Source: Ignavibacteria bacterium (GTDB lineage: Bacteria > Bacteroidota > Ignavibacteria > Kapaibacteriales > Kapaibacteriaceae). Taken from it: 64,000 bases of DNA. The position numbers and the translations under genes are program-made. Below, piece by piece: positions 1 to 64,000 of this stretch (within the stretch, counting starts at the first letter, position 1; the number at the start of each line of letters is the position of its first letter). The stretch covers positions 919,262-983,261 of the forward strand of contig CP054181.1 of assembly GCA_015709655.1 (NCBI GenBank). The letters run 5' to 3'. Below the pieces are notes generated by a model, which saw nothing but the letters and a program-made list of their open reading frames with translations, was not told the DNA's origin and made no database searches.

Positions 1-347
1 AGGCAATGATGTTTGCATGGAAGATTGCCAAACACGTTAAGAGTAACGCCATTGTGTATGCCCAGGCAGACCGGTCATTGGGCATCGGTGCCGGTCAGAT
101 GTCACGTGTTGATTCAGCGCGGATAGCTGCCTTAAAAGCATCTGATGCCAGACTCTCGTTGCAAGGATGTGCTGTAGCGTCCGATGCCTTTTTCCCTTTT
201 GCTGACGGATTACTGCAGGCTGCCCAAGCTGGTGCCACGTGCATCATTCAACCGGGGGGCTCTGTTAGGGATGATGAAGTGATTCAGGCAGCGAATGACC
301 ACGGGCTGGCAATGATGTTTACCGGGATGCGGCATTTCAAGCACTAG
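1..347 (+). CDS. purH: PurH, C-terminal fragment (bifunctional AICAR transformylase/IMP cyclohydrolase), 5' end outside window
   Basis: The frame is open from the window edge (first full codon at base 3) to a TAG at 345-347, so only the last ~115 residues are present. They match the end of the AICAR transformylase domain: a [11 protein letters not shown] stretch, [16 protein letters not shown], then [11 protein letters not shown] and [14 protein letters not shown], closing with [11 protein letters not shown] as PurH proteins do. The enzyme performs the last two steps of de novo IMP synthesis in the cytoplasm. The 3' end overlaps the convergent cyclase gene by 11 bp. Identification is very secure; the start and the cyclohydrolase half cannot be seen. 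Confidence 0.96.
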
Positions 348-2457
348 GTGCCGTCATGGTCCACGTCTGCATCATACCCTTACCTTTCATCTCTCTTTTT
401 CCGCGTGACGTGAACGTTGCCAAACCGTCACCGATTTCCAACACTCGCTTCCGAAACTGATCAGATACATGAAGCTCGCCGGGCCCTGCTGTTTGTTCCA
501 AACGGGCGGCAACATTAACGGTATCGCCCCACACATCGTACACCATACGGATTTCACCGATTACTCCTGCACTAACCGGACCACAGTGCACACCGAACCG
601 CACCTTCAGTGTGTGATACTTTTCTGAGAACAACTCATGTTTTACCAGGGCTGAGGTGGTATCAGCAAAGGCACTAACAATTCGCTGCAACTCCAGCGCG
701 GCACCTACCATCCTTTCAACATGATCATTCTGCGGTACCGGTGCTCCTGCAACGGTCATGTACGAGTCGCCGAGCGTTTTAATTTTGGTAAGACCATGCC
801 GTGCGACCGCCTCATCGCACTGTTTATACAGGATATTAAGAAAATCTATTACTACAGCCGGTGATGTCGAGGCCGCCATTTGGGTGAAATTAACGATATC
901 AAAAAAGAGCACACTAACGTCATCAAACTGTTCGGCAATAAACGCCTCACCATTCAGTAACCTTTCAGCAATAGTAGCAGGGACCATATTCTCCAGCAGT
1001 ATGCGTTGCTGCTCGCGAACCCGCTGTTCTTCTTGCAGGGCAAGTGCATGTTCACGTTGTTGTGCTTCGAAACGCAGCTTTACCTCTACCATTGCCAGGT
1101 TCCGCTGCTTTTCGAGACCAAGGATTTTTTCATTGAGTTCACGATACCGCTCCAAATACCGCAACGCATCAGGAAACTGTCCGTACTTTTTATGGAGCAG
1201 ATATTGTAAGTTCAGTATCTGTACCAGTTCGTATTCCGTTCGCAAGGATGCAGCGACTTCTTCAATACTCCGGAGCAGGCCCAAGGCCCTTTCGTCATCC
1301 CCAATTTCGATTGCGATTTGTGCAGAAACCAATTTACACAGTACCAGCTGTGTATTCCAGTTCTGATCTGAAGCGTAAGCAGCTGCCTCACTGATCCTCT
1401 TCCAAGCCTCATCGGTATTACCAGTTCCAAGGAAAACCATGGCCATCTGGGTGTTCACTGTGCACAATCCTTTGTAGTCAGCTCCCGTGATACACAGTGT
1501 GGCAGCCTGTTCCAGATGATACAAAGCTTCGTCAAACCTGCATACACTTGTGAGTACTTCACCAAGTTGAATACTTTTTTCCGTAATCAGGTTGGCGTTC
1601 CCCAACTTCATGCCACAATCCAGTGCCTGCTTATACCAGCTTATGGCCATTGTTGGATTACCTGCAGCCTCATGAGTATTCCCAATCGCACCAAGCACAG
1701 TAGCAGTATATTCAACCTTATCGTGTCTCTGAAAAACATCTAATGCACCGTAAAACAGTTCCGCTGCTTCTGCGAAACGAGTCTGCTTTATGAAAAGAAT
1801 TCCAAGATTCGTAGCAACCATTGCACGTCGGACTTCGTCGCCTGACGTTTCAAACCCCTGTATCGCTTCTTTATAGTACTCTTCCGCTGTTGCAAAATTC
1901 CCGGAGTCCAGATGCAGGTTGGCAAGGTTTACGCGAACGCTGGTAACCTTTGTTATTGCTCCGCACAACTCCCACATTCGCTCTGCTTCTACCAGGAGCC
2001 GTTCTGCTCTGCCAAAGTCGCCCAAATAATGTTGTACGATGCCAAAACTCTCTAAAACGTAGCCAAGATATTTATTGTCGCCGGTGTTCCGGAAGTAGTC
2101 AACAACGGCAGTGTAATGCCTGGCAGCCAGGCTAAACTGTGAACCCAAATAGGCGGCATCTGCAATGCGAAGTTCTACCAGCCGGGCGGCATGGTACTCA
2201 CCCGCCTGTTCAAAAACAGACATCGCCAACGAATATCTGTCTATCAGTCCGGGCGATGACCCTGTGCCGAGCTCCACATCGGCCTGCAGGACATCGAATA
2301 CTGCCTGAACAATCGCATCGGGTGCTGAGTACGTCCCTGACCGCACAGTCTGTATTGTTGTCCGGCTAATGCTGGGATCATAATACGAAACCAGTTGCGG
2401 ATCAAGCTCCAGATGTGTTAGAATGTTATCTGCATGAACTACCGTGGTCGGATTCAT
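337..2457 (-). CDS. TPR-repeat class III adenylate cyclase
   Basis: 706 aa with no signal peptide or membrane segment. Residues ~90-440 are a run of tetratricopeptide-like helical repeats, ~440-500 a charged coiled linker, and ~512-690 a class III nucleotide cyclase domain. All catalytic positions are visible: metal-binding Asp520 (LFFDIVNFT) and Asp564 (TLGDSYM), purine-specifying Lys560 and Asp641 (VYDVWGD), and transition-state Asn648 and Arg652 (TVNVAAR). The Lys/Asp pair predicts ATP as substrate, giving cAMP; this is inference from family rules. The TPR part probably senses a protein partner. It starts 2 bp after the Lon-like gene's stop, so the two are likely co-transcribed. Its 3' end runs into purH. 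Confidence 0.9.
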
Positions 2458-2459
2458 AA

Positions 2460-4892
2460 TTATCGGTTTACCCTCGAAGCGTCGTGCAAGATATCAAGTT
2501 TTTCTTTGACAACAGCAAATACCGATCCCTTGGGAAACTGCTTGTCCGTCTGAATATCTCCTGCGGGCAGGCCCATCATCAGTTCGATGGCATCTTCGAG
2601 CCGTTCAGCCGGATACAGATGGAATTTTCCATGTTGTACGGCGGCCACAACGTCTTCACGCAGCATCAAATCATGTACGTTCTGGTGAGGAAGTACAACC
2701 CCCTGAGTTCCGGTAAGCCCCTTATCCGTGCAGACCTCGTAAAAGCCAATTATTTTTTCGTTGATGCCACCAATTGCCTGAATATCACCTTTTTGATTAA
2801 TTGATCCGGTGATAGCCAGATCCTGGCGAACCGGTATATTGCTGATGGCACTCAGCAGCGCGATTATCTCTGCCACGCTGGCGCTATCTCCGTCCACTCC
2901 GCCATACGACTGTTCAAAGGCAATACTTGCAGTAAAGCTCATCGACTGGGAGCGTGAAAAGATCGATCTGAGCAGACCCGATAGAATTAGAACACCCTTG
3001 TTGTGAATCGGACCCGACATATCGACTTCCCGCTCGATGTTAATGATCCCTGCATTCCCGGCGCTCACGGTTGCAGTAATCCGAGATGGTTTACCGTATG
3101 CCATGATCCCGCTCTGATAAATCGTCAGTCCATTGATTTGCCCTACCCTGCTGCCTTCAACATCAATCAGCAGACTGCCTTTTACAATTTGTTCGCGTAG
3201 GCGTTCATCAACGCTGTTGCTGCGCCACCGGCGCTGTTCCAGGGCCGTTCGAACGTGGGTGCGGGCAATCAGACTGGCGCCTGCAGCCCGAGCAAAAAAG
3301 TCTGATTCCCGCATCAAGTCAGCTACGTAGCTAAACTGCAGCGTAATCTTCTCCTGCGAATCGGTATAGGCCACTGCCCACTCGATCAAGGCAGCCGCTC
3401 CAGACGTGTCGCAGTGTAACAGGTTTTCTTGCTCGGCCATCTTGGCAAAAAACGACGCGTAGTCTTTAATCATTGCCGGCGTTCTGTCAGTTAAATCGTC
3501 AAACTCAGCATGAATCTTAAACATTTTATGAAAGTCCTCTTCGCCATCCCATAAGGCAAGGTAGATGGATGGATCGCCAAGAAGTATTACCTTGACGTTA
3601 ACCTCGATTGCATCGGGCTTGATTGCTGTGAGCTGACTCTGTGCATCGATGGGCTGTAGCTCAACCTTACCGTACAATATCACTTTTTTTAATGCCTGCC
3701 AGATAACGGGGTCAGCCAGCACGTCCATCGCATTCAAAACGATAAAGCCGCCGTCAGCCTTCAGAACCGAGCCGGCACGGATTTGAGTGAAGTCACTTGT
3801 GGTATAGCCTCTGGCATCCAGCCGACGCTCGATAATTCCAAAAAGTGAGGCATAGGTGGGTGATGTTTCGATAACGACGGGCGCCTCCCGCTGGTCGTAG
3901 TTATCAATAATCAGGTTAACACTCAGCACTCGTACAATTTCCGCACTTAGTTCCTCGGTAGCTTCGTCCACCGTGCCCGTGAGTTTTGCAGAGCTAACCT
4001 TCACGTATGATTCCAGGTTGTCAAGAATATACCGTGTTACTCCATCAAGGAATGCCGACACCCTGTCGCGCGGGAACGACCTGCGCACATCATCAAACAC
4101 TCCTTTTATCAGCAGGCCAACAGCCGATTGATCGTACTGTGAGAGTTCCTTCCGAAAGTCGGTCATTATTCGCATGCTGCGTCTGCCAATGTCATTCAAA
4201 CTGTCCCGGTGCCGGCTATAGGCATCTCTGATCGCGGCAAGTTGCTGGGCGGTAATCTTCCCTTCCTGAAACATCTGCTCCAGCTCTTCCGGTGTTGTGG
4301 GCTTCCCATCAATGAACGGAAAGACCTCGGTTCGCGTATTACCCTCTTCATCCTGGATGTGGCCAAGTACAAAGCCTTCGGGACGTAACTTTTGATCGAA
4401 CTCAACCAGAATTTGCTGTTCTTGAGCCTGATACCGCTGAATGATTTCCTTTCTGCCTTTCTGAAATCCTTCTTCTTCGAATAAATGCGGAATTCGACGC
4501 GCAAGAAAAGCGTAGGCATCATCAATCATTCTGCAAAACACACGCCCTTCTCCGGCGTGAAATCGAAGTAAAACCGGAGCATCCTCGCTCTTAAAATTAT
4601 TTACATATCCAAAGTCACTTAACTGTGGGCTCTCCGCCTTAAACTCGTCCAGGATCCCTCGTATCGTTGTCATCCGGCCGGTACCCACTACACCTGATGC
4701 CCAGATGTTATACCCCTGTGACCGTATTCGTGCGCCCAGCCGGAGCGCATCAACGGCTCTGTCCTGCCCTACGATTCTGCTAAGGGGCTTTAACTCACGT
4801 GTTGATTTGAAGGGTAATAATGTGCTCGGACATTTCCAGGTCAGTTCAGATGGACTGAGCTCTTGCCGTTTTCTCTTGGTTCGCTTTGCCAT
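2460..4892 (-). CDS. Lon-like (LonB/S16 family) ATP-dependent protease
   Basis: 810 aa, soluble. The N-terminal part carries an IVGQDRAVDALRLG stretch and a nucleotide-binding loop of the GTGR type (GVVGTGRMTT) instead of a canonical Walker A, as is usual in this Lon-related family. A long helical insertion follows, then an AAA-like segment (GGFIVLNAMDVL, near residue 385), and the S16 protease domain at the C-terminus. The catalytic dyad is visible as Ser670 (GGVDGDSAS) and Lys713 (GGINEKI), 43 residues apart as in E. coli Lon. It lacks the Lon substrate-binding N-domain, so it is not classical LonA. Located between the AddB-like nuclease gene (20 bp gap) and the cyclase gene (2 bp gap), suggesting a three-gene transcript. 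Confidence 0.9.
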   Translation of the reverse strand: MAKRTKRKRQELSPSELTWKCPSTLLPFKSTRELKPLSRIVGQDRAVDALRLGARIRSQGYNIWASGVVGTGRMTTIRGILDEFKAESPQLSDFGYVNNFKSEDAPVLLRFHAGEGRVFCRMIDDAYAFLARRIPHLFEEEGFQKGRKEIIQRYQAQEQQILVEFDQKLRPEGFVLGHIQDEEGNTRTEVFPFIDGKPTTPEELEQMFQEGKITAQQLAAIRDAYSRHRDSLNDIGRRSMRIMTDFRKELSQYDQSAVGLLIKGVFDDVRRSFPRDRVSAFLDGVTRYILDNLESYVKVSSAKLTGTVDEATEELSAEIVRVLSVNLIIDNYDQREAPVVIETSPTYASLFGIIERRLDARGYTTSDFTQIRAGSVLKADGGFIVLNAMDVLADPVIWQALKKVILYGKVELQPIDAQSQLTAIKPDAIEVNVKVILLGDPSIYLALWDGEEDFHKMFKIHAEFDDLTDRTPAMIKDYASFFAKMAEQENLLHCDTSGAAALIEWAVAYTDSQEKITLQFSYVADLMRESDFFARAAGASLIARTHVRTALEQRRWRSNSVDERLREQIVKGSLLIDVEGSRVGQINGLTIYQSGIMAYGKPSRITATVSAGNAGIINIEREVDMSGPIHNKGVLILSGLLRSIFSRSQSMSFTASIAFEQSYGGVDGDSASVAEIIALLSAISNIPVRQDLAITGSINQKGDIQAIGGINEKIIGFYEVCTDKGLTGTQGVVLPHQNVHDLMLREDVVAAVQHGKFHLYPAERLEDAIELMMGLPAGDIQTDKQFPKGSVFAVVKEKLDILHDASRVNR

Positions 4893-4912
4893 AAATACTT
4901 CTGATCAGTTAG

Positions 4913-7732
4913 TTAGGGATGTGCCTCTCCATAATCGGATACTCTGCAGATTTCACTGTACGAGCACTTTTCGCAGGCATTTTTTAACGGTTGCACCGAG
5001 TAGTAGGCCGATCTGATTCGGTCAGCAGCCTGACGTGTATGCACAAGAATTCCGGCTGCCGTATCAACCGCATCAGCGCTCGGGCCTTGCCTGCCCAGCC
5101 ATGATCTCGTATCCGGATCGTCTGCCGACCTTGCCTCCCGGCCAAACGTATGATAGCACATGCCAACAACGGTGCCCGGGATATTTTTATTGTTTAGCCA
5201 TTGCTGGACCACCCTGATATACAATGCAGCCTGTGTGCTTTCACCGCATTGTATTTTGATTACCGCTGGTATGGAGCTACGGCTTAGTTTATAGTCAACA
5301 ATCATGAACTCCAGCTGTCCATCGGTGCTTCGTACGTCAATTCTGTCAACCTTACAGTTTACTTTTCGGGGCGGAGTATAATCGTCAAGCTCAACATCAA
5401 ACTGATCAAACTCAAACAACCATGGTCTGAATTTAGTATCTTTTGCAACTTGCTGTTCCATCCTGAGCCAACGGCTCAGGATGCCGCTTCGACGTCCGTT
5501 GCTCACCAACATCCCGTCTTCCACCGTTTGCATTGGATATCCGCCAGGGTAGCGTATCCGCTTCTCCTGGTATATCAAGCATGCCTTTGCTACGAGGTCA
5601 TTAAAGTCTATCTCTTCCAGGTTAACAGAATGCTCAGAGATCTCGGCCGGATTACCCGCAGGGATGGCTCCTGTGGGCTTGTACGATTCGAACAGCTCCC
5701 TTGCAACTTCATGAAAAATCGTACCTCTCTCAGTAGGGTGAAGATCATCTGAAGGCATGTCGGTCTCGGCAACTTTAAGAACTGCTGACGCATAGTACTT
5801 GTATGGACATGCAATGGCGGTATCCAGTCGGGACGGGCTAATTGGTTGTTCGATTACCGTTTTCAGGTAGTGTTCTGTCTCCGAAATCAGATCTCCCTTC
5901 TGCAGTGCCTGCTGGAAAATCTCACCGCGATACTCGCAAGGATCCAGATAAAACCTGCGGTCTGCTTCGTTGAGCACTACATCATCATACTCTTGTGTTA
6001 AACTCTTAAGAGGAGAGGGTACCTGCGGTGCATTGGGGAGGAACTGCGACGGAATCGTGGGATCATCATCTACAAAAGCAGGATAGCTGGCAACCAGTAG
6101 TTTGGTTACTGAAGTAACCACATCAGTCCACTGCTCCTGCTCAAGGTCACGTTGTCGGCGTCCAATAAGGAGCTCGTTTACCGGGTCTTCCCTGAGCGAC
6201 GGGAGATTGCCGTCTGTCATCCCAAGCACAAAAACATACTCATATCGTAATGACCGCAGCTCATTTGGCTGTACAACGGCAATGCTACCGGCATCGGGGT
6301 TCAGGCTGCTAACAGTGATGGACTCAACAATCTTCCACCATCGCGCAAGATGAACACCGGCAGACTCGTGAATCAGACCAGTACGTTTGGCTGATCCCGC
6401 ATACTCGTCAAGACTTGCCAGCAGGTGCTGTCGTTCCGGAGTTTCGGTATCCGGCAGGAGTTGCTTCAGTGCTCCGGTGAAACGTTCAGCACTACTGTGA
6501 AGAAGGTGCCTTTCAATGTTCTCAATCTTTTTAATGTCAGTCATTACCTGTGAGCTAAGGTTGTTACTTCGGATCCGTTCAACCCACTCGTGCACACCGT
6601 TTCCTCCAACCATCCGGAGCACCTCGGCTGTGTCCCTCAACGCACAGTATTCGGGTGCATACTGCGGCGCACCGTCAAACGGAAGCATGATAAGGTCACG
6701 CGTTCGCCAGCCGTGTAAGTGAAATTCCACCACACCATGCAGAAGCTGTGCAGTAGCGCACATTGAGAGTTTCTGTTCGTTCACGATGGCAAGCGGAACC
6801 GAGTTCGCTGCATATTCCATAAGAAGAGGTTTGTATATATCCGGCACCACCGGCACGATGGCAATGTTGTGCAGGCTTACCTTGGCATTGTGCAGCTCCT
6901 TTACAGCACCAAGCACCCGCCTGACTTCACTGCGCACGGTAGGTGCCTGAAAAATATGTGTGGCTAATTTCGGCTCGGTCCCGGCCTCTTCCTGATGTTC
7001 GGGTTGAGAAAAACCATGTAGCAGTAACCATTGCAGAGCTTCTAAACTGGAGTTGCCCTCACTGGGAGCGGGTGCAAACTGTATTCCAACGCTTACTCCG
7101 GTCTCACGTAAGACGCATAATAATTCTCGATCGCATTGCGATAGGCCGTGCATTGCAACTACCAGTACTGTCTGCGGAAGTTTTTCAGGAATAGATGGGA
7201 CGGTTGAAATAACATGCTGCACAACATCAGCATAGTCAAACGTATTATCACCTTTTAGGATTTCATACTGTTCCCAGATACGTATCTTCTCTTCCGATCC
7301 GGGATAGAGCATAACACCGCCGTCACTTGGTAACAGTTGTAATGCTGTTGCCGGAGTCAGACCTTCCTGTTTCCACCGAAGCACGCTTAATGCGTTAAAC
7401 CCAGACGGTTGGAATTCAACCCCGGCATGTGTGAGTGCAGCATCCAGCAGCATGGTACACTCATGCACCTGCAGCTGTTGTACGGTATCGGTATTACCCG
7501 CACGAAAAAGCCATTCATAAAGCTGCGGGAAGGTAAACAACAACGGAACCGTCTCGGTTGCCCTGTACTGCGCCCAGGCACGACGCCATTCCGTTCGGTG
7601 ATTCATTGTGGGAAGTACGATTACCGCATTTGCCGGAACACTCTGCACCATTTGGGATACCGTGCCACACTGCAATACGTGCTCAAGCTCACGATGCGCT
7701 GCCCCAATGGCTATGTACCGCTGATGTTCCAC
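4913..7732 (-). CDS. AddB-like PD-(D/E)XK nuclease with iron-sulfur cluster
   Basis: 939 aa read from a GTG start (7730-7732); no ATG fits better, and a GGGG run lies just upstream. The C-terminal third is a RecB/AddB-type nuclease: VDRIDV then IVDYKLS give the Asp and Asp-x-Lys of the PD-(D/E)XK active site. Four cysteines, one near residue 642 (AIACPYKYY) and three at 920, 923 and 929 (CEKCSYSEIC), form the 4Fe-4S staple typical of AddB. The N-terminal two thirds look like an inactivated helicase: VFVLGMTDGNLP resembles AddB, but there is no Walker A at the N-terminus. No addA lies in the window. Role inferred as DNA end processing in recombination repair. Confidence 0.85.
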   Translation of the reverse strand: MEHQRYIAIGAAHRELEHVLQCGTVSQMVQSVPANAVIVLPTMNHRTEWRRAWAQYRATETVPLLFTFPQLYEWLFRAGNTDTVQQLQVHECTMLLDAALTHAGVEFQPSGFNALSVLRWKQEGLTPATALQLLPSDGGVMLYPGSEEKIRIWEQYEILKGDNTFDYADVVQHVISTVPSIPEKLPQTVLVVAMHGLSQCDRELLCVLRETGVSVGIQFAPAPSEGNSSLEALQWLLLHGFSQPEHQEEAGTEPKLATHIFQAPTVRSEVRRVLGAVKELHNAKVSLHNIAIVPVVPDIYKPLLMEYAANSVPLAIVNEQKLSMCATAQLLHGVVEFHLHGWRTRDLIMLPFDGAPQYAPEYCALRDTAEVLRMVGGNGVHEWVERIRSNNLSSQVMTDIKKIENIERHLLHSSAERFTGALKQLLPDTETPERQHLLASLDEYAGSAKRTGLIHESAGVHLARWWKIVESITVSSLNPDAGSIAVVQPNELRSLRYEYVFVLGMTDGNLPSLREDPVNELLIGRRQRDLEQEQWTDVVTSVTKLLVASYPAFVDDDPTIPSQFLPNAPQVPSPLKSLTQEYDDVVLNEADRRFYLDPCEYRGEIFQQALQKGDLISETEHYLKTVIEQPISPSRLDTAIACPYKYYASAVLKVAETDMPSDDLHPTERGTIFHEVARELFESYKPTGAIPAGNPAEISEHSVNLEEIDFNDLVAKACLIYQEKRIRYPGGYPMQTVEDGMLVSNGRRSGILSRWLRMEQQVAKDTKFRPWLFEFDQFDVELDDYTPPRKVNCKVDRIDVRSTDGQLEFMIVDYKLSRSSIPAVIKIQCGESTQAALYIRVVQQWLNNKNIPGTVVGMCYHTFGREARSADDPDTRSWLGRQGPSADAVDTAAGILVHTRQAADRIRSAYYSVQPLKNACEKCSYSEICRVSDYGEAHP

Positions 7733-7785
7733 ATTTTTCCCCGCTTAGTTGCACAAAGAAACCAACAATTTACTTGTTTCCATGC

Positions 7786-7854
7786 TGATGCCGGATACAT
7801 GAGAGTGCAAGGATTGTCTGTGGCACTCCAAATCACACTGTACAGCCGGCATCA
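7786..7854. repeat. Nested inverted repeat in the divergent intergenic region
   Basis: Perfect 9-bp arms TGATGCCGG (7786-7794) and CCGGCATCA (7846-7854) enclose a second perfect pair, GAGTGC (7803-7808) and GCACTC (7823-7828). It lies in the 264-bp gap between the divergent AddB-like and DUF2130 genes. There is no T-run, so it is not an obvious terminator; it may be a leader structure or operator. Function unknown. Confidence 0.5.
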
Positions 7855-7996
7855 ACAAATGTATTTATCTGTTTCGCCTATATTGCATTTGCCTGGCCGC
7901 AACAGCTGCCAGTAGCCTGTGCCGAAGATTACCGGACAAATGAACGGCACGCAGACATATGTTACCAACGCACTGTACCACTGCCTACAGAAAACC

Positions 7997-9265
7997 ATGA
8001 ACCAGATCGTTTGTCCCAATTGCAAGGAAGCTTTCACAATTGATGAAGCCAGCTACGCAAACATTGCGCTGCAAATCCGGGATCATCTGTTCGAGGAAGA
8101 GCTCCAGCGGAATCTACGCTACGCTGAAAAGGAAAAGCACAGCGCGGTTGCCCAAGCTGTTGCCGAAGTCACGAACAGACTTCGGGAGGAATTGGCGGCA
8201 AAGGAACAAATGCTGAACCAACTGAAAATGACGTCAAAGCTGACGTTGACGGAGGAAATACAAAAGCGAGACTCCGAAATCATTCAGCTGAAGCAGGAAT
8301 TCCGACGGGTTGAAGTAGAACAAGAACTTACCGTCACCACCGCCGTCAGAGATATCGAAAAAGAACGTGATGAGCTCAGACAGACCCTGCGAAATGCAGA
8401 GAACGAAAAGTTACTGCTCGAAAAAACGCTAACCGAGAAGTTTCAGGCTGAATTAAAGAAAAGCGAATTCATCATTAAGAGTAAGGACGAAGAAATTGCT
8501 CTGCACAAAGACATGAAGGTGCGCCTGTCAACCAAAATGATTGGCGAAACTCTTGAACAGCACTGTGAAACCGAATTTAACAAGCTGCGCGCAACAGCTT
8601 TCCCAAGAGTATACTTCGAAAAAGACAACGACGCACGCTCCGGAAGTAAGGGTGACTATATCTTCAGGGAAACCGATGAAAATGGTGTTGAAATCATCTC
8701 GATTATGTTCGAAATGAAGAACGAATCGGACTCGACAACCACAAAGCGTAAGAATGAAGACTTCCTGAAGGAGCTGGACAGAGACCGGACCGAGAAAAAC
8801 TGCGAGTACGCCGTCCTTGTATCCCTCCTCGAGGCCGACAGCGAGCTCTATAACACCGGTATTGTCGATGTGTCGCACCGATTCAAGAAGATGTACGTGA
8901 TTCGTCCGCAGTTCTTCATCCAGATAATCACCCTTTTACGTAATGCCGCTTTAAATGCTGTACAGTACAAGGCTGAACTTGCCCTGGCCCGAAGCCAGAG
9001 CGTGGACATTACCAATTTCGAAAGTAAAATCAACGCCTTTAAAGAAGGCTTTGCCAGGAATTACGAACTGGCAAGCAGGAAGTTTAAAACAGCAATCGAT
9101 GAAATTGATAAAACTATTGATCACCTGCAGAAAACCAAGGAAGCCTTACTCTCGTCCGATAATAATCTTCGGCTCGCAAATCAAAAGGCCGAGGATCTCA
9201 CCATCAAGAAGCTCACCCACGGCAATCCTACAATGAAGGCCAAGTTTGATGAGCTTAAGCAGTAA
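7997..9265 (+). CDS. DUF2130 domain-containing coiled-coil protein
   Basis: 422 aa from the ATG at 7997, chosen because DUF2130 proteins begin with a short Met-x-x-Ile-x-Cys-Pro-x-Cys motif, here [16 protein letters not shown]; the frame is open further upstream to a GTG at 7919. Residues 1-15 hold the CPNC pair, ~30-180 a long charged coiled coil, ~185-310 the conserved DUF2130 core ([39 protein letters not shown]), and the rest is helical. The core resembles restriction-endonuclease-like folds (a Glu-x-Lys in FEMKNES), so a DNA-related role is possible but unproven. It has no clear operon partner. Confidence 0.85.
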
Positions 9266-9353
9266 TCCCGTATCACCGCACCAGTATGCCGGAGATGTTG
9301 GCGACTCCTGCCGCAACACCCATTGTCATTAATCAATCTTGGAGACTATACAC

Positions 9354-9947
9354 TTGTTTACCGGCCTCGTTGAATCTGTTGGAACCATTGTATCTGTACA
9401 GCGTCACCCAGATTCTGTTACCCTTATTCTTGATGCTCCTGCCATTATTCCCGGCACACTCGCAGATCACAGCATTGCCGTAATGGGATGTTGCCTTACC
9501 GTTGAAGAGGTTGCTGGCACCACGGTACGGTTTACGGTCGTGAACGAAACTCTACACAAAACCACACTGGGACGCCTCACAGAAGGAACACCTGTAAACG
9601 TGGAGCGGGCGATGAAGCTTGGTGACCGTGTAGGAGGACATCTCGTACAGGGTCATATCGACACCGTAGGAACAATTCGCGATGTGATCGGGCGATCTGC
9701 AGGCAAGGAGCTTGTCATCGAATTTCCACCGCAATGGCGCAGGAATGTGATTCCCACCGGCTCGGTTTGTGTTGACGGTGTATCGCTGACCGTAGCCGGA
9801 ATTAGCCCGCTATCAGCGGATGAGGCCTGGCTCAGAGTAGCCCTAATACCACATACCCTGGCAAACACAACAGCAGGTCTCCTTGATACCGGAGGTCAGG
9901 TTAATCTTGAATTTGACATGATGGGTAAATATGCGCTTCAAAACTGA
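9354..9947 (+). CDS. ribE: Riboflavin synthase, alpha chain
   Basis: 197 aa from a TTG start at 9354, giving the canonical N-terminus (M)FTGLVESVG; a GGAG ribosome-binding site sits at 9341-9344. The trimeric enzyme dismutates two molecules of 6,7-dimethyl-8-ribityllumazine to riboflavin. The protein shows the expected tandem lumazine-binding barrels: first with GCCLTVEE and TLGRLTEGTPVNVERAM then GGHLVQGHIDTVG, second with SVCVDGVSLTVAG and IPHTLANTT. Length is normal for the family. Its 3' end overlaps the convergent RsbW-like gene by 10 bp. No other riboflavin genes are nearby. Confidence 0.95.
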   Translation: MFTGLVESVGTIVSVQRHPDSVTLILDAPAIIPGTLADHSIAVMGCCLTVEEVAGTTVRFTVVNETLHKTTLGRLTEGTPVNVERAMKLGDRVGGHLVQGHIDTVGTIRDVIGRSAGKELVIEFPPQWRRNVIPTGSVCVDGVSLTVAGISPLSADEAWLRVALIPHTLANTTAGLLDTGGQVNLEFDMMGKYALQN

Positions 9948-10357
9948 AACACCATAAGCACCCGCATCCCTCCTTCAAGGCGTTCAAACCGGAGCTCTGT
10001 TGCCAGCTCCCGCATCACCAGCAACCCGCGCCCCCCCGGCTGCATCACCCTGTCGTCCGTACGAGGATCGGGCACGTCGTCGGGGCTGAATCCACTCCCG
10101 CAGTCGGTGATGCTGACCGTTAACCGGTTGGCCTCACAAGTAAGGTGCACCGTAACCTCCAGTGCAGGGTTTAGTTTGTTGCCATGAATGCACGCATTTG
10201 TTACTGCCTCAGTAACCGCAAGAATCACCGACTGAAGTCCATCAGCCTCAACAGATGAATGTTGTATGACTGCCGCTGCAATTGCTGGCTGAAGTAGCCG
10301 TGCTGCACCATGTGTGGACGGAAGCGTTATCACCATGTGTGAGCCCGGTACCATCAT
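9938..10357 (-). CDS. RsbW-like serine kinase / anti-sigma regulatory ATPase
   Basis: 139 aa, a stand-alone GHKL (HATPase_c_2) domain. Visible motifs are the N-box EAVTNACIHGN, the G1 box DCGSGF, and the G2-like GGRGLLVMREL. Such proteins phosphorylate anti-anti-sigma factors and sequester alternative sigma factors in partner-switching systems. No STAS-domain antagonist or sigma factor lies beside it, so the target is unknown. It overlaps the upstream outer-membrane protein gene by 4 bp (ATGA), suggesting translational coupling. Two adjacent ATG codons are possible starts; an AGGA lies at a suitable distance. Confidence 0.85.
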   Translation of the reverse strand: MMVPGSHMVITLPSTHGAARLLQPAIAAAVIQHSSVEADGLQSVILAVTEAVTNACIHGNKLNPALEVTVHLTCEANRLTVSITDCGSGFSPDDVPDPRTDDRVMQPGGRGLLVMRELATELRFERLEGGMRVLMVFQF

Positions 10358-12282
10358 AGTACAATCCTGGCACTCAGGATAAAATTGGGTAGCTCGCGGT
10401 TACCCGATGGACGCAGCTCCTGAAACTCGTACCAACCGCTGAACCGCAACTCGGAACCTGCACGTGTACGATACCGAAGCACTGCCTCGGGTGCTATGGA
10501 ATACACCGCATTCATGATATTCGAGGTACCCAACGGCGACTCCAGTGACGCCTGTTCAAATGTATACAACCGGACCCCTGCTCCGATATCGCAACCGGAT
10601 ACCGACCTGTCTATCAGCAGGGCACTGACGAGATACTCCAGCGACCCCGCCTGAGGTGTTTCGGAGAAGCTTGACCACAGAAGCACACTTCGCTCAAAAT
10701 AGCGGACAAGTAGCGGCAGTTCCAATGTAATCGTTGGTAGGATGTTCAGCCTCACACTGTCGCGATACGAAAGCTGGCGAAAACTGTATGAACGTGCCGA
10801 AGCCCCCTTACCCTCAAAATCATAAACAGTATAATTGGCAAGTATCTCCACCTGCGGGATAGCCTGAAGAATCCCCGCTGAAATCGAAAGAAACGGTGCA
10901 AACCGTATAACATAATTTTGATTATTAAATGCGCTGCGGGCTGCTTTCAGAAATACCAGGTGTGTATTACGCAGTCCCAACTCTGCACCAACATGAAGCG
11001 TACTGCTCATACGCCGGGAATACCTAACCAGTGCAGACGTGTTGAGTTCATCTCGGTCATCGGCATTGCCATCACTTGGAGTATCATAACGCAGCAGCCA
11101 CCAGGAATAATCAACCGATACCGAATCCTTTTCCGTAGGAACATACAAGCCCTGAATAAAGGCACGGGAACGATAGGTGCGGTTATCGCGCATAAACTCC
11201 TGCTGCTGAAACGAGGTTAGATCTGCGTCGGCAACATCGAACCTGCGCTCAACCGTATTTTCCTCCATTCGGATATACAATCCCAGTCCGGCCGTTATCG
11301 CAAACTGTGAGCCGTGCCATAGGACTGCCCCCTCGGCATCAATAACACCCTCGGTAAGAGTTCGTGATATTGCTGATAGCGGTGCGTTATCTACCGGGTT
11401 GCCAAAGCCCCTTGCAACCCTGGTAAACCATGCATTCCCTTTTGCCGATACTCCAAAGGCGGGTTGCAGCATGTAGCGCACACTGCTCGTTGCGTGAATA
11501 TTGCGTTCAACACGCTCTTCAACAGCATCGGGCGTACTGCTGCCAGACACAGACGTCAGATACTGCCGTCCTACCTGCTGACCTGATACATCAGCCAACA
11601 GCTCCGAACTATCAGCCGAGACCTGGCGCACACTCATCCGAAAAACAATATCAGAATTTGTTCGGGTGTCATCGATCCTATGCCAGTCTCCAAGTGCGTT
11701 TCCTGACAGCTCTACTACGTCAACCATTGTTGGCTCCAGAACGGCCCGGACTGCTACCAACGGACCTGTAGTGGTAACCCCCAACTGCATAGTCCGCTCA
11801 ACACCTGCAATTGCCTCAGACTCCAGATTGCCCGGCAAGGTAACCGCGATTCCAGCCGCCCCATTAAGACGCTCAAGCGAACTCAGCCCAACCAGCCTGC
11901 TGTCACGAGACAACACCCACGAACTACGCCCAAGCACTGCTATGTCAGGCGAAACCGGGTACCGGTATGTAACATTCGCCTCCTCATCATCACGCACAGC
12001 CGTCGTCGTTGTACGAAAAGCCGAACCACGGTACTGATTATATAAAAAAAGTCGTCCACCCGCAACCGGAAGGTCAGTTTGAAGTAACCCCGTGAAAATA
12101 AACGTGTTAGCCAATTTATCCACGCTAAAATTAATACTTGGTAAAACTACGTATTCTGTTTTTTTTAATAAAGAATTTACCTCTTGCGATGTAACATATT
12201 GAAAATTTCCCAAACTTAGCAGGGTAATAATCATGGCTAAAGAAGGTGCAAATAGAGGGCTATACGTACTTTTACGTAACAT
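10354..12282 (-). CDS. Large secreted/outer-membrane beta-barrel-like protein, unknown function
   Basis: 642 aa from the ATG at 12282, chosen because AGAGGAC lies 4-10 bp upstream; a second ATG 27 bp upstream has no such site. The N-terminus is a basic then hydrophobic stretch ending VTSQ, consistent with a Sec signal peptide. The mature part is rich in alternating polar/hydrophobic strands with many Tyr, Arg and Ser residues (for example YRSRAFIQGLYV, LRYRTRAGSELRFSGWYEF), and the chain ends in a strand (FILSARIVL). This pattern fits an outer-membrane barrel. I recognise no family. Overlaps the RsbW-like gene by 4 bp. Confidence 0.7.
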   Translation of the reverse strand: MLRKSTYSPLFAPSLAMIITLLSLGNFQYVTSQEVNSLLKKTEYVVLPSINFSVDKLANTFIFTGLLQTDLPVAGGRLFLYNQYRGSAFRTTTTAVRDDEEANVTYRYPVSPDIAVLGRSSWVLSRDSRLVGLSSLERLNGAAGIAVTLPGNLESEAIAGVERTMQLGVTTTGPLVAVRAVLEPTMVDVVELSGNALGDWHRIDDTRTNSDIVFRMSVRQVSADSSELLADVSGQQVGRQYLTSVSGSSTPDAVEERVERNIHATSSVRYMLQPAFGVSAKGNAWFTRVARGFGNPVDNAPLSAISRTLTEGVIDAEGAVLWHGSQFAITAGLGLYIRMEENTVERRFDVADADLTSFQQQEFMRDNRTYRSRAFIQGLYVPTEKDSVSVDYSWWLLRYDTPSDGNADDRDELNTSALVRYSRRMSSTLHVGAELGLRNTHLVFLKAARSAFNNQNYVIRFAPFLSISAGILQAIPQVEILANYTVYDFEGKGASARSYSFRQLSYRDSVRLNILPTITLELPLLVRYFERSVLLWSSFSETPQAGSLEYLVSALLIDRSVSGCDIGAGVRLYTFEQASLESPLGTSNIMNAVYSIAPEAVLRYRTRAGSELRFSGWYEFQELRPSGNRELPNFILSARIVL

Positions 12283-12392
12283 TTGAGTCCTCTTTTTGCC
12301 ATGTAACAAACAGACACTTTTTAACTTTTATCGGCCATTTTAACTCGATAGTTTGCATTTGTAGTTGAGGAACAAGTTGAAAGGTCACAACC

Positions 12393-13493
12393 ATGATGAA
12401 CAGTCAAACACCCAAATTGATTTTACTGGTAGCGTCGAACCAGGAGCGCAGGACGAACACTGCCCAGCGCCTGGTAGGTGCCGGTGTTTCGGTATTGGTA
12501 GCCGACTGTGCCCAGGCGGCTATGGTAATTGTTCGTTCCCACCGCCCAACTGTAGTAATCCTGGACGAGGAGTTTATTACTTCTTCTGACATTAGGGAAG
12601 ACCTTATCAAGGCCGGGCTTCATTCCGACACTCCGTTTATTGCGCTTGTATCATCGGCCAAGCTCCGACCGGGTACCAATTTACCGCACGGGATACTTTC
12701 CTACCCATTATCGGATGTAGGAATTAACTCAATAATGACAATTCAGCCCATGATTTCGCAGAAATCTGCCGGATCTGACCTTACTGACAGCGTGGCGCGC
12801 CACACATCGTTATTATATGCGTTGCCACACGAATATCGCACTCCACTTACGGATATTATCGGCCAGTCGTCCTACCTTCATGGACATGCATTGGAAGTTA
12901 CTCCTGCAGAAATTCGTGAGGTTAGCGGAGAGGTTCTCTCTGCCGCCCGCCGTCTGCTTCGGGTAACGGATAACTTCCTGATGTATGCTCAAATCGAGAC
13001 ACTGGCCGAGAATCCGTTACATATTGAGCGCATGCGACAGTTTAAAACCATCGAACCTGGAAGCATCGTGTACGATACGGCAACGTATGTTGCCGAATTG
13101 CACCACCGCCGTAAAGATCTCACCATTTCGCTGGACGTAGATGGTGTCCCGGTATCAATGCTTGAACGTCACCTTAACAAGGTTACCTGCGAGTTACTTG
13201 ACAATGCATTATACTTTTCTCCTGCAGGGTCACCTGTTACACTCACGGCAAATCCTCAGAAATCAAAGGTTGTCTTTTCAATCAGCGACCATGGTATAGG
13301 CATGAAGGAGCAGGAGCTGCGTCAAATTGGGGCCTATCGCCAGTTTCGCAGACAGGTTCAGGAGCAACAGGGCGTTGGTCTGGGCCTGGTGATTGCAAAG
13401 CGTTTGGTAGAGATCCACGGTGGTACGTTCGACATTCAGAGCACGTACGGCGTGGGCACCAATATCACGTTTACCGTCCCTCGCGCTGCCTAA
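12393..13493 (+). CDS. Histidine kinase with N-terminal degenerate receiver domain
   Basis: 366 aa, soluble. Residues ~8-120 look like a CheY-type receiver with Asp58 in VVILDEEF at the phospho-acceptor place, but the N-terminal acidic pair is missing (LLVASNQE) and no conserved Lys is evident, so phosphorylation is doubtful. Residues ~135-215 form the dimerisation helix with His146 in LPHEYRTPL. Residues ~245-364 are the ATPase domain: N-box ELLDNALYFSP, G1 DHGIGM, G2 GVGLGL. No cognate response regulator is adjacent. It is transcribed away from the outer-membrane protein gene on the other strand. Confidence 0.88.
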   Translation: MMNSQTPKLILLVASNQERRTNTAQRLVGAGVSVLVADCAQAAMVIVRSHRPTVVILDEEFITSSDIREDLIKAGLHSDTPFIALVSSAKLRPGTNLPHGILSYPLSDVGINSIMTIQPMISQKSAGSDLTDSVARHTSLLYALPHEYRTPLTDIIGQSSYLHGHALEVTPAEIREVSGEVLSAARRLLRVTDNFLMYAQIETLAENPLHIERMRQFKTIEPGSIVYDTATYVAELHHRRKDLTISLDVDGVPVSMLERHLNKVTCELLDNALYFSPAGSPVTLTANPQKSKVVFSISDHGIGMKEQELRQIGAYRQFRRQVQEQQGVGLGLVIAKRLVEIHGGTFDIQSTYGVGTNITFTVPRAA

Positions 13494-13622
13494 TAACCCG
13501 GAAATGCGTTTGCATTTAGCTTAGTAAAAAAACCGAATTACTGTTGGGCTTTTAATAAGTACCGGCAGACAGCAAATGGTGTGGTGAAGGGCACTGTGGC
13601 CAGACCTAACCCGAACAGAGAC

Positions 13623-15932
13623 TTACAAGATCTCAAGTTTGGCATACGATAGCATGAGGTGCTTCCTCTGTCCGCTTTCAAATTGAACAACGGCTTTAGA
13701 CTGCGAACCGGTCCCGCTTAAACTATCAATGCGTCCGTTTCCAAAGAGCGGATGCCGTACCCGTTGCCCAACACTGTACCTGTTTGCATCACCTGCCGGC
13801 CCTGATCCCGGTTTTGGGGGTACGGCACCGGAGTACCGGTTAGGCCTGGGTATCTGCGAATACGATGTTTTTTCGGGCAACTGAGAGTACGGACTCCGAT
13901 GCTGTTGTTTTGCCTCGCCCAACGTGAAGGTACCCGCATGAGACGTAGGTGTTGCTGCCAGCACACGGCCTGTCATGCTTAGGCATTCAGCATCAATTTC
14001 GCTCAAAAAGAGTGATGGTCTGGAAAAACCAATTTCACCAAATCGGAATCTGCGTTCAGCGTACGTAAGTACCAGCATTTCGCGCGCACGGGTAATTCCA
14101 ACGTAGAACAGCCGCCGCTCTTCTTCCATCTCTGCGCTGTCAGTCTCGGCCTTTTGTAATGGAAACAAGCCTTGTTCCAGCCCGGCTATTATTACAAGCG
14201 GGAACTCAAGCCCCTTAGCTGCATGCATCGTCATCAGCGATACCCGGTTACTGCCGAGTTGCGGGTCGTCCTGTTCACTTACAAGCGCAACCTGCTCAAG
14301 GTAGGTGGCAAGCGTAAGGGTAGCATCGAGGTCCTGCTGCTCTGCGATGTGCGACAGAACTCTGTCAATATTGTTATATCTGTCTTCAGCTTCATCGGTG
14401 TTCTGCTGTTTATACATCTGCATTATACCGGTAGCATGAATGTAGGCTTGCGCAAGTGAGGCAGGGGGCTCTTGGTTCATGTGCTGCCTGAAGCGTTCAA
14501 CCATAGCAACAAAATCCGCAACCTGGGTTTGAATCCGTTTCTGGAGGCCTTCTACAGCGCCAACATCCAGCATAGTCTGGTACAGGGTTTTGTTGTATCG
14601 GCTTGCGTGCTCTTGCAGACGCTGCAGGCTGGTGGCACCAATCCCCCGGGCGGGTTCATTGATTACTCGCAGGATACTTTCTGTGTCAGACGGATTAACG
14701 AGCAACCGCAGGTATGCAATTGTGTCCTTAACTTCCTTACGCTTGTAAAAGCTAACTCCGCTTACAATCAGATATGGCAGATTTTCTCTGCGCAAAGCGT
14801 CTTCCAATGCCTGCGACTGCGCATTGGTCCGATACAAAATCGCGACGTCTTTGTAATCGGTACCCTTGTTAAAGATCTGCTCCCTGATGTAGCTAACAAT
14901 GGTTGCGGCTTCTTCCCTGTCATCCCGACACGAGAAGAGAGCGATCTTTTCTCCGTCGGGGTTCTCAGTCCACAGTGACTTCTTTAACTGCCTGCTGTTC
15001 CGTGATATCACAGAGTCTGCTGCTGTGAGTATGGTTTTGGTACTTCTGTAATTCTGTTCAAGACGTACCTCGGTGGCTTCGGGATAGTCGCGTTTAAACG
15101 ACAGGATGTTGTTAATATCGGCGCCACGCCACCGGTAAATGCTCTGTGCGTCATCACCAACAACGCACAGGTTGCGGTATTTACGGGCAAGCATCGAGAT
15201 AACGATATACTGCGCCTTGTTGGTATCCTGGTATTCATCAACCATGATATACCGGAATCTATCCTGATACTCCTCAAGCACCTGTGGCTGACTCCGGAAG
15301 AGCTGAATGGTGTTGATCAGCAAGTCATCAAAATCCATGGCGTTGCTCTGATGCAACCGTTTTTCGTACTCTTGAAATATCTGAGCAATCTGCCTCTCGT
15401 TGGGTGTAGAAGCTTCCCGCTCAAAATCCTGCCAGCTGATCAATGCGTTTTTTGCACCCGATATCCGTGCGCGTACAGCAGCAGGTGCCACCAATTGCTG
15501 CGAGATGCCAAGCATCGCCATCACGGCTTTCACCGCTGCAAGCTGGTCATCGGCATCATAAATTGTAAACGAATTTGTATGTCCAATGAGGTCGGCATGG
15601 CGCCGCAATATCCTCGAAAACATCGAATGAAAGGTACCCACCCACATTCCGTGCACACCGTGACTGCCCACAAGTGTTTCGATACGCTCCTTCATCTCCT
15701 TAGCGGCCTTATTGGTAAAGGTAAGCGCAAGAATTGAGTGTGCCGAAACTCCGGATGCAAGCAGGTTGGCAATCCTGACTGTAAGGACGCGGGTTTTACC
15801 GCTGCCTGCACCGGCGATGATAAAAAGCGGACCCCCGGTGCACGACACCGCCTGCGCCTGCTGCGGGTTTAAGCCGCTCAGCAGGTCAGCAACGGGCTTG
15901 GGTGTTGGTACGGGAGTTAATCGTAACGACAT
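13623..15932 (-). CDS. pcrA: UvrD/PcrA-family ATP-dependent DNA helicase
   Basis: 769 aa superfamily 1A helicase (3'-5'). Walker A is FIIAGAGSGKTRVL near residue 40; other helicase motifs are LALTFTNKAAKEMKER, VGTFHSMFSRILR, VDEYQDTNKAQ, VGDDAQSIYRWRGA, LEQNYRS, SLMTMHAAKGLEFPLV and ERRLFYVGITRARE. The C-terminus ends in a small domain typical of PcrA (VGQRVRHPLFGNGRI), which in Gram-positives helps bind RNA polymerase. Expected roles are nucleotide excision and mismatch repair and clearing of recombination filaments. It appears monocistronic; 129 bp separate it from the histidine kinase gene. Confidence 0.95.
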   Translation of the reverse strand: MSLRLTPVPTPKPVADLLSGLNPQQAQAVSCTGGPLFIIAGAGSGKTRVLTVRIANLLASGVSAHSILALTFTNKAAKEMKERIETLVGSHGVHGMWVGTFHSMFSRILRRHADLIGHTNSFTIYDADDQLAAVKAVMAMLGISQQLVAPAAVRARISGAKNALISWQDFEREASTPNERQIAQIFQEYEKRLHQSNAMDFDDLLINTIQLFRSQPQVLEEYQDRFRYIMVDEYQDTNKAQYIVISMLARKYRNLCVVGDDAQSIYRWRGADINNILSFKRDYPEATEVRLEQNYRSTKTILTAADSVISRNSRQLKKSLWTENPDGEKIALFSCRDDREEAATIVSYIREQIFNKGTDYKDVAILYRTNAQSQALEDALRRENLPYLIVSGVSFYKRKEVKDTIAYLRLLVNPSDTESILRVINEPARGIGATSLQRLQEHASRYNKTLYQTMLDVGAVEGLQKRIQTQVADFVAMVERFRQHMNQEPPASLAQAYIHATGIMQMYKQQNTDEAEDRYNNIDRVLSHIAEQQDLDATLTLATYLEQVALVSEQDDPQLGSNRVSLMTMHAAKGLEFPLVIIAGLEQGLFPLQKAETDSAEMEEERRLFYVGITRAREMLVLTYAERRFRFGEIGFSRPSLFLSEIDAECLSMTGRVLAATPTSHAGTFTLGEAKQQHRSPYSQLPEKTSYSQIPRPNRYSGAVPPKPGSGPAGDANRYSVGQRVRHPLFGNGRIDSLSGTGSQSKAVVQFESGQRKHLMLSYAKLEIL

Positions 15933-15994
15933 GGCAATACTATCAAAATGTATAATCTGTAAAAATGTTCACTCACCAATATACTACCTGACCG

Positions 15995-16996
15995 TTATCC
16001 GAGCGGGATAAATCCCGTTTTTTTATACACCTTCCGCAGCGTCTTCCTTGCCCGATCCTGCGCTGCCTTAGCCCCTTCCCCCAAAATAGTTTCAAGGCGA
16101 TCCGTATTGGTGCGAATTTCAAGAAATCGTTCACGAATAGGCCTGACGTAGTCTGTAACAGCGGTTGCCACGGCTTCTTTAAAATCAGCATAACCCGAAA
16201 CACCAGACCACTCGTTCACGATGGTGTTACAGGGTACATCCGTTGCGATGTGCAGTAACGTTATCAGATTCGAGATGCCAGGACGGGTTTCCTCGTTAAA
16301 CTCAATTGTGCTTCCGGAGTCAGTAACCGCCCGACGGATTTTGTTCCTGATCTCAGCATCGGTGTCAGTCAGAAAGATTGTTGCACCGCGGTTGGGGTCG
16401 CTCTTCGACATTTTTCTTGTTGGCTCCTGGAGCGACATGATGCGTCCACCTTCCTTTGGGATGTACGGTTCCGGCACAACAAAGGTGTCGGTGTACCGGT
16501 GATTAAACCGTTCCGCAAGGTTGCGCGTTAACTCAAGATGTTGTTTCTGATCTTCGCCAACGGGAACAAGATGTGCATTGTACAGCAGGATATCGGCGGC
16601 CATCAGAATCGGGTAGGTAAACAACCCCACATTTACATTGTCGGCATGCTGCTGACTCTTGTCTTTAAACTGAGTCATCCGCATACATTCACCCATGCCG
16701 GTTAAACATGTAAGCACCCACGCAAGCTGAGTGTGTTCCGGCACATGGCTCTGCACGAAAATTGTGCTTACCTCGGGATCAACCCCCGCGGCCATGTACA
16801 TTGCTGCCGCGTCAAGCGTCCACTTACGCAACTTCGCTGGCTCCTGTCTTGCCGTAATCGCATGCAAGTCCACCACACAAAACAGCGATTCATAGGTGCG
16901 CTGCAGCACAACCCAGTTGCGAAGTGCGCCTGCAATATGGCCAAACGTCAGATCGCCGGAGGGCTGCATTCCAGAGAGTATGATTGATTTCTGCAT
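15995..16996 (-). CDS. trpS: Tryptophan--tRNA ligase
   Basis: 333 aa from the ATG at 16996 (an in-frame TTG two codons upstream is less likely), giving MQKSIILSGMQPSGDLTFGH. The class I signature is TFGHIAGAL (HIGH-like) near residue 20 and KMSKSDPNRG near residue 200. The GMQPSG substrate loop and GEDQKQHLELTRNLAERFN are also typical. Length is normal for bacterial TrpRS. It charges tRNA-Trp in the cytoplasm. It stands alone between the helicase gene and a divergent small secreted-protein gene. Confidence 0.96.
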   Translation of the reverse strand: MQKSIILSGMQPSGDLTFGHIAGALRNWVVLQRTYESLFCVVDLHAITARQEPAKLRKWTLDAAAMYMAAGVDPEVSTIFVQSHVPEHTQLAWVLTCLTGMGECMRMTQFKDKSQQHADNVNVGLFTYPILMAADILLYNAHLVPVGEDQKQHLELTRNLAERFNHRYTDTFVVPEPYIPKEGGRIMSLQEPTRKMSKSDPNRGATIFLTDTDAEIRNKIRRAVTDSGSTIEFNEETRPGISNLITLLHIATDVPCNTIVNEWSGVSGYADFKEAVATAVTDYVRPIRERFLEIRTNTDRLETILGEGAKAAQDRARKTLRKVYKKTGFIPLG

Positions 16997-17058
16997 AGGC
17001 AAAGCTATGATGCCGACAATTCACGCAGGGAGAAATTCTTTCTGGTTATTTTTCGGTC

Positions 17059-17595
17059 ATGCGAATATGTGTTCTGTTGTGTATGCTTCTTGCTCTGCCA
17101 TTGCGGGCTCAGACTGAGCTGGGAACCAGCAGTGCTCCGTCCAATGCCTGGGGCCTGGTATCTGTCCACCGCGTATGGCTGCCTCAGGATAACAACCGGC
17201 ATAACGATGGGTTTGGTTTTTGCTTCTTTAGCAGTATTGACGATGACAGGCGCTGGTGGGCCGGGTTGAATTTTATCACAACGGGTATCCGCAGGCGGGA
17301 TGCGATGGCATTGGAAGGGGGCTTGGGCGTATGGCTGGCCGGGACGGCACGCCTTGGCGCTTTTTCGTACCTGACAACAGGAATGGGTGCGTCATCAAAC
17401 TCCGGTCTTGCCGGCTTTGACTTTTTCACCGATCCGTCAATGACGTTCGGATGGGCATCACAGGCCGGCATCGGTGCATGTGCCGAGATCACGTCCAACA
17501 TTAGGGTTCAGGCAACAGTGGTTGGGATGTGGTTCACTAACGAGGGTGTTACGCCCTATGGTTTGCAGCTTGGGATCATTACCGGCGGTCCGTAG
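17059..17595 (+). CDS. Small secreted protein, unknown
   Basis: 178 aa. The first 18 residues (MRICVLLCMLLALPLRAQ) are a classical Sec signal peptide with a cleavage site at LRA-Q. The mature chain is aromatic- and glycine-rich with repeated strands (WWAGLNFITTGIRRR, GGLGVWLAGTARLGAFSYLTTGMG), which suggests a small outer-membrane barrel or beta sandwich. I recognise no family. It lies 43 bp upstream of rpe and may share its transcript. Confidence 0.7.
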   Translation: MRICVLLCMLLALPLRAQTELGTSSAPSNAWGLVSVHRVWLPQDNNRHNDGFGFCFFSSIDDDRRWWAGLNFITTGIRRRDAMALEGGLGVWLAGTARLGAFSYLTTGMGASSNSGLAGFDFFTDPSMTFGWASQAGIGACAEITSNIRVQATVVGMWFTNEGVTPYGLQLGIITGGP

Positions 17596-17638
17596 CACTC
17601 CATGTTTTGCTTTTTTACTATTTAACTTTTACCTGAGC

Positions 17639-18301
17639 ATGATCTATATAGCCCCTTCACTCCTCTCGGCCAACTTTGCTGCCCTGGGTGATACCGTTCG
17701 GCAATGCGAAAACGGCGGTGCCGATATTTTACATTACGATGTGATGGACGGTCACTTCGTACCTCCCATCACTATGGGGCCTGCCATCATGAATGCAGTA
17801 CGGGAGGTATCGGCACTCCCTGTAGATGTACACCTGATGGTTCAGAATGCCGACCATCAGGTTGAACAGTTTGCAGCAGCGGGGGCATCGTGGATAAGTG
17901 TACATGCCGAAGTGTGCAAACACATCCATCGCACTCTAAACCGAATCAGGCAACTGGGCTGTAAGGCAGGTCTGGCTCTGAATCCGGCTACACCACTGGA
18001 TTTTGCGTTTGCGGCAGCCGAGAGCTGTGACTTTATCCTGCTTATGAGTGTAAATCCCGGGTATGGTGGACAAAACTTCATCCCGTCATTCCTGAACCGT
18101 TGTTCCACACTACGATCGTGGCTTGATACTCATGGCATGGGTAACGTTCTTATCGAGGTGGATGGTGGGATTAAAATTTCGAATGCTAAAGAAGTTGTGA
18201 ATGCAGGCGCTCAGGTACTTGTAAGTGGCAGTGGCATTATGCACGGCGATATTGCAAAAAACATCAGCGCCATGCGTGATGCAATTGCTACTGTTGTTTA
18301 G
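17639..18301 (+). CDS. rpe: Ribulose-phosphate 3-epimerase
   Basis: 220 aa TIM-barrel enzyme interconverting ribulose-5-phosphate and xylulose-5-phosphate in the pentose phosphate pathway. The start at 17639 gives the canonical MIYIAPSLLSANFAALGD. Metal-binding and catalytic motifs are visible: ILHYDVMDGHFVP, PVDVHLMV, ISVHAE, LLMSVNPGYGGQNFIP and IEVDGGI, with the phosphate-binding VSGSGI near the end. The frame is open upstream but without homology. A hairpin with 6-bp arms (18336-18351) sits between this gene and the convergent DUF2520 gene. Confidence 0.96.
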   Translation: MIYIAPSLLSANFAALGDTVRQCENGGADILHYDVMDGHFVPPITMGPAIMNAVREVSALPVDVHLMVQNADHQVEQFAAAGASWISVHAEVCKHIHRTLNRIRQLGCKAGLALNPATPLDFAFAAAESCDFILLMSVNPGYGGQNFIPSFLNRCSTLRSWLDTHGMGNVLIEVDGGIKISNAKEVVNAGAQVLVSGSGIMHGDIAKNISAMRDAIATVV

Positions 18302-18354
18302 TTGTTGTATTCTTGATTTTGATCACCGGTTTCTATTCTGACGCATCAGAACGT

Positions 18355-19188
18355 TCATTGTTCACGGATAAACTTCAGCAGATGGTTGCGGATTTCTTCA
18401 GTTTGTTCGTTGGTAAATCTGTCCGACAGGCTATCAAGCAGCCCCATGGCTAACACAGCGTACTGCTTCTGCTGAGCTCCGGGCAGAGCTTGCAGCTGAC
18501 GCAGGACATCATCGAACTGCCCGCGTGCCAGCGGGCCGGTCACCGGAAATTCCACCTTGCCTTCACGGTTCAGAAGTGCCTCCCTCACGTTGTCAAGCGT
18601 GGTTTGAGCAATAGGCGGAATAAAGTCCTCCGGCGGTATCCCCACGTGATGTGCCAGTGAAACGGCCAGGTCAAAACATGCGTACAGCATATTACTTGCC
18701 GCAACAGCAACGGCATGGTACTGCAAACGCTGTTCCTGCGAGAGATGATGCCAATGGTGCATCTTCCCGCCCGTACGTTCAATAAACGTCCGTATTACCA
18801 CCGCAGCCGCATCGTCAGCTTCAACACCCCAGCCAATACCGCTCACGTGAGTAGTCCGGTTATTCCGGAACGTCTGAAACGGATGCATTGCTGCCGTATT
18901 CCAGCCGCACTCCTGTAGTGCGTGAAGGGCGTCCGGGCCGTTGAGTCCGCTCACATGTGCAATAACAGCGTTGTTGCCATCAGGCAAAACCTTGGCAATG
19001 CGTTCGGCAACTAACCGGATGTGGGTGTCGGGCACAGCAAGTATCGTTAGCACATAGCGTGTTTGATCGGGTTTTAGCCATTGTTCAAACTGTGCATGTG
19101 AAACAACATCCAACACAAATGGCTTTAGAGCAGTGCCAACGGCACCGGCACCAATTACGACAACGTCACTCCGAAAATCACTACTCAT
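18355..19188 (-). CDS. DUF2520 Rossmann-fold (NADP-dependent reductase-like) protein
   Basis: 277 aa. The N-terminus carries a dinucleotide-binding glycine motif (VVVIGAGAVGTAL). The middle has HVSGLNGPDAL and the AAMHPFQTF element characteristic of the DUF2520/Rossmann-like family, related to pyrroline-5-carboxylate and ketopantoate reductases. The C-terminal half is helical, with LQYHAVAVAASNMLYACFDLA and GPLARGQFDDVLRQL. The substrate is unknown for the family as far as I know. Its start overlaps the end of cysS by 8 bp, so the two are co-transcribed. Confidence 0.88.
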   Translation of the reverse strand: MSSDFRSDVVVIGAGAVGTALKPFVLDVVSHAQFEQWLKPDQTRYVLTILAVPDTHIRLVAERIAKVLPDGNNAVIAHVSGLNGPDALHALQECGWNTAAMHPFQTFRNNRTTHVSGIGWGVEADDAAAVVIRTFIERTGGKMHHWHHLSQEQRLQYHAVAVAASNMLYACFDLAVSLAHHVGIPPEDFIPPIAQTTLDNVREALLNREGKVEFPVTGPLARGQFDDVLRQLQALPGAQQKQYAVLAMGLLDSLSDRFTNEQTEEIRNHLLKFIREQ

Positions 19189-20689
19189 TGAACGGCTCTA
19201 GTTTATAACCTTCCCTGGTATCCAGCACTGTCCACCCCATGGCCGATATTGCGTCGCGGAGGACGTCGCTGGCCGCCCAGTCTTTAGCGGCTCTCGCCTT
19301 CAGCCGCTGTTCCGCCAGGTTAATAACCTCCTGGGGTATGTTCACGGGGGGGCGGCTCTGAAATGTCCAGACATTAAAAACACCATTCACAAGGCTCAGT
19401 GCCGAAAGTATGCTGAGCGCCTGTTGTGGTGCAACTCCGGTTGCGGGATGTGAGCTAATAAACTGGTGAAGTTCGGCAAGAGCCCGAGGTGTATGTATAT
19501 CATCGGCTAAAGCATTCATTACACCTTTCAACGGATTAGTTTCAGCAATGCCGGCTTTCTCAGGAGGCAGTTCGGCAATACCCGCACAATCAAGCAAATC
19601 CCAGATATACTCCTGAATCCGTTTTCGGGCAGCCGAAGCCCCCTTCAGTCCTTCAACGGTGAAGTTATAGACACTTCGGTAATGTGCCCCAAGCATGGCA
19701 TAGCGGACATCCAGAGGGTTATAACCTTTTTTAATGAGATCCTGGAGTGTGTAGTAGTTGCCTGCTGATTTGCTCATCTTTTTACCTTCAACTTCTAAGA
19801 ATTCATTATGAATCCAAAAGTTGCTCTGCCCGGCAAATGGCTGGGGCGTTTCTCCCGTACCATAATGGGCCGCACAGCACTGTGCCAGTTCGTCCTCATG
19901 GTGCGGAAATCTCAGGTCAACTCCACCGGTATGAATATCGAACGGCAGGGTTTTAAAAATGTCTTTCGACATTGCGGAGCACTCCAGGTGCCAGCCGGGC
20001 CGACCCCGAAGGTTTGTTCCATCCGCCCAGACAAAATCCCAAGCGGGTTCCCCCGGTTTATGCGCCTTCCAGAGTACAAAGTCACTCACGGAGTCACGGT
20101 CGTACTCATCGGCATCGATGCGCACACCTTCCTTAAAATTTTCGCGGTCAATCGTGTAAAGCTGACCGTACTCATGCTCACGGCTGTAAGCGTTCACATC
20201 AAAATACACTGATCCTTCACGGACGTAGGCAAAGCCTGCCTTATAGATCTCACGAACCATTTGCTGCATAGGTTCAATGTAATCCGTTGCACGAGGCTGA
20301 GCATAAAAATCTGTAATGTCAATACCAAACTGGCTAAGTGTGGTGTGGAACTGCCTGATATAGTACGCGGTAAACACCTTTAGATTTTCCATCGGATCGG
20401 TAGCCTGCACTCCCATTTCTGAAAGCCAGGCACCGCTGCCGGTTGCGGAATCACGTATTGTTTTGTCATCAATGTCGGTAATATTCATCACCCAGAGCAC
20501 CGGGTAGCCGCCAATTACGCGTATTGTTCGCTGAATTACATCTGCAGTCAGAAACGATCGAAGGTTACCCAGGTGAACCACATTGTAAACGGTAGGGCCA
20601 CAGCTGTACATGCGAACCTGTTCACCGTTATTTGGGGAAAGCCCGTCCTTTGTCTTTGTCAGTGTATTATAAAAGTTCAGTCTCATCAT
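19181..20689 (-). CDS. cysS: Cysteine--tRNA ligase
   Basis: 502 aa class I synthetase from the first of two tandem ATG codons at 20684-20689; an upstream in-frame extension adds nine residues without homology. Visible are the zinc-site MYSCGPTVYNVVHLGN with the HIGH-like VHLGN, then WHLECSAMS, HTGGVDLRFPHHEDELAQ (remaining zinc ligands) and the KMSKSAGN loop. An anticodon-binding helical C-terminal domain follows. It charges tRNA-Cys. The gene overlaps the downstream DUF2520 gene by 8 bp and is divergent from the oxidase gene, with a 208-bp gap. Confidence 0.96.
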   Translation of the reverse strand: MMRLNFYNTLTKTKDGLSPNNGEQVRMYSCGPTVYNVVHLGNLRSFLTADVIQRTIRVIGGYPVLWVMNITDIDDKTIRDSATGSGAWLSEMGVQATDPMENLKVFTAYYIRQFHTTLSQFGIDITDFYAQPRATDYIEPMQQMVREIYKAGFAYVREGSVYFDVNAYSREHEYGQLYTIDRENFKEGVRIDADEYDRDSVSDFVLWKAHKPGEPAWDFVWADGTNLRGRPGWHLECSAMSKDIFKTLPFDIHTGGVDLRFPHHEDELAQCCAAHYGTGETPQPFAGQSNFWIHNEFLEVEGKKMSKSAGNYYTLQDLIKKGYNPLDVRYAMLGAHYRSVYNFTVEGLKGASAARKRIQEYIWDLLDCAGIAELPPEKAGIAETNPLKGVMNALADDIHTPRALAELHQFISSHPATGVAPQQALSILSALSLVNGVFNVWTFQSRPPVNIPQEVINLAEQRLKARAAKDWAASDVLRDAISAMGWTVLDTREGYKLEPFNE

Positions 20690-20897
20690 CAATAATACTT
20701 CTAAAAGTTGAAACAACCCGAATGAAACGGAGGCATCTTGTAGGATTCAGGTAATTCAGAGTACTTACATGGAACAACGTAAACACATTGTTTGTACATT
20801 TCGCACAAACTCTATCCATGTTTTGCTGCATTTAGTAGTTTACAACTCTGAACTCATACCTGAATCGTTACAATTTTATGATACTGCGGAGGAACCG

Positions 20898-22421
20898 ATG
20901 AGAGAAAGTTTTACCACCGAAGAAACGGGACAATGGGTTAATCGTAACCACAGCATTTCGCTGTCGGTAGAGCGGCTGGTTGAACTTTGGCCGCCATACC
21001 CTCCCAGGCCAACAACGGTTCTTACCGATGTTCAGGCCACCGCCGATACGGTTCGCAGGCTTATCGGCCAGGTACGCAATGCAGGCGGCAGCATGCGCGC
21101 CTATGGAGGCGGGCTTTCATTGTCCGCCGTGGCTACCTCGCCACACCTGATGGTTAACACACGGCACCTGACCCTGAAATACCCGATAGATTACGGGTGC
21201 ATGGATAGCAAAAGCTCATACCACTACTCTAACTTATTTTATTTTCAGTGCGGTACACTGCTGCCGGAGGTGTACCGGTACCTGGAAGGCAGGGGGCGGA
21301 CGCTGCCTACGTCGGGTACGTGTACAAATCAGACGTTGGGAGGTGCGGTATCAACCGGCACACATGCATCGGCGCATCATTTTGGTTCGGTTAGCGATGC
21401 TGTTGTTGCTATACACGTTATAACAGGTCCGGAGCCCGATGATGTGTTATGGCTGGAGCGTGCTACTCTTCCTGCAGTTACCCACAATTTCGCAGACCGT
21501 ATTGGTGCACGCCTGGTGCGTAATGATGATTTGTTTAATACAGCACTTATCAGCTTTGGCTCGTGCGGGTTTGTTATGGGCTTCCTGGTCAACACGATTC
21601 CGTTGCATAAAATCAAGGCTGTCCGACGAACCATTTTTGTTGGCTCCGGGCTGGATCACATCCTGCAGACGCTTGATTTTGACGCGCTGCACACATTTAT
21701 CCCGTCCGTCAACTCTACATCTGTTAACGACGTAACATTCGTGGTTAATCCTCATAACTCAAACGGTACGGTGCACTGCACGGTGATGGAGCGGGTGGAA
21801 CTCAATACGGCAACAATCCCGGCACCTGCAAACACCGACATTCGGCCGGGCACCAACATGCTTGGTGTTGTTGGGTTGGTGGGAAATACGTCGCCCGAGC
21901 TGATCCCGCAGTCGTTACACACCCTGCTGGATAAGTCGTACAAGGATGTGGGACCATTCGTGGATACACCGGTCGCCACCTACCGGCAACCAACGGTGTT
22001 TGGCATGGCCACCAGCACTGAGGTTGGCATACCATTACAGCACACTGCCGCAGTTCTGCATCTACTGCGTACCATTGGAACTCCGCTGCTGAACTATGCG
22101 GGCATCTTTGCTATTCGTTACATCAAGCAAACACGCGCCTTCCTGGGGATGGCACAATTTCCGATAACTGCTGTGATTGAACTGCCGGGTGTGAAGTGTC
22201 AGGGTACCCACGACTTCCACAAAGCTGTTTTTCATGCATTAAAATCTGCATCAGTGCCCTTCACGTTCCACTGGGGTATGGAAATGCCCGAAGGACCAGA
22301 AGCTCTGGTACACTATGGCGCAAACAAGGAGCGTTGGATAAAGGCCCGGCGAGAGCTTCTGGGCAGCAATCGTACGCTTTTTGACAATGATGTTACCCGG
22401 GCATTGGGACTGTCTGATTAA
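20898..22421 (+). CDS. FAD-binding sugar-1,4-lactone oxidase family protein
   Basis: 507 aa from the ATG at 20898, chosen for a GGAGGA site at 20888-20893; the frame is open to an ATG at 20769, but the extra 43 residues look non-coding. It belongs to the VAO/PCMH flavoprotein fold: residues ~30-110 carry RAYGGGLSLS, then PTSGTCTNQTLGGAVSTGTHAS binds FAD diphosphate. The C-terminus has HWGMEMPEGPEALVHYG and the YGANKERWIKARRELL ending of D-arabinono-/L-gulono-lactone oxidases. No His flavinylation site is clear. Oxidation of a sugar acid lactone or related alcohol is inferred. Its 3' end overlaps convergent hutI by 4 bp. Confidence 0.82.
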   Translation: MRESFTTEETGQWVNRNHSISLSVERLVELWPPYPPRPTTVLTDVQATADTVRRLIGQVRNAGGSMRAYGGGLSLSAVATSPHLMVNTRHLTLKYPIDYGCMDSKSSYHYSNLFYFQCGTLLPEVYRYLEGRGRTLPTSGTCTNQTLGGAVSTGTHASAHHFGSVSDAVVAIHVITGPEPDDVLWLERATLPAVTHNFADRIGARLVRNDDLFNTALISFGSCGFVMGFLVNTIPLHKIKAVRRTIFVGSGLDHILQTLDFDALHTFIPSVNSTSVNDVTFVVNPHNSNGTVHCTVMERVELNTATIPAPANTDIRPGTNMLGVVGLVGNTSPELIPQSLHTLLDKSYKDVGPFVDTPVATYRQPTVFGMATSTEVGIPLQHTAAVLHLLRTIGTPLLNYAGIFAIRYIKQTRAFLGMAQFPITAVIELPGVKCQGTHDFHKAVFHALKSASVPFTFHWGMEMPEGPEALVHYGANKERWIKARRELLGSNRTLFDNDVTRALGLSD

Positions 22422-23680
22422 ACAACCCGCCGACCGCCAATAAAAACACTGTCAACATGGTTGATTCCGTAATGATAAACGATGTCGGTATACTCGCGAA
22501 CACCGAACACAACGATATCGGCATCCTTCCCCGGTTCCAGCGATCCTTTCCTGTTGGCAATGCGCAGAGCATGTGCACCATGCAGCGTAGCTGCGGTAAT
22601 TGCCTCTTCGATACTCATGTGCAGCATTATACAGGCTTGTGACAGTACATGTTGCATATTCTCACTATAGTTACTTCCTGGATTACAGTCTGTTGCCAGT
22701 GCAACCACAGCCCCACTATCAATTATCATTCGTGCCGGTGGTGGCGGTAACCGAAGCGTATATGCCGTACCCGGCAACAGTGTGGCCACAACACCCGATT
22801 CTGCAAGTGCCACAACGTTCTCAGAGCTGATACATTCAAGATGATCTGCACTGTAGGCATTGTAGCGTGCTGCCATCGCCGACGCACCAATATTGGCAAT
22901 TTCATCGGCATGAACATGTATTGCCAAACCCAGATCCCGTGCTGCCCGAAGAATCTTTTCGGACTGCTCCACCGTAAAAAACCCTTTGTCGGTAAAAACA
23001 TCACACGCTGTGGCATATCCCTGCCTGACGACTGCCGGAAGCATGGTTTCAATGATTTCTGCTACATAGTCATCCGGAGTGTAAGGGGCTTGGGCTTTCC
23101 TGTACTCAGGCGGAACGTCATGAGCACCCAGGAAGGTGATGTGGACTTCTGACGGAACCTGCCGGCGTACCATCTCGGCAGCTTCCAACAGTTTCAGCTC
23201 GGCCTTGGTACTGAGTCCGTACCCGCTCTTAATCTCGATTGTTGTGGTCCCGTGCCGTAACGCCGAAAGGGCAAGGTTCGTTGCCTGTGCTGCTATCTGC
23301 CCTACTGATGCTTCCCGCACTGCATTCATGGTGGTCAGGATACCACCGCCTTCAGCTGCAATGTGTGTATAGGGGACGCCGGCAAGCCTACGCGAAAATT
23401 CATGTGACCGTGTCCCCGCAAACACGAGATGGGTATGCGAGTCCACAAATCCCGGGAGCACCGTTTTACCACTACAGTCCACGTGTTCTGCACCTGCAAC
23501 AACATCGGGATAGTGCTCTTTTAATTGAGCAGTTTCACCAACAGCAATGATGTGCTCATCAAAAAGTATTGCTCCGTTCTTAATTAACCCTACCGATCCC
23601 ATGTCATTTCCGGTTCGTGTATGGCTGCCGCCGGCACTGCATGTTACCAGATTTGATATGTTATGAAAAAACGTTACCAT
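22418..23680 (-). CDS. hutI: Imidazolonepropionase
   Basis: 420 aa amidohydrolase-superfamily enzyme that hydrolyses 4-imidazolone-5-propanoate to N-formimino-L-glutamate in histidine degradation. Metal ligands appear in VDSHTHLVFAGTRSHEF, in HVHADEI near residue 245, and in ATDCNPGSN near 325. The GTTTIEIKSGYGL and FLGAHDVPPEY segments are typical of HutI. Its ATG overlaps the stop of the preceding small gene by one base (TAATG). No other hut gene lies in the window, so histidine breakdown would need genes elsewhere. Confidence 0.94.
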   Translation of the reverse strand: MVTFFHNISNLVTCSAGGSHTRTGNDMGSVGLIKNGAILFDEHIIAVGETAQLKEHYPDVVAGAEHVDCSGKTVLPGFVDSHTHLVFAGTRSHEFSRRLAGVPYTHIAAEGGGILTTMNAVREASVGQIAAQATNLALSALRHGTTTIEIKSGYGLSTKAELKLLEAAEMVRRQVPSEVHITFLGAHDVPPEYRKAQAPYTPDDYVAEIIETMLPAVVRQGYATACDVFTDKGFFTVEQSEKILRAARDLGLAIHVHADEIANIGASAMAARYNAYSADHLECISSENVVALAESGVVATLLPGTAYTLRLPPPPARMIIDSGAVVALATDCNPGSNYSENMQHVLSQACIMLHMSIEEAITAATLHGAHALRIANRKGSLEPGKDADIVVFGVREYTDIVYHYGINHVDSVFIGGRRVV

Positions 23681-24012
23681 TACACTCCTTCTGCGCCCTT
23701 TTGCTGTGCGTACGCCCGACGTGTGACCAGTTTTTCAACCTGACGTGCAATGATGAGGTCCGAGATATTCTCGGCAAGATCTTCCGACAAACTCTGATTA
23801 AAAACCTCGTTGATACTATGCTCACTAACATCCAGCCGATAGAGGGCTGCCATCAGCTTCTCGGGGTTCTTTGTTAGCAGTTCGGTAATTCGCTCGGTTA
23901 AAATCGCCTTCAGCCGATGGACATCGGCATTTGAATTCTGCATCCCTGGGTCGGGCAGATCAAGTGCTACGGCAACCATGTGGTATGCTTCCGGGAGGTT
24001 ATCAGATAACAT
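23680..24012 (-). CDS. Small helical protein, unknown
   Basis: 110 aa from the ATG at 24012, which leaves an 11-bp overlap with manC and has an AGGGACG stretch upstream; longer starts would overlap manC by up to 92 bp. The protein is predicted to be all-helical, with a central LKAILTERITELLTKNPEKLM segment and AALYRLDVSEHSINEVF, and a basic C-terminus (ARQVEKLVTRRAYAQQ). No signal peptide. I recognise no named family, but the tight packing between manC and hutI supports that it is a real gene. Confidence 0.7.
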   Translation of the reverse strand: MLSDNLPEAYHMVAVALDLPDPGMQNSNADVHRLKAILTERITELLTKNPEKLMAALYRLDVSEHSINEVFNQSLSEDLAENISDLIIARQVEKLVTRRAYAQQKGAEGV

Positions 24013-25141
24013 CGGTACGTCCCTGCGAGCGAAGTTCCCTGACAACATCTCGTACCTGTTGTGCCTTATCACCTGCGCATACAAGGGTGGCATCGGGTGT
24101 TACCACCACGATAACATTCTGCACCCCTACAGTGGCAAGCACGTGACTACTGTCAGCCGCATTGATCAGAACGCAGTTTGTGCTCTCCACGTCGATTACG
24201 GTTCCCTGATGCACTGTACCGTTATCATTGGTGTTGCGTAATCTGTACAGCGAGTCCCAACTCCCAACATCGTCCCACACAAACCCTACCGGAACAACTG
24301 CAACGCTGTCAGCTTTTTCCATCAGTCCATAATCAATACTTACATTCGGCAGTGCAGTAAACAGGGCAGCCAGCCCACCTAATTCATCGCCCGCCGGTGT
24401 AGGCCCGGATGAAGACCGGAGCAAGCTCGCTAACGGCCTGATAGCATTACCAACATCCGGCAAGTGCTTCTGCATCTGTTCAATAAACACGTCAACCCGC
24501 CAGAAAAACATCCCGCTGTTCCACAGGTGATTACCTCCCCGCATGTACTCAAGGGCTTTGGGGGCATCCGGTTTTTCCCTAAATGCTTTTACCTGCTTTA
24601 CAGGACTATCTGCTGATGTATGATCCTCAACCTCGATATACCCATATCCTGTTTCGGGACGGCTTGGTTGTACACCAAGCGTTACTAGGCTGTTGCAGCT
24701 ACAGGCATGGTTTAGTGCGGTTTCTACATTCCGGCGGAACTCCGCCTCGTCACCGATAAAATGGTCGGCTGTGAGTACTGCCATCAGCGGATGCGCCTGT
24801 GCCTGAGTATGGCGCGCTTCAATGATGGCAGCCGCCAGCGCCAAACACGGAGCGGTGTTCCGCTTTGCAGGTTCGGCAACCACGTTATCAGCAGGAAACC
24901 ATGGCAATTCATCCAGAATTGCATCGCGCAATGCTCCGCCCGTGATAATCAAAATCCGATCCAAAGGAATAACGGGCTCGATCCGCCGGATTGCTTCTTC
25001 AAGCATGGTTTGGCCGTCTGCTCCCAGCGGCAACAACTGCTTAGGCCGGTTGGCGCGGCTCAGTGGCCAGAAGCGCTCGCCTGAGCCCCCTGCCATTATC
25101 ACGCCATATGCAGTACACATATCCGGGTCAACGTGGTTCAT
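24002..25141 (-). CDS. manC: Mannose-1-phosphate guanylyltransferase
   Basis: 379 aa nucleotidyltransferase making GDP-mannose from mannose-1-phosphate and GTP for glycan synthesis. The N-terminal signature GVIMAGGSGERFWPLSR with PKQLLPL binds nucleotide. Further motifs are VVAEPAKRNTAPCLALAA, VLTADHFIGD, ETGYGYIEV, FREKPDAP, WNSGMFFWRVD and SIDYGLMEKAD. It lacks the cupin isomerase domain, so it is the monofunctional type. Its ATG overlaps the asd stop (ATGA), indicating coupled translation. An internal Met at residue 8 is an alternative start. Confidence 0.94.
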   Translation of the reverse strand: MNHVDPDMCTAYGVIMAGGSGERFWPLSRANRPKQLLPLGADGQTMLEEAIRRIEPVIPLDRILIITGGALRDAILDELPWFPADNVVAEPAKRNTAPCLALAAAIIEARHTQAQAHPLMAVLTADHFIGDEAEFRRNVETALNHACSCNSLVTLGVQPSRPETGYGYIEVEDHTSADSPVKQVKAFREKPDAPKALEYMRGGNHLWNSGMFFWRVDVFIEQMQKHLPDVGNAIRPLASLLRSSSGPTPAGDELGGLAALFTALPNVSIDYGLMEKADSVAVVPVGFVWDDVGSWDSLYRLRNTNDNGTVHQGTVIDVESTNCVLINAADSSHVLATVGVQNVIVVVTPDATLVCAGDKAQQVRDVVRELRSQGRTDVI

Positions 25142-26160
25142 TCTGCGTTATCACTACGAACAGTTTGTAACTTTTGCAATAATTCCAAAATTTGTACTGC
25201 ATTCGTTGCGGCGCCCTTTCTAAGATTGTCGGCCACAACCCACATCTGCAGGCCATGAGGTACCGATGTATCGCGCCGGATTCTGCCGATATGCACTGCA
25301 TCTGTATTCTGTGCCGAGAGTGGGGTTGGGTAAACATCGGCCACCAGGTTGTCCACAACATTGATCCCCGGTGCCGAAGCCAGGAGCGCCCTGATTTCTT
25401 CAACCGGCGGAAGCTCGCTGTTAAACTCAATGCTTACGCTTTCGGCATGGCCACCGGTTACCGGTATTCGCACACAGGTTACTGCCATTGGCAATTCCGG
25501 AAGATGCAGAATTCGCCGGGTTTCGCGGACAATCTTGGCTTCCTCTTCGGTGACAGGTGCATCAGCCGGCGACGCTGGATCTGCAGTGTGGAATACGGTA
25601 TTGTAAGCAAGGTTATGAGTGCTGATCCGGTTGGTGGCGGTTCCACCTCCAATTTCGGTTTCGAGCTGGCGGACTCCCTTCTGTCCGGCGCCGCTCACAC
25701 TTTGATACGTGCTTACAACAACGCGCTTGATGTTAAATAACCGGTGCAGCGGATGCAGAGCCACCACCAGCTGAATTGTGGAGCAATTCGGATTGGCAAT
25801 TATGGAGTGATGCTGTTCTACGTCGAGCGGATTAACTTCGGGAACAACAAGGGGTACATTACCGTGCATACGCCAGGCACTACTGTTGTCAATAACGATA
25901 CAACCCGCCGCAGCAGCTATGGGTGCATACGTTTTACTGATGCTTCCACCGGCACTGAACAGTGCTACGTCAACACCCTGAAACGAATCAGACTGAAGCG
26001 ATTCTACCGTGTACGGAATTCCGCCTACGGCTATTACTTCTCCTTCCGAGCGAGAGGATGCCAGTAGGCGCAGCGACGAGAATTCCACATTGCGCTCGTG
26101 CAGTACGGCGCACATCGTTCGGCCAACCAGTCCGGTAGCTCCCACAATTGCGATAACCAT
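25138..26160 (-). CDS. asd: Aspartate-semialdehyde dehydrogenase
   Basis: 340 aa from the ATG at 26160, which gives the canonical MVIAIVGATGLVGR; an ATG 24 bp upstream is also possible. It reduces aspartyl phosphate to aspartate semialdehyde with NADPH, feeding lysine, diaminopimelate, threonine and methionine synthesis. The catalytic Cys is in IANPNCSTIQL, the acid/base His in IPVTGGHAESVSIEF, and DNSSAWRM and STYQSVSGAGQKG are family motifs. First gene of the overlapping asd-manC-small protein-hutI operon. Confidence 0.95.
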   Translation of the reverse strand: MVIAIVGATGLVGRTMCAVLHERNVEFSSLRLLASSRSEGEVIAVGGIPYTVESLQSDSFQGVDVALFSAGGSISKTYAPIAAAAGCIVIDNSSAWRMHGNVPLVVPEVNPLDVEQHHSIIANPNCSTIQLVVALHPLHRLFNIKRVVVSTYQSVSGAGQKGVRQLETEIGGGTATNRISTHNLAYNTVFHTADPASPADAPVTEEEAKIVRETRRILHLPELPMAVTCVRIPVTGGHAESVSIEFNSELPPVEEIRALLASAPGINVVDNLVADVYPTPLSAQNTDAVHIGRIRRDTSVPHGLQMWVVADNLRKGAATNAVQILELLQKLQTVRSDNAE

Positions 26161-26222
26161 GTGCGAAGTTACACCAGAACGCATGTTGCAGCTGACGTCC
26201 CGGCTTCAAATCTTATCCGGCA

Positions 26223-27023
26223 ATGCAGGTAAGAGCTGCATATCGTCCTAAATTGCAGACTGTGTTCCCGGCATTCCAAACCATACCACCACATTGTTCC
26301 TACGGGCTTCGTACAGGTCTTGGCCTTAGCATCCTGTGTGCACTGTTCCTGCAGGTGCAGACGCAGGCGCAACAGGACAACTGTACTGCTGCGTCGTGGG
26401 AAGCCGGAATCGTACGTGAATTTAACCGGCATAACGATGAAACCACAATCGGCGCCTCGAGGGCAGTGAGTGACGCCCTGCTGCCGGTGACGTTTGGCGT
26501 CCCCGCACTCCTCTGGCTGGGATCAGCAGCAACCGCCAATACCAACGGGGCGGCAGCACAGCGTTACGCTGCCGAGACGGGTCTGCAGAGTTTTGTCACA
26601 CTTTTAACGGCATACGGCACAAGCACCATAATGAAGTATATCGTTACCAGGGAGCGTCCGTTTGCCGCATATCCCAACTGCATTACAGGGTACGAGAAAC
26701 CAACCGATCCATCGTTTCCCAGCTCGCATGCTGCCGGAACAGCGGCCCTGGCTACGGCACTGTCACTGCGCTATCCTGTATGGTACGTTATCGGGCCATC
26801 CGTCCTGTATGCCCTTGCCACAGGGGTCAGCCGCATGAACCTGGGCGTCCATTACATCAGCGACGTACTCACCGGTTATGTGATTGGTGTAGCAAGCGGC
26901 ATTTTAGTAAACAAACTGAATTCCACACTCTTCATGGCTGCAGAATCCGTCCTCCCAGGGCATCAGGCTGTTATAGTTTCACCATCGTCAACACACCTGC
27001 TTTCAATCGTTATTCAGCTTTAG
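26223..27023 (+). CDS. PAP2-family membrane phosphatase
   Basis: 266 aa. A hydrophobic stretch near residues 28-50 ending in QTQAQ may be a signal peptide or first membrane helix. The three-part acid-phosphatase signature is complete: KYIVTRERP, then PSFPSSHAAGTAAL, then SRMNLGVHYISDVLTGYVIG. Such enzymes dephosphorylate undecaprenyl pyrophosphate or phosphatidic acid at the periplasmic face. Its distance from murC (under 1 kb) suits a lipid-carrier recycling role, but this is only contextual. It lies 4 bp upstream of the nitrilase-family gene. Confidence 0.88.
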   Translation: MQVRAAYRPKLQTVFPAFQTIPPHCSYGLRTGLGLSILCALFLQVQTQAQQDNCTAASWEAGIVREFNRHNDETTIGASRAVSDALLPVTFGVPALLWLGSAATANTNGAAAQRYAAETGLQSFVTLLTAYGTSTIMKYIVTRERPFAAYPNCITGYEKPTDPSFPSSHAAGTAALATALSLRYPVWYVIGPSVLYALATGVSRMNLGVHYISDVLTGYVIGVASGILVNKLNSTLFMAAESVLPGHQAVIVSPSSTHLLSIVIQL

Positions 27024-27027
27024 AATT

Positions 27028-27828
27028 ATGTTGCTCTCCGTTGTTCAATTTACGCCCCAATACATGGCCACCGACGTTAACCTGGAGGCCATGGCCGACA
27101 TCATTTCAACCACAAAAACCGATGTGATCGTTTTCCCGGAATTAAGTACCAGCGGCTACTTTATGCAAACGACTGACGAGGTTAGAAGCGTTGCACTCCA
27201 CCGTTCCGACCCCCGCCTTACTTCGCTCGTCAACCGTGCTGCTGTACAGAAAAAAGTTGTTGTGTTTGGCTTTCCGGAAAACAACGGTCTTGACCGTTTT
27301 TTTAACAGTGCTCTTGTAGGGGGCTTGGGCATACCCGAATACGTGTACCGGAAGACGCATCTGTTTTACAAAGAGCAGTTAATCTTTACCCCCGGTGATT
27401 CCGGCTTCCAGGTTGTACAGATACCACAGCACGATTGTAATCTGGGTATTATGATTTGTTATGACTGGCGTTTTCCGGAAAGCACCCGAACCCTTGCCCT
27501 CCGTGGGGCCGATGTTGTTGCTGCACCCTCGAATCTGGTCACCGAGGTATGGCCGATGGTGATGCCGGCGCGGGCACTGGAAAACAAGGTTTTTCTGGCT
27601 GTTGCCAATCGCGAAGGAACGGAAACCAACAATGCTGAATCGGTCCATTTTAACGGATGCAGTACCATTTACAGCTATAACGGACGCGCACTTACCACTG
27701 TCGAGGCTAATGCCGGCACCGGAACTCATGTTTTGACTGTTGAGATAAACCCTGCCGATACCAGGAACAAGAGCTTTAACGAATTCAATAACGTTTTTCA
27801 TGACCGGCGACCGGAGATGTACGAATGA
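27028..27828 (+). CDS. Carbon-nitrogen hydrolase (nitrilase superfamily)
   Basis: 266 aa with the full Glu-Lys-Cys triad: Glu in VIVFPELSTSGY near residue 38, Lys in YRKTHLFYKEQ near 110, and Cys in MICYDWRFPES near 150. This superfamily cleaves amides such as omega-amides, N-carbamoyl amines or deaminated glutathione; the exact substrate cannot be read from sequence. It overlaps murC by 4 bp (ATGA), giving a coupled PAP2-hydrolase-murC series. Confidence 0.9.
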   Translation: MLLSVVQFTPQYMATDVNLEAMADIISTTKTDVIVFPELSTSGYFMQTTDEVRSVALHRSDPRLTSLVNRAAVQKKVVVFGFPENNGLDRFFNSALVGGLGIPEYVYRKTHLFYKEQLIFTPGDSGFQVVQIPQHDCNLGIMICYDWRFPESTRTLALRGADVVAAPSNLVTEVWPMVMPARALENKVFLAVANREGTETNNAESVHFNGCSTIYSYNGRALTTVEANAGTGTHVLTVEINPADTRNKSFNEFNNVFHDRRPEMYE

Positions 27829-29207
27829 ATTTCTCTTCTATCCGGCACATCCACCTTGTTGGTATCGGTGGTATTGGCATGAGCGGTATTGCCGAGATCC
27901 TGTTAAGTCAGGGCTTCACCGTCAGCGGATCAGACGTTGTCCGCAGTGATACCACAGACAGGCTGGAAGACATTGGTATTGCGGTTTTCATCGGACACGC
28001 TGGTACGAATATTCTGGGTGCTGACCTGGTTGTTTATTCCAGTGCCGTAGCCCCTTCAGAAAATCTTGAAACTGTTGCAGCCACCCATGCCGGCATACCC
28101 ATTATCCGGCGGGCTGAAATGCTCTCGGAGTTATCCCGAATTAAATACTGTCTGGCCATTGCCGGCACCCACGGGAAAACCACAACCACCAGCATGAGTG
28201 GGCTTATATTGATGAAAGCCGGTTTCGATCCTACCGTCATCGTTGGTGGCCGACTGCGTGGATTGGGTGGCAGCAATGCCCGCCTGGGCCACGGGAACTG
28301 GATTGTTCTGGAAGCCGATGAGTATGATAGATCGTTTTTGCAGCTGCTTCCCACCATTGCCATTATTACCAACATCGAAGCCGACCACCTGGATATTTAC
28401 AACAACCTGGACGAGATTAAAACTGCCTTTGTGGAGTTTGCCAACAAGGTACCTTTTTACGGAACAGCGTGTGTGTGTATCGATGACCCGGGCGTTCGGT
28501 CAGTTCTTCCTTTGATCAGCAAGGTTACCATTAGCTTTGGTCTATCCAGCGATGCCACAGTTCGAGCCGTGGATCTTGTGTATTCCGAACGCTCCAGCAC
28601 GTTTACGGTTTTGTACCGTTCAGAACCTTTGGGGAGCATCACGCTGAACGTTCCCGGTGACCATAACGTACGCAACGCCCTGGGTGCCATCGCTGCAGCC
28701 CTTGTTTGCCAGGCCCCCTTTGAGAAAATCAGGGAGGCACTTGCCGAGTTTACGGGCGTATATCGCAGGTTCGAGATTAAAACCGAGACGGAATCCCTGA
28801 TGGTGGTTGATGATTATGCCCACCATCCTACCGAAATTCGAAGTACCCTGCAGGCTGCGACTAACGGCTGGAAACGGCGAATTGTTGTTGTTTTTCAGCC
28901 ACATACGTACACCCGTACCCGCGACCTTGCCGATGAATTTGGTAACAGTTTTGGTCAGGCCGACGTTTTGATCGTTACCAATGTGTACGCTGCAAGGGAA
29001 CAGCCCCTCCCGGGTATCACGGGTGAAACCATCGTTAGAGCAGCCAAGGCTGCCGGACACTTCAACGTACTGTATGCTCCAACCCTTGATGATGCAACCA
29101 ATATCCTGCAGACGGTGCGGAAGCATGGCGACATGATTATAACACTCGGTGCAGGAAATGTGTGGCAGGTTGCCCAACGTGTTTCGGCAGAAACACAATT
29201 CCTTTAA
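27825..29207 (+). CDS. murC: UDP-N-acetylmuramate--L-alanine ligase
   Basis: 460 aa Mur ligase adding L-Ala to UDP-MurNAc, the first peptide step of peptidoglycan synthesis. The N-terminal Rossmann domain begins HLVGIGGIGMSGIAEIL; the ATP P-loop is AIAGTHGKTTTTSM (residues ~111-124). Further motifs are LEADEYDRSFL, TNIEADHLDIY, VPGDHNVRNALGAIAA, YRRFE and DDYAHHPTEI, all diagnostic of MurC. It stands alone without other mur genes, which is unusual but seen when the dcw cluster is split. Confidence 0.97.
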   Translation: MNFSSIRHIHLVGIGGIGMSGIAEILLSQGFTVSGSDVVRSDTTDRLEDIGIAVFIGHAGTNILGADLVVYSSAVAPSENLETVAATHAGIPIIRRAEMLSELSRIKYCLAIAGTHGKTTTTSMSGLILMKAGFDPTVIVGGRLRGLGGSNARLGHGNWIVLEADEYDRSFLQLLPTIAIITNIEADHLDIYNNLDEIKTAFVEFANKVPFYGTACVCIDDPGVRSVLPLISKVTISFGLSSDATVRAVDLVYSERSSTFTVLYRSEPLGSITLNVPGDHNVRNALGAIAAALVCQAPFEKIREALAEFTGVYRRFEIKTETESLMVVDDYAHHPTEIRSTLQAATNGWKRRIVVVFQPHTYTRTRDLADEFGNSFGQADVLIVTNVYAAREQPLPGITGETIVRAAKAAGHFNVLYAPTLDDATNILQTVRKHGDMIITLGAGNVWQVAQRVSAETQFL

Positions 29208-29228
29208 TCTTAGTCCGTATTTTTGGCA

Positions 29229-31340
29229 ATGCGTTACATTTTCCTTTCTACGGTGCTGGTTTTGGCATCGTTGGGCACAGCCCCGCTTCAGTCACAACAC
29301 AACAAGTCAGCCCGGAGCACGACCTCCAAAACTCAGAATGATCTTTCAAACCAGGTCCTTGCTACCGTCGGCGCCGAAAAGGTCACCTATGCCGAAGTAC
29401 AGAGGGCATTTCAGAAAAACCTTTCACGCCGGGAAGTCCCGTTCAGCAGCGTACCACGGGATACCGCCCTTGAATTCCTGAAACTCTATACCAATTACCG
29501 TCTGAAAGTAGCCGATGCGTTAGATCGCGGCATTGATAAAGACGAAAATGTTCAGGCCGATATCGCCAATAACCGAAAGCTGCTTGCGGAAACCTGGTAT
29601 CTTGATAATGCCTTTGTAAACAAGAGGGTTGCTGAGCTAGCACAGCGTCGGCTTGACGAAATTAAAATGTCGGTTATCCTGTGCGCTGTCCACAAACCCA
29701 ATGACGACCGATGGGATACCACGCAGAGCAAGGCCAAGGCAACAGCATTAATTGCGATGCTTAACCAGGGAGCTGATTTTGCCAAACTGGCCCGTGATTC
29801 ATCCGATGATAAGGAAACGGGTGCAAAGAGCGGACAACTCCCGTGGATTAGTGGCGGTTCCATCATTAAAGCCGTCGAAGACGAAGCCTATTCGCTCAAA
29901 ACCGGTGCCTACTCGGTTACCCCGGTCGAAACACGGTTTGGCTACTTCATCATTAAGGTGAACGACAGGGGACCCCGAGATATCGTAAAATTCCGGCATA
30001 TCCTGCTACAGGTAAAGGAAGGTCGTGACAGTAACGCCACAAACGCCCTGGCTGACTCACTGATTACAATCCTGAAAGCCAAGCCAGCGCAACAAGAAAA
30101 ACTTTTGAAAGCCCGTGGACTTGATTCAAAGGGCGATGTGTTTGAAACCCTGGCTAAAACGTACAGCGATGATGACGCCTCCGCACCGCGCGGCGGATAC
30201 CTGGGTGCTCCGTATTCCCGGTCTGCCGGCTTAGAAAGCAACAACTCTCACCTGATCCCTGAATTTGAGGATGCCGTGTTTGCACTCCGTGATGGTGAAA
30301 TTTCAACCAAGGTACACACCATATATGGCGTACATATCATACGGCGCGACTCAACAAAACATACGGATGCAATAGCCGAAACCGATAATGCTAAAAAAAC
30401 ATATCGCCGACTCTATTTTGAAGACGACAAGCGTCAGCACTACGATTCGCTGAAAAATGCCTGGGGATACCACTGGAATACCGATGTGTTTAATACGCTG
30501 ATGAATACGATTGATACGACAAAGAACTCCAGCGACACGTCATGGTGGAAAAAGATTCCCGACGATCAATTACCCAAAACCATCTACAGCTACCCAGCAG
30601 GCGGGTTAACTGTAAAAGATCTTACCGACTCCATGCACATTCGTATGGATATGCGGGGATACACACTCAACAGAACCGGCTTCGAACGGGCAGCAAATAA
30701 AATTACCGATCCAATACTGCTGGAACAGGCAACACGAAACCTGGATAAAGCCGATCCCGAGTTTGCCGCACTTATGCGTGAGTTCAATGATGGCATTCTG
30801 CTCTTTAAAGTTGAAGAGCAGGAAGTCTGGAGTAAACTAAAATTCGATACTACCGATGCACGGGTGTTTTTTGATTCTACCCGCTCCAGATGGATGACTG
30901 ATCAGCGATATGTTGTGTCGGAGATATTTATGCTTACCGACAGTGCCGTCAACAACATTCAGCAACAGCTGCTGGCCGGTGCAGATTTTACAACCCTTGC
31001 ACGCACACACACGCAGCGTCAGGCTATGCGCGAAACCAGTGGCAAGTATCCGACAGCGCTATCACCCAAGACCAGTGCCATTGCACGCAAGGTGGAAGAG
31101 CTCGGGTTAAAGGTTGGACAGATTTCTTCACCGTTCACGATCGATCGCGGGACTGCAATAATCCGTCTGGACGCTATTGAGCCGCCACGGCAGAAAACAT
31201 TCGAAGAAGCAATGTCAGAACTGGCACCAGCGTACCAGGACCAGCTGCAAAAGAAACTTACCAACTCCTGGCTCGACAGTGTCCGGAAGCGTCACACAGT
31301 TACACTTAATCAGAAAGCCATCAATGCCATCTGGCGTTAA
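29229..31340 (+). CDS. Periplasmic peptidyl-prolyl isomerase with three parvulin-like modules
   Basis: 703 aa from the ATG at 29229 (a TTG two codons upstream is weaker). Residues 1-23 are a signal peptide ending LQSQ. An N-terminal SurA-like chaperone part is followed by a parvulin-like module at ~135-255 (FAKLARDSSDDKETGAKSGQLPW), a clearer one at ~255-395 (FRHILLQVKEG, LAKTYSDDDASAPRGGYLG, YGVHIIRRDS), and a degenerate one near 555-680 (YVVSEIFML, FTTLARTHTQ). It probably assists folding of outer-membrane proteins. The 3' end overlaps the next foldase gene by 17 bp. Confidence 0.85.
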   Translation: MRYIFLSTVLVLASLGTAPLQSQHNKSARSTTSKTQNDLSNQVLATVGAEKVTYAEVQRAFQKNLSRREVPFSSVPRDTALEFLKLYTNYRLKVADALDRGIDKDENVQADIANNRKLLAETWYLDNAFVNKRVAELAQRRLDEIKMSVILCAVHKPNDDRWDTTQSKAKATALIAMLNQGADFAKLARDSSDDKETGAKSGQLPWISGGSIIKAVEDEAYSLKTGAYSVTPVETRFGYFIIKVNDRGPRDIVKFRHILLQVKEGRDSNATNALADSLITILKAKPAQQEKLLKARGLDSKGDVFETLAKTYSDDDASAPRGGYLGAPYSRSAGLESNNSHLIPEFEDAVFALRDGEISTKVHTIYGVHIIRRDSTKHTDAIAETDNAKKTYRRLYFEDDKRQHYDSLKNAWGYHWNTDVFNTLMNTIDTTKNSSDTSWWKKIPDDQLPKTIYSYPAGGLTVKDLTDSMHIRMDMRGYTLNRTGFERAANKITDPILLEQATRNLDKADPEFAALMREFNDGILLFKVEEQEVWSKLKFDTTDARVFFDSTRSRWMTDQRYVVSEIFMLTDSAVNNIQQQLLAGADFTTLARTHTQRQAMRETSGKYPTALSPKTSAIARKVEELGLKVGQISSPFTIDRGTAIIRLDAIEPPRQKTFEEAMSELAPAYQDQLQKKLTNSWLDSVRKRHTVTLNQKAINAIWR

Positions 31341-32634
31341 TCTGTTTGTTAAGGGGCTTTGGCTTACCTGCCTTACGTTCGCTGTAGTGAACCCGGCTGG
31401 CATTCGTGCACAGGATGCCCTAGACCGAATTGTTGCCATTGTTGGCGAAGAAATCATTTTAAAGAGCGATATCGACGGTCAGGTCTCGATTATGGCTCAG
31501 CAAAATCCCGGTGTCGATAAAAGCAGCCCAAACGTGCGTCAGTTTGTTCTTGACCAGCTTATCAATGAAAGGCTTGTCCTGGCCGCTGCCGTTGAAGACA
31601 CAAACATCGCTGTTACCGATGAAGAGATTAGTCAGCGTATGGAGCAGCAGATTGCAATGATGGTGCAACAGTTCGGGTCAGAGCAACGGATTGAACAGCT
31701 CTACGGCATGAGCATGACCAGAATTCGTCGTGAATTCAGGGATGAAATCCGGAAGCAGCTTCTGGCTCATAAAAAGCGGGAAGCAATGTTTGGCGACGTG
31801 AAAGCCACCCGTAATGATGTAGAGCGGTTCTATCAGGAGTACAAGGACTCTCTGCCCATCATTCCTGACCGTGTTGATCTGTATCACATCGTGAAGTACG
31901 TTAAGGCAGGCGAACAACAAAAGAAAGAAGCCCTTGCGCTTGCCCTTGCCATACGTGACTCAAACGTCAGACTTGGCGTAGAGTTTGAAAAACTGGCGCG
32001 CAGCCATAGCGCCGACCCCGGCTCTGCTGAAAATGGCGGTGACCTGGGCTCGGTGGAAAAGGGCAAGTTTGTGCCCTCCTTCGAAGCGGCTGCCTTTGCC
32101 TTGCTGCCCGGACAGGTATCTGAGCCGGTGGAAAGTCCGTTTGGTTACCACATCATCGAACTTGTGAGTAAGACGCCAACCAGCATCCACTGCAAACACA
32201 TCCTGATTAAAGTAGGCCAAAGCGAGGAAGACAAAGCCGAAATCAGGAAACAACTCACCACACTGAAAGGTCGGGCTGAAAACGGTGAGAATTTCGAGGA
32301 TCTGGCAAAAGAGTTTTCGGAAGAGCGCGAAACACAGGGCTTTGGTGGAGCCATGGGGCAACTGGACGTCCAGCGACTGCCACCTGACATGAAGAAGGTT
32401 GTAAACGACCTTGCCGATGGAGGGATTAGTGACCCATTACCCTATTCAGCCGATCCCACAAAACCGGGATATCACATTATTTACAAAAAGCGTTTAATCC
32501 GCGAACACCGGCCATCACTTGAATACGACTATAAGGCCATCGAACAAATGGCCGTGTATGCCAAGAAGCAAAAGCTGGAACAAGCGTGGGTTAGCGAACT
32601 TCGGAAAACCAAGTACTGGGAAGTGCGGGATTGA
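31324..32634 (+). CDS. surA: SurA-like periplasmic chaperone/peptidyl-prolyl isomerase
   Basis: 436 aa from the ATG at 31324, giving a signal peptide that ends near AGIRAQ. The mature start DALDRIVAIVGEEIILKSDID is the classic SurA N-terminal segment. Two parvulin domains follow, one with FEKLARSHSADPGSAENGGDLG and FGYHIIELV, one with CKHILIKVG, FEDLAKEFSEE and GYHIIYKKR. SurA delivers unfolded outer-membrane proteins to the Bam complex. It overlaps the preceding foldase gene by 17 bp, so the pair is translated together. The following genes on the opposite strand encode likely outer-membrane clients. Confidence 0.88.
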   Translation: MPSGVNLFVKGLWLTCLTFAVVNPAGIRAQDALDRIVAIVGEEIILKSDIDGQVSIMAQQNPGVDKSSPNVRQFVLDQLINERLVLAAAVEDTNIAVTDEEISQRMEQQIAMMVQQFGSEQRIEQLYGMSMTRIRREFRDEIRKQLLAHKKREAMFGDVKATRNDVERFYQEYKDSLPIIPDRVDLYHIVKYVKAGEQQKKEALALALAIRDSNVRLGVEFEKLARSHSADPGSAENGGDLGSVEKGKFVPSFEAAAFALLPGQVSEPVESPFGYHIIELVSKTPTSIHCKHILIKVGQSEEDKAEIRKQLTTLKGRAENGENFEDLAKEFSEERETQGFGGAMGQLDVQRLPPDMKKVVNDLADGGISDPLPYSADPTKPGYHIIYKKRLIREHRPSLEYDYKAIEQMAVYAKKQKLEQAWVSELRKTKYWEVRD

Positions 32635-32644
32635 TTCAGCACTG

Positions 32645-32661
32645 TTGGTAGATACTACCAA
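32645..32661. terminator. Short hairpin between convergent genes
   Basis: TTGGTAG (32645-32651) and CTACCAA (32655-32661) form a perfect 7-bp stem with a 3-nt loop in the 20-bp gap between surA and the convergent outer-membrane protein gene, overlapping the latter's stop codon. There is only a weak T-run, so bidirectional termination is a guess. Confidence 0.35.
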
Positions 32662-34607
32662 ATCTTACCAATTGTCAGCCTGAAAATATTCTCAGTATAG
32701 CTGCCCCCCAATACAGGTGGAATTACGCTTTCATTAAAGATATTGCGTTCCACCCGTAAATCAATATCGGCATAATCGCCTAACTGTGCCAGTAACGACA
32801 GGTAGAACCCGCTGCGCGTTCCATACATACTGTCAAAAGCCAGCGTTACTCCGCCACTCGTGCTAAACGATTCGCTTATCGCGTAGGCAGCAGCTCCGTC
32901 AACAGTAACAATTGACGTGGCATCCTCCAGCGGCATTTTTTGCACGATATATCCCAGACCTGCCGACAGTGTTAGCGGGATAGTAAAACTCAGGCTCTGC
33001 GAAAGGTTAGCCGACGTGACAGAATAATCGTTAACATGGTTCTTGGTCTCGGCATCCTGACGGGTGAGGGTTAATGTGGTATTGGCCCCGAATGTTCCCA
33101 GCCGATACGCATGGCCGGTAACAACTGACCAAATCACCGTTTCGTTCCGGTACTGCAGGAATGTATCTCGTGAGTTATTAACCTGTGTGTACGGCGAATA
33201 TGACAAGCGAATAAACGGCCATGTCCTGATGTTTAACCCAATGTTAGCCCCCCAGCTTGACAACGTGCTCGTAGAGCGCTTGACATCTGCAAGATTATCT
33301 TCATCATGGCGTATAAAGGCACCAACACTTAACTGTCGTTTCCAGAACTTCTGGTCTATTCGTGCATCGTACCGTATATAGTCTGTTCGAAGGTTGGGGA
33401 CTCCCAAGGCATTGTACCCTGCACCGATTCGCCTGATTTTGGCAACAAGACGCGTTCCCGACGATGCCAGGTTCACTGTGGTACTGCCGGTAAAAGCCCA
33501 ATCGATGTACGCACTCACCGAGCTGTCAATAAGTGTATTTAAAAAGTCAGGGACCTCGGGGCTGCCAATTCGGGGCGCACTCTGGTCACCCTCGGTGAGC
33601 GATCCGGCAAGCTCTGCTTCGAAGCTCCAGATACCCTTTACCGGTTCTGACCGGACGCTGAAGCTTGAGATATAATTCCGCTGAGGTGTCTTGGTTACCC
33701 CGCTATCGGGAAGAGTTAAACTTAAAGCATCATCAGTTGCATACAGGCCGGTAAAAATAAAATGGGCACCTGACTGCCGGCCAAATCCTAACCGGCCACC
33801 GTACAGTTGTCTGCCAAAGTCACTATTGTCAACGGTCCGAAAAACCGTCGTATCAATACGAATACTATCCACTCTATACAATGGCCGCTGGGTTGTACCG
33901 GAAACACCGGCAATGTAAAAAACACCACCCGGATTCCACTCGCCCCAGCCACCCGAGACTCTGGCACCCGACAGTGTAAGTGGCGAGAATGTTGGGAATA
34001 CCGTACCAAATCCTACGGTCGGGAGTTTTTGCATAAAATCTTCTACGTCCGACATCAGGCCCATTTCCTGCAGGACTGAGGAGTAATTTGTAATATCGCC
34101 ATTTGCCAATTCACGCATTTCCTGAATTTTGCGATATTGCTCCAGCTCCTTCAGTTTTTCCGGATCGTACGTACTCAGGGAGTCCTTTATTGAATCATAC
34201 CGGTCAAGCAACTCACCCGCTTCAGAGCGTGCATACGCTTCGAGCATGGTTGTTGCACGCTGGGCAACAATGCGTTTAATTGCATCCGGATCAAGTGTTA
34301 CCGAAAAGGCATTGATATTTTGCCGGATATCCCGCTGCTCGGAACTTACCAGAAGATTTGCCGTTACGGGAAGTCCGTACAGTGACAACGTGGGATTAAG
34401 CTCTGCCCGCCAGATGTCGGGCGGCTGTTCCTGAAACGTACCCTGGCGTGACGACGCCTGTCCTAAAATCCGATAATTACCTGTCAGCCATACCGGTGAA
34501 GCTCCGCCCTTGGCTCCGAATGAGAACCACTGGCCATTGGCAGGGCCAGAAGTCAATGCCATCAGCAGGATGCTAACAGCACACCCCAATCGTTGGCTGC
34601 TGGTCAC
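32655..34607 (-). CDS. Outer-membrane barrel-like protein, unknown
   Basis: 650 aa. The N-terminus (SILLMALTSGPANGQ) is a signal peptide. Residues ~100-200 are helical and charged (YDSIKDSLSTYDPEKLKELEQYRKIQEM), a likely periplasmic coiled segment, while the rest is built of amphipathic strands with many Tyr, Ser and Thr and ends in IFRLTIGKIW, a terminal aromatic residue as in Bam-dependent barrels. No named family recognised. Its ATG overlaps the stop of the RCC1-repeat gene by 4 bp, so the two proteins are probably made together and may act together at the cell surface. Confidence 0.75.
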   Translation of the reverse strand: MTSSQRLGCAVSILLMALTSGPANGQWFSFGAKGGASPVWLTGNYRILGQASSRQGTFQEQPPDIWRAELNPTLSLYGLPVTANLLVSSEQRDIRQNINAFSVTLDPDAIKRIVAQRATTMLEAYARSEAGELLDRYDSIKDSLSTYDPEKLKELEQYRKIQEMRELANGDITNYSSVLQEMGLMSDVEDFMQKLPTVGFGTVFPTFSPLTLSGARVSGGWGEWNPGGVFYIAGVSGTTQRPLYRVDSIRIDTTVFRTVDNSDFGRQLYGGRLGFGRQSGAHFIFTGLYATDDALSLTLPDSGVTKTPQRNYISSFSVRSEPVKGIWSFEAELAGSLTEGDQSAPRIGSPEVPDFLNTLIDSSVSAYIDWAFTGSTTVNLASSGTRLVAKIRRIGAGYNALGVPNLRTDYIRYDARIDQKFWKRQLSVGAFIRHDEDNLADVKRSTSTLSSWGANIGLNIRTWPFIRLSYSPYTQVNNSRDTFLQYRNETVIWSVVTGHAYRLGTFGANTTLTLTRQDAETKNHVNDYSVTSANLSQSLSFTIPLTLSAGLGYIVQKMPLEDATSIVTVDGAAAYAISESFSTSGGVTLAFDSMYGTRSGFYLSLLAQLGDYADIDLRVERNIFNESVIPPVLGGSYTENIFRLTIGKIW

Positions 34608-37603
34608 TTGGTTGCTAACCGCTCAACGCGTAGTGGACCAATTGCCGGATTCAAAGGCACAGGGACAAGGTTGATGATATTACCCTCGCCTAACTGACCA
34701 AACGAGTTGTTACCCCACGTCCACAAACTACCGTCAGCCAGTACTGCCATTGCATGGGCGCCACCGGCAACGATTCCCTGAGCCCCTTCTAAGCGGGCAA
34801 CCTTAACCGGCTTAAACTTACCAACGCGGGTACCGTCGCCCAACTGTCCAAGAACATTATTCCCCCATGCCCATACTACACCGCTACTGTCCAGTGCCAG
34901 TGAGAAACCGTCACCGGCAGCAATGGCGCGAATATCATGAAGATCAGGAATAATCTTGGGTTGTGCTCTGTCCTCCGTTTCACCATCGCCCAGTTGTCCG
35001 CTTGCATTACCACCCCAGGCCCAAACCTTACCATCAGCATTCAGGGCCAGGCTGTGGTCGAACCCTGCTGCAACAGCAACAAAACCATTTATTGCACCTT
35101 TTCCGCCATACACAGGTTGGTAGCCAGGGAATGTGACTGACGTTGGAACCGTGGTATATGCCTCATCATCAGATGCACCGGTCTGGCCATGACAATTATT
35201 ACCCCAGGCATACACCCTGCCCATGTAGTTCAGCGAAAGGGTATGCCCTTCACCGGCTGCAATATCAACAACCCCTTGTAGCTTAGGATACAATGCAGGT
35301 ACAGATAAATACACTGAACTATCAATCTGGTTAGTAGTTGGGTTAATGTGTAAGTTGGCAGGGAACCCGCACGCATAGGCTCTGTTCCAGCCCCACACAT
35401 AACACTGCCCCGACTTGTTAATCGCAACAGTATGGAATGGTCCGGATGAAACCTTCACAACATTCGCCACACCAGGGATCGTGGTGGGAGTGGACCTTCC
35501 GTTTTCATCCTGCAAGCCTAATTGGCGGAAGTTGTTTCTGCCCCAGCCTTTGAGTACGCCCTTCTTATCAACTGCAAACGAATTCCATACTCCGGCTTCG
35601 AGTGACATGACCTCTTCAAAGTCCGTAATTTGTTTAGGTTCTTTCACAACGCTTCCAAAGCCACCCCGAACCACGTTAAACAAATTATCGCCCCAGCCCC
35701 ATACCTTACCCTTATCAGTGATTTTAGCCAGTGCAGAGGCATCCAACACCGACTTGATCCCTTTATCCATTTCAACATCCGAAAGGTCTGCAACCTGGAT
35801 ATTATCGGTACTCACCGCCCTCACCCCACCAAAACCGCCGGCTACACCACCAACGGTTCCTCCTATCATCGGCTTAGCCTCGCTACCAGCATCTACGTCG
35901 TTGTCTGCAGACTGTCCGCCTGTACCGCCTGTCTGGTAACCGCCTAACGGTTTATCCTTTACCTTGGCAGATTGCATCGCAGCCCCTGCACCAAGGACAG
36001 AAGACGCCGTATGACCCTTTTGTGCCGGCGATGTTTCATTAACCACCATCACACCTTGAATGGCGATATCGCCTGCTTTTACCATTTCAAGATTATCAAG
36101 AAGACTGCTTTGCAGTAGTCCTGCCGGTTTGCTTGCAGGCGTACCAACTAAGCTGTGGCGTTCTCCGGCCGACATAACCTGAACCGGATACTTCACCTTG
36201 TCCAGTTTTTCCTTGTCAAAAAACTTAAAATCATCAACGTTAACATGTCCGATTTCCGACGAGTCAATTACCAGTATTCTTGCGTTTCGATTCAGGTATG
36301 GCAGCACATCCCACTCTACGGGAGTAAACCGGTCGCTGCTTGCCGCGGCGCTCATTGGTGTTGAATTGGCAATAAACCAGGTAGAGCTGGATCCCGGCAG
36401 TGTACGTTTTTGAAAACTAAATGTATCCGATTCTATACGCTCGAGCAGCAGTTCTACACGACAATTCTCGTTGGGAACACCACCGAACAGAAACGATATG
36501 GTACTGTTTTGAATCCGGAAGTCAACGCTAATCATCGTCCCTTGCGCTTTATCCGAACTCAACTGTCCATAGCTGCTAACCCAGTATTTCCCCTGAGGCC
36601 CTACAGCTCCAAAAACCGGATGTTTATCAAGCACGGGGTCATCGAAAAAGCTTTCACCCTGGACTTCCCAGCATCCCAATGTTCCAATTTCAAAGTCCCA
36701 GTTCTCTCCAGGACATTCATCGCTTTTCTCCAGAGACTGATTGTTCTTCTTTTGTGTTGGAACCACAGCAGTGACATCTCCGCCATCTCCTTCGCCAAAC
36801 GGCTCATAGGTAAACCACCACACTTCGCTTTCGCCAAGTGGTACAACCATGGTACCCCGTTCTTCGTATGCTTCAACCTTCCAGGCATACTTCTGCCCCT
36901 TTACAAAGCTTCGGCTTGACACCGGATACTGGATGAGCGTTCTTTCAAGATTACGCTGTGTGAACCATGCCGGATTTCGGGTCACCGCATCTTCCGGCGT
37001 TTGTCGTCCAAGAATTTCGGCAACTGTGATTTTATATTTAATTCGCTGACCTGGTCCGGGAGGCACCGAAGCCATCCACGTAAACACCGGAAACTTATCG
37101 GGAACAGCCGACTCATCCACCGGGGAAATCAGAATCGGTGCCGACATCCGGTTTACCGTTGTGAACTTACAGTCGAACCCAACCATCTGCTGGGTTTCCA
37201 CCTCGTACGCCTCCACACAGATTTTGTAATCGCCTGTAGGGACGTTCCCGGTGGTAAGAAGTGCATCACGGTAACGCGGATTGGACTGATCGTGTGTAAT
37301 TGGCGAAATACCAGCGGCCGTCACCCGAAAAACCCCGGGCGGTACATCGAACTCGGCACTATGGGCCTCGGCAACAATACCATCGGGCACCGACATCTCT
37401 TCGGCTGTCCCGCGCAGATAAATTCTAACCGTCTGCCGCGACCTGTTTACCAGCTCGATTTTCCATAGATCAGCAATCTTTACCTGATTCATAGGGGGCT
37501 GGGTAAGCCGCACATCAACCAGAACCGGCTGAGCCACCAGTGCAACTGCAGTCATGACAAGGCCGGCAACAATACTTGCTATGTTTAATAAATAACGTTT
37601 CAT
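34604..37603 (-). CDS. Secreted protein with Fn3-like domain and seven RCC1 repeats
   Basis: 999 aa from the ATG at 37603 (GGGGTG upstream); an upstream extension of 16 residues lacks signal-peptide character. Residues 1-24 are a signal peptide ending ALVAQ. Residues ~25-280 hold beta-sandwich-like segments (SAPILISPVDESAVPDKFPV, WKVEAYEER, of fibronectin type III style), ~300-480 another beta domain, and ~495-620 a Gly/Ala-rich linker. From ~625 to the end are seven RCC1-like repeats with the VWAWGxNxxGQLGDG pattern, enough for one complete seven-bladed propeller. Probably a surface or periplasmic binding protein. Divergent from the 1749-aa gene and coupled to the outer-membrane protein gene downstream. 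Confidence 0.85.
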   Translation of the reverse strand: MKRYLLNIASIVAGLVMTAVALVAQPVLVDVRLTQPPMNQVKIADLWKIELVNRSRQTVRIYLRGTAEEMSVPDGIVAEAHSAEFDVPPGVFRVTAAGISPITHDQSNPRYRDALLTTGNVPTGDYKICVEAYEVETQQMVGFDCKFTTVNRMSAPILISPVDESAVPDKFPVFTWMASVPPGPGQRIKYKITVAEILGRQTPEDAVTRNPAWFTQRNLERTLIQYPVSSRSFVKGQKYAWKVEAYEERGTMVVPLGESEVWWFTYEPFGEGDGGDVTAVVPTQKKNNQSLEKSDECPGENWDFEIGTLGCWEVQGESFFDDPVLDKHPVFGAVGPQGKYWVSSYGQLSSDKAQGTMISVDFRIQNSTISFLFGGVPNENCRVELLLERIESDTFSFQKRTLPGSSSTWFIANSTPMSAAASSDRFTPVEWDVLPYLNRNARILVIDSSEIGHVNVDDFKFFDKEKLDKVKYPVQVMSAGERHSLVGTPASKPAGLLQSSLLDNLEMVKAGDIAIQGVMVVNETSPAQKGHTASSVLGAGAAMQSAKVKDKPLGGYQTGGTGGQSADNDVDAGSEAKPMIGGTVGGVAGGFGGVRAVSTDNIQVADLSDVEMDKGIKSVLDASALAKITDKGKVWGWGDNLFNVVRGGFGSVVKEPKQITDFEEVMSLEAGVWNSFAVDKKGVLKGWGRNNFRQLGLQDENGRSTPTTIPGVANVVKVSSGPFHTVAINKSGQCYVWGWNRAYACGFPANLHINPTTNQIDSSVYLSVPALYPKLQGVVDIAAGEGHTLSLNYMGRVYAWGNNCHGQTGASDDEAYTTVPTSVTFPGYQPVYGGKGAINGFVAVAAGFDHSLALNADGKVWAWGGNASGQLGDGETEDRAQPKIIPDLHDIRAIAAGDGFSLALDSSGVVWAWGNNVLGQLGDGTRVGKFKPVKVARLEGAQGIVAGGAHAMAVLADGSLWTWGNNSFGQLGEGNIINLVPVPLNPAIGPLRVERLATK

Positions 37604-37915
37604 AGCACACCCCAGATAATTACAATTACTTCCCGATGCAAGAGCGAACATAACGAATTTGTGGTTGCATCCTTTGCGTGTTACAACTACTACAGGCGAA
37701 ATATTAATACATCACCTTTTTTTATCACAAACGCTTACGAAGAGGCCCGGGAATTGTTCCAGAACAAAGCGATAGTAGACAAAAACACATCCGAATTACA
37801 GCGCTCCGGACCCGGGCCATGGAATTTTGTCAGCACCAGATCAGCATTGATAAAAACTGGGAACTTTTTTGCAAGTTTAAAGCGTATATTCACGCAGATT
37901 ATTCGGGGTTGACTT
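37604..37915. other. 312-bp divergent intergenic region
   Basis: No gene seen. It separates the RCC1-repeat gene from the 1749-aa gene and must contain promoters for both. It holds a perfect palindrome TTGTTC-CA-GAACAA at 37754-37767, near the middle, which is a candidate operator. CCCGGG occurs twice (37747-37752 and 37811-37816), each followed by an AATT. No clear -35/-10 pair could be assigned with confidence. Confidence 0.5.
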
Positions 37916-40900
37916 ATGAAACGTTTGCTTTCGTTTTCAAATCTTGTTCGCAACAGTACGCCCGGTGTGGCAGCGGAACCGGTAAGGCTCTCAGGTGTTG
38001 CACAATATCCCGGCAAATATGCGTTGTCACGCCGGCAGGCGCTGGGCATTGCCGGGACCTTGTCGCTGGCAGCGGCACCCTTGGCATCAGCCGTCGGACA
38101 GCTTTTTGCTGCGCGCTTCAGTATGGTCCGGCGCAAACAGCTTGTTGCATTTCAGGTAGCCGGTAAGGACAGGTGGGTTATCAATCCCGCAAGCTTCGAT
38201 GGCACGCCGGTACTCACGGTGCAGGAGAGCAGTAACGCAATTCAACTTCAGCTACGGTCTGCCTTCTTCCCCGGTACAACGATACCTGCCGACTTCACGG
38301 CCGTTATCGAAGGAACCACAAAGTCCTCCCTTACGCTAACACTCAATAAGCTTAACATCTCGTTTAAAGCCCCTTTCGTACCCTGGCTGCTTGATCAGGA
38401 TGTCCCCGAAGTAGAGGTACCAAAAACACTTAGTATCGTCTGTGGCAACGCCGGCATTACCATTGGTTCCGGAGCGCGGTTTCAAATGCGTCCGTCGTGG
38501 ACGCTCTCGGCCAAGGGGACGGTGCGTGCTGAGGTCCATACAGCCGCTGGTACAGCAGAACGTAACGCTGTTCGAGCCGATATTCAGCTTAACCCAACGC
38601 ACTCTATGCTGGTTCCGGCTGCCAAACTTGCCAGTCTGGTACGTCTGCACCGTGGTAACAACAGCTGGGACGTCCCTGTCCATGTTGTTGACACACCAAG
38701 CTGGGACGTGGTAGCCCACAACGATGCGTTTGAAACTCTCACCATCGAATCATCAACCGACGACCGTCAGGCCTATCTTTACGAAGGCCCAACCGACGGC
38801 AAGGTTGCCGTGCATGTTCACGAACTCAATGCAACACTGCCACTGCGCAACCCGCGGTATGGTTATGGTATTGGTGCTGACGGAGTGCACGAGGCCTTTG
38901 TTGCCAATTACTCCGAATCACCCAACTGGGTGATTGTTGGCGGAGTAAGCCTGGAGCTCTCGGATCGTGCGGGTATCCCGCCGCTTCAGCTTGAGCGTGT
39001 TGGCAACCGCATTACCAAGTGTGTGGTTGCACCCGGGTTGCGGCGATATACCATCCCGATTGACGGAACGATTACCCAGCCAACGGTTACCAAACCAGGC
39101 GTTCACCTTGCCCTTATGCCAGCTGGCGTATATGCCATGGCATTGCCTAAACCATCGTACTCACTTGCATCGCTGCAATTGGGAACCGGTACGCTAAATA
39201 AAGGAGAACTTAAGGTAGGCGGACAGAATATCCAGAATGTGGAAATGGCTTCCGACGATGCCGCAAGCAGCGTGAAGGGTATTGGCAAGGCAAAAATGAA
39301 GGCCAAGTACAGGGAGTTTGGTCCCAAGTTTGACCTTACGCTACCCGGTAATCCGGTTGTTACCGTGATCCGTCCTGATGACCTTGTTGTACTCTCGTTC
39401 GAATTTGCGGGCCTCACCATAAACAAAGGCGCCGGCACCTTTGGAGGAACAGGCAAACTCATTGTCCACTTCCAGCCGCAACATATTGCTGAGCGCGCAT
39501 TCTTTTATGTAAACGGACCTGACAAACCCGCCAATCCCAATCCACCACTTCCGCCAAGCGCCCCGAAAAACTCGGGTGTTGATGAGCCTATTGGTGAACC
39601 CCCAATCGAAAGTGTTCTTTCCAATCCCTCCCGCCTGGTTTTTACCACTCCTAACGGTTATTCGGGAACTTACTCTATCGAAGGACTGCTGGACTGGAGC
39701 AAATTCACGCTTCGGGTGTCGCCGAGTGCCAAACCACCTGAACCGGACTTTGCGCTGGCAATTATGCAGACAGCTTTTTTGGGGAAATACACATTGGCAG
39801 AAGCTGCCTTAGATCCCAAACCCGGCACCAGTAAAGCCAAGAAAAAAGTTGGAGGGGATTCCGGAGGCAGCAAACAATTCCAGGTCGGCTCGGCAAATCT
39901 GATGCTAAAGGGCTCCAAGGCGGCTGTAGCGAGTAACGTGAACTCCAAGGTTAAGGTCCAGTTTCAGGGTCACTCTGACTTCTCAAACATGTTTACTGAA
40001 ACCTTTGCTGCGGGGTATCTTGCTGCACAGTTGGCTAAGCCCCCAATAAAGGTACCGGCATCCGACGAAACCGTTATTGAATATCCGTACAGGGTAATGT
40101 TGTCACCAAACGTGTACGCCGGTTGGTCACATTCTGCAAAGCCCAAAACCAACACTGAAAATCGTCGGACCGAACTGTGGCATACCCGCCTTGGCGTGAA
40201 ACACAGTGACGGCACTGTAAGCGAGGAAGCCGCATACTTTAGGACCGTGCGGGCAATCTGGAGTCCCGATTATGGAACCGACTACCTGATGCCGGCAAAG
40301 TTTAAGGAACGTCCGTTCAGAACCTCACTCAACCGGCGGGATCGCCATGAAATTGTTCGCCTTACCAGCGATTACGACATGGCCACCAAGAATCTCCCCG
40401 TGAAGGTTAACCAGCTAATGCTCACGGCATTGGGGGCATGGGCCGACATGGCGGGTAACTGGGACCCCCTTGGACAGGACCAGCTTGACGTTGAAACATG
40501 GATTCAGCGCGGCACTCAGGGACGCGACCATTTTGTTCGGGTATGCTACAAAGGCTTCTTATTCCCCTTTGGCAACCGCGCCACCCTGGTCAAAGAAACA
40601 GAACGCAAGTTTGTTCGCACTCCCAGGGGGCACATGGCTGCCTATTTAATGCAGCGCCTGTACATCATCCTGCGTCAGCCGGAACGTGACCTGCCTGCCA
40701 GCGGTCTCGATGGTATGGAGTATATGGGAAGGGGCTTCCCATTCAGGAAAATTACAATAACAACAAAGACAACGCCTAACCTGTTTTCACCTGACCTTCA
40801 GCAAACGCCGGCTGGCTCATCACCTACATTGTCGATTGCACTTGGCAATGGCATGGGCAGCAATAGTTTGTGGCCGGTTTTCAGCAATAATGGTGTTAAT

Positions 40901-43165
40901 CAGGATGTACAATGGTCATGCATTGGCCGCGACTGGGATAATAACGATATTCACTTTTCGGTTCCCCTGGCGTTTATCGCAAATACCGATGCCACGGGTG
41001 CCAACTGTCAGAACTGGATTACAAACAAATACAAGACTGAGACCGCACGGCGCACTGTTAACATGGCGGGACAGTCTATAGCCTATGCTCCATCAGCAAA
41101 AAAAGGCGATACGTCACTGCCAACGAAAAATTTTCTGCTGAATGGCTATTATGCTCCCGGAGCCGAAATCAATACACCAAGGTTCTTCCCCTCAATGCAG
41201 AAGAGTTCCGTTGTCATCGAGAAGGTTGCGGAACTCATGGGCACGAATGAACCACGAGAAATTGAGTACTTCCTATCCTATCTGAAGTATGCTTTTGAAA
41301 AGGGAACACCACCCGGACAGGGGGCTGCTTCGGTCAGCCTCGATGCGGTGAAAAATACTGCCCAGGTGTTCGTAAACCTCCTGTCGCCACTTGAAATGAA
41401 TTTTTCGGCACAGTCCGATAAGTCCGGCGGCATAGCAGCACCAAGTATCGGGATTGGCGCACTCTCTCGGCTTATGGGTCCGATCCCGGGTGACTTCACG
41501 TTGGTCGGCAACTTCGCTGACGAAGCAGCCAAGATTGCGGCAATGGCTGACAAGCTCAAGAATGCGGTAGTTGCAGCAGGGAATTTTGATCCGATGCAGT
41601 ACTTCAGCGACCTGCTGAATGCTAAAATTCTTGGCGATATCACGCTCCAGGATGTTCTCAGTTTCGTGATGGACGTGCTGAGCAATTTGGATAAAATGCC
41701 TGGTCTTGATAAAAAAGATGATTTTGGCATGGGCGACAAACTCAAGGAAGGAATGTCGAACGCCGATGTTGCCTCCATGCTGCAAGAGGTTAAGGATCAG
41801 GTTGACAAGATAAAAGATACTGCCTCGGAAATTGCTGATGGCGTTAATCAGGAAGTCAAAGAAGCCAAACAAGCAGCTCTGGATGTTGCCGCCAGCGTTA
41901 AAAATCAGATTGATGAAGCAGTATCGAAACTTAATTCTGGCGCCGAAGAAATTAAAAAGTATATCGAAACCGAGATTAAGCAGTGGAAGAAGAAGGTTGA
42001 AGATGCAGCCAACGAGCTGAAATCTGAAATCGAGAAGGCTCTTAAACCTCTGAAAGAAGCCGGTAACGAAGCATATAAAATGTACGAGGAAGCTAATAAT
42101 GCCCTTAACATTCTCAAACAAGGTCTGAACTTGGTTTTTGAATGGCAGACGGAAATCAAGAGTACACCGGGTGACATTCTGGTGCCACTGCATTCCTCAC
42201 CCTCCAATGATTCCGATAAGGCAATCCTGTACCTTAAAGCTGAAATAAAGAAGGGCCTGGATCTAAATCCGCCCGAAGTTCTGCTCTTTGGTTCAATCTC
42301 GAACTTCATTGTGAACCTCATTGGTACCGGTGCAGCACAGTTCCTGATTATTAAATTCAACCGCATCGCTCTCTCGGTAAAGATCGGCGAAAAACCAAGT
42401 ATCGATCCGGATATCGAAGCGGTGGAATTTGCCGGCCCCCTCACGTTTATCAATAAACTTAAAGACCTGATCCCAAGCGGTGGCAGTGCCGGCGGCGTTG
42501 GCTTTTCGTTCTCGTTCGACGTTCAACCATCGGGGGTATCGGCTACACTTACAATTACACTACCCAACGTTACCGTTGGAGTGTTCTCATTACAGAACCT
42601 AAGCTTCCTGATGCGGGTTACCATCCCGTTTGACGGACGACCATTCTCGGCATATTTCGCGTTCTGTACCAAGGACAATCCGTTCCGCATCACCATCATG
42701 ATGTTTGGCGGCGGTGGCTTCTTTGGTATCGAAATCACGCCTAAGGGTGTGCGGATGCTCGAAGCTGCCTTTGAGTTTGGCGGCAACTTCTCGTTTGACT
42801 GCGGCGTTGCTTCCGGTGGTGCCAGTGTCATGGCCGGGATTTACTACAAGCTGGAGATAAAGCAGGTTGATGGCAAGGACGTTGAGCAAAGCGAACTAAC
42901 CGGTTACTTTAAACTCACCGGCAATCTGAGTGTACTCGGGCTGATCAGAGTATCGCTGCTATTCGAACTTAAGCTTACATGGCAAGGAAACGGGAAGGTA
43001 TTTGGTACTGCAACAATCGAGGTTGAGATCGAAATCCTCTTCCTCAGCTTTAGCGTCGGCGTTACCGTGGAACGCCAGTTCAAGGGTGACGATGCTGACC
43101 CAACCTTTATTGACCAGTTCCCGGAACAACCTATGTGGCTGGAATATTGTAACGCATTTGCATAA
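37916..43165 (+). CDS. Very large exported protein (1749 aa), unknown, with Tat-like signal and central coiled coil
   Basis: I do not recognise a family. Residues 38-59 read SRRQALGIAGTLSLAAAPLASA, a twin-arginine-like signal preceded by a 37-residue extension. Residues ~70-520 are strand-rich, ~540-640 contain Pro- and Lys/Gly-rich linkers (NPPLPPSAPK, KPGTSKAKKKVGGDSGG), ~690-1150 are mixed with many Trp and Tyr, and ~1280-1405 form a long charged helical/coiled-coil segment. From ~1425 to 1740 comes a glycine- and Phe-rich strand domain (MMFGGGGFFGIEITPKGVRM, GVASGGASVMAGIYYKLEI). An 11-bp gap and AAGGAG at its stop link it to the next large gene. The sequence gives no enzymatic motif. A structural or envelope-associated role is inferred only. 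Confidence 0.8.
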   Translation: MKRLLSFSNLVRNSTPGVAAEPVRLSGVAQYPGKYALSRRQALGIAGTLSLAAAPLASAVGQLFAARFSMVRRKQLVAFQVAGKDRWVINPASFDGTPVLTVQESSNAIQLQLRSAFFPGTTIPADFTAVIEGTTKSSLTLTLNKLNISFKAPFVPWLLDQDVPEVEVPKTLSIVCGNAGITIGSGARFQMRPSWTLSAKGTVRAEVHTAAGTAERNAVRADIQLNPTHSMLVPAAKLASLVRLHRGNNSWDVPVHVVDTPSWDVVAHNDAFETLTIESSTDDRQAYLYEGPTDGKVAVHVHELNATLPLRNPRYGYGIGADGVHEAFVANYSESPNWVIVGGVSLELSDRAGIPPLQLERVGNRITKCVVAPGLRRYTIPIDGTITQPTVTKPGVHLALMPAGVYAMALPKPSYSLASLQLGTGTLNKGELKVGGQNIQNVEMASDDAASSVKGIGKAKMKAKYREFGPKFDLTLPGNPVVTVIRPDDLVVLSFEFAGLTINKGAGTFGGTGKLIVHFQPQHIAERAFFYVNGPDKPANPNPPLPPSAPKNSGVDEPIGEPPIESVLSNPSRLVFTTPNGYSGTYSIEGLLDWSKFTLRVSPSAKPPEPDFALAIMQTAFLGKYTLAEAALDPKPGTSKAKKKVGGDSGGSKQFQVGSANLMLKGSKAAVASNVNSKVKVQFQGHSDFSNMFTETFAAGYLAAQLAKPPIKVPASDETVIEYPYRVMLSPNVYAGWSHSAKPKTNTENRRTELWHTRLGVKHSDGTVSEEAAYFRTVRAIWSPDYGTDYLMPAKFKERPFRTSLNRRDRHEIVRLTSDYDMATKNLPVKVNQLMLTALGAWADMAGNWDPLGQDQLDVETWIQRGTQGRDHFVRVCYKGFLFPFGNRATLVKETERKFVRTPRGHMAAYLMQRLYIILRQPERDLPASGLDGMEYMGRGFPFRKITITTKTTPNLFSPDLQQTPAGSSPTLSIALGNGMGSNSLWPVFSNNGVNQDVQWSCIGRDWDNNDIHFSVPLAFIANTDATGANCQNWITNKYKTETARRTVNMAGQSIAYAPSAKKGDTSLPTKNFLLNGYYAPGAEINTPRFFPSMQKSSVVIEKVAELMGTNEPREIEYFLSYLKYAFEKGTPPGQGAASVSLDAVKNTAQVFVNLLSPLEMNFSAQSDKSGGIAAPSIGIGALSRLMGPIPGDFTLVGNFADEAAKIAAMADKLKNAVVAAGNFDPMQYFSDLLNAKILGDITLQDVLSFVMDVLSNLDKMPGLDKKDDFGMGDKLKEGMSNADVASMLQEVKDQVDKIKDTASEIADGVNQEVKEAKQAALDVAASVKNQIDEAVSKLNSGAEEIKKYIETEIKQWKKKVEDAANELKSEIEKALKPLKEAGNEAYKMYEEANNALNILKQGLNLVFEWQTEIKSTPGDILVPLHSSPSNDSDKAILYLKAEIKKGLDLNPPEVLLFGSISNFIVNLIGTGAAQFLIIKFNRIALSVKIGEKPSIDPDIEAVEFAGPLTFINKLKDLIPSGGSAGGVGFSFSFDVQPSGVSATLTITLPNVTVGVFSLQNLSFLMRVTIPFDGRPFSAYFAFCTKDNPFRITIMMFGGGGFFGIEITPKGVRMLEAAFEFGGNFSFDCGVASGGASVMAGIYYKLEIKQVDGKDVEQSELTGYFKLTGNLSVLGLIRVSLLFELKLTWQGNGKVFGTATIEVEIEILFLSFSVGVTVERQFKGDDADPTFIDQFPEQPMWLEYCNAFA

Positions 43166-43176
43166 GGAGTGATATC

Positions 43177-46100
43177 ATGGCAACAACAACACAAGAACTA
43201 CAGTTTACCGTAATCCCCTACGATGTTGATGTTCGTGACTCAGGAACATGGCTCCGCGCTGCAATCGTACTGACTCCGCGGCTTCAGGATGTTACATCGG
43301 CACCTACTACCTTAGCCAGTTATCCGGATTTTCTTGACTGGCCGGAATCATTAAAAAAACTGAGTTTTGAATTAGTTGTCAACGGGACTACTATACCCGG
43401 TAATGAGCTGACCGTGATTGACGAACAGCCCGACAGCGATGTCTGGAAAGCTGTATTCAATGAAAACACCGCTGTTAATCCCCATGGTGTGGGAGAGGTG
43501 TGGCCTAGCTACCAGATTATTAGTTTCTCCCCTCTGGAAGTTGACAGTGCCTTGCGTAGTACCTATACAAAACTTGTACAAACGTTTACAGACAAGACGC
43601 CTGTTTTTGAACCACCCAAAATTGCAAATGCTACTTTAAAGGTTAGTCAGACCAGCCAGCCACCCCTTATTGAGGCGCTGTCAGGTATTATACCAAGTAT
43701 GGATCAGGAGCAACAATTCAGGAATGTTCTGAACCAATGGGAAAAAAGTGGCCAGGCAGCCACGCAGCGAGCCATGCGCAACGAGGGCAATACCGAGTCA
43801 AGACAAAAACGAGGTACGGGCCAGAAGGAACGGATCCCAATCCCACAGAAAGTTGAACAAATGATGTTCCCGGTACCGCTGGGCGAAGGAATCACACCGG
43901 ATTCAAAAGCCGGCTCACTGCTCATGGCGGAACTGTATCATAAGGCTCGTATCTATCCAGTAGATACCGTCTCCGGGAAGAACAGAACGTACCGCGATCG
44001 GCGTCCGAAGATTAAAAAACCAACGTTCGACTTCCACCAGGTTGTTGGTGTGCTGCGTGAGTTTCCTGTAGTGATGCGACGCCTCGGCCTTACAATTCAT
44101 GTTGAATTTAAAGCCCCTTCATCACTTGGTAATGTGGGTAAAATCTCGTGTAACGTACAATGGAAGGTTGCCGCAGCCATACCAACAACCACCATCTCCC
44201 CGTTTACGCGTTACATTTTCAATGACTCCGGTGATAAACAATTTTGGCAGTTCCTGCCCAAGCCCCTTGACGGGTCTGAAATCGTTGGTCCGCTCCTCTG
44301 CTTAAACAACCCCGAGCATTTTGCGGTTACTCAAATCGACCTCGACTCGTCAGCCTTGAAAATGCTTGGTTATATACGAAACATCTTGCACCGTTATTCC
44401 AAAACACGGGATACGCCAGATGCTTATTTGTCTGCCGAGCCCCCGGCAATTCGTGGTACGGGCTTGCAGCTCATTCGGAAGAACCGTGGACTAAAGCTTG
44501 CAAAATCCATTATTCGGAACAGCCAGCACTGGAATTCGCTGATTGCAAATAACACGCCGGTATTACATGCCGACGATGTGATGCGTGGCTATCGTATAGA
44601 TATTTACGATGAAACCGCAGGGACATGGCAAAGCTTGATGCGTAGGAACGCAACCTATACCTTCCCGCTTGCCGATGAACCACTGCGATCGGCCGGTATC
44701 AGTGTTACCGACGAAGAGGGCGTGCTTACCTTTGGAGCATCCCGACCGCCAGGAAGTGAAGACGATCCGTCCCTGCAACAGCTGTATGCACACGAAGTGA
44801 TTGCACAGTGGGAAGGCTGGTCGATTGTTGCACCGCCAATTGGACAGTTTATTGACAACGATGACCAGATTGCGCCCGGGAGCAATAAACAAAAGCCGCC
44901 GGCAGACTACGCCTACCAGGTTGAATCCGATATTTCAATCGTACCCAAATCCCTACCTCGATTACGGTACGGACGGAAGTACAGGATGCGCGCACGATTT
45001 ACCGATATCGCAGGTAACAGTGCCAAACTTTCAGATATGAATCCCGCTGACTTTACCTGCGCTACCGATGCCGTACGGTACGTGCGCTGGGATCCGATTG
45101 GTTCGCCAACACTTGCACTGCGCAATCATCCCGTTGAGGGCGAGGATATCGAAACCATGGTAATTCGGAACTACAATGCAAGCGAGGATGATACACAGGT
45201 TGTTCAAACTACCGAAACCTGTGAACGCCATTTCTTCCCGCCGCTGGCGTCAGTTCAGACTGCGGAACGGCATGGTCTGTTCGATAAAAGTCCAACGGAA
45301 GAGATGGTTGGCAACAACACAATGTTCGACCTGATTCGTGGGAAGGAGAAGTCGTTGCCACAGCGGTGGTACACACGAAATGAGAACGGCAACCTGCAAG
45401 CCGAAGCTACTGACAACACTCCGCCATCGGATCCCAATAAAAAGAAAACTGCCATAGCGTACCCGCTGGTACAAGCCGGCAGTACGGAGGTCCCGTATCT
45501 CCCTGATCCAATTGCCCGGACTGTTACCCTTAGCAATGTGCCCGGCTTAAACACAGGTGATATTATCGAGATCAATACCGGAGGGGCTACTCAGGCTACC
45601 GTGGCGATCGGAACATCGGTTGTTACGATTGGCTTTGATACCTTTAGTCAGTGGCCTGCGCTTTCGTCCATTTTACTCCGACTTGCCGAGGGGAACAAGA
45701 AACCCGTGTGGGAGGCTTCATCAAAAACGCTGACCCTTTTCCTTCCTGCCGGCGAACAGGCATGGATACAGTTTAGCAGCGGCCTTGGCGACAAGGATTC
45801 TGAGGCTAAACACAATCTGGATTTGCATGGTCATAAACAAACATTGATAGATGCCGGTCTGCCGGCCGTTCAGGTACATAACGCTGGTCGTGGATTAAAC
45901 TGGCTGATTTCGCCCGCACGTACTCTGCACCTTGTTCATGCTACTCAAAAGCCGCTTAAAAAACCAGAAATCGTCAAGCAAAGTCTAAAAAGACGTGTCT
46001 TCGGCGGTACCGACGCCACCATCAGCTTTAAACACATCAAGGTTGATGCCCGATCAACACAAAAGATAGATATGTTTACAGATTGGAAAATGTGGATCGA

Positions 46101-47481
46101 TGACGTCACAAAACCCAAGCCGGAAGAAGTTCCGTTCAGTACCTATTTCTTTGACCAACATTGCGAAAAACGTACCGACGATGTGCTGACAACGGAGCGC
46201 ACACAGGAATTTGGTGATACAAAATTCCGTCGGGTTACATTCTCACCGTTGGCAACAACCCGCTTTAAAGAGTATTTGCCAGTCTCCTTACGGTCAAACA
46301 AGGACAATCTTACTCGAAAGGGACCGGGTAAGGAAATGATCATACCCAGCACGAAGCGTCCGGATGGTGTTCACTTTCTTTATGCTGTTCCCTCGTTCCG
46401 CTGGGTTGAGTCCGAGAAGAAACTTGTAGGCAACGTCATAAAAAGTACACGTAAGGGCGGTGGAGTACGAGTGTACATGAACAGGCCGTGGTATAGTTCA
46501 GGCAATGGTGAACTGCTTGGTGTTGTGCTCTATAACAGCCAGCCGTTCAAGCCCTCAGCCGTCAATACCGAAACCGATAACGATGATAACAACAATTCTT
46601 ATAAGGGAATTAAACTCGGTCTGAGTGAATCCGGCAGCACCGGCTATGCCGATAAAATGGCTGGTATTGCCTCGATACTTGCAACGGGGAAACTCGAAAT
46701 TCCTGAGGAGTTGCATCCTTTCGTCACTCAATGGGGGCTTGACCCCATCTGGCTAAGTGAGCCCACCCCAAGCGATAACTCACCAAGAGTGCCAAATTTC
46801 CGCGATCCTGCCCTGGTACTGCCCAGTGTAAGTCTGGAAGAGGTCAACCCCAAGCAGCGCTTTACTGTGGTTGCGTTCGAGCCAAAGTTCGATGAAGACC
46901 GGAAACTGTGGTATTGCGATATCGATCTGGATCCGGGCGAATCTTACTATCCCTTTGTGAGGTTTGGTCTTGTTCGCGTACAGGAACATTCCCTAGCTGA
47001 CGCTGCTACCGGTAAGGATGTTTACTGCTCCCGCGTTACGCAAAGTACGTTTTGCCAGTTAGCTCCTGACCGCGAGGCTATGGTGAGGATTGAAGATGAT
47101 GGTAAGAATATCAGCATCCAGGTTACCGGCCATACCTACCGGACTAACTCTGTTGGACAATTGGGGAGTGAAATCGAGGTTGCCCTTGAACGACGTGACC
47201 CTGGTGCAGGAAGTACCGACCTCGGGTGGACGCGTGTAACACACCAACGGTTAGACAGAATTCATGCTGCCAATATCTGGGCTGGTATGATTGCATTAAA
47301 AGAACCTATTGGCAGCACCCAGTACCGCATGGTTATTACCGAGCTGGAATCATTCTTCTCCGATCCGGACGATCCGAGACGCCGCCAGACAAGTCTTGGT
47401 GACCCGAAGTCCGGCCAGGGTCCAATTACCTTAGAGGTTAGCAACCGCATCGTTTATGCAGATGTCCTGGAACTGTTCTAA
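43177..47481 (+). CDS. Very large protein (1434 aa), unknown, partner of the 1749-aa protein
   Basis: 1434 aa with a perfect AAGGAG site at 43164-43169 that overlaps the stop of the preceding gene, so the pair is co-translated. No signal peptide: the start is MATTTQELQFTVIPYDVDVRD. The N-terminal ~150 residues and much of the rest look like beta-rich, immunoglobulin-like modules; LRYGRKYRMRARFTDIAGNSAKLSD (near residue 590) resembles an Fn3/Ig-type strand pattern. A basic/Lys-rich patch lies at ~205-225, and a VTLSNVPGLNTGDIIEINTG segment near 785. No catalytic motif is recognisable. If its partner is exported, this one may be cytoplasmic or use another route. Function unknown. Confidence 0.8.
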   Translation: MATTTQELQFTVIPYDVDVRDSGTWLRAAIVLTPRLQDVTSAPTTLASYPDFLDWPESLKKLSFELVVNGTTIPGNELTVIDEQPDSDVWKAVFNENTAVNPHGVGEVWPSYQIISFSPLEVDSALRSTYTKLVQTFTDKTPVFEPPKIANATLKVSQTSQPPLIEALSGIIPSMDQEQQFRNVLNQWEKSGQAATQRAMRNEGNTESRQKRGTGQKERIPIPQKVEQMMFPVPLGEGITPDSKAGSLLMAELYHKARIYPVDTVSGKNRTYRDRRPKIKKPTFDFHQVVGVLREFPVVMRRLGLTIHVEFKAPSSLGNVGKISCNVQWKVAAAIPTTTISPFTRYIFNDSGDKQFWQFLPKPLDGSEIVGPLLCLNNPEHFAVTQIDLDSSALKMLGYIRNILHRYSKTRDTPDAYLSAEPPAIRGTGLQLIRKNRGLKLAKSIIRNSQHWNSLIANNTPVLHADDVMRGYRIDIYDETAGTWQSLMRRNATYTFPLADEPLRSAGISVTDEEGVLTFGASRPPGSEDDPSLQQLYAHEVIAQWEGWSIVAPPIGQFIDNDDQIAPGSNKQKPPADYAYQVESDISIVPKSLPRLRYGRKYRMRARFTDIAGNSAKLSDMNPADFTCATDAVRYVRWDPIGSPTLALRNHPVEGEDIETMVIRNYNASEDDTQVVQTTETCERHFFPPLASVQTAERHGLFDKSPTEEMVGNNTMFDLIRGKEKSLPQRWYTRNENGNLQAEATDNTPPSDPNKKKTAIAYPLVQAGSTEVPYLPDPIARTVTLSNVPGLNTGDIIEINTGGATQATVAIGTSVVTIGFDTFSQWPALSSILLRLAEGNKKPVWEASSKTLTLFLPAGEQAWIQFSSGLGDKDSEAKHNLDLHGHKQTLIDAGLPAVQVHNAGRGLNWLISPARTLHLVHATQKPLKKPEIVKQSLKRRVFGGTDATISFKHIKVDARSTQKIDMFTDWKMWIDDVTKPKPEEVPFSTYFFDQHCEKRTDDVLTTERTQEFGDTKFRRVTFSPLATTRFKEYLPVSLRSNKDNLTRKGPGKEMIIPSTKRPDGVHFLYAVPSFRWVESEKKLVGNVIKSTRKGGGVRVYMNRPWYSSGNGELLGVVLYNSQPFKPSAVNTETDNDDNNNSYKGIKLGLSESGSTGYADKMAGIASILATGKLEIPEELHPFVTQWGLDPIWLSEPTPSDNSPRVPNFRDPALVLPSVSLEEVNPKQRFTVVAFEPKFDEDRKLWYCDIDLDPGESYYPFVRFGLVRVQEHSLADAATGKDVYCSRVTQSTFCQLAPDREAMVRIEDDGKNISIQVTGHTYRTNSVGQLGSEIEVALERRDPGAGSTDLGWTRVTHQRLDRIHAANIWAGMIALKEPIGSTQYRMVITELESFFSDPDDPRRRQTSLGDPKSGQGPITLEVSNRIVYADVLELF

Positions 47482-47511
47482 ACAGTTCCCTCCACTATAT
47501 TAACTACCCGC

Positions 47512-47543
47512 AAAGCCCGTCACACAGTGTATAACGGGCTTTT
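47512..47543 (+). terminator. Rho-independent terminator after the 1434-aa gene
   Basis: AAAGCCCGT (47512-47520) pairs perfectly with ACGGGCTTT (47534-47542), a 9-bp G+C-rich stem with a 13-nt loop, ending in TTTT. It lies 30 bp after the stop of the large gene and separates that transcript from the Fnr-like regulator gene. Confidence 0.75.
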
Positions 47544-47572
47544 GTATTTCCGACCATTTCCACGTCACTCAC

Positions 47573-47580
47573 TATCTTTG
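47573..47580 (+). promoter_or_regulatory. Bacteroidota-style -7 element upstream of the Fnr-like gene
   Basis: TATCTTTG fits the TAnnTTTG element of Bacteroidota promoters and lies 29 bp before the regulator's ATG. The matching upstream TTTG box is not at the ideal distance, so this is tentative. Confidence 0.35.
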
Positions 47581-47609
47581 CTCCCGTAGGTATTTTCTCA
47601 CCATTACAC

Positions 47610-48335
47610 ATGACATCAAGCAGAACACACCACCAAGAGAAAACGCTAAACTGCGATAAGTGCGGCGGTATGCATGATTCTATCTTCTGTGCAATGGGCA
47701 AGTTGGATCTTGGAATCCTTGCCGAGAATAAAACTATGCTTCACTTTAAAAAGGGGCAGGTGATCTTTCATCAGAACACTCACCCCCAGGGGCTGTACTG
47801 CGTGCACTCGGGCAAGGTTGTTATTCACTCCTACAACGACAACGGACGTAATCAGATTTTACGACTGGCCAAATGCGGAAGTATCCTGGGCTACCGAGCC
47901 TTATTTACCAACGAGCGCTACCATGTTTCGGCCACCGCAATCGAGGACTCCACGGTATGCTATTTCCCTCAGTCGGCATACCAGGAACATATTATTTCGA
48001 ATCATTCAGTGGCAATTGAAATTATCAAATTGCTGTCGGCTGACCTAAAAACAGCCGAGTTGAAAGCCATGAGCATGGTTCATAAACAGGTGCGCGAGCG
48101 GATCGCAGAAACCCTGATTGTATTGCGCGACTTTTTTGGAACCGAAGAAAATAACGTCACCTTAAACACCATCCTGTCCCGGGAAAACATTGCCGACATT
48201 GCCGGTGCAACTACCGAAACCACCATTCGGGTTCTCTCGGATTTCCAGAAGGCAGGGATTATAGAGCTAGCAGGGAAGAGTATCGGTATTCTTAACGTTA
48301 AAGAGTTGCTCAGGATTGCCAACCTTCCAGAGTAA
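47610..48335 (+). CDS. Fnr-like Crp-family regulator with candidate iron-sulfur cysteines
   Basis: 241 aa. N-terminal cysteines 15, 18 and 27 (CDKC, then SIFC) plus Cys117 in EDSTVCYFP correspond to the four 4Fe-4S ligands of E. coli Fnr (the last aligns with Cys122 in SMVCEIP), though the third spacing is C-x8-C rather than C-x5-C. Residues ~40-130 are the cyclic-nucleotide-like barrel, ~135-165 the dimer helix, ~185-235 the winged helix-turn-helix. The recognition helix reads GATTETTIRVL: the Glu and Arg of Fnr's ETISR are kept, its Ser is replaced by Ile. It is convergent to the nar operon and very probably its oxygen-responsive activator. Confidence 0.9.
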   Translation: MTSSRTHHQEKTLNCDKCGGMHDSIFCAMGKLDLGILAENKTMLHFKKGQVIFHQNTHPQGLYCVHSGKVVIHSYNDNGRNQILRLAKCGSILGYRALFTNERYHVSATAIEDSTVCYFPQSAYQEHIISNHSVAIEIIKLLSADLKTAELKAMSMVHKQVRERIAETLIVLRDFFGTEENNVTLNTILSRENIADIAGATTETTIRVLSDFQKAGIIELAGKSIGILNVKELLRIANLPE

Positions 48336-48336
48336 C

Positions 48337-48394
48337 AAAAAAAAAAGCGTTTGCCGTATTCCTCGAGTAAAACTCGTGAAACAACAGCAAACGC
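48337..48394 (-). terminator. Rho-independent terminator of the nar operon
   Basis: Read on the minus strand, GCGTTTGC (48394-48387) pairs with GCAAACGC (48354-48347) and is followed by ten T residues (48346-48337). A small inner hairpin (CGAG-TAAAA-CTCG, 48364-48376) fills the loop. It lies 34 bp past the narI stop. The same stem could also act weakly for the convergent regulator gene. Confidence 0.85.
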
Positions 48395-48427
48395 CACACA
48401 CCAAAAGTACAGTTTAGAACTGCCGAA

Positions 48428-49153
48428 TTAATTGTTTGTTGCCTTCTTCCCTGCTGAGTGCGCGCGCGACACCCGAATCTCACGCCGGTTCCAGTTCCAA
48501 ATCACTTGCTGGTAACCGCGCCAGAGATAATCCAACGGATAAACCAGGAAGTGCATGAACCGCGTAAACGGGATAATGCCGATTAGGCAAAATGCCGATA
48601 CAACGTGGATTTTTAGTGACAGTGAAGTAACCCCGGCAATACCCTCGATTTGTGGGTCGAAAACAAAAATCGATCGCAGATATGGCGTTAAAAACGCGGC
48701 AAACCACGAGGATCCCCACCTGTCGAAGTAGGCAACAAGAACACCGGTTACCAACTGAGTCAGGAGAATAATGTACACCACAATGTCCATGGGACTCGTT
48801 ACCACATGTAACCTTCGTGTAGTAATTCTCCGATAGATTAGCAGCAACAATCCAATTAAAGATGCTAATCCGAATGAAAAAGCCGAAACTTCAAGAATGA
48901 TTAACCGTACCGGATCACCATTCCATGCCAGGACGGTTTTGGGAATCAGGAACGCCGTGAGGTGTCCGAAGAATACTATCATCAGACCCCAGTGAAACGG
49001 CTGGCTTGCCCAAAACAGTTCACGTCCTTCTAAAAATTGCGACGATATAGACGATACGCTGAACCCTTTTCTGCGATAGCGATAGATAGACCCTATAAGG
49101 AAAACAGCCAACGATACGTATGGCAAAACTGCGAATAACAGGTAGTTTGTCAT
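48428..49153 (-). CDS. narI: Respiratory nitrate reductase gamma subunit (cytochrome b)
   Basis: 241 aa integral membrane protein with five hydrophobic segments. It oxidises quinol at the membrane and passes electrons through two b hemes to NarH. The four heme-ligand histidines are in place: His54 and His64 (QPFHWGLMIVFFGHLTAF), His183 and His201 (SLKIHVVSAF, TRFMHFLVYP), matching E. coli NarI 56/66/187/205. Last gene of the operon, 2 bp after narJ and followed by a strong terminator. Confidence 0.95.
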   Translation of the reverse strand: MTNYLLFAVLPYVSLAVFLIGSIYRYRRKGFSVSSISSQFLEGRELFWASQPFHWGLMIVFFGHLTAFLIPKTVLAWNGDPVRLIILEVSAFSFGLASLIGLLLLIYRRITTRRLHVVTSPMDIVVYIILLTQLVTGVLVAYFDRWGSSWFAAFLTPYLRSIFVFDPQIEGIAGVTSLSLKIHVVSAFCLIGIIPFTRFMHFLVYPLDYLWRGYQQVIWNWNRREIRVSRAHSAGKKATNN

Positions 49154-49155
49154 AG

Positions 49156-49863
49156 TTAATCAAGTTTATAATTAGTGGCTATGGTATGCACTTCGGCGTT
49201 AATGCTGTTCTTTCCAAAAAACGCTTTGTGATGCTGACTTGTTAAAATCTCTTCATTACTGAGCGGAGCCGGAGCTTCGGCAAAATCTTCCCTAAGCACA
49301 CAAAGCAGCGACTCGAACACATTCCGGTACACGTTGCCCTGATTAAGCTCTTCCTGAATGATTGCATTGTGAAGTTTGCGCATCACCCGTATCTTTAGCT
49401 CAACTCTTGCCTGCGCAAACTCACCAATCATTTTTTCAACAGCAGGAATCACGATTTGTCCGGTTAGCTCATTCAAAAACACCTGGTTATGATGCTTGGT
49501 CAGTAAAACAAGTACGTTGCTGATATTGTCCGGCAAGTCGGTGCCACAGTCATTGTTAATCATAAGCTGCTCGTTCTGCATGTGTAGCAGAAAAGCACCC
49601 CGCTTGTAATCCTCACCAAATATCACGTACCCAAGGTCAAGATAACAGACCGGTTGAACATCGAACGTTTTAGTGTAGAGTTCTTCCCAGGCATCAGAAT
49701 CATGTTCACGGATATAATCAACAAAGGGGCTTAGCATCTGCGCCGCTTCCGGATAGACGTCCTGCAACACCTTGCTTGTTGACTCTACAAGCTCCCTGTA
49801 GTTATCCTGAGGATATCGCAGTAGATCAGCAAACAGATAATATAATTCTGTATTTTTCATCAT
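49156..49863 (-). CDS. narJ: Nitrate reductase assembly chaperone
   Basis: 235 aa, all-helical TorD/NarJ family protein needed for insertion of the molybdenum cofactor into NarG before membrane docking. The N-terminus (LYYLFADLLRYPQDNYRELV) and the core YTKTFDVQPVCYLDLGYVIFGEDYKRG are diagnostic of NarJ. Its start overlaps the narH stop by one base (TAATG), and it ends 2 bp before narI, so translation is coupled along the operon. Confidence 0.94.
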   Translation of the reverse strand: MMKNTELYYLFADLLRYPQDNYRELVESTSKVLQDVYPEAAQMLSPFVDYIREHDSDAWEELYTKTFDVQPVCYLDLGYVIFGEDYKRGAFLLHMQNEQLMINNDCGTDLPDNISNVLVLLTKHHNQVFLNELTGQIVIPAVEKMIGEFAQARVELKIRVMRKLHNAIIQEELNQGNVYRNVFESLLCVLREDFAEAPAPLSNEEILTSQHHKAFFGKNSINAEVHTIATNYKLD

Positions 49864-51353
49864 TACAGTCCTCGTGCAGGACGTTCCTTGAAGCCAAATC
49901 CCGTGTTGCCTTTCACATCGGCAGTGCTCTCGAGCATTTCGATGGATTCTTCGCGGTGAGCCGGCGGAATTACAAAGCGCTCGTCAAACGTAGCCAGCGA
50001 TGTTAAACGATAGATAGCATCGGCGGTTTCGGCATCAATACCGGTTTCCTGCATGGCTGTTGTGATTTCAGCCGATTCCAGATCGCCCACGGTTACACCT
50101 CTGCGGTGCAGCCGTACAGCCATCAGCCGTTTCATCACTTCGAAAACAGTGTCGGTATTACCGGCTGAGAATAGCGAGGCAAGGTATTGCATCGGCAAGC
50201 GGTTCTTGTCAACACCGTTCCACAGCGATTTACTGGTGGAGTCATAGACACCTTCGTTTACGGTAGCCATGGTTGGCAGAAGGGCGGGTACATAGAACAG
50301 ATTGGGAAGCGTCCGAAACTCCGGGTGCAGTGGCAGTGCCAGGTTCCAGACCTTCACGAATTTATATACTGGTGACTTCTGGGCTGCTTCAATTGTTGAA
50401 TCGGCAATACCGTTTAATCTGGCTTGTTCAATGACTTCAGGGTCGAATGGGTCAAGATAGATGTCAAGCTGTGCATCCACCAACTGGTCGTCGGGTGCTG
50501 ATGCAGCACTTTGAATCTTATCAGCATCGTACAGCATCACACCCAGATACCTGATCCGGCCAACACATGAATGGAAACATGCAGGGGCCTGACCCGACTC
50601 AAGGCGGGGATAGCACAGTACGCACTTTTCAGATTTACCGGTGTGCCAGTTATAGTAACTTTTTTTATACGGACATGCCGTAACGCACATCCGCCATGCA
50701 CGACAACGTTCCTGGTTGATAAGAACTACACCGTCCTCACCGCGTTTGTAGATTGCGCCGGACGGACAGGATGCCACGCACGCCGGATTTAAGCAGTGAT
50801 TACAGATTCTGGGCAGATAGTGGAACGTCATCCGCTCCAGCTGGAACATAGCCTCCTGCTCAGCAGGTGTTAATTGCTGCAGATTAACGTCCTGACGTGC
50901 ATAATCGGGTGAACCGCCAAGGTCGTCATCCCAGTTCGGACCCGACTGAACATCGATATGGTCACCGGTAACCAGCGAAACCGGCCGTGCTGTAGGCTGG
51001 TCATCGCCTTCGGGAGCATCAAACAGGTCTTGATACTTATAGGTCCATGGTTCATAATAGTCTTCCAGCACCGGCAGGTGGGGGTTATGGAAGATATTTT
51101 TAAGCCCCTTAAATTTCCCTGCCCCTTTCAGCGAAACAGAGTCGCCATTCTTCTCCCAACCACCTTTATAAATTTCCTGATCTTCCCATTTTGTCGGGTA
51201 GCCGGTACCTGGTTTGGTTTCAACGTTATTCCACCACATGTATTCTGCACCCTTACGGTCAGTCCAGATATTCTTACATGCAATAGAGCATGTGTGGCAC
51301 CCGATACATTTGTCCAGGTGAAAAACCATTGCGATTTGCGAGCGAACATCCAT
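49863..51353 (-). CDS. narH: Respiratory nitrate reductase beta subunit (iron-sulfur)
   Basis: 496 aa. Four cysteine groups carry the clusters: CIGCHTCSIACK near residue 16, CNHCLNPACVASC near 185, CRAWRMCVTACPY near 217, and CVLCYPRLESG then CFHSC. In the third group Trp takes the place of one Cys, as in E. coli NarH, giving a 3Fe-4S cluster. It relays electrons from NarI hemes to NarG on the cytoplasmic face. 19 bp separate it from narG. Confidence 0.96.
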   Translation of the reverse strand: MDVRSQIAMVFHLDKCIGCHTCSIACKNIWTDRKGAEYMWWNNVETKPGTGYPTKWEDQEIYKGGWEKNGDSVSLKGAGKFKGLKNIFHNPHLPVLEDYYEPWTYKYQDLFDAPEGDDQPTARPVSLVTGDHIDVQSGPNWDDDLGGSPDYARQDVNLQQLTPAEQEAMFQLERMTFHYLPRICNHCLNPACVASCPSGAIYKRGEDGVVLINQERCRAWRMCVTACPYKKSYYNWHTGKSEKCVLCYPRLESGQAPACFHSCVGRIRYLGVMLYDADKIQSAASAPDDQLVDAQLDIYLDPFDPEVIEQARLNGIADSTIEAAQKSPVYKFVKVWNLALPLHPEFRTLPNLFYVPALLPTMATVNEGVYDSTSKSLWNGVDKNRLPMQYLASLFSAGNTDTVFEVMKRLMAVRLHRRGVTVGDLESAEITTAMQETGIDAETADAIYRLTSLATFDERFVIPPAHREESIEMLESTADVKGNTGFGFKERPARGL

Positions 51354-51372
51354 AGTATAATCTCTGGTATAA

Positions 51373-54300
51373 TTAAAATTCTACTCTATCCATTTTGCGA
51401 ACTAAGACGTGTGTGTCGCGGTTGGCTCCAACCGGACCCCAGTAGTTAAAGTGGTACGAGAACTGACCGTAGCCACCAGTCATCAGGTTTGGCTTCAGGT
51501 GAACACGGGTGAAGCTGTTGTGTCCGCCTGCCCTGCGATTACCGCGCATCTGAGATTTGGGGACTGTGTATGTCCGTTCGGGTGAGTGATATACGATGCA
51601 GACTCCCTTTGGTATCCGGGCGCTTACGCAGGCACGCGTACAATACACGCCGTGGTCATTGTACACTTCTACCCAGTCGTTGTCCTTGACTCCAATGGCT
51701 TCGGCATCTTCTTCGCTCATCCAGCAGGGTTCAATGCCGCGCGATAAGGTAAGCATGCGCAGTGTATCACCGTAGGTTGAGTGGATATGCCACTTGCCGT
51801 GGGGTGTGAGCACGTTCAGCATTCGTGCCTTCCCATCGTTCACAGTTTTGCGGATATCGCCATACACCTGTGGTGTCGGCGATGGTTTATACGTAGTGAA
51901 GTGTTCGCCGAAGGCAATGTACCCTTCGTGATCCATGTAGGTGTGCTGCCGGCCTGTAATTGTACGCCACGGCACCAGGCGCTCAACATTGTACGAATAG
52001 GCGCAGTAGGCTCGACCGTCATTCATCAGACCTGACCACAGCGGCGAGGTATTATACCGGCGTGGCTGGGCTTGCAAGTCCTTATAGTCAATGCGTACGT
52101 CCTTACTTCCCTCTCCGAGATCGGCAAGAACAACACCGGTTTTCTTCTCCATGTTCTTGTAGGCACGGTCATTAAGCTTTCCGTTGGTCAGGGTAGACAA
52201 GGTAAGGACGGCGTTAACCGCTTCCACGTCTTCCTTCACCGATGGGTACTCAACACCATTTACTTTCTGCACGTGACGTTTGTCATGCAGCATTTCGTTG
52301 TACACATCATCAGCCATAAACGAAACACCGTGTGCGCCCAACGCATTCGTTTTGATATTCGGCCCTAACGATATGTACTTATTGTAAATCTGCGTATAAT
52401 CCCGTTCTACAAATACCAGCTTGTGCATGGTTTGTCCCGGTATCGGTTCGCACTCACCCTTACCCCAGTCGCGAATCGACGGTTGGGTAATTTCATCTGC
52501 CGAGTCGTGTGACAGTGCAGCATTGATGACGTCCTTCACCGGCTTGGGCAGGTAGGCCGGGGCAAGCTCGCTCACCTTCTTGGCAAGGGCCTGGAAAATC
52601 TGCCAGTCGGTTTTTGATTCCCAGACCGGAGCAACGGCTGCCGACAGCGGGTGAATGAACGAGTGCATGTCTGTAGAATTCAGGTCGGCCTTCTCGTACC
52701 AAGATGCCGTAGGCAGAACAATATCCGAGTACAGTGCCGAGGTGTCCATCCGGAAGTTAATGTCAACCACCAGATCCATTTTACCCTTAGGAGCCTCGCG
52801 CCAGATGATTTCATGTACGTGGGGCTTGGCAACTTCGTCGGCAATCTTGTTGTTGTGAGTTCCAAGATAGTGGTCCAGCATGTATTCATGCCCCTTGGCG
52901 CTGGACATTAGAGCATTACCACGCCAGATAAACCAGTTGCGCGGGAAATTAATTTCATTATCAGGGTCGGCTACTGAGTATTGTAACTCTTTTGATTTTA
53001 ATTTTTCAACAATGTATGTCCGGATCTCGTCATCAGTTTTTGCACCGGAAGCCACAGCATCGTTTACAACATCCAGGTTGCTCTTGTTATACTGCGGGTA
53101 GAAGGGCATCCAGCCGTTTCGTACCGACATTACCGTCCAGTCCGCAGAGTGCATACTTGAGTATTTGTTATCCTTCGGAACGCTGTTATAGTCCATCTGG
53201 TTATTGTCATATCTCCACTGGTCGGAGTTGATATAGTGCCAGATAGGGGCTTGCTGCAGTCGGTTCCCGGCAATCCAGTCCTTTGCAGCCATAATGGTTC
53301 CCCATGAATCCACCGGTGCAAGTTTTTCCTGACCAACGTAGTGGTTCATACCGCCACCATTAACACCGTTGCAGCCCGTAAGCAGTTGCGTCATAATTGC
53401 TGCGCGGTACATCAGGTTGCCATGGAACCAGTGGTTAATTGCGGCACCGACAATCACCATGCACTTGCCCTTGGTAACCTCGGCTGTTCCGCCCCACTCG
53501 CGGGCGAACTTTATCACGGTATCCCGACCGACGCCGGTAAAGATTTCCTGCCATGCCGGCGTATAGGCGTGCTTTTCGTCGTTGTACGAAGCCGGGTAAT
53601 CACCTGCAAGCCCCCTGCCAACGCCGTAATGTCCCATCGTTACATCATAAATCGTTGCAACCGGAATTTTCCCATTCAACGTTTCGATGAATTTAACCGG
53701 GACGCCACGCAGTGCCGTTTTATCAAGCCCGTACTCAATGAACTCAACCTGATACACATCATCGCTATGATCCAGTAATGACAGGGTTGGTTCGTACGGT
53801 GTATTATCAACAAAGTCTTCAAATTTCAGATTCCAGTTTCCGGCTTTTTCCTTAGCCCACCGGCTTCCCATCGTACCTTTCGGGCATACCAGGTTGCCGG
53901 ACTTTGCGTCGATATTTAACAGTTGCCAGTCACCGTTTTCCACGCCTGCATACTTGGCAATGCCATTGGCACGCACCAGGCGTCCGGCTCTGTAGTGATT
54001 ACCGTGTTTTTCCAGTTCAACCAGGAATGGTAAATCCGTATATCGTTTGATATAATCCATGAAATACGGAACTTGTTTGTCAACGTGATATTCTTTCAGG
54101 ATCACGTGGGTTACAGCCATCCAGAACGCACCGTCGGAACCGGCATGACACGGGATCCATTGGTCAGCGTGTTTGGCAACCATGCTGAAGTCGGGTGACA
54201 TCACCACGGTTTTTGTTCCGTTATGCTTGGATTCGGAGAAAAAGTGGATGTCGGGGGTCCGCGTCATTCCAAGGTTGGCACCCATCGACACGCAGAACTT

Positions 54301-54993
54301 TGAATTGTACCAGTCTGCGCTTTCGCACACGTCGGTTTGCTCACCCCATACTTCGGGGAATGCATTGGGAAGGTCACAGTACCAATCGTAGAAGCTAAGG
54401 TTTACGCCCCCCATCAACTGCAGGTAGCGGGCGCCGGCTGCATAGCTCAGCATGGACATGGCAGGAATCGGTGAAAAACCGATAATCCTGTCGGGACCGT
54501 ACTTCTTTACAGTATAAATGTTGGCAGCGGCAATCAGTTCAAGTACTTCATCCCACTTGGCACGCCTGAACCCGCCCTTACCGCGAGCCCACTGATAGCG
54601 CCGGCGTTTTTCGGGATCGTTCTGCAGGTTTTCCCATGCTTTCACCGGATCGCCGTTGGCTAATTTCTTTTCAACATTGAACAGCTCCATCAGAGCACCG
54701 CGGATCAGCGGATACTTTACTCGAATCGGACTGTACAGATACCATGAATACGAAATACCACGCTGGCATCCGCGGGGTTCGTACGGTGGCAACGTGTTTT
54801 CGAGCAACGGATAGTCCAATGCCTGTGTTTCCCAGACCACAATACCATCTTTCACGTGAATATTCCACGAACAGCCCCCGGTACAGTTCACACCGTGGGT
54901 GCTGCGAATAACTTTATCGTACTGCCATCTGTTACGGTAAAACTCTTCCCATTTACGGGTCTTGGGCGAAACAATATCTTCTATCCAGCTCAT
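51373..54993 (-). CDS. narG: Respiratory nitrate reductase alpha subunit (molybdenum catalytic)
   Basis: 1206 aa DMSO-reductase-family enzyme reducing nitrate to nitrite at a bis-MGD molybdenum centre. The N-terminus has the FS0 cluster motif [11 protein letters not shown] with a further Cys in [18 protein letters not shown], identical in layout to E. coli NarG (His plus three Cys). The molybdenum-ligand Asp is in [16 protein letters not shown]. No Tat signal is present, so this is the cytoplasm-facing Nar type. Length is normal for the family. It follows the diheme cytochrome gene by 30 bp. Confidence 0.97.
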
Positions 54994-55023
54994 AATGCCT
55001 CACATTATCAGATTTAGGTTATT

Positions 55024-55878
55024 CTATATGGATTTAATTTGTCGGTTAAAGATGTCGGCCTTTACTGAGAATCGCTTTCTTTTAAACCAAATCACGAGTA
55101 TCAACAAAAACACACAGCACACACCGATTCCACCACCCATGAGCAGAGGATTAAACGATGCAGCTTGCTGTTTTGCGCTTTGATCGCTGACCGTACGGAG
55201 GAATGCAATCAGATCAGCAATTTCCTGTTCAGTAAGCGGATGATCTGTATAGGTCTGGGCCATCGCCGGGAACGGCGGGGCACCTAAAATCCCTTTCAGT
55301 CCGGCGTCACCTCCCATGCGCTTGTACACTTCGGTAAGATCCTTAGCAAGAAGACCACCGGGGTGGACGTTTGCATAGTTAACGTTGTGGCATGACATAC
55401 AGGATGCGCCGCCATTAGCAAACCGATGCGAGCCCTCGAATAGCATCCGTCCGCGCTGAATCTGCTCCGGCGTAGCGTCATCGGATGCGTTGGCCACCGG
55501 GGCTCCGCCACCTTCGGCTGCTTCACCGCCCTTACTGCCAATGTAGGCGTAAATCGCAGTAATGTCGGCATCCGGTAGGTGCGACTGGTCAGGCATGATA
55601 AGCTCGCCAAATTCAGCAAAAATCGCCTTTGCATCGGCGTCACCGCTCGCAATCAGCGTCTGCGAACTCTTTGTCCACTTCATCAGCCATTCCGGAGAAC
55701 GCAGCGATGTGACGCCCTGCAGATCCGGGCCCACCAAACGTCCACCACCCACCGTATGGCAGGCACTGCAGTTGGTTTCGAAAAGCTCCTGACCGTTTTG
55801 AGCCATTAAAGGCACAGACAAGAACAGCAGCAGGCTGGCGATGATGGAACCGTGGTGTAAAACGCTATGCCGATTCAT
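55024..55878 (-). CDS. Membrane-anchored diheme cytochrome c of the nar operon (NarC-like)
   Basis: 284 aa. Signal peptide residues 1-26 (LLLFLSVPLMAQ). Two c-type heme sites: Cys37-Ser-Ala-Cys40-His41 and Cys160-Met-Ser-Cys163-His164. Between them is a Gly/Ala linker (GGEAAEGGGAPVAN). A single membrane helix near 243-265 (LLMGGGIGVCCVFLLILVIWF) and a basic tail anchor it with the hemes in the periplasm. As the first gene of the nar operon it resembles NarC of Thermus-type nitrate reductases, where a diheme cytochrome takes electrons from the complex. That role is inferred from position and layout. Confidence 0.88.
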   Translation of the reverse strand: MNRHSVLHHGSIIASLLLFLSVPLMAQNGQELFETNCSACHTVGGGRLVGPDLQGVTSLRSPEWLMKWTKSSQTLIASGDADAKAIFAEFGELIMPDQSHLPDADITAIYAYIGSKGGEAAEGGGAPVANASDDATPEQIQRGRMLFEGSHRFANGGASCMSCHNVNYANVHPGGLLAKDLTEVYKRMGGDAGLKGILGAPPFPAMAQTYTDHPLTEQEIADLIAFLRTVSDQSAKQQAASFNPLLMGGGIGVCCVFLLILVIWFKRKRFSVKADIFNRQIKSI

Positions 55879-55977
55879 GCTGCGGTCTCCTTACGATGGT
55901 TATATCCTACACACATAGTCACGTGGAATTAGTGTTGTACTACTCGTTTTATCCGTGTACAAAGTTGGAGCTCAGGA

Positions 55978-56026
55978 ATATCCTTTTATATGATGCACCT
56001 TATGGAATTTCATGATACAAATCATG
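55978..56026 (-). promoter_or_regulatory. Predicted Fnr-type class II promoter for the nar operon
   Basis: CATGATACAAATCATG (56011-56026) is a perfect palindrome, CATGAT-N4-ATCATG, sharing the TGAT-N4-ATCA core of Fnr sites. On the minus strand TATAAA (55990-55985) lies 31 bp from its centre, as expected when the activator is centred near -41.5. Predicted start near 55978, about 100 bp before the cytochrome gene. Confidence 0.65.
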
Positions 56027-56146
56027 TTTTTCAGGTAGTCATTTACCGTTTTGACAGGCATTCAAACCCGGACATCAAATCCGGTGGATACGGACCGGGC
56101 TCATGCTCACAACACGCTTCCATACGCAAATCAAACGGCTTCTAAA

Positions 56147-56196
56147 CATGATTTACATCATGAAATTAATTGATATCAACCGTTAATATTGAGGAA
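56147..56196 (+). promoter_or_regulatory. Predicted Fnr-type class II promoter for narK
   Basis: CATGATTTACATCATG (56147-56162) has the same CATGAT-N4-ATCATG arms as the nar-facing site. TAATAT (56184-56189) is centred exactly 32 bp downstream, the class II geometry. Predicted start near 56196. The palindrome TTGATATCAA at 56170-56179 lies between them. Confidence 0.65.
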
Positions 56197-56320
56197 TCAA
56201 CTGCTGATAGCGAGTTTTTTGTTTCGCCTGTTCAATGAGTATTTCCGGAGCTCCCCATCCGTGTTCCCGGACCTACGTCACGCACACAGTAGCGAAGATG
56301 TTTTCTGGAGACACACACCA

Positions 56321-57841
56321 ATGAATCAACCGTCATCAGGTCTTGCCACACGCACACTCAGCGTTACCACACTGGCATTTACAATCTGCTTTGCCGTGTG
56401 GATGATAAACGGTGTCCTTGTTACGTTTCTTGTCAATAATGGTATTTACAAATGGAGCCCTGTCCAGGTTGGCTGGCTGCTGGGTGTGCCGGTTCTTGTG
56501 GGGTCGGTACTTCGTTTGCCGGTAGGTATCCTTACCGATAAACTGGGCGGACGCTGGGTAATGGGCTCTCTGTTGATGTTATGCGCAGTTCCGGTGTACC
56601 TGCTCTCGTATGCCGATGACTATACATCGTTTCTTGCTTTGAGTTTTTGTTTTGGTATTGCAGGCAGCACATTTGCTTCGGGCGTGGCCTACGTCTCACT
56701 GTTCTTCCCAAAGAATAAACAAGGCACTGCCCTTGGCATCTTTGGCGCCGGCAACATGGGTGCCGCACTCACCACCCTGTTCGGACCAACACTGCTGGAA
56801 TACGTTACCGATCACGGTGCCAATCTTGCAGCATGGCGTTCCATGCCGCGTTTATATGCAGCTCTACTGGCTGCTACGGGTATTGTGTTCTTCCTGCTGA
56901 CAAAGAATGCCAGGCCTACAGCGGTGAAGTCAATGCGCGATCGGTTACTGCCTCTTCGTGAAGCACGCGTATGGCGCTTTGGCCTGTATTATTTTGTGGT
57001 GTTCGGAAGCTTCGTGGCTTTGTCGCAGTGGCTTATTCCGTACTATGTTAATGTGTATTCCATGCCTATTGTGATGGCCGGCTTTATGACAACTGCCTTT
57101 AATCTTCCATCGGGTGTTATTCGGGCAGTTGGAGGCGTGCTTGCGGACAAAATCGGAGCTCGCATGCTCCTGTATGTAGTGTTCGGCGTATGCATCGTTT
57201 GCCTGTTCCTGCTTTTCTTCCCGCGAATGGAAATTAATGCTCCGGGACAAGGAATTATGGCAACACGTGCCGGCACGGTAACCGCTGTTTCGGATAATGA
57301 GATTCAGATTGGTGATACCAGGTACGCAATCCAGCATAAGGGAGATACCGACAAGAATATTAAAATCCGCTTTGGTATCCACCACGATACCGAAGGCTTC
57401 CTGATACTTCCTACTGCATCTACATGGCAGACGCCACTGGTAAAAGCGGGCGACACGGTCACGAAAGGACAACTCATTGCAAAGGGTAATACGCAAATTT
57501 ACTTTCAGGCAAATGTGTGGATATTTACTGCCCTGGTCTTTATTATCGGCTTGATGATGGGACTGGGCAGCGCCGCCGTGTTTAAGCATATTCCAACCTA
57601 TTATCCCAACGATATTGGTTCCGTTGGTGGCATCGTGGGTGTGTTAGGGGGCTTGGGCGGATTTATCGATCCTATTGTGTTTGGCTATCTGCTCAGTGCC
57701 ACCGGCGTATGGACCACAAGTTGGATGATGCTTGCCGGCCTGTCTATCATCAGCATTGCACTGATGCATTTTGCCATCTCACGCAGTAAGGTTGGCGTTT
57801 ACACGGTACCCGATGAAGCAATTAAACAAATTAAATCGTAA
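56321..57841 (+). CDS. narK: NarK-family nitrate/nitrite transporter with inserted barrel-sandwich-like domain
   Basis: 506 aa from the ATG at 56321 (GGAG at 56307-56310). A major facilitator protein with about 12 membrane segments and NarK motifs GVPVLVGSVLRLPVGILTDK, LGIFGAGNMGAA and, in the second half, NDIGSVGGIVGVLGGLGGF. Residues ~303-393, between two membrane helices, form an insert of about 90 hydrophilic residues: GIMATRAGTVTAV then AGDTVTKGQLIAKG, the strand pattern of biotinyl/lipoyl-like barrel-sandwich domains, without a modifiable lysine motif. It probably imports nitrate or exports nitrite. Divergent from the nar operon and under the same predicted activator. Confidence 0.9.
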   Translation: MNQPSSGLATRTLSVTTLAFTICFAVWMINGVLVTFLVNNGIYKWSPVQVGWLLGVPVLVGSVLRLPVGILTDKLGGRWVMGSLLMLCAVPVYLLSYADDYTSFLALSFCFGIAGSTFASGVAYVSLFFPKNKQGTALGIFGAGNMGAALTTLFGPTLLEYVTDHGANLAAWRSMPRLYAALLAATGIVFFLLTKNARPTAVKSMRDRLLPLREARVWRFGLYYFVVFGSFVALSQWLIPYYVNVYSMPIVMAGFMTTAFNLPSGVIRAVGGVLADKIGARMLLYVVFGVCIVCLFLLFFPRMEINAPGQGIMATRAGTVTAVSDNEIQIGDTRYAIQHKGDTDKNIKIRFGIHHDTEGFLILPTASTWQTPLVKAGDTVTKGQLIAKGNTQIYFQANVWIFTALVFIIGLMMGLGSAAVFKHIPTYYPNDIGSVGGIVGVLGGLGGFIDPIVFGYLLSATGVWTTSWMMLAGLSIISIALMHFAISRSKVGVYTVPDEAIKQIKS

Positions 57842-57937
57842 GGGGGGGGCCGACGCCGCTCAGATTACCGTGCCGTGGTACATCCATTCCATGGAGATAC
57901 CACCACTGTTGTCAGTTCTGAGGAATGTACGTACGCC

Positions 57938-59026
57938 ATGACGCCGAACCAACCGTCCACATCCCAACCCGCTACGCTTACTGCACGCCTCTCCGATGCC
58001 GTCCGGAGTTTGTCACCCTCATACTTTGGCCTGGTCATGGCCACCGGGATTGTCTCGTCGGCATTGCATCTTACCGGTATGCATACGCTTAGCCTTGTCC
58101 TGTTCTGGGTGAACCTTCTGGCGTATGGCGTCCTGTGGACGCTCACGATTATCAGAGTTGCTATGTTCCCGAGGGAGTTTTTAAACGACGTAAAGGGACA
58201 CCAGACAGGTCCGGGGTTCTTTACAACAATTGCAGGTACCTGCATTGTTGGTACCCAGTTTATTCTTCTCAATCAGGATTATGCTACAGCCTCTGTTCTT
58301 TGGGTATTGGGAATTGTTCTGTGGGTTGGGATGACCTATGTAGTGTTTACAACGCTCACCATAAAGGAAGAGAAACCATCGCTGGACGAAGGAATTTCCG
58401 GAGCCTGGTTGCTTGCTGTTGTCTCAACGCAGTCAGTAGCCGTGCTTACCACCCTCATTGCCACACGTCTGGATCAGCCCCTTAAACTTGAAGCAAACTT
58501 CTTTGCGCTCTCTATGTGGCTGTGGGGCGGCATGCTGTACATCTGGATGATTTCACTGATTTTTTACCGCTACACGTTTTTTAAATTCTTTGCCTCCGAT
58601 CTTGCTCCTCCCTACTGGATAAACATGGGCGCCATGGCCATATCCACCGTGGCCGGTTCGCTACTCATTCTTAACGTAGATCATGCACCATTCTTACATT
58701 CACTGCTCCCATTCTTAAAAGGATTTACTGTTTTTTACTGGGCTACCGGCACGTGGTGGATACCAATGCTGTTTATCCTTGCCGTTTGGAGAAGCGTGTA
58801 CAAGAAACTGCCATTTACATACGATCCCCTGTACTGGGGCGCCGTGTTCCCCCTTGGGATGTACACGGTTGCTACCTACCAGATGGACAGAGCGTTGAAT
58901 CTGTACTTCCTGCAGTGGCTTCCAAACTATTTCGTGTTTATTGCTGCTGCGGTTTGGATTGCCACATTCTCCGGAATGGTGCGCAGGATTGCCCAAACTC
59001 TTTTTGGTACGGGCCATCGGCATTAG
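57938..59026 (+). CDS. TDT-family transporter (TehA/Mae1/SSU1-like)
   Basis: 362 aa from the ATG at 57938 (GAGGA at 57920-57924); a GTG at 57875 would add 21 residues. About ten hydrophobic segments. The first, SPSYFGLVMATGIVSSAL, is the typical TDT opening; TGPGFFTTIAGTCIVGTQF and GAWLLAVVSTQSVAVL also fit. The family includes tellurite-resistance TehA, malate permease and the sulfite exporter Ssu1, so the substrate is unclear; an anion is most likely. It follows narK by 96 bp and may export an anion formed in anaerobic metabolism. Confidence 0.85.
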   Translation: MTPNQPSTSQPATLTARLSDAVRSLSPSYFGLVMATGIVSSALHLTGMHTLSLVLFWVNLLAYGVLWTLTIIRVAMFPREFLNDVKGHQTGPGFFTTIAGTCIVGTQFILLNQDYATASVLWVLGIVLWVGMTYVVFTTLTIKEEKPSLDEGISGAWLLAVVSTQSVAVLTTLIATRLDQPLKLEANFFALSMWLWGGMLYIWMISLIFYRYTFFKFFASDLAPPYWINMGAMAISTVAGSLLILNVDHAPFLHSLLPFLKGFTVFYWATGTWWIPMLFILAVWRSVYKKLPFTYDPLYWGAVFPLGMYTVATYQMDRALNLYFLQWLPNYFVFIAAAVWIATFSGMVRRIAQTLFGTGHRH

Positions 59027-59049
59027 CGTATTGAATACGTATGCGGTGG

Positions 59050-59077
59050 GATCCTTAGGATCGAGCGTATCGCTTTT
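59050..59077 (+). terminator. Weak double hairpin after the TDT gene
   Basis: GATCC-TTA-GGATC (59050-59062) is followed by AGCG-TAT-CGCT and TTTT (59064-59077). Stems are short, so termination is uncertain. An inverted repeat CGTATT-G-AATACG (59027-59039) directly after the TDT stop could be an operator for the hemerythrin-moaA transcript. Confidence 0.3.
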
Positions 59078-59123
59078 GAGGTTTGAGGTCCTGTTAAAAA
59101 CGTAATGCCGTAATTTGCACCTT

Positions 59124-59798
59124 ATGACAATGCTAGATCTAAAAAACCTCGCCAAAACGGATCCCGTTAAACGTAATGTTGAAAAGGGGCTTGAACAAGT
59201 TGAGCATACGCCAATGGAACCACCGTCAGCCTACGATTCACTTGCAACGGTCAACGTTCCGGCAGATCAGCTCCATGATGTCCTGAAAGTGTTTGTTGAT
59301 GAACACAAGAAGGCAACAGAAATCATTGAACAGTTCGAGCAGGCCCTGCTACAGTACAAAACCAACGGGTATAAGCTGGATCCTAAAATCAATGAGTACT
59401 TTAAACAGTTCTTTGATTTCTTTGATAACTTCCTGTTGCCTCATAACTCCAAGGAAGAAAAGGCGTTGTTCCCAACACTCAATGAGCGGCTTGTGGAAGC
59501 AGGCGAGCACAGCAGTACCGACAGTAAGTTTACCGCCATCGACGTCATGGAAGATGACCACGTGAAGTTTATTCAGCTTGGCGCCCTTACGTTTAACCTG
59601 CTGGGTCTGGCAACGCGCATCCAGGACTTTAATGCCAGAATCTTTGTGCTGGATACGGCTTACGAGAACGGACGCGAACTGATAGAACTGCTGCGCCTGC
59701 ACATCTTCCGCGAAGACTACACCCTTTTTCCGCTGGCACAGAAATACCTAAAGGACGACGATTTTAAATTAATTGAAGAAAAAATGGCTCGGTTTTAA
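59124..59798 (+). CDS. Hemerythrin-like domain protein
   Basis: 224 aa from the ATG at 59124 (a TTG three codons upstream is possible). Residues ~60-215 form a four-helix hemerythrin HHE-type domain: candidate iron ligands lie in VDEHKKATEIIEQFE, FLLPHNSKEEKALFP, VMEDDHVKF and LRLHIFREDYTLFP. Related proteins bind oxygen or nitric oxide or repair iron-sulfur clusters under nitrosative stress. That would suit its place between the nitrate transporter and moaA. Its stop is directly followed by the moaA ATG, so the two are co-translated. Confidence 0.85.
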   Translation: MTMLDLKNLAKTDPVKRNVEKGLEQVEHTPMEPPSAYDSLATVNVPADQLHDVLKVFVDEHKKATEIIEQFEQALLQYKTNGYKLDPKINEYFKQFFDFFDNFLLPHNSKEEKALFPTLNERLVEAGEHSSTDSKFTAIDVMEDDHVKFIQLGALTFNLLGLATRIQDFNARIFVLDTAYENGRELIELLRLHIFREDYTLFPLAQKYLKDDDFKLIEEKMARF

Positions 59799-60803
59799 AT
59801 GAGCATGAAAACCGGTACACTGGTCGACAGATTTGGTCGGGTACATAACTACCTGCGAATCTCTCTCACCGAACGATGCAACTTTCGGTGTGTGTACTGC
59901 ATGCCTGAAGAAGGCATCCCACTGCGCCCACGTTCTGAGTTCATGACGCGTCACGAGGTGTACAGCCTTGCCGAAACATTTGTCCGCCTTGGAATCACCA
60001 AGATTCGCCTGACCGGCGGTGAGCCACTGGTACGCAACGATGCTGATGAAATCATCACCCGGCTTGCCACACTCCCGGTAGAACTGGCCATTACCACCAA
60101 CGGCGTACTGGTAGATAAGTTCCTTGATACGTTTATCGCTGCCGGCCTTCGGTCAGTAAACATCAGTCTGGACTCTCTGAACGAAGAGAAGTTTTCGATG
60201 CTCACGAGGCGCAATCATTTCCGGACGGTTATGGATAACATACGTCTGCTGCTCGAGCACGACTTCCATGTTAAGCTTAACGCCGTTGTGATGAGAGACT
60301 TTAATGATTCCGAGCTTATTGACTTCATCGAATTCACCAAGGACCGGAACGTCCATTTCAGGTTTATTGAGTTTATGCCCTTTGCCGGAAATAATTGGGA
60401 CCTTGAAAAGGGGCTCTCGTATCATGAAATAATACACCTGGCCCAGCAGCAGTACGGTAGCCGCGTGATCCGTCTGAACGACTCGTCCAACGATACTGCA
60501 AAGAATTATCAGATAGAGGGTTATACCGGCACGTTTGCCGTTATCTCGTCAGTTACCAGCCCCTTCTGCGATACGTGCAACCGGCTGCGCCTAACGGCTG
60601 ATGGCAAGCTTAAGAACTGTCTGTTCTCCAATACCGAGGTTGACTTGCTCACCCCCCTTCGTAATGGCGAAAACATTGAACACTTTATTCATGCATCGGT
60701 ACGCGAAAAGCATGCGGCACGCGGAGGTATGGATACGTTGCGCGACTTTGAGCAGCAAGCCTCTGTTAACGGTAATCGCGCCATGGTTGCAATCGGAGGC
60801 TAA
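59799..60803 (+). CDS. moaA: GTP 3',8-cyclase (molybdenum cofactor step 1)
   Basis: 334 aa radical-SAM enzyme converting GTP to 3',8-cyclo-H2-GTP. The N-terminal cluster is Cys27, Cys31 and Cys34 (TERCNFRCVYCMPEEG); TGGEPLVRND is the SAM-binding segment. The second, substrate-binding cluster is CDTCNRLRLTADGKLKNC near residue 260. The chain ends in Gly-Gly, which MoaA needs for activity. A start at the second ATG (59805) is equally possible. It begins one base after the hemerythrin stop codon. Confidence 0.96.
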   Translation: MSMKTGTLVDRFGRVHNYLRISLTERCNFRCVYCMPEEGIPLRPRSEFMTRHEVYSLAETFVRLGITKIRLTGGEPLVRNDADEIITRLATLPVELAITTNGVLVDKFLDTFIAAGLRSVNISLDSLNEEKFSMLTRRNHFRTVMDNIRLLLEHDFHVKLNAVVMRDFNDSELIDFIEFTKDRNVHFRFIEFMPFAGNNWDLEKGLSYHEIIHLAQQQYGSRVIRLNDSSNDTAKNYQIEGYTGTFAVISSVTSPFCDTCNRLRLTADGKLKNCLFSNTEVDLLTPLRNGENIEHFIHASVREKHAARGGMDTLRDFEQQASVNGNRAMVAIGG

Positions 60804-60808
60804 GAAAA

Positions 60809-61294
60809 ATGATGGATTCTAAACTTACTGAGCAATTACAGACTGTCGATCTGGTGGATGCCGAGATGGTTGAAAGCGCTTTCCGGTTCTGGTTTTCCAA
60901 CCATGACCATATCCGCTCGCCGTTCCCCGAGTATATCCATGACGAACTGAAACAACAGTCGGTTAAAAAACTAATTGCGTGGTGTTCTGCAATCTCCGAT
61001 AGGGCCAGACAGGAGATTACCGACGAGATTCTGGCAGAGAAATTCGAGGAACTGCTGTTTGAACAAGCATTAGGCATGGTGCAAACAGATGATGAACGCC
61101 TAACCATACTCTACCCGTTTATGCCACGACTTGGTGATGTGTTGCAATCGTCACAGTCTGAATCAGATAACACTCAAAGCACAGTAATTCATCGCGAACA
61201 CATTAAAAAAAACGATGCCGGTTATCTTCGGATCCGACTGTGCAATTCAATTACCAGTCAGGAATGGGAAACCGAATTTGAGTTGCCTGAATAA
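60809..61294 (+). CDS. Unknown 161-aa protein in the molybdenum cofactor cluster
   Basis: 161 aa, acidic, helical N-terminal half (HDELKQQSVKKLIAWCSAIS, ITDEILAEKFEELLFEQALGMV) and a short strand-rich C-terminus with KNDAGYLRIRLCNSITSQEWETEFELPE. No signal peptide, cofactor motif or membrane segment. A GGAGG lies just upstream within the end of moaA, 5 bp away from it. Position between moaA and moeA suggests a role in cofactor synthesis or nitrate metabolism. I recognise no family. Confidence 0.75.
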   Translation: MMDSKLTEQLQTVDLVDAEMVESAFRFWFSNHDHIRSPFPEYIHDELKQQSVKKLIAWCSAISDRARQEITDEILAEKFEELLFEQALGMVQTDDERLTILYPFMPRLGDVLQSSQSESDNTQSTVIHREHIKKNDAGYLRIRLCNSITSQEWETEFELPE

Positions 61295-61371
61295 CGCCCT
61301 ACCTGCCCACGCATTCAGGCACAATACCCTCGGTTTTCTGTCATCATTTTGATTGCTGCTCATCCGCTACC

Positions 61372-62562
61372 ATGATCTCTGTTCCCGAAGCCAAGCACCG
61401 TATTCTGAACTCTGTTGCCCACCTGAATGCAGCTCATCGTCCACTTGCTTCGGCACTGGGCTGCACAGCCGCAGGTAACATCGTTGCGCCGATTCATTTA
61501 CCGCCGTTCAGACAGTCCGCGATGGACGGCTACGCCATATCCCCTTCGGAGCCGCGTCAAACCTCGTTCACGGTTACTGCCGAAATTCCGGCGGGCAGCG
61601 TGCTCCGGAAACCACTCCATCCGGGTGAGGCTGCACGGATATTCACAGGTGCATGCGTGCCCGACCAGGCCAGTGCCGTCATAAAACAGGAATCGGTGAC
61701 GGTTGCACCTGGCAACCACATCACTATCAATGAAGATTATAAAACAGATGAGAATATTCGTGCTGTTGGTTCACAGATTCGTCAGGGTGAAACAGCTATT
61801 CCAGCCGGAACAGTTCTCACTCCTGCAGGAATAGGTCTGTGTGCGGCACTTGGCCTGACCGGTATCGCCGTGTATCCTAAGCCGCGAATAGCCATCATCG
61901 TAACGGGCTCTGAACTGCGTCAGCCGGGCACCCCGCTTGATTACGGAACCGTGTACGAATCGAACTCCTTTGCACTTACTGCTGTTCTGGCGTCGGTCGG
62001 GATTACCGATATCACGGTGAGCTCAGTGTCCGATGATAAACTACACATAACACAGGCCATCCAAAATGCACTGGGTATCTCTGATATCGTACTTGTTACC
62101 GGTGGCGTGTCGGTTGGCGATTATGATTTTGTTGGACCTGCAATGGCGGATATCGGCGTTGAGACCATTTTCTACAAGGTAAGGCAGAAGCCGGGCAAGC
62201 CTTTATTCTATGGACGCCACAATACGACTGCTGTTTTTGGATTACCCGGTAATCCTGCAGCGGTCTTAAGCTGTTTTTACGAATACGTGTATCCTGCAAT
62301 TCAGTTAATGCAGGGCCGACAGGAGCCATTTCTCCCGTCAGTCCGGTTGCCAATTGCACAGTCGTATCGGAAAAGCAACTCACTCGCTCTCTTCCTTAAG
62401 GGAAGAGCCGGGAACGGCAGTGTTAAACCGTTGGGCGGACAGGAGTCATACATCCTGAAATCGTTTGCCGAGGGCAACTGCCTGATCTACTTACCCGAGG
62501 CAGTTGAAACTATTGCCGCCGGTGATCCTGTAGAAGTACACATGTTGCCCGGCGTTTACTAA
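61372..62562 (+). CDS. moeA: Molybdopterin molybdenumtransferase
   Basis: 396 aa MoeA, which inserts molybdate into adenylated molybdopterin. Motifs in order: PPFRQSAMDGYAI, GEAARIFTGACVP, IVTGSELRQPGTPLDYGTVYESNSFAL, VTGGVSVGDYDFV, FYKVRQKPGKPLFYG and FGLPGNPAAVLSCF. Domain IV ends with the expected hydrophobic strands. 78 bp separate it from the unknown upstream gene. Confidence 0.95.
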   Translation: MISVPEAKHRILNSVAHLNAAHRPLASALGCTAAGNIVAPIHLPPFRQSAMDGYAISPSEPRQTSFTVTAEIPAGSVLRKPLHPGEAARIFTGACVPDQASAVIKQESVTVAPGNHITINEDYKTDENIRAVGSQIRQGETAIPAGTVLTPAGIGLCAALGLTGIAVYPKPRIAIIVTGSELRQPGTPLDYGTVYESNSFALTAVLASVGITDITVSSVSDDKLHITQAIQNALGISDIVLVTGGVSVGDYDFVGPAMADIGVETIFYKVRQKPGKPLFYGRHNTTAVFGLPGNPAAVLSCFYEYVYPAIQLMQGRQEPFLPSVRLPIAQSYRKSNSLALFLKGRAGNGSVKPLGGQESYILKSFAEGNCLIYLPEAVETIAAGDPVEVHMLPGVY

Positions 62563-62622
62563 CCATGAGCAGCATCATTGATTTTCGACCAATTTTCGTG
62601 AATGGTAGCGCAGGACAAACAC

Positions 62623-63363
62623 ATGCCTGAAATTGACATCTCGTTGTTGTTTATTCCGCTTCTTTTTACTGTAGCGTTTTTGTATGCATCGGTAGGTCAC
62701 GGTGGGGCGAGCGGTTACCTTGCACTGATGGCACTGTTCAGCTTTCAGCCCTACACCATGCGTCCGTCCGCCCTGATACTAAATATATTTGTTTCGCTGA
62801 TTGCCTTTTATCAGTACTGGAAGGGCGGACATTTTAAACCCAGGCTGTTTTTCCCATTTATCATCACCTCGATACCGGCATCATTTCTTGGCGCGTACAT
62901 TTCCATAGATGCCATGGTGTACAAAAAGATTCTGGGCATCCTTCTGATCTTCCCGATCCTCAGGCTGCTGGGTGCGTTTGGGAAGGAACATGACAAGCAG
63001 ACCGATGTCAACCTTCCGCTGGCATTGCTGGCCGGTGCCATTATCGGCCTTTTTTCCGGCATGATCGGTATTGGAGGCGGTATTATCCTCAGTCCGATCA
63101 TTCTGTTAATGCACTGGGGCAACATGAAGGAAACCGCTGCAGTCTCGGCACTGTTCATAGCGGTGAACTCAGTGTCAGGCTTAATCGGACTCTACATTAA
63201 CGGTCTGACAATTACGCCTGATATTTACCTGTGGATAGCCATTGCCATCGCCGGCGGTACGGCAGGCTCGTACCTGGCGCGGACGCGATTTAACAACAGA
63301 ATTCTTAAAACTCTCCTTGCTGTTGTTCTTCTTATGGCAAGTATCAAGCTGATGTTAACCTAA
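62623..63363 (+). CDS. TauE/SafE-family anion exporter
   Basis: 246 aa from the ATG at 62623 (AGGAC at 62613-62617); an ATG 21 bp upstream lacks such a site. About eight hydrophobic segments. Family signatures are ASVGHGGASGYLALMALF and GLFSGMIGIGGGIILSPIILL, the repeated Gly-rich motif of TauE/SafE proteins. Members move sulfite, sulfonates or related anions across the membrane; here, between moeA and mobA, molybdate or sulfur-compound transport is imaginable but unproven. Confidence 0.85.
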   Translation: MPEIDISLLFIPLLFTVAFLYASVGHGGASGYLALMALFSFQPYTMRPSALILNIFVSLIAFYQYWKGGHFKPRLFFPFIITSIPASFLGAYISIDAMVYKKILGILLIFPILRLLGAFGKEHDKQTDVNLPLALLAGAIIGLFSGMIGIGGGIILSPIILLMHWGNMKETAAVSALFIAVNSVSGLIGLYINGLTITPDIYLWIAIAIAGGTAGSYLARTRFNNRILKTLLAVVLLMASIKLMLT

Positions 63364-63365
63364 CC

Positions 63366-63968
63366 ATGAACCCTCTGCCATTGGTTACCGGTGTGGTGCT
63401 TGCCGGCGGGGCGAGTTCCAGAATGGGCACCAGCAAAGCCCGTGTGCTATTAAACGGGAAGCCCATGATCGGCTATGTTACCGATGTTCTCTCGGCTGTT
63501 ACTGACACGATCATGGTGATTTCCAATTCGGACGATTTGGCCGATCTGCCGTATCCCGTGTACCCCGACGTGTTCCGCGGCTGCGGTCCGCTGGGCGGTA
63601 TTCACTCAGCCCTGACTCACACCACCACGGAAATCAACGTCGTTGTAAGTTGCGACATGCCGTTTGTAACATCGCACATCATTCGGGTACTGCTTGATGC
63701 TCAAGCGTCTGCAATGGTCACGGTACCTGTTCACAATGGGAATACCGAACCCCTGTGCGGAGTTTATTCCCGGCGTGCAGCAACAACTATTGAAAAACTT
63801 TTGCAACGGCAGCAGTGGAAGATGATGGATGCACTAAAGATTCTTACCACAACCTACGTAGATGTTTCTTCGATGGGTATTGCCGACCACTGCTTCACCA
63901 ACATCAATACCCCCGGTGAATTGCAGAAGTATGATCGTCCGTCAACACATTTTCAGGGAGAAGACTGA
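63366..63968 (+). CDS. mobA: Molybdenum cofactor guanylyltransferase
   Basis: 200 aa nucleotidyltransferase that joins GMP to molybdopterin to form the MGD form required by NarG. The N-terminus GVVLAGGASSRMGTSKA is the GTP-binding signature. DVFRGCGPLGGIHSAL and VVVSCDMPFVTSHI (metal-binding Asp) follow, then NTEPLCGVYSR. It starts 3 bp after the TauE/SafE gene stop and ends 2 bp before the next ATG. Confidence 0.94.
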   Translation: MNPLPLVTGVVLAGGASSRMGTSKARVLLNGKPMIGYVTDVLSAVTDTIMVISNSDDLADLPYPVYPDVFRGCGPLGGIHSALTHTTTEINVVVSCDMPFVTSHIIRVLLDAQASAMVTVPVHNGNTEPLCGVYSRRAATTIEKLLQRQQWKMMDALKILTTTYVDVSSMGIADHCFTNINTPGELQKYDRPSTHFQGED

Positions 63969-63970
63969 TT

Positions 63971-64000
63971 ATGCATATTCGTTTTTTTGGACAGGTGGCT
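63971..64000 (+). CDS. moaD: Probable start of moaD (molybdopterin synthase small subunit), truncated by window
   Basis: Ten codons are visible (MHIRFFGQVA), 2 bp after mobA. The Phe-Phe-Gly-Gln start is typical of MoaD, and the position in the cofactor cluster fits. The rest lies beyond the window, so the call rests on very little sequence. Confidence 0.55.
   Translation, partial: MHIRFFGQVA

Follow-up and report, generated by a model that had tools for sequence, protein, structure and literature searches.

The Tat pathway is established to export heterodimers in which only one partner carries a signal (PMC10924467, PMC4273604), and cargo of up to 150 kDa has been reported for this route (PMC6708511). 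Here we describe a pair of giant genes, A and B, in a 64,000-nucleotide stretch of an Ignavibacteria genome (the window). The pair resembles Tat hitchhiker complexes such as PaoABC in having a twin-arginine (RR) signal on A only, coupled genes, and TatC in the genome (PMC4273604, PMC10924467). It differs in that A and B are giant proteins lacking any cofactor motif or family, that both exceed the reported 150-kDa limit (PMC6708511), and that many of their relatives are signal-less. The TANFOR polymorphic toxins of Bacteroidota, which are Sec-exported, giant, and T9SS-associated (PMC7073777), offer a second comparison, as do outer-membrane beta-barrels (OmpG, CymA) for A and surface proteins (tenascin, fibronectin, SiiE-type adhesins) for B. 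We found no paper on the A–B pair in the open-access literature, and the annotated records of pair members that we encountered bear the label "hypothetical protein" alone.

An obligate two-gene unit

The two open reading frames, of 1749 and 1434 aa, are present exactly where the original prediction had placed them (Table 1). A and B are translationally coupled; as had been claimed, the stop codon of A shares bases with the AAGGAG site of B, and a hairpin with a T-rich tail follows the pair. Equal hairpin stability was reached in one out of 200 shuffles (z = −2.8), and a simple terminator scan missed the element because its loop exceeds the length that the scan permits. The gene downstream of the pair in the source genome encodes a Crp/Fnr regulator.

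Table 1. Features of the A–B locus and its neighbors (window coordinates)
Feature	Position	Strand	Details
Gene D	32655..34607	-	650 aa; predicted outer-membrane barrel ending in invariant Trp; 4-base overlap with C
Gene C	34604..37651	-	1015 aa; secreted-type N-terminal domain plus RCC1 repeats
Divergent intergenic region, C–D versus A–B	37652..37915	.	264 bases
Gene A	37916..43165	+	ATG start; 1749 aa; 189.8 kDa; no known family
Tat-like signal in A	38027..38095	+	Residues 38–60, SRRQALGIAGTLSLAAAPLASAV; relatives keep SRRxxLxLAG
N-terminal extension of A	38096..39352	+	Residues 61–479; lacking in alpha/beta-proteobacterial A (alignments)
Conserved core of A	39353..41767	+	About residues 480–1284
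Helical/coiled-coil insert in A	41768..42130	+	Residues 1285–1405; varies by lineage, missing from several relatives
Gly/Phe-rich antiparallel strand domain of A	42488..43102	+	Residues 1525–1729; barrel-like in orthologue model
Extreme C terminus of A, conserved	43136..43162	+	WLEYCNAFA
RBS of B	43164..43169	+	AAGGAG; overlaps A stop TAA (43163–43165)
Gene B	43177..47481	+	ATG start at 43177, 3′ of AAGGAG; 1434 aa; 160.2 kDa; no signal; no known family
Fibronectin-III/Ig-like sandwich domains of B	45946..47478	+	Residues 924–1434 (model residues 690–1200)
Intrinsic terminator	47510..47546	+	Hairpin with T-rich tail; −14.4 kcal/mol

In every one of the 87 loci with upstream DNA present, A immediately precedes B, with a median gap of 12 bases and frequent overlap; in six further loci, B begins at a contig edge. 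In a sample of the phylum, A was present in 17 out of 17 B-positive genomes. The expectation that homologues of the two would be found side by side in other genomes was thus borne out, making A–B an obligate two-gene unit. The evolutionary distances measured for A track those for B closely (r = 0.92; shuffles reached at most 0.12). Protein-level conservation of both frames in more than 80 genomes excludes chance open reading frames, and this conservation runs end to end, with C termini that are not polymorphic. The pair was found in about ten phyla and on several plasmids, and a single collection scan returned 314 stretches with these families. Clustering and Pfam searches of the neighbors found no recurring third gene outside the T9SS-bearing Bacteroidota, which supports a two-component unit.

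Searches of Pfam, NCBIfam, PHROGs, PADLOC, and PDB sequences gave no family match for B and, for A, none save coiled-coil/apolipoprotein-type matches at residues 1280–1410, which we regard as chance because they are restricted to the variable helical insert. The statement that neither protein has a recognizable motif therefore holds. Neither of the outcomes named against the original prediction was seen, namely, clear homology to a known family or homologues that do not co-occur. A and B are not mutual duplicates, as profile similarity between them is absent.

Export signal and a proposed Tat route

A bears SRRQALGIAGTLSLAAAPLASA at residues 38–59, in which an uncharged hydrophobic stretch and an AxA-type cleavage site come after the RR motif, an arrangement kept in relatives and consistent with the Tat-like signal that had been proposed. 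B has an N terminus of low hydrophobicity and, again as proposed, no signal. Among relatives, a Tat-like motif was found on 29 out of 79 A proteins with an intact 5′ end (visual inspection added at least three others: L053, L066, and L115), compared with none of 79 B proteins. About 60% of the A proteins examined have no recognizable signal at all, including two large clades (one comprising all alpha/beta-proteobacterial members, whose A starts near a VVRxDDLLxLR motif in alignments; the other comprising Chlorobi, Geobacter, Comamonadaceae, and Thiothrix members), and export is therefore not a fixed trait of A. TatC scored above its cut-off in 15 out of 15 tested genomes, including the source genome. 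A dedicated TatA beside the pair was rejected as a general feature, with Sinorhizobium meliloti alone having one.

Our preferred reading, to which we give a probability of roughly 40%, is that A and B form a two-subunit envelope complex that is exported by Tat with B riding on A. The coupled mRNA would allow the two proteins to be made together and to meet at once; folding and assembly would take place in the cytoplasm, and Tat would then export the complex, with B carried on A. This is the likeliest route because A bears a twin-arginine signal and B bears none. Counting against it is size: A has a mass of 190 kDa by itself and of 350 kDa together with B, versus the reported 150 kDa (PMC6708511). 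A surface or extracellular role, as first suggested for the pair, is plausible but unproven, since an export signal is present on no more than roughly one A protein in three.

The same data could be accommodated by a large intracellular two-subunit complex to which the RR motif was added late, where the complex moved outward. The two large clades are signal-less on both proteins, B never bears a signal, and several loci are adjoined by signal-transduction rather than envelope genes. We nonetheless consider this somewhat unlikely. RR-x-x-L-x-L-A-G is conserved in members of groups scattered over the tree (Bacteroidota, Zipacnadia, Armatimonadota, Aminicenantes, Chloroflexi, and Streptomyces), a pattern more easily explained by ancestral export with losses, and the predicted folds of both A and B look like extracellular types.

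Predicted folds of A and B

The AlphaFold model of B (mean pLDDT of 84) is a chain of fibronectin/Ig-like sandwich domains, in agreement with the beta-rich build ascribed to it. Model residues 690–1200 match FN3 structures; the Pfam fn3 profile gave no match to the B sequence. Residues 924–1434 resemble tenascin, fibronectin, and SiiE-type adhesins (Z of 8–10), but these are single-domain matches without a sequence-family match, and a fold shared with such surface proteins shows no function.

The strand-rich end ascribed to A is likewise supported: residues 1525–1729 are 24% Gly+Phe, compared with 13% in the whole protein, and strands are predicted there in the model of an orthologue (mean pLDDT of 81), with C-terminal strands of 10–19 residues. 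In this model, the C-terminal strands superpose on OmpG and CymA with a Z of about 13 (rmsd of 4.2–5.6 over 179–190 residues), a comparison that concerns one orthologue whose barrel-like part is modeled at moderate confidence (pLDDT of 70–85) and a range of Z scores that is common for meandering sheets. Unlike these barrels, A has no barrel-terminal signature and has homologues in monoderm bacteria; its C-terminal pattern ends in AFA in 73 out of 87 members, most others being variants. A is not simply an outer-membrane porin, because its Streptomyces and Chloroflexi relatives have no classical outer membrane. The structure-match lists covered well only B 924–1434 and A 1525–1729, and gaps elsewhere do not amount to evidence of a new fold.

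For an exported envelope complex, these models suggest that the long amphipathic C-terminal sheet of A, beta-barrel-like or lipid-binding, would anchor the complex to a membrane or lipid surface, and that B would extend outward as a jointed rod built from fibronectin/Ig-like domains. We infer that A and B are in physical contact and that their role in the envelope is structural or adhesive. Alternatively, A could be a lipid-binding or membrane-inserting protein (a large beta-sheet carrier or a pore) and B its carrier or adhesive arm, acting on membranes. The long antiparallel strands at the C terminus of A match porins; its Foldseek list includes, as weak entries, LptD, microsomal triglyceride transfer protein, and apolipoprotein B; and a Tle1-like phospholipase lies near two loci and a patatin near one. 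We judge this improbable given that whole-model TM scores are very low, family-level structure matches are weak (Foldseek), neighboring lipases do not recur, and A ends in a short conserved helix instead of a porin-style C-terminal strand.

Neighbors C and D in T9SS-bearing Bacteroidota

In T9SS-bearing Bacteroidota, including the source genome, A–B is accompanied by genes C and D, which are divergent here and, in Balneolales and Rhodothermales, follow it on the same strand. The idea of a free-standing module is thus supported beyond the T9SS-bearing Bacteroidota and needs qualifying within them, where C–D travels with A–B. D is predicted from its sequence to be an outer-membrane barrel: its members have both an N terminus resembling a Sec signal and, in all 12 aligned members (one with a single residue beyond), a C-terminal Trp, an aromatic end as in outer-membrane barrels. 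We rejected a relationship between this barrel and the C terminus of A, which show no similarity. Tat-type A, C–D, and T9SS sorting domains co-occur, and Chlorobi-type relatives have none of the three. The source genome carries 112 TIGR04183 sorting domains; an NCBIfam search found none on the C termini of A or B. In these Bacteroidota, the exported A–B complex may work at the outer membrane with the predicted barrel D and the secreted RCC1 protein C.

A TANFOR/T9SS polymorphic-toxin locus, with C as a TANFOR-type delivery protein and A–B as its giant cargo, is in our view very unlikely. The secreted N-terminal domain of C recurs on giant proteins from other members of the phylum whose genomes abound in T9SS sorting domains, and Fn3-type proteins lie near the locus in relatives, all in keeping with the Sec-exported, giant, T9SS-associated proteins of that class (PMC7073777). 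TIGR02542 (TANFOR) weakly matched two out of 16 C domains; however, these matches (E of 0.05–0.07) fall far under the curated cut-off of 67 bits, and C of the source genome has none, so C was rejected as a TANFOR protein. Moreover, A and B are conserved at full length, no immunity gene is present (the Crp/Fnr gene lies downstream here), and the pair occurs far beyond Bacteroidota, unaccompanied by C or T9SS in many phyla.

An origin of A–B in a phage, a tail-like particle, or a secretion apparatus can be set aside almost entirely: the general shape of tail components is shared by very large beta-rich proteins and a phage T5 tail-tip fiber protein is among the listed structure matches of B, but searches of 50,697 phage records and 2.9 million viral contigs turned up no relative, PHROGs matches fall only in the helical insert of A, no viral structure match carries weight, and no phage genes were found next to the pair, as had been claimed.

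What is new here is the families to which A and B belong and the fact that their pairing is obligate; Tat export in which a second protein hitchhikes is a type of transport already known. A wider proposal, which we offer tentatively and regard as doubtful, is that A–B is an unnamed two-protein envelope machine, horizontally exchanged among about ten phyla, which in part of its range is moved by Tat as a folded complex of ∼350 kDa, beyond the size so far reported. A giant pair kept end to end across such a range, plasmids included, must be useful, yet it has no family name or domain entry, and giving both families a name would account for several hundred genes in one stroke. Should the Tat step prove true, A alone breaks the reported 150-kDa ceiling, and the size limit of Tat becomes directly testable.

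Pairing and distribution of A and B

The window is a section of a complete 2.84 Mb genome. It contains the features described in the original prediction, which proposed a free-standing module for a surface or extracellular structure: both open reading frames, the AAGGAG site that couples them, the terminator, and a Tat-like signal. The first frame encodes protein A (190 kDa) and the second protein B (160 kDa). B had no match in Pfam, NCBIfam, PHROGs, PADLOC, or PDB sequences, and the sole matches of A in these libraries were of coiled-coil/apolipoprotein type, at residues ∼1280-1410. No family emerged when 18 relatives of B and 17 of A were run singly against Pfam, searching PDB sequences with the two alignments as profiles left the outcome unaltered, and no description of the pair was found in the open-access literature searched.

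Whether homologs sit side by side was checked directly: A adjoins B upstream, on the same strand, in all 87 loci not cut at a contig edge (median gap 12 bases), and the six further loci without A are exactly those where B begins at such an edge. The 17 phylum-sample genomes scoring for A were the same 17 scoring for B; remaining A matches there were two chance coiled-coil hits and G231:C11:132-827, where an open frame of 2123 aa at the edge of a contig partially and distantly matches the C-terminal domain of A, with B not detected. Pairwise distances of A and B were strongly correlated (r = 0.92; maximum over 500 label shuffles, 0.12), part of which is the shared ancestry of linked genes, and the correlation alone is no proof of contact. 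A is broken into overlapping frames at L034, L084, and L117, reflecting decay or sequencing errors, and L132 carries additional partial A copies upstream.

Scanning one genome per species, we found 314 encoding stretches matched by B. The best 80 came from Bacteroidota, Pseudomonadota, Actinomycetota, Chloroflexi, Armatimonadota, Acidobacteria/Aminicenantes, Zipacnadia, Geobacter, Verrucomicrobia, and Polyangia/Sandaracinaceae; among these 80, Candidatus Kapaibacterium and Ignavibacteria MAGs were the closest named relatives judged by the A-B locus, so that the host is probably a Bacteroidota member of Kapabacteria type. The pair is plasmid-borne in Cupriavidus, Rhizobium, Diaphorobacter, Streptomyces, and Sinorhizobium, and the phage and viral collections searched held no relatives. 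B occurred in 17 of 395 phylum-sample genomes (4/4 in the same genus, 0/4 in the sister genus), and its presence is thus patchy. The tree intermixes phyla (e.g., Chlorobi grouped with Geobacter and Comamonadaceae), which suggests horizontal transfer. One contig labeled Bradyrhizobiaceae (L058) falls securely among the copies from Kapabacteria and has the same neighbors; this MAG label is probably wrong.

Anatomy and predicted folds

Features of the A-B locus (window coordinates for genes; residues for parts of A)
Feature	Position	Description
A	37916-43165 (+)	1749 aa
B	43177-47481 (+)	1434 aa
C	34604-37651 (-)	RCC1-repeat protein; common N-terminal domain of ∼270 aa, lineage-specific C-terminal parts
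D	32655-34607 (-)	650 aa; predicted outer-membrane barrel; invariant terminal Trp
A, Tat-like signal	38-59	this lineage
A, extension	61-479	this lineage; missing in alpha/beta-proteobacterial A
A, conserved core		between extension and helical insert
A, helical insert	1285-1405	variable
A, strand domain	1525-1729	Gly/Phe-rich
A, C-terminal end		conserved WxxYCxAFA

The AFA ending was present in 73 of 87 A proteins, most others having near variants. The strand domain, modeled from ortholog L080 (1112 aa; mean pLDDT 81), was predicted to form long antiparallel strands; its best structural alignments were to OmpG (Z 13.4; 179 residues at rmsd 4.2) and CymA (Z 13.3; 190 residues at rmsd 5.6). In the model of B (residues 235-1434; mean pLDDT 84), residues 924-1434 matched chains in which fibronectin-III and Ig-like domains follow one another (highest Z 9.7; rmsd 2-3 over ∼95 residues for single domains). 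These modeled matches are shapes, not functions.

Association with C, D, and other neighbors

Clustering of neighboring genes identified two recurrent families, C and D. In Kapabacteria these lie upstream of A-B and are divergent from it; in Balneolales, Rhodothermales, and some relatives they follow A-B in the same orientation. Strong D matches (E < 1e-150) share genomes with signal-bearing A, and type IX secretion (T9SS) sorting domains were found in all eight tested genomes having both. Two Chlorobi-type genomes tested had A-B and lacked the signal, C, D, and T9SS domains. Ignavibacteria-class relatives without A-B (L137-L141) encode the C and D domains fused in one protein of 860-1030 aa, adjoining further C-domain giants (up to ∼1800 aa). 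C is probably exported; it carries seven RCC1 repeats in a bacterial protein, and its C-terminal half varies between lineages. It resembles the T9SS-linked TANFOR giant toxins (PMC7073777) in context only, an assignment by sequence having failed. A second C-type domain lies elsewhere in this genome (L146, C1:1662518-1663276) on a 2838-aa open frame, ∼10 kb from a weak D-like match (C1:1651658-1652470).

Two overlapping SurA/PrsA-like peptidyl-prolyl isomerase genes (29223-32634) adjoin D, possibly as chaperones for envelope proteins; similar-looking genes adjoin D in L144. Beyond B, an Fnr-like regulator (47610-48335) separates the pair from nitrate reductase beta (narH) and gamma genes (48428-51353, minus strand). 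Signal-transduction genes (BTAD activator, GAF-SpoIIE, GAF-histidine kinase, response regulator/kinase, GGDEF) accompany several pairs (L130 1492-4947, L071 2094-5363, L117 205-2619; upstream in L033 and L124, downstream in L116), hinting at induced expression. On the conjugative plasmid pC of Sinorhizobium meliloti LMB1, a tatA-like gene (L038 13271-13438) directly follows an unusually large pair (3052 and 1766 aa); none was found beside other pairs.

Proposed export and novelty

Of 79 A proteins whose 5' end was intact, 29 scored positive for an RR signal in an automatic test, whereas no B did; inspection by eye added three A proteins (L053, L066, and L115). The A proteins with a signal come from Bacteroidota, Zipacnadia, Armatimonadota, Aminicenantes, Chloroflexi, and one Streptomyces. 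The Tat component TatC is encoded in this genome and 14 relatives, including relatives with signal-less A, and alone does not discriminate. Tat is known to export heteromers carrying one signal (PMC10924467, PMC4273604).

The cheapest reading of how the pair probably works is a two-subunit A-B complex that would assemble in the cytoplasm, cross through Tat with B riding on A, and end at the envelope, the A sheet facing lipid and B projecting. That A and B form a complex is likely and that A of this organism is exported by Tat fairly likely; the riding of B falls a little short of even odds, and we give the combined statement a probability of about 0.4. The main difficulty is size, since a review sets Tat cargo at up to 150 kDa (PMC6708511) and A alone exceeds this: either the true limit differs from the stated one, or the two proteins are exported independently of each other, or neither is exported. 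Two big A clades without a signal are a second difficulty for the Tat reading. Neither the fold types nor the mechanism of transport proposed here is new; what is new is the A and B families and their obligate pairing, absent from every library searched.

Follow-up and report, generated by a model that had tools for sequence, protein, structure and literature searches.

The window, the whole 64-kb stretch of DNA that was analysed, carries a nitrate reductase operon on its minus strand, in which a c-type cytochrome gene precedes narGHJI, and a divergent gene run that opens on the plus strand with a narK-family gene. The two operons are separated by 442 bp of intergenic DNA (55879–56320), and a Crp/Fnr-family regulator gene adjoins narI convergently. 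The features considered here are:

47610–48335, plus strand: Crp/Fnr-family regulator of 241 aa, with CDKC...C, C64 and C117 and the recognition helix TTETTIRVLSDF
48428–49153, minus strand: narI (TIGR00351)
49156–49863, minus strand: narJ-like chaperone gene (TIGR00684 at 39.6 bits, below the cut-off of 59.35)
49863–51353, minus strand: narH (TIGR01660)
51373–54993, minus strand: narG (TIGR01580)
55024–55878, minus strand: gene for the c-type cytochrome, at the head of the nar operon
55985–55990, minus strand: -10-like TATAAA of a putative cytochrome c-narGHJI promoter, starting 28.5 bp from the operator centre
56011–56026, no strand: putative palindromic operator on the nar-operon side, CATGAT-ACAA-ATCATG (CATGATACAAATCATG), exact
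56147–56162, no strand: putative palindromic operator on the narK side, CATGAT-TTAC-ATCATG (CATGATTTACATCATG), exact
56184–56191, plus strand: -7 box TAATATTG of a putative narK promoter, 5/6 to TAnnTTTG, starting 29.5 bp from the operator centre
56321–57841, plus strand: narK-family nitrate/nitrite transporter with its ATG at 56321 (TIGR00886 at 188 bits, cut-off 311.7; PF07690)

An initial annotation of this DNA had pointed to two identical-arm palindromes of the form CATGAT-N4-ATCATG in the gap, and both proved exact. They are the only 0-mismatch matches in the 64-kb window, where up to 2 mismatches gave 7 matches as compared with 3.46 expected, and the only perfect 6-4-6 palindromes in 55879–56320; no palindrome with 6-bp arms was found there at the other gaps from 0 to 11. 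Among 20,000 dinucleotide shuffles of the 442-bp gap, 2,319 contained at least one 6-4-6 palindrome, 132 contained at least two, and none contained two with the same arms. The opinion that the pair was unlikely to be a product of chance was thus borne out.

The same annotation had proposed a genome scan for CATGAT-N4-ATCATG before anaerobic genes, and this expectation failed. The 2.84-Mb genome contains three exact copies, the two nar/narK boxes and CATGATCATGATCATG at C1:1081609, which adjoins transposase-like ORFs, and the strict form thus marks no promoter region but that of nar/narK. Strict CATGAT was rejected as a regulon marker: among 13 matches with at most one mismatch, the 10 that carry one mismatch all lie in or over ORFs, and 1 lies near the transposase-like ORFs. 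TTGAT-N4-ATCAA occurs twice in this genome, both times in ORFs. The core TGAT-N4-ATCA has 70 matches versus 11 for the reversed pattern, a count that is not decisive, since what matters is the outer bases and whether a match lies in coding DNA. For ATGAY-N4-RTCAT there were 11 matches versus 13 for the reversed control, and the ATGAY form is therefore without overall genome excess; the 11 places comprise the two nar/narK boxes, four intergenic sites, three in ORFs, one at an ORF start and one near transposase-like ORFs.

The regulator encoded at 47610–48335 scores above the Pfam cut-offs for a cNMP-binding-like domain and a Crp HTH (PF00027, 78.1 bits; PF13545, 52.1 bits; PF00325, 26.8 bits), and among known structures its sequence matches PDB 5cvr and related entries at an E value of about 1e-37. 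Against the NCBIfam Fnr subfamily (NF008365) it reaches 79.7 bits, below the cut-off of 228. Alignment with Aliivibrio FNR matched the CxxC motif and the cysteine preceding the dimerisation region, and set T-E-x-x-I-R in the recognition helix against V-E-T-I-S-R in FNR. The main contacts of E. coli FNR to TTGAT are, according to PMC4505428, Glu209, Ser212 and Arg213. Equivalent positions were compared in 81 clade sequences, two from this genome and 79 from the 80 named loci that are the best 80 of 182. In this set, Glu209 is present in 81/81 and Arg213 in 80/81, whereas Ile takes the place of Ser212 in 79/81; Cys15, Cys18 and Cys117 each occur in 81/81, and Cys64 (78/81) and Cys27 (66/81) are less constant. 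Because the box is not TTGAT, Ser212 is replaced and the NCBIfam score is below the cut-off, the regulator is filed as Fnr-like and not as FNR proper. Four proteins in the genome pass the Crp HTH Pfam cut-off. The nearest of these to the window regulator is a paralog, 54% identical; two other Crp-family proteins are an EVVTR-type protein at C1:1829310 and another at C1:2585241. Within the genus, the nearest regulators are 33–39% identical to that of the window, and no NarG match at E 1e-200 was found among the genus relatives.

Named Bacteroidota loci around the regulator's relatives (best 80 of 182) were scanned in their intergenic DNA for any perfect palindrome with 5-bp arms and gaps of 0–10, with no motif assumed. 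At gap 4, ATGAT was the commonest arm (24 of these 80 loci) and ATGAC the third (13 of 80). In the same best 80 of 182 loci, ATGAY-N4-RTCAT accounts for 90 intergenic sites in 49 loci, whereas 200 shuffles averaged 1.37 sites and never exceeded 5, and is missing from 31; TTGAT-N4-ATCAA has 0 intergenic sites, and TGAY-N4-RTCA cores have A/A as their outer bases 90 times and T/T twice. The annotation had presented ATGAT as a departure from the Fnr half-site TTGAT. Its Fnr-type reading stands; the notion of an oddity peculiar to this promoter does not, since ATGAT is one form of ATGAY, fits the half-site of a Bacteroidota Fnr-like clade and, as far as these loci indicate, is apparently common to many Bacteroidota. 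ATGAY sites often lie directly 5′ of the regulator gene, narK, ric/RIC-like hemerythrin genes or nar-linked cytochromes, and further genes 3′ of such sites, judged by their N-termini, are presumably hemN, ccoN and ferredoxin genes. Two MAG loci (L118 and L116) have cytochrome-narGHJI adjoining a clade regulator, with a narK-like gene divergent; the narK/cytochrome gap contains one exact and two one-mismatch ATGAY-like sites in L118 and three one-mismatch sites in L116, and in both loci such sites occur on the narK side as well as on the cytochrome side.

Two other palindromes recurred in the intergenic DNA of the best 80 of 182 loci, where 24 loci have ATGAA-N1-TTCAT and 23 have TTTGT-N5-ACAAA; these are possibly shared elements of related Chitinophaga.

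A weight matrix made from 101 sites from elsewhere, none of them from the window, scored the nar-side box at 19.2 and the narK-side box at 19.9 (training median 18.8); elsewhere in the 64 kb the highest score was 8.9. These scores are not fully independent, because the training sites were chosen with a pattern that the window had suggested; the motif-free palindrome search with 5-bp arms is the unassuming check on the matrix.

The palindromes had also been credited with -10-like hexamers 31 and 32 bp away, and these are in place: measured centre to centre from its own palindrome, TATAAA (minus strand) lies at 31 bp and TAATAT (plus strand, 56184–56189) at 32 bp. The -7 box of Bacteroidota is TAnnTTTG. 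In relatives, 116 intergenic sites had a gene no more than 260 bp away, and removal of near-duplicates left 101. Counted downstream from the site centre, TAnnTTTG starts at 29.5 bp in 13/101 as an exact match and in 40/101 at 5/6 letters or better, as compared with a mean of 1.14 and a maximum of 10 (at 51.5) for 58 other offsets at the same stringency. This commonest register in relatives is shared by the narK site. The nar-side TATAAA is 5/6 to TATAAT and 3/6 to TAnnTTTG, which makes it a poor Bacteroidota -7 box, and its start at 28.5 misses the common register by one base. In a class II Crp/Fnr promoter the site is centred some 41.5 bp before the transcription start and the -10 box lies 32 bp from that centre. 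The class II geometry that had been claimed for both promoters is made probable by the observed 31 and 32 bp, by the presence of one site per operon and by the recurrence of the narK register, with the nar-side -10 as the exception. A weaker second TAnnTTTG peak lies 51.5 bp from the centre, 22 bp past the main register (10/101 at 5/6 or better); the sites concerned are perhaps class I.

narG was found in 23 of 395 genomes searched in the phylum. A 0-mismatch box lies 5′ of nar in 2 of these 23, this genome and one other (G179), and the same two are the only narG genomes with a clade regulator. The best regulator match in the other 21 has an E value of 5e-19, with one genome having none at 1e-5, and 2 of the 21 have a one-mismatch nar-upstream site. 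The 21 narG loci without a 0-mismatch box, first meant as orthologous promoters, served as a control. A further 48 loci, taken as controls from narG genomes that have no clade regulator and including other Crp/Fnr genes, contain 0 ATGAY sites in 40.9 kb of intergenic DNA. Whole-genome ATGAY counts in 51 genomes overlap between carriers and non-carriers of the regulator (for example, 56 vs. control 5 in G231 and 43 vs. 4 in G023); such counts do not separate carriers because coding background dominates.

The four intergenic ATGAY sites found elsewhere in this genome span 27.4 kb (2,586,002–2,613,438). They precede a Crp-like gene, a saccharopine-dehydrogenase-like gene and the paralog of the window regulator, with one lying between bcrC and a MobA-like gene. 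The region codes for anaerobic benzoyl-CoA degradation. Its products that exceed NCBIfam cut-offs are 6-oxocyclohexene-carbonyl-CoA hydratase, 6-hydroxycyclohexene-carbonyl-CoA dehydrogenase and benzoyl-CoA reductase subunit C; dienoyl-CoA hydratase, BcrA, BcrB and 4-hydroxybenzoyl-CoA reductase fall below theirs. At 28.5–30.5 from the site centre, TAnnTTTG is matched at 5/6 for the Crp-like gene, bcrC and the paralog and at 4/6 for the dehydrogenase-like gene; the four ATGAY sites in ORFs or at an ORF start, read in both orientations, reach at most 4/6. In its relaxed ATGAY form, the motif picks out further putative anaerobic promoters in the same genome. The site at the paralog gene is 65 bp 5′ of the start, a position that suggests autoregulation, and no box was found upstream of the window regulator gene, where the best matrix score was 1.1. 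In Rhodopseudomonas, the Fnr-like protein AadR activates the genes for anaerobic benzoate degradation. Like AadR, the paralog is of Fnr type and tied to benzoyl-CoA degradation genes, although the phylum differs and the likeness is one of analogy alone. The occurrence of a benzoyl-CoA cluster with a second Fnr-like regulator in a genome of the Bacteroidota phylum (C1:2582000–2616000; L200, L201) is an observation in its own right, and a Flavobacteriales MAG (L168) likewise has bcrABC homologs close to a clade regulator.

Taken together, these data argue, with a probability that we put at roughly 0.8, that the palindromes serve as operators of a dimeric, Fnr-like activator with oxygen-controlled class II action, most likely the 47610–48335 product or its 54% paralog. 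At low oxygen, the conserved cysteines of the regulator would hold an N-terminal iron-sulphur cluster, and the cluster would enable the protein to form dimers that recognise ATGAY-N4-RTCAT. With its centre near -41.5, each box would be a class II site, and cytochrome c-narGHJI would be driven from one of them and narK from the other. The 47610–48335 protein would bind both boxes, sense oxygen and activate transcription, and its Ile for Ser212 would accompany A for T in the half-site. The window regulator and its paralog are not told apart by this reasoning because both carry the same key residues.

The main competitor, which we consider unlikely, is that another Crp-family protein, such as those at C1:1829310 and C1:2585241, or an NO-sensing DNR/NnrR-like factor binds the boxes, so that the signal would be NO or carbon and not oxygen. 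A genome with four proteins above the Crp HTH cut-off offers candidates, the EVVTR-type protein still has a hydroxyl residue where FNR has Ser212, and PMC8510549 places Crp/Fnr homologs from Ignavibacteria, Flavobacteriales and Saprospiraceae near MalR, with carbon sensing predicted. However, ATGAY boxes concentrate at clade regulators and were absent from all 48 control loci, other Crp/Fnr genes included; the box is also missing in narG genomes that have other Crp/Fnr proteins and no clade member. The invariance of the FNR-type cysteines Cys15, Cys18 and Cys117 in the clade (named sequences from the best 80 of 182) likewise speaks against another regulator.

That the boxes are repressor operators or sites for a non-Crp protein, with the -10 spacing incidental, seems distinctly improbable. 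One box per operon would also suit a repressor, but under repression the site would be expected to overlap the -7 box or to follow it downstream, whereas the 40/101 sites with a -7 box at +29.5 have class II activator geometry. An origin of the palindromes by chance is less credible still: it would accord with the lack of promoter enrichment of the strict CATGAT string elsewhere in the genome and with a relaxed ATGAY pattern no commoner than its reversed control, but not with the failure of 20,000 gap shuffles to yield two same-arm palindromes, nor with two matrix scores more than 10 above the next best in 64 kb.

FNR boxes and their control of nar are textbook knowledge, and the Fnr-like activator favoured here resembles FNR of E. 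coli and Aliivibrio in family and fold, as judged by sequence, in the CxxC motif, the Cys122-equivalent and the equivalents of Glu209 and Arg213. Its sites share with E. coli FNR boxes the TGAT core, the N4 spacer, the apparent class II distance and nar and narK as putative targets. Unlike in E. coli FNR, the clade has Ile at the Ser212 position and an outer half-site A in place of T; a third N-terminal cysteine is present in 66/81 and Cys64 in 78/81 sequences (named ones from the best 80 of 182), the sites pair with a TAnnTTTG -7 box, and the regulator scores below the NCBIfam Fnr cut-off. DNR, NnrR and HcpR are also Crp/Fnr-family regulators of N-oxide genes with FNR-like N4 palindromes (Rodionov 2005, PMC1274295). 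According to that paper, they are without the FNR cysteine motif and have TTGAC or GTAAC motifs, whereas clade regulators carry FNR-type cysteines that are invariant. The recognition-helix residues that Rodionov 2005 links to motif bases are equivalent to CRP 180 and 181, positions other than Ser212 (PMC1274295). PMC8510549 deals with nitrogen-cycling MAGs from an anammox reactor. It treats as MalR-like carbon sensors the Crp/Fnr homologs encoded in Ignavibacteria, Flavobacteriales and Saprospiraceae and states that there was no evidence for Crp/Fnr control of denitrification in these groups; those homologs belong to the same phylum and family as the regulators described here.

A broader proposal, which we put forward tentatively and at somewhat less than even odds, is that much of the Bacteroidota uses a recoded FNR, with Ile for Ser212, an ATGAY-N4-RTCAT box, an activator matched to the TAnnTTTG promoter of the phylum and Cys64 maybe as the remaining cluster ligand, and that two copies in this genome would split nitrate respiration (CATGAT) and benzoyl-CoA degradation (TATGAY). 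Neither an ATGAY or Bacteroidota Fnr motif nor a Bacteroidota-wide ATGAY code linked to Ile at the Ser212 position was found in the open-access literature, to which the search was confined, and a claim of novelty extends only that far. Bacteroidota include common denitrifiers and heterotrophs of anammox systems, and a usable motif with a promoter register would allow the phylum's oxygen regulons to be predicted from sequence. The ATGAY clade is also a natural test of how a single recognition-helix residue alters the Fnr box.

Two further features of the window were observed. Just before the regulator gene lie two adjoining, very large ORFs, 37916–43165 (1749 aa) and 43177–47481 (1434 aa); the former has only weak, ZorA/Leo coiled-coil-like PADLOC matches (E about 2e-4), and the latter has no PADLOC match. 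NarK contains about 100 extra residues between transmembrane segments (57290–57658), a stretch unusual in nitrate transporters that resembles a barrel-sandwich (lipoyl-like) domain; its Pfam match to RnfC_N is weak (E 0.0018) and falls below the cut-off.
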